A stretch of 34,225 bases of DNA, taken from a virus. The position numbers were made by a program, and so were the translations under genes. The number at the start of each line of letters is the position of its first letter. The stretch's first letter is position 1. Location of the stretch: positions 1 through 34,225 of IMG/VR virus record IMGVR_UViG_3300042564_001227; one strand, 5' to 3'. Below are positions 1 through 34,225 of this stretch, in pieces. The notes below the pieces were generated by a model that searched no databases, was not told where the DNA came from, and saw only the letters and a program-made list of their open reading frames with translations.

Positions 1-127
1 CCCACTCAGTAGCGTAAGACTCAAAGGCTCGCTCAGGTTGGTAGTCAGGTGCTTCTGGGTCTGTCGAGTTGTAAACAGGATCGTTAGCACCATCGAAGTA
101 AGCATCTACAACAGGTGTTGCTTCAAT
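1..127. repeat. Left copy of 127-bp terminal direct repeat (circular overlap)
   Basis: These 127 bases are identical to the last 127 bases of the window. The length equals a common maximum assembler k-mer size, so the simplest reading is that the contig closes into a circle of 34,098 bp and that this is not a biological repeat. A circularly permuted or cos-circularised phage genome would give this. The repeat lies within the 3' end of the tail hub gene. A true short terminal repeat is possible but less likely. Confidence 0.9.
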
Positions 128-1174
128 TAAAACAGCGTCAAGAAATACTGCGTTAGAGGATGGTGTTTGCCTAACGCTGATACCAGAAAATAAGGTGCTG
201 GCACTAAGGCCTGTGTTTATTCTTGTCCACTCAGAGCTAGTCACAGATGCCGTTGAAGCTGCGTGTTGTGAGTAAGCAGTTCCGCTAGGTGAGGTGAGGC
301 TTGCCACCTCGACTACCACAGTTCCAGAGCTTGCCTTGGCGTAAAGAGATAGGTTGTATTCCACACCGACCTCACTTGTAAAGTATTGCTCGGCAGTAGC
401 ACCAGCGGCTAGTTGTCCACTTGCTGTGCCAATGTAAGCCTGAGCTGTTGATCTAGTGATTGTGCCAGCGGTAGAAATCCACCCAGTTGTGTTGTTCTCA
501 AAGCTGGGGTTGTAGCAAAGATTGAGCCTTGTGTATTCGTAGGTTGGGTTGTTGACATCGTTGTTTCGGCTTCTGAATACGATGCGACCTGACTTGTCAA
601 TAAAGAGTCTGCCTGGTTCGGACTTTTCTACTTCTTGTAAATAACTAAGAGCGTTAGTTCCATCGGTAACCTCATAGTCACCCACAGTTGCCACACCAGT
701 CGAAATCAGTCGAGAGCTAGAAGGCCAAACTGCTGTGCCACCGACTTCAGGCTTTAGCAACACATTTAGGATTCGTGCGCTACTGAGTTGTTCGGTTGGG
801 GTGTAGGCAGCAAGGGTCTGGTTGTTTAGGTTCCAGAAAGCGTCAGAGGCAACAATCTCGGCGATGGACTCACCTGTTGGAGAGTAGCTAAAGTTCCAGT
901 CAGTAATGTAGCCGGTAAAGACAATCTGGTTCTCTTTGTAAACTCTGACTTCACCTGTTGGAACAATCAAACCCTGATAAGGACTGGGGCCGTAGTCAGG
1001 GTCATACTGTCTTTGTTCGTTGTTTAGCTGAATAGAGCAAGAGGCAGCGTTGAAAGTATCCTGCTGTGGGTCTTTACCCCTTGTGACAGCCACGCTAATT
1101 ACATCTGCGCTGATGTCATTGAAGTTGACAGGTACGCCAGACTCAGCGAATCCAAACTCTACTTTGATTGACAC
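1..1174 (-). CDS. Minor tail / tail hub protein, N-terminal half (crosses the contig junction)
   Basis: The gene starts with GTG (1172-1174), next to the TAA stop of the tape measure gene, behind a GGAGAGG ribosome site. It reads to base 1 and continues from base 34098 to a TAG at 34091-34093, giving 393 residues. Residues 1 to about 220 match what I know of the N-terminal part of actinophage minor tail/hub proteins: a TRG turn, a CSIQLNN segment, a YDPDYGPSPY segment, then SEPGRLFIDKSGRIVFRSR. Residues from about 230 begin with LCYNPSFENNTTGW and look like a carbohydrate-binding beta-sandwich (CBM4/9 style). The usual C-terminal hub region is missing here and is found in the next gene (32669-34087). 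It probably sits at the tail tip and binds the cell surface. The family call is by eye. Confidence 0.8.
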   Translation of the reverse strand, partial: MSIKVEFGFAESGVPVNFNDISADVISVAVTRGKDPQQDTFNAASCSIQLNNEQRQYDPDYGPSPYQGLIVPTGEVRVYKENQIVFTGYITDWNFSYSPTGESIAEIVASDAFWNLNNQTLAAYTPTEQLSSARILNVLLKPEVGGTAVWPSSSRLISTGVATVGDYEVTDGTNALSYLQEVEKSEPGRLFIDKSGRIVFRSRNNDVNNPTYEYTRLNLCYNPSFENNTTGWISTAGTITRSTAQAYIGTASGQLAAGATAEQYFTSEVGVEYNLSLYAKASSGTVVVEVASLTSPSGTAYSQHAASTASVTSSEWTRINTGLSASTLFSGISVRQTPSSNAVFLDAVLIEATPVVDAYFDGANDPVYNSTDPEAPDYQPERAFESYATEW

Positions 1175-3172
1175 TTAGCCTCTCCAAGCCGTACCTGATT
1201 GACGCTCAAAGTCCTTGATGGCGTTTACTACTGCTCTACCGACATCTGAGCTAGTAGCCACACCACCAGTAACTTCGATGCTGTAATTATTGACTGTCTG
1301 TTGATTGGCAAAAGCTCTCTCAGTTCCCACACCGGCAATAGAGCCAGCTAAGTTGCCGAACTCACCAAAAGCAGAGTTCAGCTCTTGTAGGAAGCCACTT
1401 CCACCACTAACAAGTGCTTCGGCGAGTTTAGCACCCTGAATTGGGCCAGCGCCTATAACTTGCTGGAGCAGAGTTGCGTCCAGCCCTTGCTGTGAAAGTG
1501 TCTGAATGTTCTTTGCAAAAGCCCTGGTTTTTTCTAGTAGCTTGCCGATGTTTTTGGTTATTGAGTTGACCGAATTACCGAGATCTGGAAGCGTAAAGCT
1601 AGACATAATCGAGTCTTTGATTTGACCAAATAGGCTCTTGACCGCATCATTGAAAGACTCAAAAGCTTTTTGTCTTTTATCAAGTATCTCTTGTTCTTTT
1701 CGAGCTGCTTCTTCTGCGGCCTGTTGCGCTCTTTGTCTAGCAGTTGACCCGCCACCGCCAGTCGGAATCCCAGCAAAACTTGATGGCGGAGTAATTGCAG
1801 GAGCATTACTGTTTCTTCTGTTTTGCGCTGCAAGAGCCATTCTTCTACTCCGATTATCGGCTCCGTTAGGTGAAAGAACATTCATAGCTTCAGCAGTTGA
1901 CAGTAACTCACCTCTAAGCTTCTGAGCGGCAACAGATGTGTTATTTAATGCACCAGCATAAACATTGGCGTATATAGCACCTTGATTGAAGGCGTAGCTT
2001 GCAGGGTCGTCCGCTGGAAAAGCCTCTTTAATTGTTTCTGCGTAATATTCGTTAGCACCAGCAACTTGATCCATAGCCTCTTTAAGAACTAACAAACCAC
2101 CGGTCATAGCACCAATAGCAATGATAAACCAACCAACTGTACTTGTTGCTATTGCAGCATTAACCAATGTAATAGCGGTTGATACTGTTCCAATAAGAAT
2201 TGAGAGTTGAACTAAAACTCCAAAATTAGTGGCTATAAAAGAAAATAAACCGCCTAAAGCATCTGCTAAACCACCAACTGTTTTACCTGTTGAGGTTGTG
2301 TCGTCACTCATGTCTGAAATAAGTTGTACAAATTCCTCAAAGACTGGGATTGTATCTTCAAAAACTTGAGAAAGTCTAGGTGCAAGTTCTTCAACTAAAG
2401 GATTCAAAGCTTCTGTCAAATCAACCATGACTGGCAATAGCTGCGTTCCAATAGATGCTTGCATGTTTTCAAACTGAGCCTGGAGTTTTTGTTGCTCAAC
2501 AAAAAGGTTTCCAGACTGTCCGGTAAAGGCACCAGTAGCGTCAGCAGCTCTTTGGTACAAAAGCTCCATACGGATAATCTGCTCTTGGTTTCTACGAGCA
2601 GCACCGGTTAGGTGGTCAAGCTGTCTAGCAGCAAGTTCGGCGTTGATTTCGGATTGCTTCATAGCAACACCGAATTTTTCAATCGGGTCGTATTCGCCTC
2701 GGAACAAAGCAGTCATGCCCAGCAAGGCTTCTTGCACATCGTAGCCATAGGTTGCGGCTAAGTCCACACCAAGGCTTACAAGCTTTTGAGTTTCAGAAGT
2801 AACATCTTCCATGCTGAAACCAGATTGCTTTAGAACCGAACCTAAGAACACAGAGGCCTTAGCAGCGTCTTTTTGACTTAGACCAATGTTGTACGCATCT
2901 TTTGTAAACTGTTCCATTTGTGGTGATAAATCGCCAAAAACAGTATTTAATGAGAATAAGTTGCGCTCAAGATCACGCGCAGAGTCAATAGATGTGTTTG
3001 TAAACTGAACTGCCTTTGAAGCAACCCCAAATCCCGCTAATGCGGCTCCGACTTTACCTAGAGTTGAACCCAGACCACCAGCAGCAGAACCAAAAGCACC
3101 TAGCTGTCTAGTGGCAGCAGCAATGCCATCGCCCTTGAAGGTGCTGACGATGTTTAAGAACATGTTGCTCAT
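1175..3172 (-). CDS. Tape measure protein
   Basis: A 665-residue protein that sets tail length and is expelled into the host at DNA injection. It has an Ala/Gly-rich N-terminus, long amphipathic helices (about 60-290), a hydrophobic section with two or three membrane-spanning stretches (about 307-363), then a charged Ala/Gln/Glu-rich helical stretch (about 470-510). Position supports the call: the frameshifted chaperone pair lies two genes upstream and the tail hub directly downstream. Its ATG overlaps the previous stop as ATGA (3169-3172), indicating coupled translation. By the usual proportion of about 1.5 angstrom per residue, the tail would be near 100 nm. This is short to average for a siphovirus. 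No lysozyme or peptidase domain was recognised. Confidence 0.9.
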   Translation of the reverse strand: MSNMFLNIVSTFKGDGIAAATRQLGAFGSAAGGLGSTLGKVGAALAGFGVASKAVQFTNTSIDSARDLERNLFSLNTVFGDLSPQMEQFTKDAYNIGLSQKDAAKASVFLGSVLKQSGFSMEDVTSETQKLVSLGVDLAATYGYDVQEALLGMTALFRGEYDPIEKFGVAMKQSEINAELAARQLDHLTGAARRNQEQIIRMELLYQRAADATGAFTGQSGNLFVEQQKLQAQFENMQASIGTQLLPVMVDLTEALNPLVEELAPRLSQVFEDTIPVFEEFVQLISDMSDDTTSTGKTVGGLADALGGLFSFIATNFGVLVQLSILIGTVSTAITLVNAAIATSTVGWFIIAIGAMTGGLLVLKEAMDQVAGANEYYAETIKEAFPADDPASYAFNQGAIYANVYAGALNNTSVAAQKLRGELLSTAEAMNVLSPNGADNRSRRMALAAQNRRNSNAPAITPPSSFAGIPTGGGGSTARQRAQQAAEEAARKEQEILDKRQKAFESFNDAVKSLFGQIKDSIMSSFTLPDLGNSVNSITKNIGKLLEKTRAFAKNIQTLSQQGLDATLLQQVIGAGPIQGAKLAEALVSGGSGFLQELNSAFGEFGNLAGSIAGVGTERAFANQQTVNNYSIEVTGGVATSSDVGRAVVNAIKDFERQSGTAWRG

Positions 3173-3834
3173 GGGCGGTTATTCCTGTCAATGTTTGCTT
3201 CAAGAAACTGTATTGTTTCTTTTATTGCGGCTTCGGCTTGAACTTTTACGGCTGGATAGGCTTTGTCAAAGCCAGGGTAAACATCCCTAGACTTTTTACG
3301 CTTGCTTGGCTTGCTTACAGGGCCAAGATTGGATAAAAAGCTTCTAACACCGCCAGCTCGGATTTCATGACTTCTCCAAACTTCGGGGCCACCGAACTCT
3401 CTAATTTTATACATTCTTGTATAAGCGTTACCGCTCAGCTTAGATGCAAGGTCAGCATAAACAGTTCCGGCGGATTTCACTATAAGTCGAGCAATACCAG
3501 TCGCGCCCTTTTTAGGTCTAGTAAGCGAAGAAGCTGTAACCGAATTGTAAGGTTTACGCTTTACACCGCTTACGGCGCTTCCAGTACTTCCGTAATTGGT
3601 TCCCCAACCTGTACGACCACCATGACGCATACCTGACATAGGGCCAGCCGTACCTAGAGTCTTTAGCTCGCTTTGAACACTCTCTTTAGCTGGTTGTGCG
3701 ATTACTTTCCAGCGTTTTTGTAAATTCTTGATTTGTTGTGGATCAACCTTATTGAGTTCCCTGACAAAGACTTTCCAGTCTGAGGCATAGACTTTGATGT
3801 CGCTGTTCTTGCCTGTGTAAAGTTTCAATGCCAT
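3169..3834 (-). CDS. Putative neck/tail protein, HK97 gp10-like or minor tail
   Basis: A 221-residue basic protein starting with ATG at 3834. The N-terminal half is helical (KVFVRELNKVDPQQIKNLQKRW), and the middle is rich in Gly, Ser, Thr and Arg. The C-terminus carries an amphipathic segment (AAIKETIQFLEANIDR). Size, composition and the opening helix recall HK97 gp10-like head-tail proteins, but those usually lie between the connector and the tail terminator. Here it sits between the tail chaperones and the tape measure gene, behind a strong terminator, so it may instead be a tail-assembly factor. It overlaps the tape measure start by 4 nt. Function is inferred from position only. Confidence 0.55.
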   Translation of the reverse strand: MALKLYTGKNSDIKVYASDWKVFVRELNKVDPQQIKNLQKRWKVIAQPAKESVQSELKTLGTAGPMSGMRHGGRTGWGTNYGSTGSAVSGVKRKPYNSVTASSLTRPKKGATGIARLIVKSAGTVYADLASKLSGNAYTRMYKIREFGGPEVWRSHEIRAGGVRSFLSNLGPVSKPSKRKKSRDVYPGFDKAYPAVKVQAEAAIKETIQFLEANIDRNNRP

Positions 3835-3868
3835 TTAGACCACCTATCTTTACCTATTCTACTGAAGC

Positions 3869-3903
3869 AAAAAAAGAGAGGACACCCCGAAGGATGTCCT
3901 CTC
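3869..3903 (-). terminator. Rho-independent terminator after the tail chaperones, with UUCG tetraloop
   Basis: On the minus strand the arms GAGAGGACA and TGTCCTCTC (3895-3903 and 3876-3884) pair perfectly. The stem continues through TCC/GGG (one U-G pair) to a C(UUCG)G tetraloop, giving 12 pairs, followed by seven T (3875-3869). The first stem bases overlap the TGA stop of the chaperone T-frame (3902-3904). It should reduce read-through into the gp10-like and tape measure genes, which sets chaperone dosage. Confidence 0.88.
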
Positions 3904-4111
3904 AAATCTTAGGTGCTTGGTGCTGACCTCTCCAGACCAGATACCTGCCTAATGTCCACAACATTCGTTCATCGAGTTCCATTAGCTCTCTGGGACTAAT
4001 CCCAGTTTCAACAGCTAGTGTTGCGATGTACCAATGAGCAGATGAGTCACCAAGCCCAACTATTTTTTTTGTTCGTCTGCCGGACTGACGGACTCTATTG
4101 TGTCCACCCAT
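3902..4111 (-). CDS. Tail assembly chaperone, T-frame (expressed by -1 frameshift)
   Basis: This open frame overlaps the 3' end of the upstream chaperone gene (4060-4317) in the -1 frame. It is probably translated only as a fusion: ribosomes slip on eight A at 4063-4070 and continue IVGLGDSSAHWYIATL to the stop at 3902, adding 53 residues to the first 85 for a 138-residue product. The ATG at 4111 is probably not used. This is the lambda gpG/gpGT arrangement conserved upstream of tape measure genes. The fusion partner would coat the tape measure protein and recruit tail tube subunits. The stop lies inside the foot of the following terminator. Confidence 0.82.
   Translation of the reverse strand: MGGHNRVRQSGRRTKKIVGLGDSSAHWYIATLAVETGISPRELMELDERMLWTLGRYLVWRGQHQAPKI
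4060..4073 (-). other. Programmed -1 ribosomal frameshift site (A8 slippery run)
   Basis: In the zero frame the chaperone gene ends CAA AAA AAA TAG. Slipping back one base on the A run gives CAA AAA AAA ATA GTT, which enters the 3902-4111 frame exactly at the stop codon. A run of eight A allows P- and A-site tRNA-Lys to re-pair. The stop directly after the run would favour slippage. No downstream pseudoknot was established. Confidence 0.82.
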
Positions 4112-4317
4112 TCGTCAAATGACAAGGTTGTTGCTTTGGTTCGGGTTTCACTTGCCCAAGCTAGGAAAAGCAAGTGAGTAATCTTGATGTTTGATTCAAG
4201 ACTTGCAATCGAAATGTCAAACTTTGTTTCCAGCTTTATCATGTCTGATGGGCCGCAAACGATGTTCTTTGTTTCGGTTGGTGTATCGGTGAACTGTATT
4301 TGTAGGTTTAGTTTCAT
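4060..4317 (-). CDS. Tail assembly chaperone, G-frame
   Basis: An 85-residue protein from ATG 4317 ending ...SPADEQKK. It is acidic to neutral and predicted mostly helical. It lies between the major tail protein gene (ends 4335) and the tail genes. In lambda-like tails the short form (gpG) is made in excess over the frameshifted form (gpGT), and both bind the tape measure protein during tail assembly without being part of the virion. Identity rests on gene order, size and the slippery overlap. Sequences of this family diverge too much to recognise directly. Confidence 0.8.
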   Translation of the reverse strand: MKLNLQIQFTDTPTETKNIVCGPSDMIKLETKFDISIASLESNIKITHLLFLAWASETRTKATTLSFDEWVDTIESVSPADEQKK

Positions 4318-4334
4318 GTTCTTATCCTAGTTGA

Positions 4335-4751
4335 TTAGGCTGCTGGAGCTGTGCCACGCACAACTTCACCGGATACCGGCCAAGTCACCGAAAGAGTGGC
4401 TAAATCGCCCACTGCTCCGCTGAAGGGTTGATATTGGGTAACCAAAGCGTCAAATCTATATTCAGGATTTGTAGCAGTTACAGTTCCAGAAGTAGGTGCA
4501 ATCTTGACAGCAACAGTTGATCCCATAAGTGGGAACAGAAGTGCGTCAACAGCGCCAGCTCCGAAGTCCTGGTGGAAGTCTAGTGATACAGATGCATCCT
4601 TTAGACCACCGATACGAGTGCGGTATGAAGAACCGAAAGCGGTTGTTTCTACCTCATCGGTTGTAATGTCAAGAGTTACAGATGCAATCGAAGTGCTTAG
4701 AACAGTAGTTCCGACTGTGACCTTGTAGTCTTGTGCGTAAAATTTAGCCAA
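4335..4751 (-). CDS. Major tail tube protein
   Basis: A 138-residue, beta-rich protein starting MAKFYAQDYKVTVGTTVLST. It is rich in Thr, Val and Ser, with alternating hydrophobic strands, and ends in a GTAPAA tail. It should polymerise in hexameric rings around the tape measure to form the tail tube. It follows the putative tail terminator by 10 nt and precedes the frameshifted chaperones, the standard position for a siphovirus tube gene. The ribosome site AGGAG lies just before ATG 4751. The family call comes from length, composition and order, with no single diagnostic motif. Confidence 0.78.
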   Translation of the reverse strand: MAKFYAQDYKVTVGTTVLSTSIASVTLDITTDEVETTAFGSSYRTRIGGLKDASVSLDFHQDFGAGAVDALLFPLMGSTVAVKIAPTSGTVTATNPEYRFDALVTQYQPFSGAVGDLATLSVTWPVSGEVVRGTAPAA

Positions 4752-4761
4752 TTTATTTCTC

Positions 4762-5163
4762 CTAGTTTGCTATGACTGCGACTGTGAAGTCGGCAGCCAG
4801 GTATGTGGTGTCGCTTACTGTCAATGAACCAACTGAGTCCATAGACACAACTCGGCAGTCGTAGGCATAACCACCAAGAGTCTTATCTGATTCTACTGCA
4901 CTTTTTATACTGCTAGCCCCAGTAGAAATGTAGGCATCAAGCTTCCTTTGAGCTTCTCTTTCGGCAACCCTGCCGACAATGACTGTGATGCTGAAATTGT
5001 AAGTAGTCATACCCTTTGCGTAAGCGCCATCGTAGGTAACCGAGTTTAGGGATACAACAGCGACAGGTGGGTTTGGTAGGTCTGGGATTTCGGCGGCAGT
5101 TCTAAGCCCTGAGATTGTGGCAAGGTTTGTAGCTAATCGAGTCCTAATCTGACTGATGCTCAT
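4762..5163 (-). CDS. Putative tail terminator / tail completion protein
   Basis: A 133-residue protein (MSISQIRTRLATNLATISGL...). An N-terminal helix of about 20 residues is followed by alternating strands and a helix (EAQRKLDAYISTGASSIKSA), ending TTYLAADFTVAVIAN. This helix-then-sheet pattern fits the tail terminator fold (lambda gpU, HK97 gp10-region proteins) that caps the tail tube and joins it to the connector. Its ATG overlaps the previous stop by one base at 5163. The major tail gene follows. The call is by position and pattern. Confidence 0.65.
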   Translation of the reverse strand: MSISQIRTRLATNLATISGLRTAAEIPDLPNPPVAVVSLNSVTYDGAYAKGMTTYNFSITVIVGRVAEREAQRKLDAYISTGASSIKSAVESDKTLGGYAYDCRVVSMDSVGSLTVSDTTYLAADFTVAVIAN

Positions 5164-5762
5164 TAGCCGAAGTTCCTCATAATTCTGTATGGCATAGCTA
5201 GTTGTTCAACATCTGGGTCTAGGTAGCGGTTCACCCGAATAGCACCCATGTCACCGAAGCCAGCAATTCCAAGAGGGCTGTCTAGTCGCTTGAAAAGTCG
5301 AGATGACTGAATTATTGTCGCTTGCTTGATTGCAATTGGGATTGAAGCCCAGCCCCATACGCCTGTGATGCGACACAATGCTTGCTGATCTACAACAGGC
5401 CAAGTGTAAGTGTTTACAGCCCTGATTCCGGTGTAGGGCATGTAAAGTCCGTCAGAGCGGCTGTTTAGTGGCTCTAACTGAAAGTCTGTTGATGTCCATA
5501 CTGTGTAGGTGTCCCCAACCTCATCAGTAGAAGCTACCTCTGAAACCGAGATTGCATCGTCAATGATTAGGTTGAGTGCGTCAGTAGCAGCATAGTTTCT
5601 GACAGCAGTTCCGGCATTGAAAAAGGTGCGAGCTGTGTAGCCGTCAATCATGCGAGAGGCTGATTCGATAGCAGTTTCCAATAGAGCGTCATCTATGTTG
5701 TCTGTAATTCTAAGTGCTGCTTTTACATCTGAAAGTGTGGCGTAGCCGTTTGTGATTGCCAT
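5163..5762 (-). CDS. Head-tail connector (adaptor, HK97 gp6-like)
   Basis: A 199-residue protein beginning MAITNGYATLSDVKAALRI with SASRMIDGYTARTF about 40 residues in. This is the usual opening of gp6/gp15-type adaptor proteins: 'attlaeVkaaLrI...Ddalle.aI.aAsr.Id.yt.r.F'. Subunits form a ring under the portal. A later segment, YTWPVVDQQALCRITGVWGWASIPIAIK, also matches adaptor proteins, which often have W-rich motifs before the C-terminal helices. It precedes the tail terminator gene. The sugar-modification cassette separates it from the capsid gene, which is unusual. Confidence 0.82.
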   Translation of the reverse strand: MAITNGYATLSDVKAALRITDNIDDALLETAIESASRMIDGYTARTFFNAGTAVRNYAATDALNLIIDDAISVSEVASTDEVGDTYTVWTSTDFQLEPLNSRSDGLYMPYTGIRAVNTYTWPVVDQQALCRITGVWGWASIPIAIKQATIIQSSRLFKRLDSPLGIAGFGDMGAIRVNRYLDPDVEQLAMPYRIMRNFG

Positions 5763-5802
5763 AATGTTCTCTATTCTAGCGGTTGGAAACTATACTCTTA
5801 GC

Positions 5803-6444
5803 TTACTCCCAGCCGTTCTCACGCCTTATGTCTAGTGACCAGTTGCCAGGGGTGTAGTCATCGTTGTCAATCTTTGACTGAAAGTAAGCCTGATTATTGA
5901 CAAAGGTTTTTGTGTTTTTGTCTTGATAGCCAGCCTTGATGGTTGAGCTGTTGTCGTGTCTGTGCTTGATGTCCAGCAACCGAATGTTGATTCCTGCAAA
6001 CTCAGCCCTGCGAGCATAGTCGTTGTCCTCGAAGTAGGCAGGAAACAAGGACTCGTCAAATAACCCTATGTTGCTGACTACCTCGTCACCTATAACAAAA
6101 GCTTGCCAATGAGGTGCTGCACCTGTCAGGGTTATCTCATCTCTGCGAGCTTTGGCAAGTTCCTGAAGTGCGCCTGGTTCAAAGACAACATCGTTAGAAG
6201 CGATAAACCACCTAAAGGCGTATGGGAATGACCGAATCGCTAAGTTCCACGATCCTGCCACACCTAGATTGGCTGGCATAGATAGAACAGTTACTTTCTT
6301 CAAGTTCTCGTTGAAGGTTAGGTCTGGGTTGCCAGCTCCGTTGTCAATAACTAACAGGTGTTGCACCGGAACATCCACGCTGTTCAGCATCCGTTGAAGT
6401 AGGTCATAGCGATTGAGGACTGGGACTGTTAGGTTCTCAAGCAT
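5803..6444 (-). CDS. GT2-type glycosyltransferase
   Basis: A 213-residue protein taking ATG 6444, which overlaps the methyltransferase stop by 8 nt. A longer in-frame extension to 6525 lies inside the methyltransferase and is unlikely. Features of a GT-A fold: the opening LTVPVLNRYDLLQRMLNSV, LLVIDNG, NLGVAGSWNLAI, the DxD-like SNDVVFEPGAL, and GLFDESLFPAYFEDNDYARRA with the acidic ED/DY site, as in rhamnosyltransferase-like GT2 enzymes. It should transfer a sugar from a nucleotide donor. Acceptor candidates are the capsid or tail proteins of this virion, or host surface glycans. It is the last gene of a three-gene cassette with 6437-6970 and 6971-8149. Confidence 0.85.
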   Translation of the reverse strand: MLENLTVPVLNRYDLLQRMLNSVDVPVQHLLVIDNGAGNPDLTFNENLKKVTVLSMPANLGVAGSWNLAIRSFPYAFRWFIASNDVVFEPGALQELAKARRDEITLTGAAPHWQAFVIGDEVVSNIGLFDESLFPAYFEDNDYARRAEFAGINIRLLDIKHRHDNSSTIKAGYQDKNTKTFVNNQAYFQSKIDNDDYTPGNWSLDIRRENGWE

Positions 6445-6970
6445 TGGCTTTCTTTTCACCATAGAAGTAAAGGTCACAAGAATCAGCATTGTAGTCAAAG
6501 TAGTAGCTGTCAAACATCTCATCAAGATTGAACTCAGCTCTAAAGTCTTGCTCAGTTAGGTTGCGGTAATAATCCCAACCGAGTGTCAAGGGTGATGAGC
6601 CAGGGTCTGATCTTGTAGTGCCATGCTCAGCTCTGCCCTCTGAAGCACAAGTCATTATCACATACTTCTTGCTCATACGCCACATATTGCGAAAGGTAGC
6701 AACCCACTCAGGGTTATGCTCAAAGCACTCAGCAGACACAGCCACATCAAAGCTGTTGTCAGGGTAGTCAAGGTTCTCACCATTACAGACAACATCTACA
6801 TCTCTGCCCTCGGCTACATCTGCACCGATGTATCTTGTCGAGTCAAAAAAATCTCGGACTGTGCCGTTGATGTTTAGACTGCCAATCTCCAAGACTTCAA
6901 CGCCTATAAAGGCTTCAGGTGACTTGTTCTTGACTCTCTGGAAGAAATCCCTTTGCTGACTGTGTGCCAT
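6437..6970 (-). CDS. Class I SAM-dependent methyltransferase
   Basis: A 177-residue Methyltransf_11-type protein. Motif I is VLEIGSLNINGTVRDFF, followed by an acidic strand end (YIGADVAEGRDVDVV), a post-motif NGENLDYPDNSFDVAVSAECFEH and a WRMSKKYVIM strand. The loop after the core (GTTRSDPGSSPLTLGWDYYRNLT) is common in sugar or small-molecule O-methyltransferases of polysaccharide clusters. The gene begins 1 nt after the GT4 gene stop and overlaps the GT2 gene by 8 nt, so all three are translationally linked. It probably methylates the transferred sugar. Nothing suggests DNA methylation (no DPPY or TRD). Confidence 0.82.
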   Translation of the reverse strand: MAHSQQRDFFQRVKNKSPEAFIGVEVLEIGSLNINGTVRDFFDSTRYIGADVAEGRDVDVVCNGENLDYPDNSFDVAVSAECFEHNPEWVATFRNMWRMSKKYVIMTCASEGRAEHGTTRSDPGSSPLTLGWDYYRNLTEQDFRAEFNLDEMFDSYYFDYNADSCDLYFYGEKKANA

Positions 6971-8149
6971 TTACTTCAATAGCTCTTTTAGAACAGGCAT
7001 CCAGTTCTCTTGCCAAACCTTTTCATGGTCATAGGCTTGAGCAAACTCCACAGCCTTAGCCGACTTGCCCTTCCCTCTTGCGTAGGCTTGTTCCAAAGCT
7101 TCTACTATTTCTGGAACCGAAGGCACATGCCAGAAAGAGTGCTGTGCAGGATCGTAGAGTGGCTGACCTGAGATTACCCAGCCATCTCCGACTAGCTCTG
7201 GACTAGCGGCAAAGTTGCTGACAATAACAGGAACACCACAAGCCTGAGCCTCGACTGTTGGAATACCAAAGCCCTCACCATAACTGGTAGCAAGCATTAC
7301 ATCCCAAGACGAGTAGATACCGGCTAGGGTTTCTTGCGACATGCCATAGCGGTAAGCCAATGGGTCGGGGAAGGTTAGGTTATCTGTCGGGATACCGAGT
7401 AGCTGAGCAAGAGCAATCAAGTTCCAACCATGCTGAGAGCTTGCGTCTGCGTGGACATACAACATAGCGTCTGGGTGCTTGCGAGCAAATAAAGCAAAAG
7501 CCATGAAGTTTTCTGAGTAAGCCTTGCGGTGCAAGATGCCTGATGACTTGTTAGCAGCGTTCATACCGACAATAAAGCGACCATCCTCAAAGCCCATAAA
7601 CTCGGCGATTGGCTGACCCTTGATGTTGTCAGTTTGACTGAATACTTTGGTGTCAATGCTGTGAGGTATGTAGTGACCCTTGACCCCTACATTCTCAATC
7701 TGAGATAGACCGAACTTGCTCATAGCTAAAGGTGTGACATTTTCTTTTTGTAGCCATTTTAGAACTCCTGGTGGAACAGGGTTGTGGTCAATAGGTGTCC
7801 AACTTGCAATAGGGATTGAATCAAAAGCTTTAGCGTTTAGTACCCAGACATCGTAAAGAGTAATTAGCAAGTCAGGCTGGTCAGGGTTTAGGGCTTTCCA
7901 ATGCTTGTGGTGGGCTGGCGTTACATCGTTTGAATAAGCTTCGTTGCCTCTTGCGTAAACAGGTATCTCACCGAATCCTGTGTCGTAGGTTGTGTTGACA
8001 CCTTCGTTGCCGTAATTAGAAAGCGAAGCAACATCGGCTCCGTCACGCTTGAGCAACTTTACAAGCGCCTCGGTTGCCTGTCCGTATCCTGTCGGTTGTC
8101 CAGGTGAGTTGGAAAAGACTGAAACTGTCCCTTTTATCTTTTTAGTCAT
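6971..8149 (-). CDS. GT4-type glycosyltransferase (glycosyl transferase group 1)
   Basis: A 392-residue GT-B fold enzyme. The N-terminal domain begins TVSVFSNSPGQPTGYGQATEALVKLL (a Gly-rich first loop with GYG), and the middle has FIVGMNAANKSSGILHRK. The C-terminal nucleotide-sugar site is SYGEGFGIPTVEAQACGVPV (about 289-308) with the E(x7)E pattern, followed by IVSNFAASPELV. This resembles mannosyl- or glucosyltransferases of LPS and glycoprotein synthesis. It is the first gene of the cassette, directly downstream of the terminator that follows the capsid gene. No signal peptide or membrane span was seen, so it acts in the cytoplasm. It probably modifies virion proteins, as known in some actinophages. 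Confidence 0.87.
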   Translation of the reverse strand: MTKKIKGTVSVFSNSPGQPTGYGQATEALVKLLKRDGADVASLSNYGNEGVNTTYDTGFGEIPVYARGNEAYSNDVTPAHHKHWKALNPDQPDLLITLYDVWVLNAKAFDSIPIASWTPIDHNPVPPGVLKWLQKENVTPLAMSKFGLSQIENVGVKGHYIPHSIDTKVFSQTDNIKGQPIAEFMGFEDGRFIVGMNAANKSSGILHRKAYSENFMAFALFARKHPDAMLYVHADASSQHGWNLIALAQLLGIPTDNLTFPDPLAYRYGMSQETLAGIYSSWDVMLATSYGEGFGIPTVEAQACGVPVIVSNFAASPELVGDGWVISGQPLYDPAQHSFWHVPSVPEIVEALEQAYARGKGKSAKAVEFAQAYDHEKVWQENWMPVLKELLK

Positions 8150-8181
8150 GTAGGTTCTTTCTCTCGTCTGATAAGGATAGC

Positions 8182-8224
8182 AAAAAGATAGACCCCAAGC
8201 GAACCTACACGCTTGGGGTCTATC
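8182..8224 (-). terminator. Strong terminator downstream of the major capsid gene
   Basis: A perfect 15-bp stem (8187-8201 with 8210-8224, arms GATAGACCCCAAGCG/CGCTTGGGGTCTATC) with an 8-base loop. On the minus strand it is followed by TTTTTG (8186-8182). It lies 19 bases beyond the capsid stop and before the glycosyltransferase cassette, so the cassette should be expressed less than the capsid. Confidence 0.93.
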
Positions 8225-8242
8225 AGCTTTTGTGCTAAGGGC

Positions 8243-9394
8243 TTAGCTTGCGCCACCCTTGAAGTACCCGATGTGGGTAGCGTGAGTTAATCCACCGTCA
8301 AGACGGATTAGGCCTCGGTAGGTAACTGTGTCGGTGTTGAACGCGAAGTCAGCTGACTGGTCAACGCGGATTCCACCTGCAACTCTTACCTTAAACGATG
8401 GCTGGTGTCCGAAGAGCACGCTCTTGGTTCCGGTGCCCACTGACGCAATCGCGGGGTTTTCATATACTGGGTAGCCAAGCAAGGTTGCTGGCTGACCTGG
8501 TACTGCTGAGTTAGTCCAGATGTAGTTACCTGCACCATCCTTTAGCTTGCGAGCTGCTGCGATACCTGACTTGCTCATCTGGAAGCCTAGACCTGGAAGT
8601 ACGCGAGCGCCATCGGCGATTCCGTAAACAAGGTCAATTAGGTTCTCGTATGAAGCAGCGCCACCTACACCAGTTCCACCAGTTACAACAGAACCTGCTG
8701 CGGTTGATAGCTTGCTGGTTAGTACATCGTTAGCCTTTAGACCCAAAGAGGTTCCTAGTTGCTGTGCGATGTAGCTGGTGATGTTGAATCCTGCGTCAGA
8801 TACTAGCTCTGAAGCAACCTGCACCAAAGCGCCGTACTTCTCAGCACCAAGAGTGATGGATGAGAATGTTGGGTTGCTTTCGGAGATGGTTCCTGCTGCT
8901 GCTACTGAACCAGAGGTTGAAGTAGCTGTAACAGTTGGGATTACTAGGTTCTCGCCAGAAGTGGTGTTGAAGATCTCAGAAACAGTTAGCATTGGGCCAA
9001 CTAGCTGAGCAATCTCGAATACCTGGTCGTAGAAGCTCTGTCCGACTGTGTTAGCGGATGGAACTAGAGTACGAACTTCACGAGCGAAGTCGTATCCACG
9101 CATTTCACCCATAGCGATTGCGCGAAGGATGTCAGCGTCAGAGTTTTTTGCCTCTGGAGCTGATGGAACGAATGAAGCTGCTGCCTCAGATGCGCGAGCT
9201 TCGCGATCTGCTAGCTTGCGAGCGGTTTCGATTGTTGCATCGGCCTGGTCAATGTCAGCCTCGATACGAGCAATCTTTTGGTTTTCTTCAGCGGATAGTC
9301 CACGCTTCTCAGCCTCAGCAAAGTCAAGAACTTCTCTTGCCTGTGCGATGAGGTTGTTGCGGGCATCCATCTGAGTCTTAATGAAATCAGACAT
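8243..9394 (-). CDS. Major capsid protein (HK97 fold)
   Basis: A 383-residue protein. ATG 9394 is chosen because AGGAGAATC sits directly before it. A longer frame to 9469 would include the repeated leader element. Residues 1 to about 75 are a charged coiled coil (delta domain/scaffold; KTQMDARNNLIAQAREVLDF...), probably removed by the protease. The rest is a typical HK97-like capsid: GQSFYDQVFEI, FNTTSGENLVIPTVTATSTSG, ISESNPTFSSITLGAEKYGALVQVASELVSDAGFNI, then RKLKDGAGNYIW and PATLLGYPVYENPAIASVGTG. It forms the icosahedral shell. The gene is bounded by terminators on both sides. Confidence 0.95.
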   Translation of the reverse strand: MSDFIKTQMDARNNLIAQAREVLDFAEAEKRGLSAEENQKIARIEADIDQADATIETARKLADREARASEAAASFVPSAPEAKNSDADILRAIAMGEMRGYDFAREVRTLVPSANTVGQSFYDQVFEIAQLVGPMLTVSEIFNTTSGENLVIPTVTATSTSGSVAAAGTISESNPTFSSITLGAEKYGALVQVASELVSDAGFNITSYIAQQLGTSLGLKANDVLTSKLSTAAGSVVTGGTGVGGAASYENLIDLVYGIADGARVLPGLGFQMSKSGIAAARKLKDGAGNYIWTNSAVPGQPATLLGYPVYENPAIASVGTGTKSVLFGHQPSFKVRVAGGIRVDQSADFAFNTDTVTYRGLIRLDGGLTHATHIGYFKGGAS

Positions 9395-9427
9395 GATTCT
9401 CCTATAAATGGTTTGTAATGGATTTCT

Positions 9428-9470
9428 GCGGTGCTGACACTCAACAGGTACAGCGGTGCTTACACTCAAC
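9428..9470 (-). repeat. Two 18-bp direct repeats in the capsid leader
   Basis: GCGGTGCT(G/T)ACACTCAAC occurs at 9428-9445 and 9453-9470 with one mismatch and a 25-bp period. The pair lies between the upstream terminator and the capsid ribosome site, where the capsid promoter should be. They may be activator or operator sites. I could not assign convincing -35/-10 hexamers. Confidence 0.6.
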
Positions 9471-9494
9471 TGTTATGTACAAGTTTATAGACAG

Positions 9495-9532
9495 AAAAAA
9501 ACCCCAGCTCAGGAAAGGGGGCCGAGCTGGGG
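9495..9532 (-). terminator. Terminator upstream of the capsid unit
   Basis: On the minus strand, arms CCCCAGCTC and GAGCTGGGG (9502-9510 with 9524-9532) form a 9-bp stem, extendable by two G-C pairs, followed by seven T (9501-9495). It lies 11 bases after the stop of the small gene 9544-9720. It ends the protease-containing transcript and implies a separate promoter for the capsid. Confidence 0.88.
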
Positions 9533-9543
9533 CTAAAGAAACT

Positions 9544-9720
9544 CTATCGGGTTTCTTTGGTGTCAATAACCCTTGCTTCTTTGGCTGGGCTATATGAGTT
9601 CTTGTTGTCTAGCTCCCATACTGCGTTAGCTATGTCATCCGCCATGTCAGCAATTACACCGATTGAAGGGTTGCCGGCAGCCTTTAGGATTGCGTTTTTG
9701 ATTTCATCTTTAGTAGCCAT
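9544..9720 (-). CDS. Small conserved phage protein next to the capsid
   Basis: A 58-residue acidic protein (MATKDEIKNAILKAAGNP..., ending EARVIDTKETR) with a ribosome site AAAAGGAT before ATG 9720. It has an N-terminal helix, a GVIADMADDIANAVWEL helix, then a flexible charged tail. Small proteins of this type, with a C-terminal ...ETR, sit beside capsid genes in many actinophages as far as I recall, with no assigned function. A head-assembly accessory is possible. It starts 2 nt after the protease stop and ends before a strong terminator. Confidence 0.75.
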   Translation of the reverse strand: MATKDEIKNAILKAAGNPSIGVIADMADDIANAVWELDNKNSYSPAKEARVIDTKETR

Positions 9721-9722
9721 GT

Positions 9723-11270
9723 TTATATCCTTTTGAGTAGAAGGTCGAACTGCTTTTTCTTTAGGTCTAGTAGATCAAGGCCGTTGTCAATTACCTCTGC
9801 AACCTCTGGCTGAGCCTTTAGCTTGTTGACTACCTCGGTAATCAAGTTAGCGTTAGCCTCGTCAAGTTCCTCGCCTGACTCTAGCTTTAGTAGGGCATCG
9901 GCTAGTTGGTCAGGGTTGATTGTCGGCTGTGACCGAACTGTTGCTGTTGTTTCTGCGTAGGCGGGAAAGCTCACTACCGAAACTTCAAAAAGTCTTACTG
10001 ATTCCAAGGTTCTTGTCTGCCCATCTCTTGACCACGAGTCTTTGATGACATTGAAGCCAAAAGACATTGAATCTATAACCTTAGTGCGTAAAAGCTCGGC
10101 TATGTCCCTTCCTCTAGTGGTGTTGGGAAGTTTGGCAGTAACTTTTAGTCCACGCTCATCTTCAATAAGTTGCATAGTGCCACCTCTTAGAGATGCTAGA
10201 GGCTCACCCGAATCGTGGTTCCAAAGTAGCTTTACCTCGTTGCGAGATTGTAGGGAACGCTTGAAAGCACCAGGGGCAACATACTCAATAAATCCGCCTA
10301 AGTCCTCGGATGCTGAATTGAACACAGAAGCGTAGCCAGTAAAGGTCATGCCGTCACCCTCAGCCCTGACCTCAAAGTCAACGCTGTTGGTTCTTACCTC
10401 TGGCTCTTTAGAGTCGGGCTGAACGCCGTCAATCTTTAGTGCGATTGCTCTAGCAACCGATAGCCACTTGTCTTTGTTATCCATGCTGTTAGTTTCCTCT
10501 GCTCTGATTCTAGCAACTACCGAATCAGCGTAGTCTTGGGTTCTTTGTGCTGCTCGCTTGCTTGGCCCTGATCCCCAAAGTAAGTGAGCTACTACACCTG
10601 CCGATGGGTAATTATCAGACTCAGGGTTTGCATCTGGTGAGTCAAGGTCAACTAAGTGTCGAGCAATCCAAGCGGCAATCCTTATCCACTTGTCATCGCT
10701 GACTCTACCCTCAGCCATTTCTCTTGCTTCTCTGATTGTCTTAGGTGTTACACCATCACCGGCAAGACCTTCCTCGTAATACTCAAGTCCACGCCGAGCC
10801 GCTGCTCTCATGTAAGCAGGTGCTTCTTGGTTGATTGCTCGCTCTGAAACTTCTTCCATGTCCATTGGCTCATCCTCAACCTCTGGCATGTCTTCGATTT
10901 CGACAGCAATCATCTTTGGTGTCGGTATCTTTTCTAGCTGGAATACATTTATGACCATCATCTTGTCGGTTGGCTCAAAGATGCCATCCTCGTAGTCGAA
11001 CAACCGAACAACAGCAAACTGACCTTCGACCATCTCAACCTGAGAAGCAATCTTTGGGTCAAGTGGTGACCAAGAAACAAAGTCACCTACCGCTAGAGAA
11101 CCAATGGCTGCTCTTTCGCCAACAAACTCGGTGTCCTCGTCAATACTGATGGCAACGGCTTGGTCAATGGCTGATTGCTTAGAGTCGTGGCAACCGATTA
11201 GCTCGCCATCTTCTTTTTCAACAGCCCAGTTAGGGCAGTCAGGGTTCGTTTCTGTGATGTAGTAAGGCAT
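9723..11270 (-). CDS. Prohead protease (HK97 family) with long N-terminal extension
   Basis: A 515-residue protein. The C-terminal part (about 290-450) is a serine prohead protease: FTGYASVFNS, PGAFKRSL, LLWNHDSGEPLASL with catalytic His near 352, and KVIDSMSFGFNV with catalytic Ser near 401-403. It cleaves the capsid delta domain and itself during head maturation. Residues 1-260 are an extra region: an opening YYITETNPDCPNW, a beta-barrel-like stretch (SLAVGDFVSW...QFAVVRLFDY), and helices with EEVSERAINQEAPAYMRAAARRGL. I recall this extension in other actinophages, without known function. An in-frame ATG at 10484 behind GAGGAAA could start a 253-residue protease of usual size. Its stop is 2 nt from the next gene. 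Confidence 0.88.
   Translation of the reverse strand: MPYYITETNPDCPNWAVEKEDGELIGCHDSKQSAIDQAVAISIDEDTEFVGERAAIGSLAVGDFVSWSPLDPKIASQVEMVEGQFAVVRLFDYEDGIFEPTDKMMVINVFQLEKIPTPKMIAVEIEDMPEVEDEPMDMEEVSERAINQEAPAYMRAAARRGLEYYEEGLAGDGVTPKTIREAREMAEGRVSDDKWIRIAAWIARHLVDLDSPDANPESDNYPSAGVVAHLLWGSGPSKRAAQRTQDYADSVVARIRAEETNSMDNKDKWLSVARAIALKIDGVQPDSKEPEVRTNSVDFEVRAEGDGMTFTGYASVFNSASEDLGGFIEYVAPGAFKRSLQSRNEVKLLWNHDSGEPLASLRGGTMQLIEDERGLKVTAKLPNTTRGRDIAELLRTKVIDSMSFGFNVIKDSWSRDGQTRTLESVRLFEVSVVSFPAYAETTATVRSQPTINPDQLADALLKLESGEELDEANANLITEVVNKLKAQPEVAEVIDNGLDLLDLKKKQFDLLLKRI
10482..10500 (-). promoter_or_regulatory. Candidate internal ribosome site and start in the protease gene
   Basis: On the minus strand AGAGGAAA lies about 9-11 nt before an in-frame ATG (10484), encoding MDNKDKWLSV. 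Starting here gives a 253-residue protein equal in size to ordinary HK97-type proteases. It would separate the protease from the N-terminal extension, as nested scaffold/protease genes do elsewhere. The evidence is the motif and the product length only. Confidence 0.45.
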
Positions 11271-11530
11271 TAGACCTGCTTCAAGAATCCGAGTTTGAGG
11301 TTTGCTTTGTCTGCGACTGCGTAAAGCTCTGTCATTGGTGACATGTCAAGTTGTAAGGTTTCTAGCTTTAGTAACTGCATCCCAGTAGCAATAGTTACAT
11401 TAGGGCCACCGATGTAGATGCCGTCATCGTTATTCATGTTGTGAATCGTCAACCTAAAGTCTGAGGTGCTTGTTCCGTCAACAAGGGTTGCGGCTGTACC
11501 GACAGTTACTTGACCTGAAGTGATGGGCAT
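11270..11530 (-). CDS. Small beta-rich structural protein, function unknown
   Basis: An 86-residue protein (MPITSGQVTVGTAATLVDGTSTSDFRLTIHNM..., ending NLKLGFLKQV). Its composition and spacing suggest an all-beta fold with DGIYIGGPNVTIATGMQL. Proteins with the pattern 'gtatlv....s...l.i.N....iyiGg..vt..tG..l' occur near phage portal and capsid genes and may be head decoration or fibre-like modules. It lies between the portal (ends 11533) and the protease (start overlaps at 11270). I infer a virion component and do not recognise the exact family. Confidence 0.7.
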   Translation of the reverse strand: MPITSGQVTVGTAATLVDGTSTSDFRLTIHNMNNDDGIYIGGPNVTIATGMQLLKLETLQLDMSPMTELYAVADKANLKLGFLKQV

Positions 11531-11532
11531 GC

Positions 11533-12870
11533 CTAGACCTCGTAAACAGCTTCTGGGTCATCTGGGTTGACCTGAGCAACACCTTGTAGCTGAACTGAAG
11601 GTAGTCCGGTGTGTGGAATTTCTGGCAAGCCAAGGGCAGCTAGGACTTCTTCAGGTGCGAAACCTGACTGAATTAGCTGAGCAACCATAGTCACGCGCTT
11701 TTCAGTTGTGATTACTTCGGTGTCTGCTAGTGCGATGTTGGCTAGTGGCACTCTGTACTGGTCACCAGCAGTAACTGGCTCCATGTCCTCTAGTCTGCGA
11801 ACATCGTTTGTTGACATAAAGCCAGCCTGAGTTGCAACCGAGTATGACCGAACTCTAGCCTCAAGGTCAGCTCTTAGTAGGTCAGCGAACTGAAACTTGA
11901 TGAAAGCATCGCCTGGCAGTAAGCGTGAGAAAGCTGCTTCTACCTTTTCGGCTAGTGGGCGTAGGGTCATAGAAACAAATTGAAGGTTGTTTTGCTCTAC
12001 CGAAGCGTAGCTTGCAGTTCCTGGTACACCTAGAAGGTGAAGTGGCACATTGAAAGCTCTTGCGATTTCTTCTACTGCAAACTTGCGTGACTCTAGTGCT
12101 TGGCTTCTTTCGGGATCTGTTTGAGTAGAAACAAACTTAGCTCCACCAGATAGAACGCCTGTCTTGTGTGCGCGTCTTGTTCCGTTGCGGTGACGAGCAT
12201 CAAATCCGTCAGCTAGTTGTTTTGCTTGCTCAGAAGTCAAGTTACCAGGAAACTCGATAACTCCAGCAGCCGAAGCGCCTGTACCGAAGAATCTAGCTGC
12301 GTAATCGTTTAGAGCGATGTTTAGACCGAGTGATTGTTTTAGTGTTTCTACTCGGCTCATGCCTTTTAGCTCACCAGGCAGAATCAGGTCAACAATGTGA
12401 ATGACCTCATCGCTGTTTAGCAGTCTAGGTTCGTCTTGGTATTTGTAAACCTTGCGACCAATCTTGGAACGCTCTACTTCCATCTTTTCTGGGTCTAGGT
12501 TTACTAGGTTGACAACTTGACCTTGTGCATCTCTAAATACTCTGGTGTAAGAGTTGCCATGAACCAACAAGCTTGAAAAGACCTGCTGAAAGAAAGCTGC
12601 TCTTGTGCTTAGGTCAATGTCCGGCTGGTCTAACCACATAGGTCTAGGGTTTAGAGGTCGGCGAGTAGAACCGAGCCTTAGATACGCCCCACATGGCAAA
12701 GTCGAGATCGTGTCAGAAATCAAACTGACTGCGGAGAAAAAGGCAACAATCTCAAACGACTTTTTGGTTGTTACATTTACTCCAGCTTCGGACTGTAAGC
12801 CCCAAGGCTCACCAGCACCCCAAACAGTCTGAAAGCTGACTGCTCTTTGCTCGAAAAGATTACCTAGCAT
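11533..12870 (-). CDS. Portal protein
   Basis: A 445-residue HK97-type portal, the dodecameric ring through which DNA enters and leaves the head. Recognisable parts: VNVTTKKSFEIVAFFSAVSLISDTIS near the N-terminus, LLVHGNSYTRVFRD, YKYQDEPRLLNSDEVIHI, LKQSLGLNIALNDYAARFFGTGASAAGVIE, and FAVEEIARAFNVPLHLLGVPGTASYASVEQ followed by FVSMTLRPLAEKVEAAF. Gene order (terminase, small membrane gene, portal, protease, capsid) is canonical. ATG 12870 overlaps the stop of the preceding small membrane gene as TAATG. Confidence 0.95.
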   Translation of the reverse strand: MLGNLFEQRAVSFQTVWGAGEPWGLQSEAGVNVTTKKSFEIVAFFSAVSLISDTISTLPCGAYLRLGSTRRPLNPRPMWLDQPDIDLSTRAAFFQQVFSSLLVHGNSYTRVFRDAQGQVVNLVNLDPEKMEVERSKIGRKVYKYQDEPRLLNSDEVIHIVDLILPGELKGMSRVETLKQSLGLNIALNDYAARFFGTGASAAGVIEFPGNLTSEQAKQLADGFDARHRNGTRRAHKTGVLSGGAKFVSTQTDPERSQALESRKFAVEEIARAFNVPLHLLGVPGTASYASVEQNNLQFVSMTLRPLAEKVEAAFSRLLPGDAFIKFQFADLLRADLEARVRSYSVATQAGFMSTNDVRRLEDMEPVTAGDQYRVPLANIALADTEVITTEKRVTMVAQLIQSGFAPEEVLAALGLPEIPHTGLPSVQLQGVAQVNPDDPEAVYEV

Positions 12871-13007
12871 TATTTACCTCGTTCAATGGCGATACCGAAT
12901 ACTAGAGCGCCAGCTCCAAGTAGAATTAGACCTAATGGTGGGTAGATAAAGGCTGCACCGATTGAAATAACCAAAATGCCTGATGCCTGAAGTATTGTCG
13001 CTGTCAT
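12870..13007 (-). CDS. Small membrane protein between terminase and portal
   Basis: A 45-residue protein (MTATILQASGILVISI...AIERGK). It is almost entirely hydrophobic, with two spans separated by YPP: about 5-21 and 25-42. It starts 7 nt after the terminase stop, with AGGTTGG ahead of the ATG, and shares TAATG with the portal start. Tiny two-span proteins occur between terminase and portal in several actinophages, but I know no function. Membrane tethering during head assembly is speculation. Coding potential is supported by the tight overlaps and the coherent membrane profile. Confidence 0.72.
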   Translation of the reverse strand: MTATILQASGILVISIGAAFIYPPLGLILLGAGALVFGIAIERGK

Positions 13008-13014
13008 TACCAAC

Positions 13015-14550
13015 CTAATTGAAAAATTGCGGTGTTAGTTCATCCTCTAGTTTACTGCTATTTATACACCTGTCTAAAGCGATAACAGCAGCAATAGCAG
13101 CGTCAATCTTTCTTGGGCTACTTGCGGATTCTTTTGTGATTCTTCTTCCCTGTCTGTCTGACTTTACTACTGTGTTGTCTAAATGCCTTGTAAGCACAGG
13201 GTTTCCATCGTGGGTGATGGTTTGCTCTGTTACAGCGTCATAGAAGATTTGGCAAGCCGGAACTATTCGAGCGGCCGAGTATGTGGGAAAGGCTACAACT
13301 GGAAAACCCATGTCCTCAAGCATTACCATCGTTTTTTGCCAGCGCGGGGGGTCAAAGACAAGTTCTCGGACATTGCGGTACTTGGTGCAGAACTGAATAA
13401 TGACATCTTCAACTTCTAGGGTCGGAACACGCCAGCTTGCGTCATCTTCTGAGGTCTTTTCCCAGACGGCGATTGTAAAGATGTGTGGCTTGTCGTTTTC
13501 ATCTCTTGGCAACCGAACGCCGATTACTGCTGTCGAGTCATTTGACCAAGATCCGTCAAAACCGATGATAAATTCGTCATCTTCGTTGTAATCGGACTCA
13601 ACCTCTAGTTTTTCCCATGCACCTGACGGCAACCAGCTATCTTTTGACGAAACCCATTGGTTTACCCTTTTACGGCGAAATTCTGACTCTGGAGTTCGCA
13701 AAACGGCTGATTCAAAGTCTGACCGAGCGCAGATGTCATCAAAGCCAGGGTTAGACAGTTCCCAAGTCTTAGGGTCATCGTGTGCCATCTCTGAAGGTGC
13801 TTCCCACCAAGCCATAAAGAAAGTTGGGTCATTTATTTCACCTCTGGCAACCTTTTGACCATACTGATACATTGCGTAAGCGATTGAATCCCCGCCTGTG
13901 CTGTCAGACTTTACGCCAGCAGTTGTAATGGCAATCATTGTGGCGATGTTACCTCTAGCACCTTGAGCAAGTTGCATAACATCCCATAGCTCACGATTAG
14001 GCTGTGCATGAGCCTCATCGAAAATCGTCATAGTTGGTGACAGACCTTCCTTGCTAAAGGCTTCGGCTGACAACACTCGATAGACCGAACCGGTGCTTGG
14101 CACCTCGATAGCATCTCGGTAAAGTTTGCAGATTTCTGATAATTCGCTTGCTTCTATTAGTTTTTTGGTGTCACCGAATACTAAACGAGCCTGATCCTTG
14201 TCAGCGGCACAAGAATAGACTTCAGCACCCCGAATACCTGAGCCAACAAGCCCATAAGCAGCAACAACCGACATTAGCGAGCTTTTTCCGTTTTTGCGCG
14301 GAACGCCTACATAAGAAACTCGGTTTTTTAGTCCTTTGTCATCGTGAGCGAACAAATAGCGTAAAAGTTCCTTTTGCCAGGGTCGTAAGTCCATAGGAGA
14401 GCCAGCTTTACCTGCAACCGAGTCTTTTGTAATGATTCCGAAGGCTTCGGCAAAGTCAATGACATCTTCACCCTCTCCGTTGGCTAATTCTGCCTCAGAA
14501 ATAGGTGTCAGCCAAAGCGGGGGCCAGTTACTGACCTTTTTCAAGCTCAC
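13015..14550 (-). CDS. Terminase large subunit
   Basis: The packaging ATPase and nuclease. I take GTG 14550, preceded by AGAAGG at good spacing, giving 511 residues. A start at 14580 would add ten residues within the small-subunit gene. Motifs, numbered from 14580: Walker A VGVPRKNGKSS (about 91-101), Walker B TIFDEAHA (about 185-192), an ITTAG coupling motif, and an RNase H-like nuclease with FDGSWSNDSTAV, VFDPPRWQKTM and SPRKIDAAIA. It resembles the HK97/phi-C31-type Terminase_1 family of siphoviruses with cohesive or headful ends. It overlaps the small subunit by 23 nt. Confidence 0.95.
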   Translation of the reverse strand: MSLKKVSNWPPLWLTPISEAELANGEGEDVIDFAEAFGIITKDSVAGKAGSPMDLRPWQKELLRYLFAHDDKGLKNRVSYVGVPRKNGKSSLMSVVAAYGLVGSGIRGAEVYSCAADKDQARLVFGDTKKLIEASELSEICKLYRDAIEVPSTGSVYRVLSAEAFSKEGLSPTMTIFDEAHAQPNRELWDVMQLAQGARGNIATMIAITTAGVKSDSTGGDSIAYAMYQYGQKVARGEINDPTFFMAWWEAPSEMAHDDPKTWELSNPGFDDICARSDFESAVLRTPESEFRRKRVNQWVSSKDSWLPSGAWEKLEVESDYNEDDEFIIGFDGSWSNDSTAVIGVRLPRDENDKPHIFTIAVWEKTSEDDASWRVPTLEVEDVIIQFCTKYRNVRELVFDPPRWQKTMVMLEDMGFPVVAFPTYSAARIVPACQIFYDAVTEQTITHDGNPVLTRHLDNTVVKSDRQGRRITKESASSPRKIDAAIAAVIALDRCINSSKLEDELTPQFFN

Positions 14551-14977
14551 GCTTTGTCCTTCTGGCGAATAGTTCCTCAAGCTTTGACTCTCGCTTGACT
14601 TCGGCTAAACCGAGTCTTGATCTTGCTTCTGGTGAGAAACCGAGTTTGTTCATGTTTGACGAGATTATGTTTTCAAGGTCATTGAGTTGTTTGTACAAGT
14701 GCCAGTCATAGTCGTTCTGCAAGCGTTCCATAATCTCACGCCGCCTGTCGTATTGTTCGCAAGTCATCTGGAGCAGGTGAACATCTATCGCACCAATCCA
14801 AGGCAAGCCGTATTTATAGACATCATCCCAGAGCTGTAAGCCGTCTTGACCGAGTTCTCGCACAGGCTGGCGCTCACCTTTAGGGATAGAGGCTAGTTCT
14901 CCGGCTTTAGGCAGGGTTTGATGGCCTGGGTTACCAAGCAAGCGTTTCTGCTCAAGTGGCTTTGCTGGATTCGGCAT
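14528..14977 (-). CDS. Terminase small subunit (P27-like)
   Basis: A 149-residue basic protein (MPNPAKPLEQKRLLGNPGHQTLP..., ending RRTKRELEKGQ). The Pro-rich, basic start with NPG and the central GLQLWDDVYKYGLPWIGAIDVHLLQMTCEQYDRR match the P27-type small terminase pattern 'g...W......l...gll...D...l...c....r'. The C-terminus is a charged helix that usually contacts the large subunit. It recognises the packaging site, normally just upstream of its own gene, and the long non-coding GC-rich stretch at 14978-15530 lies exactly there. GGGAG precedes ATG 14977. Confidence 0.88.
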   Translation of the reverse strand: MPNPAKPLEQKRLLGNPGHQTLPKAGELASIPKGERQPVRELGQDGLQLWDDVYKYGLPWIGAIDVHLLQMTCEQYDRRREIMERLQNDYDWHLYKQLNDLENIISSNMNKLGFSPEARSRLGLAEVKRESKLEELFARRTKRELEKGQ

Positions 14978-15258
14978 TTTTCTTTATCTCCCTTTGTTTC
15001 AAGGCTAGCAGAAAAACTTTGAACCTAGAAAAAGTACGCAAAGGTGCGAGCGGGGTGTCGGTGGGTTCGGCGTGTCAAAGATTTGGGCCACTCCGGGGGT
15101 CTGCCTAGGGGGCATGGCTAACGGCTATCTATTGCGGGCGTGTATGGCGTGTATGGGGGCGTTCCCTAAGTCCCCCTAGTGTTTTGCTTCTTTGATTAGT
15201 TAACGCTTCTATGAGCTTTGCAAGGCGTTAGGCAGGGCAGGGCGCTAGGGCGTGCCTA

Positions 15259-15274
15259 GGCAGGGGGGCGGGGG
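15259..15274 (+). repeat. G-rich direct repeat, copy 1
   Basis: GGCAGGGGGGCGGGGG. It recurs with one extra G at 15451 in the same orientation, 192 bp away. It may be a terminase-binding or cleavage element, or chance in G-rich sequence. Confidence 0.5.
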
Positions 15275-15445
15275 TATCCCTAATAATTAGCTAGTGGCCT
15301 AGGCTCCCCCTTATCTAATAAGGCGGGGCGGCTTTAGTTTTTATTTTCGCGGCTTGATCTTCAGGCTCAGCGCTACTAGTGCAGGCGGGCGGGGCCGGTA
15401 TTGTCTAGCTCTATCTTGATCTTGATTAGACTCAAGCGGTCGCTA

Positions 15446-15474
15446 GGGGCGGCAGGGGGGGCGGGGGGCCAGGG
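15446..15474 (+). repeat. G-rich direct repeat, copy 2, and potential G-quadruplex
   Basis: Four G tracts (4, 7, 6 and 3 G) separated by loops of 5, 1 and 3 bases satisfy a quadruplex pattern on the plus strand. The segment includes the second copy of the GGCAG-G-run element. Cohesive ends of actinophages are often G/C-rich, so a cos nick site here is plausible but not shown. Confidence 0.5.
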
Positions 15475-15479
15475 TAAGA

Positions 15480-15513
15480 CTAACGCCCTAAGCGGTTAGG
15501 CCTAGGGCGTTAG
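15480..15513. repeat. Perfect 11-bp inverted repeat downstream of the small-gene operon
   Basis: CTAACGCCCTA (15480-15490) pairs with TAGGGCGTTAG (15503-15513) around a 12-base loop. It is 18 bases past the stop of gene 15531-15791. There is no T run on the minus strand, so it is either a weak terminator or part of the packaging/origin region. Confidence 0.6.
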
Positions 15514-15530
15514 GTGTTGCAGTGTTGCGG

Positions 15531-15791
15531 TTATGCTTCAGCTATTGTCAGAGATCTAAGGCGGTTATCGCTTGCAGTGTCATTAGCTGCCACTTTATAG
15601 CTCAGGCGCTTAGTCTTTACCCGCTCCATTCTCTCGACTATCGCGGCCCTTATTGCACGCTTGGCCGCTCTCATAGAGTTGCTAACTATTGCTTCAGCTT
15701 CTCCAGTGTTGCCTAGTGCTATTGGGTAGACAATATGGCAGTGCCATATTCCGAAGCCATCAGCATAAGTGCTTAGTTCATAATCCTTCAT
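15531..15791 (-). CDS. Hypothetical protein, last gene of the GC-rich operon
   Basis: An 86-residue protein (MKDYELSTYADGFGIWHCHIVYPIALGN...) with a basic helical middle (SNSMRAAKRAIRAAIVERMERVK) and a polar tail. I recognise no family. AAGAAGGG lies 9 nt before the ATG as part of a leader repeated in front of several neighbours. The ATG shares ATGA with the stop of the preceding gene, so translation is coupled. Codons are GC-richer than in the structural genes. Confidence 0.65.
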   Translation of the reverse strand: MKDYELSTYADGFGIWHCHIVYPIALGNTGEAEAIVSNSMRAAKRAIRAAIVERMERVKTKRLSYKVAANDTASDNRLRSLTIAEA

Positions 15792-16066
15792 GGCTTTATT
15801 CCCTTCTTGCTCTCACCCGCGATTATGCCGCCAAACAATACGGCGCTGAAAGCGGTTAGGCCATAAGTCGCGCGGCTAATCATTCTCCAAGCCTTCACCC
15901 ATTCAGCACCCTTTAGACTCTCAGGGGCGGCGCTTGCAGGCTTAGGCGCGTATATGGCGCGCCGTTGCTCAGGGGTTAGCTTCATGGCTCCCGCTATTAG
16001 TTCAGGATCATCCACCCGCCTAACCTTCTGAGCTGCCAGAATAGCGCGCTGCCTTGCAGGGTTCAT
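15788..16066 (-). CDS. Hypothetical membrane-anchored protein
   Basis: A 92-residue protein. The N-terminal part is basic and helical (MNPARQRAILAAQKVRRVDD) with MKLTPEQRRAIYAP, and an Ala/Pro linker follows. There is one membrane span near the C-terminus (about 66-84, ATYGLTAFSAVLFGGIIAG) and a short basic end (ESKKGIKP). Its start overlaps the upstream gene stop by ATGA, and its stop overlaps the next start. Function is unknown. Confidence 0.65.
   Translation of the reverse strand: MNPARQRAILAAQKVRRVDDPELIAGAMKLTPEQRRAIYAPKPASAAPESLKGAEWVKAWRMISRATYGLTAFSAVLFGGIIAGESKKGIKP
15796..15809 (-). promoter_or_regulatory. Repeated ribosome-site leader, copy 3
   Basis: CAAGAAGGGAATAA on the minus strand, identical to 16488-16501 and 17229-17242. 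It supplies the ribosome site of gene 15531-15791 even though it lies inside the upstream gene's coding sequence. Confidence 0.6.
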
Positions 16067-16218
16067 TGTCTGCCATCCTGAGTGCAGTCATCATAGACTT
16101 TAGGGCCGTCTTCACAGGTGCAGAATCCAAACAATTCAACCTGCTTAACATGGGTTAGGTCTGCCAGTTCGCTCCAGGATAATTGGGGCGGGTCATCGTT
16201 AGTGATTAACTCGCTCAT
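16063..16218 (-). CDS. Small acidic Cys-containing hypothetical protein
   Basis: A 51-residue protein (MSELITNDDPPQLSWSELAD...CTQDGRQ). It has a FGFCTCEDGPKVYDDC segment with three Cys that could bind a metal. It starts at ATG 16218, sharing one base with the stop of the upstream gene (TAATG), and ends by overlapping the next ATG (ATGA at 16063-16066). The two overlaps and the filled gap are the main evidence that it is real. No family was recognised. Confidence 0.65.
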   Translation of the reverse strand: MSELITNDDPPQLSWSELADLTHVKQVELFGFCTCEDGPKVYDDCTQDGRQ

Positions 16219-16481
16219 TAGTTTTCATTCCCTTCTTTAGCCTTCATAGCTTCAAGGTGTTTTTTATTAGCTTCTTGCATCCTTGCTTGCTGCTCAGCGT
16301 GCTTATCTGCCAAGTATTGCTCAGCATCTAAGGCCCTTACTAATTCATCCAGGGCGATTATGTCGCGCCTAGTTGCATCATCTAGCAAGTCCACCCATTC
16401 CAGCCAGTCATGCAGGCGCTCTAGTGCCACCCAGGCAGTTTTAGTGGTTATCTCGATCTTCTCATTCTCATTAGTGTTCAT
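16218..16481 (-). CDS. Hypothetical acidic helical protein
   Basis: An 87-residue protein (MNTNENEKIEITTKTAWVALERLHDWLEW...). It is strongly helical: WVALERLHDWLEWVDLLDDATRRDIIALDELVRALDAEQYLADKHAEQQARMQEANKK. The second half is probably a coiled coil. The repeated CAAGAAGGGAATAA leader lies 5-6 nt before ATG 16481. It is the third gene of the operon starting at 17376. It may be a small protein-protein inhibitor or scaffold. Nothing specific can be said. Confidence 0.65.
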   Translation of the reverse strand: MNTNENEKIEITTKTAWVALERLHDWLEWVDLLDDATRRDIIALDELVRALDAEQYLADKHAEQQARMQEANKKHLEAMKAKEGNEN

Positions 16482-16487
16482 GTTGCT

Positions 16488-16501
16488 TTATTCCCTTCTT
16501 G
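16488..16501 (-). promoter_or_regulatory. Repeated ribosome-site leader, copy 2
   Basis: CAAGAAGGGAATAA on the minus strand, the ribosome site of gene 16218-16481. It is identical to the leaders at 15796-15809 and 17229-17242. A partial copy (AAGAAGGGAAT, 16227-16237) serves the gene starting at 16218. Confidence 0.6.
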
Positions 16502-16506
16502 TTTTA

Positions 16507-17223
16507 TTAGTTGATCCATGAGCCGCCACAAGGGCATGCCTTAACTTCTTCTAGGTCTTTAAAGGTTTCAATAGTGCCGCCATATTCTCCAGTTTCCAAT
16601 TCCAGCTCATAATATCCACGCACGCTTAGGCGGTTATCACATTCTTCAGAGCTGCAACTAAAGTAAGCAGAATCAGCGTTAAATATGAATTCTTCTTTAC
16701 TTGATACCTTAAACACTTTTGGTGAAGTGTAGCCGCCGCGAACATCAGCGCCACCATGAACTTGCAGGATTAGGTATTCAGTTCCACCCATTCCAAAGAA
16801 TGTACCTTGCAGGGTTTGATCTAATAGCCAGTCTTCAAAGTTGTAGCTATTAAAGTTCCAGCGTGCATTACTGTAAAACTCCCCGCCTTCACCTGGCACG
16901 CCTAACTTATCAAGCCAAAGCTCATCTATCTCTAGCCATGACTCATCGGGGTAATCAGTGGCGAACGCGTGATATGCCGCCGTTAACGCGCGGTCATAAT
17001 CTAAGTTATTTACTAAGTGCCAGAATGTTGACCTGCCAACTTCTGGATATTCTCCACCCTTAAAATAGGCTTCAGGCTCAGCCTTAAAATCTTCTAAGGT
17101 TTTAGCCTGGTTGCGCTGCCATGCGCGGCCAGTAGCGCCGCCGCTATCTAAGAAGTGCGTGCCGGTGTTTTCGGTTAGCATTCCATAGATTATGGCTTCA
17201 GTGTTTTCGGTTATTGTTTGCAT
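16507..17223 (-). CDS. Conserved phage protein of unknown function with Cys-rich C-terminus
   Basis: A 238-residue acidic protein. The N-terminus IIYGMLTENTGTHFLDSGGATGRAWQRNQ is a signature I recall from uncharacterised proteins in phages of several hosts ('MLTeNTGthflDSGGaYGRhWeRNq'). The middle is aromatic-rich (EFYSNARWNFNSYNFEDWLLDQTLQGTFF, then EYLILQVHGGADVRGGYTSPKVF). The C-terminus has CSSEEC and CPCGG, which could form one zinc site. It is the largest protein of the GC-rich operon and follows the 42-residue membrane gene. Conservation and position suggest an early host-takeover or DNA-metabolism role, but this is not established. Confidence 0.8.
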   Translation of the reverse strand: MQTITENTEAIIYGMLTENTGTHFLDSGGATGRAWQRNQAKTLEDFKAEPEAYFKGGEYPEVGRSTFWHLVNNLDYDRALTAAYHAFATDYPDESWLEIDELWLDKLGVPGEGGEFYSNARWNFNSYNFEDWLLDQTLQGTFFGMGGTEYLILQVHGGADVRGGYTSPKVFKVSSKEEFIFNADSAYFSCSSEECDNRLSVRGYYELELETGEYGGTIETFKDLEEVKACPCGGSWIN

Positions 17224-17228
17224 CTTTT

Positions 17229-17242
17229 TTATTCCCTTCTTG
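17229..17242 (-). promoter_or_regulatory. Repeated ribosome-site leader, copy 1
   Basis: CAAGAAGGGAATAA on the minus strand, 6 nt before ATG 17223. Only genes of the 15.5-17.4 kb block use this leader. Other genes in the window use varied AGGAG/AAAGG sites. Confidence 0.6.
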
Positions 17243-17247
17243 TTTTT

Positions 17248-17376
17248 TTAGTTAGTTGCTAGGTATTCAATAGCTGAGGCCACCGGTTCCCAAAGCAATG
17301 AGCCTAGGATTATTGCGATCATCAGCGTTGCAGTTAGTAAGCCGCTATTCAGTTGCTGCCAGTCTCTATCGGTCAT
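17248..17376 (-). CDS. Tiny single-span membrane protein, first gene of the operon
   Basis: A 42-residue protein (MTDRDWQQLN..., ending YLATN). A polar 11-residue N-terminus is followed by a hydrophobic span (about 13-29, LLTATLMIAIILGSLLW) and a short amphipathic end. GAGAAGGGAACTG precedes ATG 17376. It is the first gene after the A-tract promoter (17416-17444) and ends 25 nt before the 238-residue gene. A strong ribosome site, a sensible membrane profile and the operon position support coding. Function is unknown. Confidence 0.65.
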   Translation of the reverse strand: MTDRDWQQLNSGLLTATLMIAIILGSLLWEPVASAIEYLATN

Positions 17377-17415
17377 CAGTTCCCTTCTCTCAGGCCTTGT
17401 CTTTGCCTTGTCCCA

Positions 17416-17444
17416 ATTTTGGCAGTTTTTTGCTTTTTTTGCAA
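17416..17444 (-). promoter_or_regulatory. Candidate promoter of the small-gene operon
   Basis: On the minus strand TTGCAA (17439-17444) and CAAAAT (17416-17421) are spaced by 17 bases. They resemble sigma-70-type -35/-10 boxes, with A-tracts directly upstream (17445-17460) and in the spacer. The predicted start would give a leader of about 35 nt to ATG 17376. Confidence 0.5.
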
Positions 17445-17460
17445 GTTTTTTGCTTTTTTT
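17425..17460. repeat. Phased A-tract tandem repeat (likely curved DNA)
   Basis: GTTTTTTGCTTTTTTT occurs twice (17425-17440 and 17445-17460), separated by GCAA, with a 20-bp period. The four T/A tracts (6, 7, 6, 7) have centres averaging about 9.5 bp apart, close to one helical turn. This should bend the DNA or act as an UP-like element at the adjacent promoter. Confidence 0.75.
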
Positions 17461-17726
17461 AGTTTTCGGGCGTGTCGCGCTCTAGACTAGCGCGGTAATC
17501 CAGCGGCTCCAGTTTGCAGACAAGGCGTAAGCCTGGCCGCCTTACTTCTTATCTATGCGCTGCCAGTGTCTGCCGGCTTCTAATTTTGCTTTATTTAGTG
17601 CCTAGCAGTTTCGGGCGGTTATCGTGGCGCCATGTCTAGGTAATTAGGGCGCGGTTAGTGTCGCGGCGTGATCCTCTAAAGCGGGTTCAACTAGGGCGCG
17701 GGTGTGGCTCTCAGGCTCTCAGAATG

Positions 17727-17742
17727 TCGAACAAGTGTTCGA
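17727..17742. promoter_or_regulatory. LexA/SOS-box-like operator 1
   Basis: TCGAACAAGTGTTCGA, a full match to the actinobacterial SOS box TCGAAC-N4-GTTCGA. It is followed by two more copies of GAACAAGTGTTC within 40 bp. Host LexA, or a phage repressor with the same specificity, should bind. Confidence 0.8.
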
Positions 17743-17751
17743 TTAGGCCGT

Positions 17752-17767
17752 TAGAACAAGTGTTCCG
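17752..17767. promoter_or_regulatory. LexA/SOS-box-like operator 2
   Basis: TAGAACAAGTGTTCCG with the intact core GAAC-AAGT-GTTC (17754-17765). Its outer positions are imperfect. The core is 25 bp from box 1. Confidence 0.7.
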
Positions 17768-17780
17768 AACAAGTGTTCGA
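17765..17780. promoter_or_regulatory. LexA/SOS-box-like operator 3
   Basis: CCGAACAAGTGTTCGA with core 17767-17778, 13 bp after the core of box 2. The two sites abut and may bind cooperatively. Confidence 0.75.
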
Positions 17781-17824
17781 GCAGATTTTTAGGGTCTTTT
17801 TCGGTCATTCTGGCAGAGTTTCCA

Positions 17825-17887
17825 ACCGAATCCTGACCGAATTTTTCAACCGAATCTGAAACTTTTTCAACCGAATCCGAACCGAAT
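17825..17887. repeat. Five ACCGAAT direct repeats (iteron-like)
   Basis: ACCGAAT starts at 17825, 17836, 17849, 17870 and 17881, all in the same orientation, with spacings of 11, 13, 21 and 11 bp and T-rich spacers (ATTTTTC, CTTTTTC). Same-face direct repeats in an AT-richer patch next to the replication block resemble initiator iterons. They could alternatively be operator sites. Confidence 0.65.
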
Positions 17888-17894
17888 ATCGGAA

Positions 17895-18215
17895 TTATTC
17901 GAGTGGCTTGTTTCCTCGGCTGGCGTTACAGGATCTATGTGCAGCAGCAAGTGGGCTGTCAGGGTCACCTGGTCTAAGGTGGTCAGCTTGCCAAGGGTCG
18001 TTTAGTCTTGCGCCTTCGTGACAGATGTGGCACTCATAAGCGTTCTCTCGAACTACTCTTGCTCTCATCTTGTAGTCACCGGCATACTGACCTGTTGCTA
18101 GTTTTCTAGCTCGGCGTTTCATCTCTGCTGCATCATCCCAAATCTTCTGGTGAGTTTCACAGCGCGAACTTCCGTTAGTAAGTCTGTTGCAAACTAGGCA
18201 GGGCATCTTAGGCAT
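17895..18215 (-). CDS. HNH endonuclease
   Basis: A 106-residue protein from ATG 18215. It has an N-terminal zinc-like set (C6, C9, C19, H22), a basic helix (AEMKRRARKLATGQYAGDYKMRARVVRENAYECHIC) and an HNH core: C62/C65, ADHLRPG (His79), then AAHRSCNASRGN (H93, C96, N97). Stand-alone HNH enzymes near phage terminases assist cos cleavage, and this one is 3 kb from the terminase, so it may instead nick DNA for replication. A second in-frame ATG at 18263 behind an identical G8 tract would add 16 residues. It is the last gene before the control region. Confidence 0.85.
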   Translation of the reverse strand: MPKMPCLVCNRLTNGSSRCETHQKIWDDAAEMKRRARKLATGQYAGDYKMRARVVRENAYECHICHEGARLNDPWQADHLRPGDPDSPLAAAHRSCNASRGNKPLE

Positions 18216-18275
18216 ACCCCCCCCTCTCTTTTTTGACTTTTTCTGGCAAGATACTTCGAGCATACCCCCCCCTAC

Positions 18276-18455
18276 TTATTTTTCTTTTGAAGCCCAACCA
18301 CTACCTTTGAAAGTTACGGCTGGAACCGAATCATAGACTCTAACCAAATCTTTGACACAGTTAGTGCAAAGCGGTGTTCGTTCGGGTTCTGTAATTCCTC
18401 GGATGACTCGCATTTTTAGGTCACAGGTGTTGCACTTGTAATCGTAGGTAGGCAT
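18276..18455 (-). CDS. FmdB-type zinc ribbon protein
   Basis: A 59-residue protein starting MPTYDYKCNTCDLKMRVIRG with a second pair at PLCTNC (C8, C11, C30, C33) and a FKGSGW ending. Both the MPxYxYxCxxC opening and FxGxGW are hallmarks of the FmdB putative regulatory family. It may bind nucleic acid or act as a small transcription factor. ATG 18455 overlaps the methyltransferase stop as ATGA. Some phage and many actinobacterial genomes carry such proteins. The target is unknown. Confidence 0.85.
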   Translation of the reverse strand: MPTYDYKCNTCDLKMRVIRGITEPERTPLCTNCVKDLVRVYDSVPAVTFKGSGWASKEK

Positions 18456-19870
18456 CAGAATAATCCTTGAGGTTGGGCTTCTATGTTTTCTTTTGCCTCG
18501 GCAACTTTGGCTTCAGCGTGTTTCAGTCTGCCCTCGATGATAGGCCAGTAGTCCTCGGTTAGTTCTATTCCAATAAAGTCAAAGCCCTCAAGGATTGCTG
18601 CCTTACCTGTTGAGCCTGAGCCTGTAAATGGATCTAGGACTGTTCCGCCTGGTGGTGTGATGAGCTTGACTAGGTATTGCATAAGAGCTGTTGGCTTGAC
18701 TGTTGGGTGGAAGTTCTTTGCTGGCTGAGTTGAGAACTTATCCTCTACTGAGCCTTGAGCCATCCCAGCACTTTCAGGGTTTTTGCCGTTGAATACTTTG
18801 CCCTTTTCAGGCAAGTCCTCAAGCCCCTCGTTCCTATCACGCTTTGATGCTTTAGCTACATAAAAGAATCTTGATGCTCCACCGCTATCTGGTTGTTTCT
18901 GTGCGTTCTGGGAGTGAAAGGTTTGCCCATTGGTTGAGCGACCTGCGTTGTTATGACCTATACAGTTACCAAGCTCATCTCGCTTATTACAGTGCGTTCC
19001 TGGCCCACTACCTTTAGTTATTCCACTCTGCTCATCAAGTAGCTCTGCTGTGTATTCGTCAAGGATTAGGTTTGCTGGCCATCTGCCTGTGTGTTCTTTA
19101 TAGGTTGAGGTGTCGCTACCTCGGTCTGGCTCTCCACCAGCAAAGGTTCCTTTAGGTGCGTGGTGTGTGCTTACCTTGTCTGTCCCTATCCTGCTGGCAT
19201 CTATGTTTAGCCCACCTGTTCCATGAGTTAGGACATTCTCTGCAACTGTCTTTTCACCTAAAGGTTTGCGAGCAACAACTATTGGTTCAAGTGCTGGCTT
19301 TAGTGCTGTTCCCCATCCTTGCCATTGTTTTGCTTCAAGTGAGAGGTCTTTTATTTCTCTCTCGGCAAGCTTGGTTTCTCTGCCGGCATGCATTGACCCA
19401 CCCTGCATACCGATGTCAACAACCTCTGTTCCTACAACCTCACCTTGATAGCCAGATTGCTTGTCAATCGCTTTGGCAACATCCATTGACTTAGGAAATC
19501 CTGACCCATACACCCACCCGATTGAATCCCTAATCTCAAACCCTGCCATGCGAATAGAGATACCCATGAGGTCATAGGTTCGGGTTCCTGCAAAGGCGAG
19601 CAAGTGTCCACCTGGCTTTAGCACTCTTAGGCACTCATCCCATATAGCAGGTGGTGGCACAAAGGAATCCCAAGACTTACCCATGAATCCTTTGCCTTCA
19701 GGGATGTGAGAACGATCACCTGATGCCCATTGCTGGATTGCCTTGATGATGTAGTCAGGGTCAGGGTTGCCTAGTCCGTAAGGTGGGTCGGTGACTATGG
19801 CATCTATGCTGTTGTCGGCAAGTGTTGGTAGTAGGTCTAAGCTGTTGCCTTTTAGTATTTTGTAGGTCAT
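18455..19870 (-). CDS. DNA methyltransferase (N4/N6-type, DPPY)
   Basis: A 471-residue enzyme from ATG 19870, preceded by AGAGAGAG. A TTG at 19888 is less likely. Catalytic motif IV IVTDPPYGLG lies near residue 28, then ALLAFAGTRTYD-like strands (LKPGGHLLAFAGTRTYDLM). A long variable middle (about 120-370) probably holds target recognition. The SAM-binding motif DPFTGSGSTGKAAILEGFDFIGIE is at the C-terminus. The order IV...I is that of beta-class amino-methyltransferases. It probably protects phage DNA from host restriction, since no partner nuclease is adjacent. It overlaps the FmdB-type gene by 3-4 nt. Confidence 0.92.
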   Translation of the reverse strand: MTYKILKGNSLDLLPTLADNSIDAIVTDPPYGLGNPDPDYIIKAIQQWASGDRSHIPEGKGFMGKSWDSFVPPPAIWDECLRVLKPGGHLLAFAGTRTYDLMGISIRMAGFEIRDSIGWVYGSGFPKSMDVAKAIDKQSGYQGEVVGTEVVDIGMQGGSMHAGRETKLAEREIKDLSLEAKQWQGWGTALKPALEPIVVARKPLGEKTVAENVLTHGTGGLNIDASRIGTDKVSTHHAPKGTFAGGEPDRGSDTSTYKEHTGRWPANLILDEYTAELLDEQSGITKGSGPGTHCNKRDELGNCIGHNNAGRSTNGQTFHSQNAQKQPDSGGASRFFYVAKASKRDRNEGLEDLPEKGKVFNGKNPESAGMAQGSVEDKFSTQPAKNFHPTVKPTALMQYLVKLITPPGGTVLDPFTGSGSTGKAAILEGFDFIGIELTEDYWPIIEGRLKHAEAKVAEAKENIEAQPQGLF

Positions 19871-19888
19871 CTCTCTCTTTTCTTGCAA

Positions 19889-21064
19889 CTAAAGCTTGTA
19901 AACAGTTCCCTGAAAGTTCTCACCCTTTGTAAGTGGGAACACTAGCAAGCCTGGGTCGCTGTCATCTCCACCCATACCGGTTCGATACCAGCTAGAGCCA
20001 GCATCAAGGGTTGGGCATTGAATCACCCATCGGCTGTGGTTGTTGCGTCTGCCTGACTCTTTGACTGTGAGGTGATGGAAGTGTCCATGAATCAGGATGT
20101 CTGCATCTTTTACTGGCTGGTTGCCATGCGACTGATTACGCCACCATTGAACTATGCCGTCAGGTCTTGAGGCTTGGTGTCCATGAACTAGGCCGAGAAT
20201 CATCTCGTTGTCACCCCAAACATCTAAGGCAAGTGACTCATCGTTAGCCTGTGGCTCATAGAACTTGACTGGCAAGTCTGTTTCCTGTGCGAGCCTGGCA
20301 AGCTGGCGTTGAATGTGAATCCCCCAGTCATCCGTTGCTGTGCCAAGTTTCTGTCTGCCTGATCTCCAAGCACAATGGTTGGAGCCAACTGAGGCAGCAA
20401 CTATTGGAGCGTAGTTAGCCATCAGCTTTAGGGTTTCCCACTCGAAAGTTGCCTCAAGGTCTACTTGTTGCATCAGGCTTAGGTCGTTGGTTCGCATTGG
20501 GTTGCCACCTGACTCGAAGCCCTCGATGCTGTCACCGACATTTAGGAAGTAGATAACATCTGGCTTTTCCTTTTTTAGATAGCTGGCAAGGTTGGCTTGC
20601 TTCTCAGCGATGCGTTCAATCAGCTCAGGTGTGCCACCTCGGATGTCACCTGCCTTGCCTGTCTGAGTATCTGACCAGCAGACAACAACAGCCTTATCAA
20701 GTGTTTCTTTTGGCTTGGCAACTTTGAGTCCCTTGCGAGTGTTGGCATAGAGGGTTGGCAGGTCAATCTCGACTTCAGAGCGTGTTCTGAAGTTGAACCG
20801 CCAGCTAACTAACCAATCGCCACCTTCACGCTGTTGCCATCGGCTAGTGCGTATCGGGCCGTAAATCTCAATCTTGTCAGGGTCGAAACCTTGCTCGATT
20901 AGGAACTCATCAAAGTTAGGTTGATTGCCGGTAGTCGGTGGGGTTGTTGCCTCACCTAGTGTGCCGTCAAACTCAACAGCAGGCCGCCAATCTTTCGGTG
21001 GTGTTACCTTTGGTGCTGGTTCCAGGTTATCTAGCACAACTGCACTCTTTCCTTCTATGAGCAA
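19889..21064 (-). CDS. Calcineurin-like metallophosphoesterase
   Basis: A 391-residue protein. An N-terminal ~120-residue region (ending around SWRFNFRTRSEVEIDLPTLY) is of unknown role. The phosphoesterase domain follows, with metal motifs VVVCWSDTQTGK (Asp), YFLNVGDSIEGF (GD), VGSNHCAWRSG (NH), LVHGHQAS and LIHGHFHHL (GHxH). Such enzymes in actinophages sit with replication genes and may process DNA or nucleotides. SbcD-like nuclease activity is possible but no capping domain was seen. The start is uncertain: TTG 21064 lies inside the upstream HTH gene (38-nt overlap), and GTG at residue 10 is an alternative. Confidence 0.85.
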   Translation of the reverse strand: MLIEGKSAVVLDNLEPAPKVTPPKDWRPAVEFDGTLGEATTPPTTGNQPNFDEFLIEQGFDPDKIEIYGPIRTSRWQQREGGDWLVSWRFNFRTRSEVEIDLPTLYANTRKGLKVAKPKETLDKAVVVCWSDTQTGKAGDIRGGTPELIERIAEKQANLASYLKKEKPDVIYFLNVGDSIEGFESGGNPMRTNDLSLMQQVDLEATFEWETLKLMANYAPIVAASVGSNHCAWRSGRQKLGTATDDWGIHIQRQLARLAQETDLPVKFYEPQANDESLALDVWGDNEMILGLVHGHQASRPDGIVQWWRNQSHGNQPVKDADILIHGHFHHLTVKESGRRNNHSRWVIQCPTLDAGSSWYRTGMGGDDSDPGLLVFPLTKGENFQGTVYKL

Positions 21065-21248
21065 GAATAGGTTTCTCGCTGATTGGGATTCCCCTAGCTG
21101 TTAGTTCTCTAGCTAGTGCTGGTGCTTTCCAAGATTCATTACTTACAGCATTGACAAGTATTACTTGATCCTTGCTGTCCAACGATTCCAAGATTGACCT
21201 TACCTTGCAGCTCGGTTTCCTCTGTGTCGGTGTCATTCCTTCTAGCAT
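21027..21248 (-). CDS. Small helix-turn-helix DNA-binding protein
   Basis: A 73-residue protein from ATG 21248 behind AGGGAAAA. The stretch VRSILESLDSKDQVILVNAVSNESWKAPALARELTARGIPISEKPILAHRRKECSC fits the actinophage pattern 'l.eLd.ed...l..al....ws...iar.L...g..is..tv..HRrg.C.C'. This is a helix-turn-helix followed by a CxC end. It probably binds DNA as a regulator. The first 110 nt overlap gene 21139-21462 in another frame, and the end overlaps the phosphoesterase start. Confidence 0.78.
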   Translation of the reverse strand: MLEGMTPTQRKPSCKVRSILESLDSKDQVILVNAVSNESWKAPALARELTARGIPISEKPILAHRRKECSCAR

Positions 21249-21462
21249 TGTTTTCCCTTTCAGTTTCTCTTATCAAGTTTAGGGCTAAGTCCCCGATTTC
21301 TGGCTCAAGATAGTGCCACTCGACTTGCATGATTCTTTCTAATAATCTGGCAAGGTTGCGCCTGATTGCTTCTAGGTCACTTGACCAAACCAGGTTCTCA
21401 TCCTTTAGCAGGTTGATTGCCTCAAAGATTTCACGCTCATCTGCGTTTGTGAAGTGTGTCAT
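21139..21462 (-). CDS. Hypothetical helical protein overlapping the HTH gene
   Basis: A 107-residue protein (MTHFTNADEREIFEAINLLKDENLVW...). The first 75 residues are amphipathic helices (LEAIRRNLARLLERIMQVEWHYLEPEIGDLALNLIRETE). The last 37 residues, in the overlap with the HTH gene, look unstructured and end NTCQCCK. The ATG shares ATGA with the stop of the preceding mini-gene. The overlap of 110 nt is unusually long. The C-terminal part may be a by-product of the out-of-frame HTH gene rather than selected sequence. Function is unknown. Confidence 0.65.
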   Translation of the reverse strand: MTHFTNADEREIFEAINLLKDENLVWSSDLEAIRRNLARLLERIMQVEWHYLEPEIGDLALNLIRETERENNARRNDTDTEETELQGKVNLGIVGQQGSSNTCQCCK

Positions 21463-21581
21463 TTGACCCCCCTAGTAAAGAAGGCTACAACTAAACTTTT
21501 CAGTTGCATCCTTTTGTATGCCCAATGAACTCGAACGATACGCCAGTTGATAGGTTGCTTTTCAGCTCTGTGCTTTGCCAA
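21459..21581 (-). CDS. Possible mini-gene, basic 40-residue protein
   Basis: TTG 21581 behind GGTGAGGGACA encodes MAKHRAEKQPINWRIVRVHWAYKRMQLKSL... ending TRGVK. It is very basic, with a hydrophobic end. It overlaps the stop of gene 21562-21786 and ends as ATGA with the next start, filling an otherwise empty gap. The rare start codon and short length keep confidence low. Confidence 0.42.
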   Translation of the reverse strand: MAKHRAEKQPINWRIVRVHWAYKRMQLKSLVVAFFTRGVK

Positions 21582-21786
21582 TGTCCCTCACCGCCTCAAT
21601 CACTTCGACTACTCGCTCAAGGGTGTCAATGTCTATGCTCATGCTTAGGATTGCGTCTTTATGTAGTGAGTAGATAACCTGCTCGCTGAAATACTCAGCC
21701 ATGTCTTTTGCGCCTTGCTCGTATCCTTTGGCAAAGGCTCTCTCTCTGCCTCTGCGGATGCGTGACGCCCAATCGAATCCGGTCAT
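21562..21786 (-). CDS. Hypothetical protein
   Basis: A 74-residue protein (MTGFDWASRIRRGRERAFAKGYEQG...). The basic N-terminus is followed by helices (AKDMAEYFSEQVIYSLHKDAILSMSIDIDTLERVVEVIEAV). The 'F..G...G..dm.....' pattern also appears in gene 21908-22108 and could mark related small replication-region proteins. Start and previous stop overlap as ATGA. I recognise no function. Confidence 0.65.
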   Translation of the reverse strand: MTGFDWASRIRRGRERAFAKGYEQGAKDMAEYFSEQVIYSLHKDAILSMSIDIDTLERVVEVIEAVRDIGKAQS

Positions 21787-21926
21787 TTTTCAGTTTCTCC
21801 AAGGATTGCTTTAGCTCTGAACTCGATGTCCTTAGCTGTCTTGATTAGCTCAGCCAGCTCTTTGTTTATCATTACCAAGCGAGCCTCAAACTCAAGCAGC
21901 TTGATGTCTATCTCTTTTGGCCCCAT
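21783..21926 (-). CDS. Small coiled-coil protein
   Basis: A 47-residue protein (MGPKEIDIKLLEFEARLVMI..., ending GETEK) that is almost entirely one amphipathic, charged helix suited to a coiled coil. ATG 21926 overlaps the upstream stop by 19 nt. The end shares ATGA with the next start. Function is unknown. Confidence 0.6.
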   Translation of the reverse strand: MGPKEIDIKLLEFEARLVMINKELAELIKTAKDIEFRAKAILGETEK

Positions 21927-22108
21927 TGTGTTTTCCTTTCGGCTAGGTGTGCTTCCATGTCAATTCGGTACTGACCTTCTATCTCGTCAGCGATGTCTTG
22001 AACTGTAATAACTACATTCTGCTCTTGGTGGATACGGATAAAGTCAAGGACTGACTCTCTCTGGTATCTAACGCCAGCTTTGAATCCCTCTGTGTAAAGT
22101 GTCTGCAT
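21908..22108 (-). CDS. Hypothetical protein
   Basis: A 66-residue protein (MQTLYTEGFKAGVRYQRESVLDFI...). The opening 'GFkaGvryqRe.vldfI....' resembles that of its neighbour 21562-21786 and is followed by an acidic middle and the ending ERKTQWGQKR. GAGGTAATC gives a good ribosome site before ATG 22108, 2 nt after the upstream stop. No family was recognised. Confidence 0.65.
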   Translation of the reverse strand: MQTLYTEGFKAGVRYQRESVLDFIRIHQEQNVVITVQDIADEIEGQYRIDMEAHLAERKTQWGQKR

Positions 22109-22110
22109 GA

Positions 22111-22353
22111 TTACCTCGATGAGATGTTGTATTCAGGGTCAACATAGATTTCAATGTTGTCCACGATCTCGATAACCCTAGCGATTGCTTTGGTTGGTAC
22201 TGGGTAGGCAGCTTTGATGAGGCTAAGAATTTCATTCTTCATCAACATTCTGCCCATGTAGATTCCATCTGACTTTGCAACACCAAAGTTGTACTGGTGA
22301 GGCTGGAAGTCGGTTACTGCAAACTCAAGTGCTTCTGGATTGTAATTAGGCAT
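22111..22353 (-). CDS. Hypothetical protein
   Basis: An 80-residue protein (MPNYNPEALEFAVTDFQPHQ...). It includes GVAKSDGIYMGRMLMKNEILSLIK and a C-terminal VIEIVDNIEIY. The phrase 'G...Gr......il.li' recalls the neighbouring small genes 21562-21786 and 21908-22108, which may share an ancestor. It overlaps the upstream gene by 8 nt. Function is unknown. Confidence 0.65.
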   Translation of the reverse strand: MPNYNPEALEFAVTDFQPHQYNFGVAKSDGIYMGRMLMKNEILSLIKAAYPVPTKAIARVIEIVDNIEIYVDPEYNISSR

Positions 22354-22528
22354 TTTCTCTCATTTCTTTGTAGGTTGTTTTGATATGTTCTACTAGCTCA
22401 ATTCGAGCTTTGGCTTCGTTGCGGCTGACCGAATCGTTGCCAGGTATCCCTGCTTGTAGTGTGAACTGATTTTCAGTCCAACGCTGTGCCTCGGCAATAA
22501 TTTTTTCAGCTAGTTTTTCCTCGTTCAT
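22346..22528 (-). CDS. Hypothetical small protein
   Basis: A 60-residue protein (MNEEKLAEKIIAEAQRWTENQF...) with an N-terminal amphipathic helix, a GIPGNDSVSRNEA turn and a basic C-terminal helix. CAGGGAT precedes ATG 22528, which overlaps the stop of the preceding membrane gene as ATGA. No family was recognised. Confidence 0.62.
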   Translation of the reverse strand: MNEEKLAEKIIAEAQRWTENQFTLQAGIPGNDSVSRNEAKARIELVEHIKTTYKEMRENA

Positions 22529-22695
22529 TTGTTATCCCTGTTCTCTGCGTATAGCGATTGCATTGTTACCAAGAAGGCAACCAGCACACCGACAATACCG
22601 ACAGTCAAACCGAGTGTTGCGTCTATCAGTTGCACGATAAAGCTGGACAACATGATGACCGAAAGTGAAACTATGTACACAATCATTCGGGCCAT
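22525..22695 (-). CDS. Small two-span membrane protein
   Basis: A 56-residue protein (MARMIVYIVSLSVIMLSSFI..., ending YAENRDNK) with two hydrophobic spans (about 4-22 and 28-48) joined by LIDATLG, and a polar end. AGAAAGGGG precedes ATG 22695, and the stop overlaps the next start (ATGA). It is first in a run of small genes behind a candidate promoter at 22733-22738. Function is unknown. A holin role is unlikely given its place among replication genes. Confidence 0.68.
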   Translation of the reverse strand: MARMIVYIVSLSVIMLSSFIVQLIDATLGLTVGIVGVLVAFLVTMQSLYAENRDNK

Positions 22696-22732
22696 TATGA
22701 ACCCCTTTCTGCAAGCTTTTGCTTACAGTTCA

Positions 22733-22738
22733 ATAATA
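22733..22738 (-). promoter_or_regulatory. Candidate -10 box for the small-gene run
   Basis: TATTAT on the minus strand in the 101-bp AT-rich gap between the resolvase stop and the small membrane gene. The AT content and position fit a promoter, but no good -35 box is present. Confidence 0.3.
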
Positions 22739-22796
22739 GGGTTTTTTAGCAGAATTTGGGAGATTTTTGCCTATTTCTGGCAATGTTACAAAATCG

Positions 22797-23195
22797 TTAC
22801 AAAAGGCTTTTTACGCTGATAGTCGCGCCTGGTTCAATGCCCTCGGCATACAGCTTTCTAGCTGAGATACGGACTATGCGGCTGTCATCGGTCACAACGC
22901 CTGAGTCGGTCAAAGAATCGCCTACTGCGCGAATTAGCTTGTCTAGGTCTGGTGACACGCTTGGAAGCGGTCTGGTGACTGATTTAGGTTTTGGCATGTA
23001 GAAATTGACCACAAGTTCACAGGGGTCATCTATTGGAGTCCAGTCACTCGGTAGGGCTTCTGTTGCTGCTAATGCGATTGCCTTACGCCAAGCCTTATGC
23101 TTCGAGCTGTTGACTTGAACAATTCTGCCTTGCATGATGGCGTGTGATCCTTGGCTGGCTGGGTCACCGGTAACGCTAAAGCTTACCTCTGCCAT
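22797..23195 (-). CDS. rusA: RusA-like Holliday junction resolvase
   Basis: A 132-residue protein taking ATG 23195 (MAEVSFSVTGDPASQGSHAI); a start six codons earlier is possible. Family features are the FxVxGxPxxQGS opening, the middle HKAWRKAIALAA and the acidic metal-binding segment SPDLDKLIRAVGDSLTDSGVVTDDSRIV with the conserved Asp pairs. It resolves four-way junctions or debranches DNA before packaging, in concert with the exonuclease and annealing protein upstream. Its start overlaps a small membrane gene by about 20 nt. Confidence 0.9.
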   Translation of the reverse strand: MAEVSFSVTGDPASQGSHAIMQGRIVQVNSSKHKAWRKAIALAATEALPSDWTPIDDPCELVVNFYMPKPKSVTRPLPSVSPDLDKLIRAVGDSLTDSGVVTDDSRIVRISARKLYAEGIEPGATISVKSLL

Positions 23196-23343
23196 GTAGT
23201 TCCCATGCTGCAATTATCGCAGCAATAGTGTAAAGAATACCGAAGGCTAGTCCCGCGCCACCTAGAACGCTAGTAGTTTGCGTAGATAGGTTTATTAGTA
23301 TGCCGGCGGTGATGGCTGGGACTAACCAACGGAGATTACTCAA
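23176..23343 (-). CDS. Possible two-span membrane protein overlapping rusA
   Basis: TTG 23343, overlapping the SSB-like stop (TTGA), opens a 55-residue frame: MSNLRWLVPAITAGILINLS..., ending WELHGRGKL. It has two hydrophobic stretches (about 6-19 and 28-47). It fills the gap between the SSB-like and rusA genes and ends 20 nt inside rusA. It has no clear ribosome site and would depend on coupled translation. Similar tiny membrane genes occur elsewhere in this genome. Confidence 0.5.
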   Translation of the reverse strand: MSNLRWLVPAITAGILINLSTQTTSVLGGAGLAFGILYTIAAIIAAWELHGRGKL

Positions 23344-23672
23344 AAGGGAAGTGACTCCCTGTGTGTCGGCTCAAAGATTTCCTTGATTGCCGATAGTGGC
23401 TCTGCTGGAACTACCTTTGGGTTGTTGATGCTGACCTTGATTGACTGCCTGGCTTCGCCCTCTTTGTTAGTCCAGTTGTCTATCTCTGCTGAGTAGAGTC
23501 CCTCGACCTGTAGGGTGTCACCGACCTCGAAGGTGGTTGGCTGTGCAAGCCAGACTGTGTAACGCTTGTTGATTGTTTCGCCAGCCTTGCTTTGGAATGA
23601 TTCTGTTAGCTCGATGCCTTTGCCCTCGTAGAATACTCGGCTAATTGCACCCTTTACTTTGATTATTGCCAT
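23340..23672 (-). CDS. Single-stranded DNA-binding-like protein (OB fold)
   Basis: A 110-residue protein from ATG 23672 with AGGAAACAAG ahead. A start at 23714 is less likely. It is beta-rich: AIIKVKGAISRVFYEGKGIELTESF, NKRYTVWLAQ, FEVGDTLQVEGLYSAEI, RQSIKVSINNPKVV, as expected of an OB fold. It ends with SLPF, close to the hydrophobic SSB tail that recruits replication proteins. The location next to the DnaB-type helicase gene supports a replication role. Sequence identity to classical SSB is low. Confidence 0.7.
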   Translation of the reverse strand: MAIIKVKGAISRVFYEGKGIELTESFQSKAGETINKRYTVWLAQPTTFEVGDTLQVEGLYSAEIDNWTNKEGEARQSIKVSINNPKVVPAEPLSAIKEIFEPTHRESLPF

Positions 23673-23703
23673 CTCTTGTTTCCTTATCTCTTGTTGTTTT
23701 ACT

Positions 23704-23979
23704 CTAGTGGTCACCTATGACATGGTTGGGGTTGGTGCAGTCAAGGTGTCCACAAGACCTAGTGCCTGGCAAGACTGGCTTGCCGTCAAATAGTGGGATG
23801 GTAAGCGTGAGCTTGTCAAACTCACCCTGCCAAGGGATACACTTCTCGGATCCATACTTGATGACGAGAGCTTGGTGCATCCGACAGGATTGGCACTTGA
23901 GGTCTTTACGCTTGCGCTTTTGGGTGTTGACCTTCCAAGTAGAGCCACACCGACAGCACAAAGCAACATTGTCATCCAC
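23704..23979 (-). CDS. Zinc-binding protein, HNH-related
   Basis: A 91-residue protein with C8, C9, C12, C29, C32 in a zinc-ribbon-like first half. The C-terminal PGTRSCGHLDCTNPNHV (C76, C81, N83, H86) is the zinc-loop pattern found in HNH homing-type endonucleases. No separate catalytic His is evident, so it may be a binding remnant rather than a nuclease. The start (ATG 23979) lies 9 nt after the helicase stop. Such small genes are common beside actinophage replication genes. Confidence 0.7.
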   Translation of the reverse strand: MDDNVALCCRCGSTWKVNTQKRKRKDLKCQSCRMHQALVIKYGSEKCIPWQGEFDKLTLTIPLFDGKPVLPGTRSCGHLDCTNPNHVIGDH

Positions 23980-23988
23980 GCCATAATC

Positions 23989-25218
23989 TTAGCCGACCAC
24001 TCTGGAAAGATGACCCTCAAACCTTAGAGCGACTTCACCGAGTCCACCATGTCGGTTCTTAGCTACCTTCATTATCATCTGGCTCTTTTGCCACTCGAAC
24101 TGATCCTCGTCAACCTGCCGTCTGTGAAGCAAGATAACAGCATCAGCATCTTGCTCGATACCACCTGAATCTCTTAGGTCAGCCATGTCAGGCTCAGAGT
24201 CTTTACGCTGCTCAGGGCCTCGGTTGAGCTGGGCTAATGCGATGACTGGCACATTCAAATCCCTAGCTAGGTTCTTGAGTCCGATTGAGATGTCGGTAAT
24301 CATCTCGTAACGCTTGCGACCCTTTTCGGTGTCTTGAATTAGACCGAGATAGTCAACAACGATTGCTTGTAGTCCATTGTTTCCTTTTACGCTGTTTGCC
24401 AAGGCTCGTATCTGCATAAGGTTCTGACCTGACTTGTCATGGATAGCAAGCTGGTGAGTCTGAATGTCTTGCCTAACTTTGGCAATCCTGTCCCACTCCC
24501 ACTCTTTTAGGTTTCCCTTTTCGATACTGCCGATGTAGACCTCAGCTTCCATGCTGATAATGCGGTTGTAGAGTTCGTTCTTGCCCATCTCAAGGCTGTG
24601 AAAAGATACAGGGCCAGTCTTTGATAGTTCCCAAGCAATCTGCAAGCCAACGATTGTTTTACCAACACCAGGTCTTGCACCGATAATGTATAAAGCACCT
24701 GGTCGGAATCCTGCGATTATGTCGTTCAGCAAAGGCCAAGGGCTTTCGGGGTAATGCTTTGGCTTGTCTATCTCATCAAGGTAAGGGATTAGCTCATCGG
24801 CAACATAGCTTGGCTTGACTGCCGAGTTACGATCTATGAGGTTGTCAATTTCTTTTTTAGCTGTGTCAAATACTGTCGCTAAGTCCTCGTGCTGAGCCTT
24901 GCTGTGAATCATCGTGCCGGCAATGGCTAACCTTCGTCTTGTGGCTTCCTCGATTACCTTGCTGGCATAGAACTTCACAGAGGCAGCGGTGGGGGTAGCT
25001 GTGATGACATCGTGAAGGTAGCTTGCTAGTTTGGGCAGAGCTGCACCGACTGTCATAACATCTATTGGCTGGCGATTAGCCTTCATCTCCAGAATGGTTT
25101 TGTAGATACGCTCATTCTGTATGTCATCAAAGTCGCTGGGTGCAAGTGTGAGTTCCTCTAGTGCCTTGCCGTTGGTCAGCAGAACTGATCCGATTACCGA
25201 CTGCTCAAATTGTGTCAT
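23989..25218 (-). CDS. dnaB: Replicative DNA helicase (DnaB type)
   Basis: A 409-residue helicase that unwinds the fork. The N-terminal domain (about 1-125) begins FEQSVIGSVLLTNGKALEEL. The RecA-like motor has Walker A IIGARPGVGKTIVGLQIA (about 178-195), FHSLEM, Walker B AIVVDYLGLIQD, ALAQLNRG and DSGGIEQDADAVILLHR, the DnaB signature order. The C-terminus ends RFEGHLSRVVG. Only the helicase of the host-type replisome is encoded, with no polymerase or primase recognised, so the phage must borrow host enzymes. It overlaps the initiator-like gene by 4 nt (ATGA). Confidence 0.95.
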   Translation of the reverse strand: MTQFEQSVIGSVLLTNGKALEELTLAPSDFDDIQNERIYKTILEMKANRQPIDVMTVGAALPKLASYLHDVITATPTAASVKFYASKVIEEATRRRLAIAGTMIHSKAQHEDLATVFDTAKKEIDNLIDRNSAVKPSYVADELIPYLDEIDKPKHYPESPWPLLNDIIAGFRPGALYIIGARPGVGKTIVGLQIAWELSKTGPVSFHSLEMGKNELYNRIISMEAEVYIGSIEKGNLKEWEWDRIAKVRQDIQTHQLAIHDKSGQNLMQIRALANSVKGNNGLQAIVVDYLGLIQDTEKGRKRYEMITDISIGLKNLARDLNVPVIALAQLNRGPEQRKDSEPDMADLRDSGGIEQDADAVILLHRRQVDEDQFEWQKSQMIMKVAKNRHGGLGEVALRFEGHLSRVVG

Positions 25219-25898
25219 TTGATTCTCCCTACAAACAGCTTAGGTAGCGGTTTGTTATTATCCTCTGGTTTGATTCCCTGATAGTCCATAGCGTTTAGTA
25301 GCCAGTTACGATAGCTGGCATCCCAATCCTTTCTAGCCTCGTCTTTGGATTGGTAATAGTTTATGAACTTCTCTAGCTCTTTCTGGTGATTGAGTCCTTT
25401 GTATTTCATTTGGTAATCGTCAATGATTTTTTGTGTTGGTTTCCAATCATCAGAGATTTTGCTTGCTCGCCTCTCTCTTTGTTTTTCTTTAGATTTAGTC
25501 TTATCTAAGTAATTAGTATTCTTAATGTCCGTTGGCTGTTCCATAGTGGAATCATCCTCGCTGGAGCCATCCGCTACGGAATCAACCTGCTCTGGCTCGT
25601 CAGGGTTCAAGATGTGAAACGATGTCGGGCCAAACTGTCCGTTGTCTTTCTTAGTCCGTTCAGTCCTAAGCCAGCCCTTGTTAGTTAGTATCTTGATTGC
25701 CTCGTTGATGGCATACCTGCCTAGCGTTGTCTGCCGCTCAATCTGCCCATAGGTCAGCTCATAGCCTTCCTTGTGGCTCATAAGGTAAGCGAGCAACCTA
25801 AAGGCGTTAGGAGTTATCTCGGGATCTCTGATGGCACTATTGGGAACTTGGGCAAAGGGTTGTGAGTCATGCCGATAGATTTTGTAAACGCCACTCAT
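25215..25898 (-). CDS. Winged-helix replication initiator / helicase loader-like protein
   Basis: A 227-residue protein. Residues 1-100 form a winged helix: FAQVPNSAIRDPEITPNAFRLLAYLMSHKEGYELTYGQIERQTTLGRYAINEAIKIL, then TNKGWLRTERTKKDNGQFG, as in phage replication organiser proteins. A charged linker (about 110-150) is followed by a C-terminal helical domain (LEKFINYYQSKDEARKDWDASYRNWLLNAM), which is the DnaD/DnaB-like tail used to load helicase. It probably binds the origin and delivers the adjacent DnaB-type helicase. The iteron-like cluster at 17825-17887 could be its site. Confidence 0.82.
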   Translation of the reverse strand: MSGVYKIYRHDSQPFAQVPNSAIRDPEITPNAFRLLAYLMSHKEGYELTYGQIERQTTLGRYAINEAIKILTNKGWLRTERTKKDNGQFGPTSFHILNPDEPEQVDSVADGSSEDDSTMEQPTDIKNTNYLDKTKSKEKQRERRASKISDDWKPTQKIIDDYQMKYKGLNHQKELEKFINYYQSKDEARKDWDASYRNWLLNAMDYQGIKPEDNNKPLPKLFVGRIK

Positions 25899-26092
25899 GC
25901 GACACTCGCTCTGTCGAGCATGACCATCATCACAGTCGGTGAGATTACTTTTGACTCGAAGGCTTCCTTGACGAGCATTGCCCAGTCACCGGCATCGAGT
26001 CCGTAGGCTTTGTAATCCATCTCAGCCATAAAGATATTGTTTGCGTAGTAAGGCAGAATCTCTGCCAATGATTTATTTGTCCAGTTAAACAT
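25895..26092 (-). CDS. Hypothetical protein
   Basis: A 65-residue protein from ATG 26092, which has GAAGGA about 9 nt upstream. An in-frame TTG at 26164 would give 89 residues but runs through hairpin sequence. Sequence: MFNWTNKSLAEILPYYANNIF..., with YKAYGLDAGDWAMLVKEAF and VMMVMLDRASVA. It is helical and acidic, overlaps the initiator-like gene by 4 nt, and may be its partner. I recognise no family. Confidence 0.6.
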   Translation of the reverse strand: MFNWTNKSLAEILPYYANNIFMAEMDYKAYGLDAGDWAMLVKEAFESKVISPTVMMVMLDRASVA

Positions 26093-26114
26093 GAAATGCC
26101 ATCCTTCTGTTGAA

Positions 26115-26157
26115 GTTGGCATTAGACTTATCTGGATGCCAACAGCTTGCTTGTTGG
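26115..26157 (-). promoter_or_regulatory. Two mutually exclusive leader hairpins
   Basis: On the minus strand CCAACA(AGCAAGC)TGTTGG (26157-26139) and GTTGGCAT...ATGCCAAC (26143-26115) share the GTTGG segment, so only one can form. They lie 23 bases before ATG 26092 and end close to its ribosome site. This could be an attenuator or translational switch. Confidence 0.45.
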
Positions 26158-26165
26158 TTATCAAC

Positions 26166-26207
26166 GCCGTCTAAGGGTTCCGATCCTTAGGCGGCATCTT
26201 TTTATTT
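26166..26207 (+). terminator. Hairpin with T-rich tail, plus orientation
   Basis: GCCGTCTAAGG (26166-26176) pairs with CCTTAGGCGGC (26185-26195), 11 bp including a U-G pair on the plus strand, followed by ATCTTTTTATTT. It resembles a terminator for antisense transcripts. On the minus strand it has one mismatch and lies in the leader of gene 25895-26092, just after the HNH stop. Confidence 0.45.
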
Positions 26208-26217
26208 AGTTATGTTG

Positions 26218-26961
26218 TTACCTTAGCACCTTAGATTGCCAGACACGCCATTCCATAATAGTTTTTTTACTCTTTGAAAGGTTACAAGCCTGACAGCTCG
26301 CTACCAGGTTACCTATGGAGTGCCTACCACCCAAGACTATTGGTAAAACATGCTCAAGGTGTGTCGCTTTTCCTTGGCAATAAAAACATGGTTTAGACAT
26401 TATGGCCTTCAAGTCCTTAGCTGTCACTAGATAAGTTCCATTAGCTGCTTTTCTAGCCCTGCGCCGAGCAGATTTTATAATGCCGTTTTCTGGGTTTCTA
26501 GTCCGGTAGCTTTTAGATACTTGAGCAGCTTTTTCTGGATTACGAATACGCCAAGCTCTTGACTTGGCATTTACTCTGTCCTTGTTTCTAGACTGCCATT
26601 TTTTATCATCAGCTGCTTTTTTCTCTGGATTTAACCGTCTGCGTATTTTGCTTTTTGTAAGCTGATCTTCTCGGTTTATCTCATACCAAGTAACAAAGTT
26701 ATTTCTTATCTTCTCTTTGTTTCTTAGAGCGTAAGACTTATCCCAAGCAGCTTTTTTATCTTTGTTTTTATTGTTCCAAGCTTGCTTAGATGCTCTTACT
26801 TTGCTTCTGTTAGCTTCTCTGTATTCTCTATAAACATCAAGCTCACAAGCTTTACACCTAGCCCTAAGACCACTCTTACTTGCCTTTGCAGAATTATGTT
26901 TGCTAAAGCTTGATAAGGGCTTATCTTCTTTACACTTAGTGCATGCCTTAGACTGTTGCAT
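26218..26961 (-). CDS. HNH endonuclease with N-terminal zinc motif (homing-type)
   Basis: A 247-residue, highly basic protein. The N-terminal zinc motif (C7, C10, C36, C39) matches KACTKCKEDKPLSSFS...RARCKACE. A long Lys/Arg-rich helical middle (about 45-185) has loose repeats of the type 'kNkdk...w..ryr.rN.ek'. The C-terminal HNH is PCFYCQGKATHLEHVLPIVLGGRHSIGNL followed by ASCQACNLSKSK. Zinc-plus-repeat-plus-HNH is typical of free-standing homing endonucleases in phages. Codons are AT-richer than neighbours and hairpins flank the gene, suggesting a recent insertion into the replication block. Confidence 0.9.
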   Translation of the reverse strand: MQQSKACTKCKEDKPLSSFSKHNSAKASKSGLRARCKACELDVYREYREANRSKVRASKQAWNNKNKDKKAAWDKSYALRNKEKIRNNFVTWYEINREDQLTKSKIRRRLNPEKKAADDKKWQSRNKDRVNAKSRAWRIRNPEKAAQVSKSYRTRNPENGIIKSARRRARKAANGTYLVTAKDLKAIMSKPCFYCQGKATHLEHVLPIVLGGRHSIGNLVASCQACNLSKSKKTIMEWRVWQSKVLR

Positions 26962-26985
26962 ACTAAACTACTTCCTTAGTTTGGT
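26962..26985 (-). promoter_or_regulatory. Ribosome site presented in a hairpin loop before the HNH gene
   Basis: On the minus strand AAACTA (26982-26977) and TAGTTT (26970-26965) pair around the loop AGGAAG, which is the ribosome site of ATG 26961. Pairing can extend to 9 bp with a mismatch. It may control endonuclease translation. Confidence 0.5.
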
Positions 26986-26989
26986 CATG

Positions 26990-27021
26990 CCCCTGGTTGT
27001 TGATAGCAACGCAGGGGTTTT
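26990..27021 (+). terminator. Hairpin with T run, plus orientation, upstream of the HNH gene
   Basis: CCCCTG+GTTG (26990-26999) pairs with CAAC+CAGGGG (27007-27017, one bulged G), followed by TTTT and further T-rich sequence on the plus strand. No plus-strand gene precedes it, so it may end antisense RNA or be a mark of the mobile HNH insertion. Confidence 0.4.
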
Positions 27022-27042
27022 ACTTACTTTGATTTTACTACC

Positions 27043-27381
27043 TTAAAAATACTCGTAATCTAGGTCAACTTTGAATTTATTGTAATTGTTGTCTAGTAGA
27101 AACCAGTCGTTACCCATGAAAACAGGTGTGGTTTCTGGTGATTGTCCTCTAGTAAGCTTCCAGCCAAACTTACGGCCCAATTCGGCAAAACTGGCATTTG
27201 ACTCTAAAAGGCCATTAGCTTCTGAGCAAAAGACGATTATGTTACTTGGCTTGTCTAGTAACTTAGAACCACCCATTTGTTTCGATTGCCGGTGCTGAGG
27301 CACAAGGGTTTCATCAATTATTCCGCAATGAGAACACCCTCTATCACGCTCTAGGTATTTCAAGAATTGTTTTTTAGTCAT
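27043..27381 (-). CDS. HNH-like nuclease
   Basis: A 112-residue protein from ATG 27381, overlapping the upstream zinc protein by 8 nt; a start at 27393 is also possible. Features: LERDRGCSHCG, LVPQHRQSKQMGGSKLLDKP and NIIVFCSEANGLLESN, which follow an HNH pattern of zinc Cys, HR and N(x)...C...N. The C-terminal half (KFGWKLTRGQSPETTPVFMGNDWFLLDNNYNKF) matches a small domain often fused to phage HNH proteins. It may nick or degrade DNA during replication or recombination. The catalytic His-Asn pair is plausible but atypical. Confidence 0.72.
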   Translation of the reverse strand: MTKKQFLKYLERDRGCSHCGIIDETLVPQHRQSKQMGGSKLLDKPSNIIVFCSEANGLLESNASFAELGRKFGWKLTRGQSPETTPVFMGNDWFLLDNNYNKFKVDLDYEYF

Positions 27382-27598
27382 CGAACGGATCATAAATCTT
27401 GGCTGGCATTTCTCCAGGTTGAAAGCCAATAGCGATTGTGGTTTCAGACACGCCACCATTGACTGCTTCAACAATGTCGGTGTTGTCGGTGTTGTCGGTT
27501 TGACAGGTGTGATTACGCCGCCACTCTCGAACAAGCGTGGCTGGCTTAGGTTCGTCAGTCTTGAATTTTGCCCCACATGAGCAGGTTTCCGCTATCAC
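27374..27598 (-). CDS. Small zinc-motif protein with acidic repeat
   Basis: A 74-residue protein starting GTG 27598: MIAETCSCGAKFKTDEPKPATLVREWRRNHTC. The CSCGAKF...W...H.C pattern suggests one zinc site. It is followed by a 9-bp tandem repeat coding DNTDNTD, then a flexible tail ending KIYDPFDD. Actinophages often carry a similar CxCGA-type short protein near recombination genes. The start is weak and could be internal. Confidence 0.6.
   Translation of the reverse strand: MIAETCSCGAKFKTDEPKPATLVREWRRNHTCQTDNTDNTDIVEAVNGGVSETTIAIGFQPGEMPAKIYDPFDD
27475..27499 (-). repeat. 9-bp coding tandem repeat
   Basis: TGTCGGTGT is repeated twice with a partial third copy (plus-strand sequence). It encodes DNTDNTD on the minus strand and may change copy number by slippage. 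Confidence 0.6.
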
Positions 27599-27614
27599 TC
27601 GATAAGGCTACCAG

Positions 27615-27953
27615 CTAGGCGTGTCTCCATTGGAGTTCGACATTCTTGCTCATTACAGCCATCATGGTTGCTTGGTCTGACAGGGTTTTCATCTTGGTCT
27701 TGATGCGGTTGTATTCAGCCCTTGCTAGGTCAGCCTTGAGCTTTTCCTCTACTGCTTGCAACTTAGCCACAGCTTGTCGGTCTGCCACAGTACCTGAGTT
27801 GTTGATGAAGGCTAGTGAGATAGCTCGGTCATACGCCGAGTCTGCATCTGCCAGCTTGCACTCAGCATCGTAGAGAGCGTTAGCTCCCCTGTCCATCTCT
27901 TTCGTCAGCCTTTGTAGTTCCTCGACTATGTGGCCTGGTGTAATAATTTCCAT
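27615..27953 (-). CDS. Coiled-coil protein of the recombination block
   Basis: A 112-residue protein (MEIITPGHIVEELQRLTKEMDRG...). It is one long coiled coil: ANALYDAECKLADADSAYDRAISLAFI, then LQAVEEKLKADLARAEYNRIKTKMKTLSDQATMM. This 'leaa...yadAesayd.a.s.af' layout occurs next to exonuclease/recombinase genes in other actinophages as I remember it, with no known activity. It may bridge nuclease and annealing protein. It overlaps the upstream small gene by 74 nt. Confidence 0.72.
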   Translation of the reverse strand: MEIITPGHIVEELQRLTKEMDRGANALYDAECKLADADSAYDRAISLAFINNSGTVADRQAVAKLQAVEEKLKADLARAEYNRIKTKMKTLSDQATMMAVMSKNVELQWRHA

Positions 27954-28095
27954 TTTTTAGTCTTGTTGCCCTCTCTCTTTGTACTTGCCAAATGTTGCTT
28001 ACTAGGTCAAACTCATTCAGCATAAATTGTTCTTGTAGGCACTCTTGAGTTTCAAGAATTGAGGCTATCAGAATCCTCTTTGCTTGTGAGTCCAT
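27880..28095 (-). CDS. Hypothetical small protein between recombination genes
   Basis: A 71-residue protein (MDSQAKRILIASILETQECLQEQF...). An acidic helical first half is followed by a basic polar tail (RERATRLKNGNYYTRPHSRGTTKADERDG). AAGG lies 9 nt before ATG 28095. It starts 44 nt inside the annealing-protein gene and ends 74 nt inside the coiled-coil gene. The overlaps are long, so the C-terminal part may be fortuitous. Function is unknown. Confidence 0.55.
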   Translation of the reverse strand: MDSQAKRILIASILETQECLQEQFMLNEFDLVSNIWQVQRERATRLKNGNYYTRPHSRGTTKADERDGQGS

Positions 28096-28573
28096 TAGCT
28101 ATTGCCTTGATCTTGTCGAGAGTTGCGGTTGATGCTCCACCTGTTTTGGCTTCGCTATACAACAATCGTAAACCCTCGATGTCACTCCCTAAAGCGTCAG
28201 CCATTGAGAGCCAGTCTTTAGCAGTTGCTTTTGTATATGTTGCAACCTTGTTCATCTCCTCTCGGCTTGGTCTTTTTCCTTTAGGACTAAACTCACCACC
28301 GAGTGCCGAGATTGCTCTACCCAAAGCTGAGGTCGCACAGTTCTCGACATGACTAATTTTGTTTACAGGTGAAGTGCCAATGCGTTCCTCGGCAAAGTCA
28401 ACTGTGGTTGGGTGCTTGTCGTTCTTGTCTGTCCAGACCGAAGCCTTGATGATGACTTGATTGTCTGTCTGACTAACAATGTCAAGCTTGAACCGACCTG
28501 CCGGAAACCTTTTCCAAAATAAGTCAATGCGTTCTTGAACAGTTTGATATTCATTGAGGTTGAAGTGTGCCAT
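28052..28573 (-). CDS. ERF-like single-strand annealing protein
   Basis: A 173-residue protein. The core SHVENCATSALGRAISALGGEFSPKGKRPSREEM fits the ERF-family hallmark 'E..etsAlGRAla.lG', with a preceding strand VIIKASVWTDKNDKHPTTVDFAEE. A C-terminal helical domain (TAKDWLSMADALGSDIEGLRLLYSEAK) follows. It should anneal complementary single strands made by the YqaJ exonuclease encoded immediately upstream, forming a Red-like recombination pair. It is shorter than phage P22 Erf, and the assignment rests on the core motif and the nuclease neighbour. Confidence 0.78.
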   Translation of the reverse strand: MAHFNLNEYQTVQERIDLFWKRFPAGRFKLDIVSQTDNQVIIKASVWTDKNDKHPTTVDFAEERIGTSPVNKISHVENCATSALGRAISALGGEFSPKGKRPSREEMNKVATYTKATAKDWLSMADALGSDIEGLRLLYSEAKTGGASTATLDKIKAIANGLTSKEDSDSLNS

Positions 28574-29464
28574 TTACTTTGCCCTTTCGTGGTGTAGGTA
28601 TGGTGCGCCACCAGCTCTTGATCTAAGACTGAGCAGATGCTCTCCGTAGATTAGACCTCGCTTTGCCCCATCCATTGCTTGTATAACTCTAGCCTTTAGC
28701 TCTGTCATTTTGGCGTTAGCCTTCTCTGCATCTGTGACCGAGTTGATGTAGTGCATCCCCAAGTCATCAAGGTCAACTTCGCTGTCTGAGATACCAGGCG
28801 ATAAAGCTCTGACTGTTTCTAGTGTTGAGTTGCTGCCATCCCAGTAAGGCATTTTCATATCTAGGCAAGCCTGACGGAATCTGACAGCAGCATCCCAAAG
28901 CGTTTCAGCCTCGAACTCATCCCACTCGATGTCAAACTCCATGTAGCTCGACCCTGCGAGTGCAACTAACTTAGCTTGCTTGATACCGAATACTCTCATG
29001 TACCAAAGCACCTGCGCTCGATAAGCCTGTGGAACACCTGACCAGTAATCCCTAGAGAACTTGACCTCGACAATCCCCCACTCACCATCAGCCGTTTTGT
29101 AAAGTCCATCGGGGTTAGACCTAGCCCAAGTGTTTTCTTTGTTTGCCCATGTTCCTGTTTCGTAGATTTCTAATTCAGGATGTTCGTCAGCAAACAAGTC
29201 GAGTATCGGTGCTTCAAGTTTTGTACCGAGCTTCATGCTCATATTGGGTGTTACTTCGTCAGGAATCTGTCCTGTCTTTTTAGCCCACTTGGTAATTGCT
29301 GATTCCCAAGCACTTAGTCCGGTGATAGCTGCGATGTCTGAGCCACCGACTGCACCTAGTTCGTTGCGTAGATCGTGCCACTCTTGACTGCCGTTGGCAA
29401 AGTCACCGAGTAGGACTGCATCAAACAACTCGTTAGTTTCGGCTGGTAATTTATTTACTGGCAA
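28574..29464 (-). CDS. YqaJ-type exonuclease (recombination)
   Basis: A 296-residue nuclease taking TTG 29464, behind AGAGAGGGAAACC. GTG 29497 would add 11 residues. Lambda-exonuclease fold motifs: EWHDLRNELGAVGGSDIAAITGLS (substrate arch), MKLGTKLEAPILDLFADEH, WARSNPDGLY (Asp), GIVEVKFSR (ExK) and VPQAYRAQVLWYMRVFG. It resects double-stranded ends for annealing by the downstream protein. The C-terminal helical part ends RSRAGGAPYLHHERAK. It is the first gene of the leftward transcript, divergent from whiB. Confidence 0.92.
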   Translation of the reverse strand: MPVNKLPAETNELFDAVLLGDFANGSQEWHDLRNELGAVGGSDIAAITGLSAWESAITKWAKKTGQIPDEVTPNMSMKLGTKLEAPILDLFADEHPELEIYETGTWANKENTWARSNPDGLYKTADGEWGIVEVKFSRDYWSGVPQAYRAQVLWYMRVFGIKQAKLVALAGSSYMEFDIEWDEFEAETLWDAAVRFRQACLDMKMPYWDGSNSTLETVRALSPGISDSEVDLDDLGMHYINSVTDAEKANAKMTELKARVIQAMDGAKRGLIYGEHLLSLRSRAGGAPYLHHERAK

Positions 29465-29554
29465 GGTTTCCCTCTCTTTTCCTTGTCGCAAGGCCACGTC
29501 AACTCTCTCGGCGTGGCTTTGCTTTTTGTCGTATCTATACCCTATGGTCTAGGT
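29465..29554. promoter_or_regulatory. Divergent control region between the exonuclease and whiB
   Basis: A 90-bp intergenic stretch with a hairpin (29490-29498 with 29512-29520, one wobble pair) and, on the plus strand, a -10 box for whiB. The leftward early promoter should also be here or overlap whiB, but I could not pick its hexamers reliably. Confidence 0.6.
29543..29548 (+). promoter_or_regulatory. -10 box of a leaderless whiB transcript
   Basis: TATGGT (TANNNT form) ends six bases before the ATG, so transcription would start at or next to the A of ATG. No ribosome site is present. TTGCTT 18 bp upstream may be the -35 box. Leaderless mRNAs are common in actinobacteria. Confidence 0.6.
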
Positions 29555-29824
29555 ATGACATTACGCCAGATTGAGCGCAAATATATTGAGTTGCAAGAAG
29601 CAATAAGAAACAATGATGGCGTTGATTGTAGCCAAGTTCCAGAGGTCTTTTTTCCAGAGGATGAGCATGACCCAGCAACTCGAAAGTCAATGGTGCAGGT
29701 AGCAAAAGAAGTCTGCGCTGATTGCCCTGTAAGACTGAGGTGCTTTGACTATGCGTTATCGGCAGGGATGCAAGGCATCTGGGGTGGAACTACTGCTGAG
29801 GAACGACAGAAGCTAAGAGCTTAG
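29555..29824 (+). CDS. whiB: WhiB-family iron-sulfur transcription factor
   Basis: An 89-residue protein from ATG 29555. A longer upstream extension has no support. It carries the four Cys of the [4Fe-4S] cluster (C25, then C54-x2-C57-x5-C63, EVCADCPVRLRCFDYAL) and the turn GMQGIWGGTT, followed by basic ERQKLR for DNA contact. WhiB proteins are confined to actinobacteria and their phages and bind the host sigma factor to redirect transcription; phage versions can also block host WhiB function. It is the only plus-strand gene. Its TAG overlaps the holin stop convergently. Confidence 0.95.
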   Translation: MTLRQIERKYIELQEAIRNNDGVDCSQVPEVFFPEDEHDPATRKSMVQVAKEVCADCPVRLRCFDYALSAGMQGIWGGTTAEERQKLRA

Positions 29825-30009
29825 TCCTCGTTGCTTGGCACATTACGGATAGCAAGAGCTGATCCTGTAACAGTCAGGATTGCGGCAAAGACATTCAGTA
29901 GCGGTGAGGCAAGTTCCTCAGACAAGATACCGATAGCGACCAATAGAGGAACGATTGCGGCAATAACTCCGTAAATCCATTTACGAGTTTCAGGTGTTGG
30001 GTTTAGCAT
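29821..30009 (-). CDS. Holin (two-span)
   Basis: A 62-residue protein from ATG 30009 with GAAAGG ahead. A start at 30045 would add 12 residues. Two membrane spans (about 12-29, IYGVIAAIVPLLVAIGIL, and 37-54, LLNVFAAILTVTGSALAI) joined by SEELASP, a polar start MLNPTPETRKW and a charged end RNVPSNED. This fits the actinophage holin pattern 'p....k.iyg...a.vp.l...G.is...a..ll...a.i......la..n'. It lies downstream of the endolysin gene and is the last gene of the late transcript, converging on whiB. It should form membrane holes that release the endolysin. Confidence 0.8.
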   Translation of the reverse strand: MLNPTPETRKWIYGVIAAIVPLLVAIGILSEELASPLLNVFAAILTVTGSALAIRNVPSNED

Positions 30010-30181
30010 TTGTAGCCTTTCATCTTGTCCTATCAGTTTACCCAACCGAATAAACGCTATCCAGCCAGAAATTGAGGGGCTGTGAGGCTCGTAGAGGGCT
30101 TGGCAGGTCTTAGCCTAAGTGATTCCCTTGCCAAAGCCCAAAGGCCGTCTATGAAGCTTACAGGGCGTTATAGGGCAATAC
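30010..30181. other. Intergenic stretch between endolysin and holin genes
   Basis: 172 bp without a gene. It contains an imperfect inverted repeat (30096-30105 with 30129-30139, one bulge) and an inner CTTAGCCTAAG palindrome, but no T run. It could reduce holin expression or stabilise the late mRNA. A tRNA was considered and not supported. Confidence 0.5.
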
Positions 30182-30940
30182 CTATGGAAGTCTGCCCCAA
30201 GTAACCCAGCCAACAACGCCATCTACCCTGATGCCCTGCTCACGCTGGAACTGCCTGACTCTGGCATCGGTGATTGGGCCAAAGATGCCGTCAGCTTTGA
30301 TACCTAGAACGCTCTGAAGGTACTTGACATTCGAGCCTGTTGATCCACGCTTTAGGAATCTAATTAGTCTTGGCTTGTTGCTGGTCGGTGGTGGTGTTGG
30401 GATAACCGGTGCGATAGGTGCGACTGCCTGAGATGCTCTCTTGTTGCACTCGGCAACGATGTAGTCAAGCTGTGAAAGAATGAATGGCCCTGGGCAAGCT
30501 GTGGCTGAATACTGCTGATGCCAAGCAATAAAGAACTCGCTCTGTACCTGAGTCTTGATGTTTTTAGCAAAGCCTCGGTTAGCTCTTGGGGAGATGCTTG
30601 CATGAAAGATAATGACATCTATCAAAGCCTCGATAGCGGCAGATGACACAGGCCAATCGCCACCGACAGATGAGTTGTCAATCTCAAAGGTGACAGCACT
30701 AGGGTCAGGCTGACCACCTGTTGAGTAAGGTCTGCGCTCAGGGTTTACGATTCCTGTTACTGCACCTGAGTTGGAGATGTGATAGGTCGGGTGAGAGTTG
30801 CGACTGTTGGCGTTAGCAACATAGTTGAGGCCGTTGGTTCCTGCCACATGGTGAATGACTACTCCGTTGATAGCTTGCCCATTACGAGAGCCACCGAATC
30901 CGTTGTCTTGTATTCCTGCAACCTTTGGATACCAGCTCAT
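30182..30940 (-). CDS. Endolysin: N-acetylmuramoyl-L-alanine amidase with peptidoglycan-binding domain
   Basis: A 252-residue cell-wall hydrolase. The N-terminal Amidase_2 domain (about 1-165) has VVIHHVAGTNG with a zinc His near 30-31, HPTYHISNSGAVTGIV, and WHQQYSATACPGPF with His141 and Cys149. A Pro-rich linker (about 172-186) leads to a PG_binding_1 domain (about 190-252): RFLKRGSTGSNVKYLQSVLG, GIFGPITDARVRQFQREQGI, DGVVGWVTWGRL. It cleaves the amide between the sugar chain and stem peptide at lysis. No signal peptide, so it needs the holin. Its start overlaps the coiled-coil/TM gene stop. Confidence 0.95.
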   Translation of the reverse strand: MSWYPKVAGIQDNGFGGSRNGQAINGVVIHHVAGTNGLNYVANANSRNSHPTYHISNSGAVTGIVNPERRPYSTGGQPDPSAVTFEIDNSSVGGDWPVSSAAIEALIDVIIFHASISPRANRGFAKNIKTQVQSEFFIAWHQQYSATACPGPFILSQLDYIVAECNKRASQAVAPIAPVIPTPPPTSNKPRLIRFLKRGSTGSNVKYLQSVLGIKADGIFGPITDARVRQFQREQGIRVDGVVGWVTWGRLP

Positions 30941-31185
30941 TATTTTCCTATCACTGTTAGTAGTAAACCGATTATTGAAACTATTGCGGCTGTCAAGCCT
31001 GTGTAAGCAACTCGCTCAATCCAAGCAAGTCTGGCAAGGGTCAGCTCTACTTCTCTGATTCTGTCCGGCACATCGTCAAGGTGATCTAGTTTCTGCAACA
31101 CCTGAATAAGAATCTGTCCATGCTCAAGTTGCTTCTTGTAGATGTCGGCCTGAGTGATCCGAACTGAAGTAGTTTCCTCAGACAT
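30940..31185 (-). CDS. Coiled-coil protein with C-terminal membrane anchor (XhlA-like)
   Basis: An 81-residue protein. A polar, coiled-coil-prone first part (ITQADIYKKQLEHGQILIQVLQKLDHLDDVPDRIREVELTLARLAWIERVAY) is followed by a single membrane span (about 62-79, GLTAAIVSIIGLLLTVIG). This layout matches XhlA/haemolysin-type lysis accessory proteins that assist holins. It lies directly upstream of the endolysin gene with a 1-nt overlap on both sides. It probably helps time lysis, though a spanin-like role cannot be excluded. Confidence 0.75.
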   Translation of the reverse strand: MSEETTSVRITQADIYKKQLEHGQILIQVLQKLDHLDDVPDRIREVELTLARLAWIERVAYTGLTAAIVSIIGLLLTVIGK

Positions 31186-31433
31186 TAGTTTTTAGTTTCC
31201 GAATCTTGTTGAACTGGTGCTATAAAGATGTCTAGGTCTGTGTCGTAAGTAAATCCAACGCCAGCGTAAACACCTCTTATTTTTCCATTGTAGCTTGTTC
31301 TTTTACACACTTGACCTCTAAAGTTTCCATACCAAGTTTCGGTATCTAATCCCTCAATGGTTTCGGTTTCGTCAATACCAACGATAACTTCTGTAACAAT
31401 ATTGTTGTCATCTAAAAAAGCGTAATGAGCCAT
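31185..31433 (-). CDS. Small conserved aquatic-phage protein (MAHYAFLD type)
   Basis: An 82-residue protein: MAHYAFLDDNNIVTEVIVGID, then TWYGNFRGQVCKRTSYNGKIRGVYAGVGFTYDTDLDIFIAP. I recall this pattern ('MAHfA.ld.nNiV..ViV', 'kqTSYN...R..yAGiG..Yd...daFi.P') as a frequent uncharacterised protein in cyanophages and pelagiphages, usually near tail fibre genes. Here it lies between the glycine-rich fibre and the lysis genes, so it is probably a small structural part or fibre accessory. It is linked by one-base overlaps to both neighbours. Confidence 0.8.
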   Translation of the reverse strand: MAHYAFLDDNNIVTEVIVGIDETETIEGLDTETWYGNFRGQVCKRTSYNGKIRGVYAGVGFTYDTDLDIFIAPVQQDSETKN

Positions 31434-32269
31434 TATGCTGCCCAGCTAACATTGCCAGTTCCTGCGGTTATTGTGGTTACTTTATTAAGACCAACAGTTG
31501 TTGTTGTTCCTGTTAAGCCAGCCCCAATAGTAATAGTGAAAGCTGATGGATAGCGTAGGATTACAACGCCAGAACCTCCAGAGCCAGAGGCAGTTCCAGA
31601 GCGACCACCACCACCGCCGCCGCCTGTGTTTACAGTTCCAGAACCAAAAACTGAAGCACCGCCTCCTGGTTGTGCTACACCATTTCTAGTAGCACCAGAG
31701 CCAGCCCCACCGCTTGCGCGAAAAACAGATGTTCCAGTAATAGATGATGCAAGTCCTAGACCAGCATTTGTAACCTGTGCGGCTCCACCTGACCCACCAC
31801 CGTTTCCTCCGTATGTGCTTCCACCTGACCCACCATTGAAGCCCTGATTTGCAGTTCCAGTTCCTGCTGCTCCAGCCAAAGCACCACCACCACCACCAGA
31901 ACCACCATTACCACCTGGACTGCTTGAGTAGTATCCACCGCCACCGCCACCAGTAGATGAAATTGTAGAGAAAGATGAGGCCACTCCGTTATTTGTTGGA
32001 GCAGCAATAGATGAGCCACCTGGGCCACCGGCACCAATAGTTACAGCGTAGTTTGTGCTAGTCCTTAGAGTAAGTGCGCTTTCTGCACCAGAACCACCGC
32101 CAGAAGATTCCCCAATTACAGAAGAGCGATATCCACCAGAACCACCACCACCATTACCTCTGGTGTCTGCGCCATCGCTACCGCCTCCACCACCACCAGC
32201 AATGACTAAGTATTCAACAAATAATTGAGCAGCAGCAGAACTCAAAATCCCTAAAGGTATTAGTCCCAT
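31433..32269 (-). CDS. Glycine-rich tail fibre / adhesin-like protein
   Basis: A 278-residue protein. It opens with IPLGILSSAAAQLFVEYLVIAGGGGGGSDG and has repeated runs of Gly with Ser/Ala/Thr (GGGGSGGYRS, TGGGGGGYYSS, GGSGGGGGALAG). It ends with GGSGVVILRYPSAFTITIGA and a beta-rich tail. Similar glycine-rich domains, with the phrase 'sGvViiRY', form polyglycine-II sheet bundles at fibre tips in T-even-like phages and are common in aquatic phages. It likely recognises the host surface. It sits between minor tail and lysis genes. Confidence 0.85.
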   Translation of the reverse strand: MGLIPLGILSSAAAQLFVEYLVIAGGGGGGSDGADTRGNGGGGSGGYRSSVIGESSGGGSGAESALTLRTSTNYAVTIGAGGPGGSSIAAPTNNGVASSFSTISSTGGGGGGYYSSSPGGNGGSGGGGGALAGAAGTGTANQGFNGGSGGSTYGGNGGGSGGAAQVTNAGLGLASSITGTSVFRASGGAGSGATRNGVAQPGGGASVFGSGTVNTGGGGGGGRSGTASGSGGSGVVILRYPSAFTITIGAGLTGTTTTVGLNKVTTITAGTGNVSWAA

Positions 32270-32658
32270 TAGACAGCCGTTGCGTTACCAATAACTCGAT
32301 ACGAGTTTGTAGCCACACACAATACAGTTACAGCATCGTAGCGAGTGAGGATTGCGTAAGCTGTTCCAGCCGTTCCTCGACCAGCAAGGGTCACAGCGGT
32401 TGATGCTCTGTTGATCGTTACAGTCCCAGCACCATCTCTAAGGATGTCAACACGCTCGCCTGGCTCAAAGGCTGTGGCTGTTGAGAAGGTCACAGTCTGT
32501 GCTGAGGCAGAGTCAAACTCTAAGATTTTGTAGCGGTCACTTGTTACTGCTGTGTAAGCCGTAACAGTAGAAGCTGTCAGGGTTGTTTCGTTAGACAGAT
32601 AGAGGTTCACATCTGCGGCATCTAGTCTCGTAAAAGACTCAAATACTTTTCTTGGCAT
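32269..32658 (-). CDS. Minor tail / fibre component
   Basis: A 129-residue protein starting MPRKVFESFTRLDAADVNLYL, a common opening of small actinophage tail-tip proteins ('f.a.d.lta.dvN.yl'). The rest is beta-rich (TVTAYTAVTSDRYKILEFDSASAQTVTFS, ERVDILRDGAGTVTINR, DAVTVLCVATNSYRVIG), resembling a phage fibre base or appendage domain. It follows the hub C-half gene by 10 nt and precedes the glycine-rich fibre. It may attach that fibre to the tail tip. Confidence 0.75.
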   Translation of the reverse strand: MPRKVFESFTRLDAADVNLYLSNETTLTASTVTAYTAVTSDRYKILEFDSASAQTVTFSTATAFEPGERVDILRDGAGTVTINRASTAVTLAGRGTAGTAYAILTRYDAVTVLCVATNSYRVIGNATAV

Positions 32659-32668
32659 GGTTTCCTTA

Positions 32669-34087
32669 CTATGGGCCTAGTATGTTCTGGTTGAGGATAC
32701 CCTTGTTATCGCTGTCCAGAATAAACATGTTTCGTTCGTTCCTAAGTCTAAATTCTATCTCATGGCTGGTGATGGTTATGCGGTGCGAAATACCTGTGAT
32801 TAGCCCAGCCGTAATCTTTGGATCTCCAATCCTGTTTGGGGTAAAGCTAACGCTGATGTAATCGTCAATCTCTAGGTCTAGCACCTGAAGGCGTTCCTCA
32901 ATGCTTAGGTTGCTGAGGTCAACAGTAATCGAGTCAACCCTTAGAGTCGGTTCGTAATAGTAAGTCAAGAGGTCAACTGCCACATCTAATGCACCTTGGT
33001 CGGTTGAGTTCAGCAGGTTAGTAATCGAGTAGCTTCTCACGCCGTAGAGTCGTTTTGAGCCTGGTGCTGAGGCAACCTGTATCTCGCTGAAAGGGTCTTG
33101 GGTAGTTCCTTCAACCTCGTTGTAAAGAAACTCTGATCCGTAGGAAACATCTATCTTGGTGAACCGAATACCTGTACCAGCGTCTGTAAATTGAACCGGA
33201 GTTGGCTCTGGGTTGGTGACTGTGACAGTTAGCAAAGATGGTGCGTTGCCAGCAGAGGCAGGGAAAGCTGGGGTAATCTCCACCGATGCGCTGTAAGGGC
33301 CAGAGTAGTCAGAACCAGCAGCAGTAGCCACAGCGTTGATAGCGGCAACTCGATAGTAATACTTTGTTCCTGGTGTTAGACCTGTGTTGGTGTAGGTAAG
33401 GGTTGTTGTGCCTGTGTTGGCTACAAGAGTTGAGAAGTTGATGTTGTCCGTTGAACGCTGAATCCTGTATCCAGTAACAGCCTTGCCACCATTGTCTGTT
33501 GGTGCTGTCCAAGTAATTGTTGCGCTAGTTCCAGTAGAGCTGGCAGTAGGAGTGCCTGGTGCGATAGGCAGAGTGTCATAAACAACCTCAAAAACTAGCG
33601 AACCATTTGAAGGTGTAATCCCACCACCACTAACAAGTCCATTGTCAGTAAAGTTTCCACCTGCTGAAGTGGTGTCCATCTTGATTGAAGCACCAAAGGC
33701 TGTGTCAACAGAGTAAGTTACCTGAGCGGTGGTTTCTTTTGTAAAACCAATCCAATAGCTTGTGTTAGCAAAGATAGATCGCGTTAGACCTACACCAACT
33801 TGATAAGGGGTTTGCGAGTTAGGCAGCGTAAAGACACTAGAGTAAACTCCACCCTGTCCTGCGCTGTTCCACATAGCAAAGGCAGTTGTGGCGTTCGAGC
33901 TGTTGTAAGCCGTTAGCTCTATGTAGAGAGCAGATACCAAAGCTGGCTTGGCAGCAGCTCCTGTCTTACCAGGTGCATCCCTACCAGAGATGTCGGGCAT
34001 GGTAATAAGTTGGGCAATGTTGTATGGCGGTCTAAAACCATAGAAAGGGTCAGCTCTCCTGACAGCACCATTACTGTAACTGGTCAT
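32669..34087 (-). CDS. Tail hub C-terminal half with sugar-binding-like and FN3 domains
   Basis: A 472-residue protein from ATG 34087, in frame with the upstream hub gene and separated from it by two TAG codons. Three parts: (a) about 1-170, a beta-sandwich (ITMPDISGRDAPGKTG, YIELTAYNS, YWIGFTKETTAQVTY), possibly carbohydrate-binding; (b) about 175-273, a fibronectin type III domain (ATITWTAPTDNGGKAVTGYRIQ, TNTGLTPGTKYYYRVAAIN); (c) about 300-455, the usual C-terminal hub region (IRFTKIDVSYGSEFLYNEV, RVDSITVDL, ERLQVLDLEIDDYISVSFTP, AGLITGISHRIT). Part (c) normally follows directly on the sequence at the middle of the 1-1174 protein. No good ribosome site precedes its ATG. Confidence 0.85.
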   Translation of the reverse strand: MTSYSNGAVRRADPFYGFRPPYNIAQLITMPDISGRDAPGKTGAAAKPALVSALYIELTAYNSSNATTAFAMWNSAGQGGVYSSVFTLPNSQTPYQVGVGLTRSIFANTSYWIGFTKETTAQVTYSVDTAFGASIKMDTTSAGGNFTDNGLVSGGGITPSNGSLVFEVVYDTLPIAPGTPTASSTGTSATITWTAPTDNGGKAVTGYRIQRSTDNINFSTLVANTGTTTLTYTNTGLTPGTKYYYRVAAINAVATAAGSDYSGPYSASVEITPAFPASAGNAPSLLTVTVTNPEPTPVQFTDAGTGIRFTKIDVSYGSEFLYNEVEGTTQDPFSEIQVASAPGSKRLYGVRSYSITNLLNSTDQGALDVAVDLLTYYYEPTLRVDSITVDLSNLSIEERLQVLDLEIDDYISVSFTPNRIGDPKITAGLITGISHRITITSHEIEFRLRNERNMFILDSDNKGILNQNILGP

Positions 34088-34090
34088 CTA

Positions 34091-34225
34091 CTACAACACC
34101 CACTCAGTAGCGTAAGACTCAAAGGCTCGCTCAGGTTGGTAGTCAGGTGCTTCTGGGTCTGTCGAGTTGTAAACAGGATCGTTAGCACCATCGAAGTAAG
34201 CATCTACAACAGGTGTTGCTTCAAT
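34091..34225 (-). CDS. 3' end of the tail hub N-half gene (same gene as 1-1174)
   Basis: This is the end of the gene that begins at 1174. Bases 34099-34225 duplicate 1-127, and only 34091-34098 are additional. The protein ends ...EWVL and stops at TAG. A second TAG (34088-34090) and the ATG of the following gene (34085-34087) come next, all in the same frame. It should be counted once in the circular genome. Confidence 0.8.
   Translation of the reverse strand: MEATPVVDAYFDGANDPVYNSTDPEAPDYQPERAFESYATEWVL
34099..34225. repeat. Right copy of 127-bp terminal direct repeat (circular overlap)
   Basis: Exact copy of bases 1-127. Removing one copy joins position 34098 to position 1 and restores one uninterrupted reading frame across the junction. 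That supports circular closure. Confidence 0.9.

Follow-up and report, generated by a model that had tools for sequence, protein, structure and literature searches.

By analogy, the closest working counterpart of the locus described here is the Bacillus thuringiensis phage GIL01, which has no dedicated repressor of its own; its promoters P1 and P3 are repressed by the LexA protein of the host, and P3 carries tandem LexA boxes (PMC4551915, PMC6182141). Outside lysogeny, the closest conceptual analogue is found in the CtrA-controlled phages of alphaproteobacteria, for which 'lytic deferment' has been proposed (PMC9437464). Among actinobacteria, the LexA consensus of Streptomyces venezuelae has been experimentally defined as tCGAAC-N4-GNNCGa (PMC9380542). 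Pontimonas phage phiPsal1, whose host belongs to Microbacteriaceae, was judged lytic by its authors; they detected it a single time, at about 2% of the stoichiometry of the host, and a second DNA preparation did not contain it (PMC6106888).

The window, that is, the whole stretch of 34,225 nucleotides analysed here, is an IMG/VR virus record. Since its first and last 127 bases (1-127 and 34099-34225) are identical, it can be regarded as a complete circular-map assembly, namely a siphophage genome of 34,098 bp plus the 127-bp end repeat. PHROGs scans of the window recognised terminase, portal, capsid, tail and lysin genes, and the rest of the siphophage gene set includes a RecE-type exonuclease, a RepO-like protein, DnaB helicase, RusA, a second exonuclease, a DNA methyltransferase and an HNH endonuclease, with nearly all genes on the minus strand. 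The contigs of many relatives share one start approximately 468 bp ahead of TerL. This puts cos near 15045, and the boxes are then about 2.7 kb away from the right-hand terminus of the linear genome. Among named phages, the nearest relative is phiPsal1, which resembles the window phage in TerL (53%), in shared replication and structural genes, in carrying WhiB and LexA boxes, and in having no integrase. No DNA relatives were found among named phages over 11000-24000, and a single scan of bacterial genome contigs for prophage relatives returned only distant terminases (28-53% identity), so that the host is presumed from phiPsal1. The window phage looks like a virulent phage of aquatic actinobacteria.

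The first-pass annotation had reported three SOS boxes at 17727-17780, one of them a complete actinobacterial LexA box, and both statements hold. The 12-mer GAACAAGTGTTC occurs three times in the window, at spacings of 25 and 13 bp, and all three boxes lie inside a 670-bp stretch between annotated genes (17224-17894), with the HNH gene on one side and the right-arm group of small genes (15531-17376) on the other (Table 1). Compared with the actinobacterial box TCGAAC-N4-GTTCGA, one copy is perfect, one has a single mismatch and one is weak. The scores were obtained with a matrix of 66 lexA-upstream boxes from genomes of the same order as a Cellulomonas genome; the matrix contains no phage sequences and represents the presumed host order as reached through phiPsal1; against a ceiling of 25.9 bits on this matrix, the maximum over 300 first-order (dinucleotide) shuffles of the window was 18.4 bits. 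Short database matches to the array DNA were at chance level.

Table 1. Features of the window around the LexA-like boxes, with the WhiB gene (positions are those of the window).
Feature	Position	Strand	Remarks
LexA box A, TCGAACAAGTGTTCGA	17727-17742		perfect palindromic 16-bp box; core GAACAAGTGTTC 17729-17740; third box in transcription direction; 24.5 bits
LexA box B, TAGAACAAGTGTTCCG	17752-17767		weak outer bases; core GAACAAGTGTTC 17754-17765; 10.4 bits
LexA box C, CCGAACAAGTGTTCGA	17765-17780		single outer mismatch; core GAACAAGTGTTC 17767-17778; first box in transcription direction; 19.1 bits
Repeat array ATTCGGT(T), five ATTCGGT copies	17824-17890	-	directly before the boxes in transcription direction; 21-bp tandem unit by TRF
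HNH endonuclease	17895-18263	-	closes the upstream operon; constant neighbour of the boxes
A-tract array ending in extended -10-like element	17417-17460	-	read by eye in relatives; repeat found
42-aa putative membrane protein	17248-17376	-	first ORF of the right-arm operon
238-aa protein, phrog_11344	16507-17223	-	related to genes at the right end of Mycobacterium and Gordonia phages
Remaining right-arm operon: g87, g92, g86, 51-aa ORF	15531-16481	-	small fast-changing genes before cos (about 15045)
WhiB-type regulator	29555-29824	+	Pfam PF02467, E 1.5e-15; only plus-strand gene recognised

The same motif is found at SOS genes of the host group, provided that the host order reached through phiPsal1 is the right one. 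Of 20 small order-mate genomes, 12 contain the pattern TCGAACANNTGTTCGA, with one to five copies each, and a reversed control pattern gave no occurrence. The products of the genes beside these sites, named from protein starts with no family search, resemble ImuA, DnaE2, a Y-family polymerase, UvrA, UvrB, RuvA and RarA, and a 16-mer identical to box A adjoins an SOS-type gene in one order-mate (G005). The host-order consensus also agrees with that of S. venezuelae. Searching bacterial genomes for LexA specificity, a check proposed at first pass, gave a positive result for the presumed host order. The accompanying remark that three boxes are more than usual for an SOS gene has to be qualified, because the lexA promoters of this order mostly hold three (32/52) or four (14/52) boxes. 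These promoters resemble the phage array in box number, in consensus and, in some cases, in tight tandem arrangement, but their usual spacings are 15-16 and about 52 bp, as opposed to 13 and 25 bp in the phage. They differ as well in the centre dinucleotide, which is strongly oriented in the phage boxes (YY 61, RR 7, mixed 3) and unoriented in the bacterial lexA-promoter boxes (YY 59, RR 43, mixed 45). The one-way centres may have arisen by tandem duplication, and a second constraint besides the fit to LexA is possible.

Conservation of the boxes was examined at 80 loci gathered via the neighbouring HNH protein. In all 37 close relatives that are readable there, two to four boxes lie just past the same HNH gene, about 115 to 260 bases after its stop; their absence from close relatives, named at first pass as an outcome that would refute the idea, is thus not what was found at these homologous loci. 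Taking the 80 loci together, the 52 kb after HNH contain 120 boxes and the remaining 444 kb contain 42, which corresponds to a 24-fold enrichment. The first box pair is exactly 13 bp apart in 23 of 23 representatives, in surroundings of rapidly changing non-coding DNA, and the third box mostly follows 25-26 bp beyond the second; two loci, L208 and L211, carry four boxes at 13-bp steps. Averaged over alignment columns, the information content is 1.6 bits within boxes 1 and 2, falling to 0.75 in the spacer and to 0.33 beyond the array. When the whole database was scanned for box pairs with a 13-bp offset, 28 stretches came back, mostly of this lineage at this locus. The LexA-box sites are thus conserved in a non-coding, regulatory position, as expected from sequence for a phage of the GIL01 type. 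Two perfect boxes are impossible at an offset of 13 bp and possible at 12 bp, and 13 is nevertheless invariant, suggesting that the spacing is fixed by something besides the best match to LexA. The overlapping LexA boxes of colicin genes are a possible parallel.

Looser relatives often have a single box after HNH, several have a second box or cluster 1.9-2.9 kb further on, and several have no box. Where present, the boxes often mark one or two of the operon boundaries in the corresponding arm and precede promoter-like sequences. The typical cassette runs in the order ATTCGGTT copy, hairpin, box, TAACG repeats, promoter-like sequence and gene, and in several cases approximately 50-100 bp separate the box from the promoter-like sequence downstream. 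ATTCGGTT lies near each box in L232, L236 and L242. Between box and promoter-like sequence, a TAACG/GATAACG motif is repeated in L232, L236, L239, L242 and L249, and it could possibly be the site of another regulator. LexA-like boxes were also seen in DNA of other kinds. Nine of them occupy about 700 bp in L270 (6584-7273) and in L273 (8185-8874), which belong to a lineage of 58-59% GC without gene matches here, and strong pairs of 24.5 bits each, 32 bp apart, occur in L087, L091, L096 and L099, which have no gene match to the window phage and include one contig of 137 kb.

Functions of lysogeny were sought in 22 records, consisting of the window, 20 related contigs and phiPsal1; the controls worked, and many of the records may be fragments, the window being complete. 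Tyrosine integrase (PF00589), serine resolvase (PF00239), S24 (PF00717) and the LexA DNA-binding domain (PF01726) were each found in 0 of 22; the last of these results also speaks against a LexA-like domain of the gp6 type, the partner known from GIL01. HTH_3 gave no match above the cut-off in the related records searched, and neither a phage-encoded LexA nor a cI was found in the 22 records. The sequences therefore point to a phage without a dedicated repressor of a recognised family. The first-pass view of a phage with no recognisable repressor or integrase stands for these families, and it had overlooked the WhiB-type regulator, which is encoded divergently from the early RecE operon and is present in all 22 records, the window included. 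The further suggestion of plasmid-like persistence finds no support, given that no integrase or lysogeny repressor was found, the lack of any partition gene recognised in PHROGs scans or Pfam scans of small ORFs, and the status of phiPsal1, which was deemed lytic and was missing from the second DNA preparation.

The locus shares with GIL01 the lack of a dedicated repressor, the presence of several LexA boxes of host type where operons begin (at P3 of GIL01 in tandem), a predicted single direction of transcription, and no integration. However, GIL01 is temperate, with a demonstrated linear extrachromosomal prophage, whereas the window phage looks virulent and is a siphophage of actinobacteria. 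The GIL01 boxes lie in promoters, and no promoter overlap was found for the window array. GIL01 also encodes gp7 in addition to the truncated LexA homologue gp6, and its dinBox2 and dinBox3 are separated by about two helix turns, compared with 13 bp between boxes 1 and 2 in the window lineage. The CtrA phages are similar in their dense sites for a host master regulator within a large intergenic region and in the control of small genes of unknown function; the regulator there is CtrA, not LexA, and its binding and regulation were experimentally tested, in contrast to the sequence analysis presented here. Two sequence features of such phages, namely no lysogeny module found and clustered sites of host-regulator type, are seen in the window. 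In phiPsal1 (L105), three strong boxes of 24.1, 20.1 and 24.3 bits at 8039-8259 have no obvious promoter, and they are situated within the convergent 3′ ends of glycosyltransferase and methyltransferase genes, not after HNH.

The surroundings of the array provide information on what it could control. The ATTCGGTT repeats abut the boxes; close relatives have 4-9 of them, looser relatives often a single copy. The A-tract block with its -10-like element, which lies about 300 bp downstream of the array, is likely to be the promoter of the right-arm operon; this element is clearer in relatives, where it comes with a short ATGGC..GCCA-type leader, and the block was not called in a consensus promoter scan. 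No conserved promoter overlapping the array was found in the close clade, either by eye in the aligned relatives or by the consensus scan. The idea that host LexA is plugged into the main control region of the phage is therefore upheld as far as the conservation of the sites and their fit to the presumed host order's LexA box are concerned, and not as regards overlap with a promoter. The right-arm genes are small and quickly replaced, and the phrog_11344 protein is the one with known relatives. Its structural model is confident (pLDDT 82) and, compared with solved structures, gave no match, only uncharacterised phage proteins being similar; the protein has an invariant GAD-RGGYT stretch and C-terminal cysteines. 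A relative near the right end of Saintus-type mycobacteriophages adjoins an annotated anti-restriction gene, and this placement suggests that the right-arm genes are cargo for host takeover or counter-defence.

Our preferred reading, to which we give a probability of roughly 60%, is that the three boxes form a host-LexA operator array gating the right-arm operon. The array would mark the boundary between the operon of replication, exonuclease and HNH genes and the right-arm operon, whose genes are small and accessory. As long as the cell is undamaged, the array would be covered by LexA, with two dimers in the tight 13-bp register and one 25 bp away, and transcription into the right arm would be kept low; DNA damage, including any that the infection itself causes, would then stimulate LexA cleavage through RecA and release the right arm. 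We infer from the sequence that LexA binds these boxes in the real host, a point with good support, and that its effect is repression of the right arm, relieved by damage. The mode could be a roadblock of read-through or repression of a promoter not recognised here. Since the array has yielded no promoter, a block to read-through from the operon upstream is no less likely than the occlusion of a promoter in the classical way. Several observations count against a simple LexA operator, namely the lack of an array-overlapping promoter, the invariant 13 bp, the oriented centres, the looser relatives without boxes, and a matrix whose host order was reached through phiPsal1.

Some of these observations would fit an array bound by a phage protein of replication, partition or packaging, whose likeness to LexA boxes would be coincidental or secondary and which, with the ATTCGGTT repeats and A-tracts, would constitute an origin or another nucleoprotein site. 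The rigid 13-bp period in all 23 representatives, the four units in register in L208 and L211, the one-way centres, the adjacent repeat array and the A-rich tract are in line with this explanation. We consider it unlikely, however, because the outer bases fit the host LexA box nearly perfectly, even in the single, array-less boxes of looser relatives, a LexA-like DNA-binding domain is absent from the 22 records, and the replication genes are 6-8 kb away from the array. The position of the boxes would be unimportant if they acted as a sponge, with the growing number of phage genomes drawing LexA away and so inducing the host SOS response to the phage's advantage. This would suit phiPsal1, whose boxes, inside the ends of two structural-region genes, are hardly able to control a promoter; the window lineage, by contrast, keeps its boxes at one operon boundary, few boxes lie in coding regions, and three sites per genome are few, all of which makes a sponge quite improbable.

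The palindromes could also act as RNA hairpins, serving as terminator or processing sites in read-through transcripts. They are inverted repeats, the doubly changed symmetric box TCGTACACTTGTACGA of L217 retains its symmetry, and small hairpins occur near the boxes of looser relatives. Nevertheless, overlapping boxes cannot fold simultaneously, and the sequence follows the LexA box rather than symmetry alone. No terminator-like site was found in the region and Rfam gave no match, so that a terminator or known RNA at the array was rejected, and hairpins seem a very improbable explanation. Chance, or ancestry without function, has nothing in its favour beyond the shared ancestry of the nearest relatives, and it is scarcely credible in view of the enrichment after HNH, the fixed spacing in diverged DNA and the high scores on an independent matrix; a chance origin of the boxes was rejected on the basis of the shuffles, the 24-fold enrichment and the 13-bp spacing.

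Returning to the LexA operator array, the relatives keep the row of boxes in the same place, and the phage therefore probably reads the DNA-damage alarm of its host to time part of its gene expression. The co-option of LexA by phages is already known from GIL01; what is new is this lineage, the 13-bp lattice and the absent lysogeny module. A more far-reaching account, which we put forward only tentatively and regard as doubtful as a whole, would be that of a widespread virulent lineage of aquatic actinophages in which the host SOS repressor is the only recognised repressor-type switch and the rigid 13-bp LexA lattice serves as a damage-gated roadblock, with the accessory arm fully on only in damaged cells, which would amount to lytic deferment through LexA in the absence of lysogeny. 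In the papers cited, the phages that borrow LexA are temperate, and the SOS response is their way out of the prophage state. A conserved LexA array without an integrase or recognised lysogeny repressor, if true, would mean that apparently virulent phages read host damage too, a point of relevance to the way in which damage by sunlight modulates infection of aquatic actinobacteria. The array variants would, moreover, offer an evolutionary test of the tight packing of LexA dimers at 13 bp across many natural variants.
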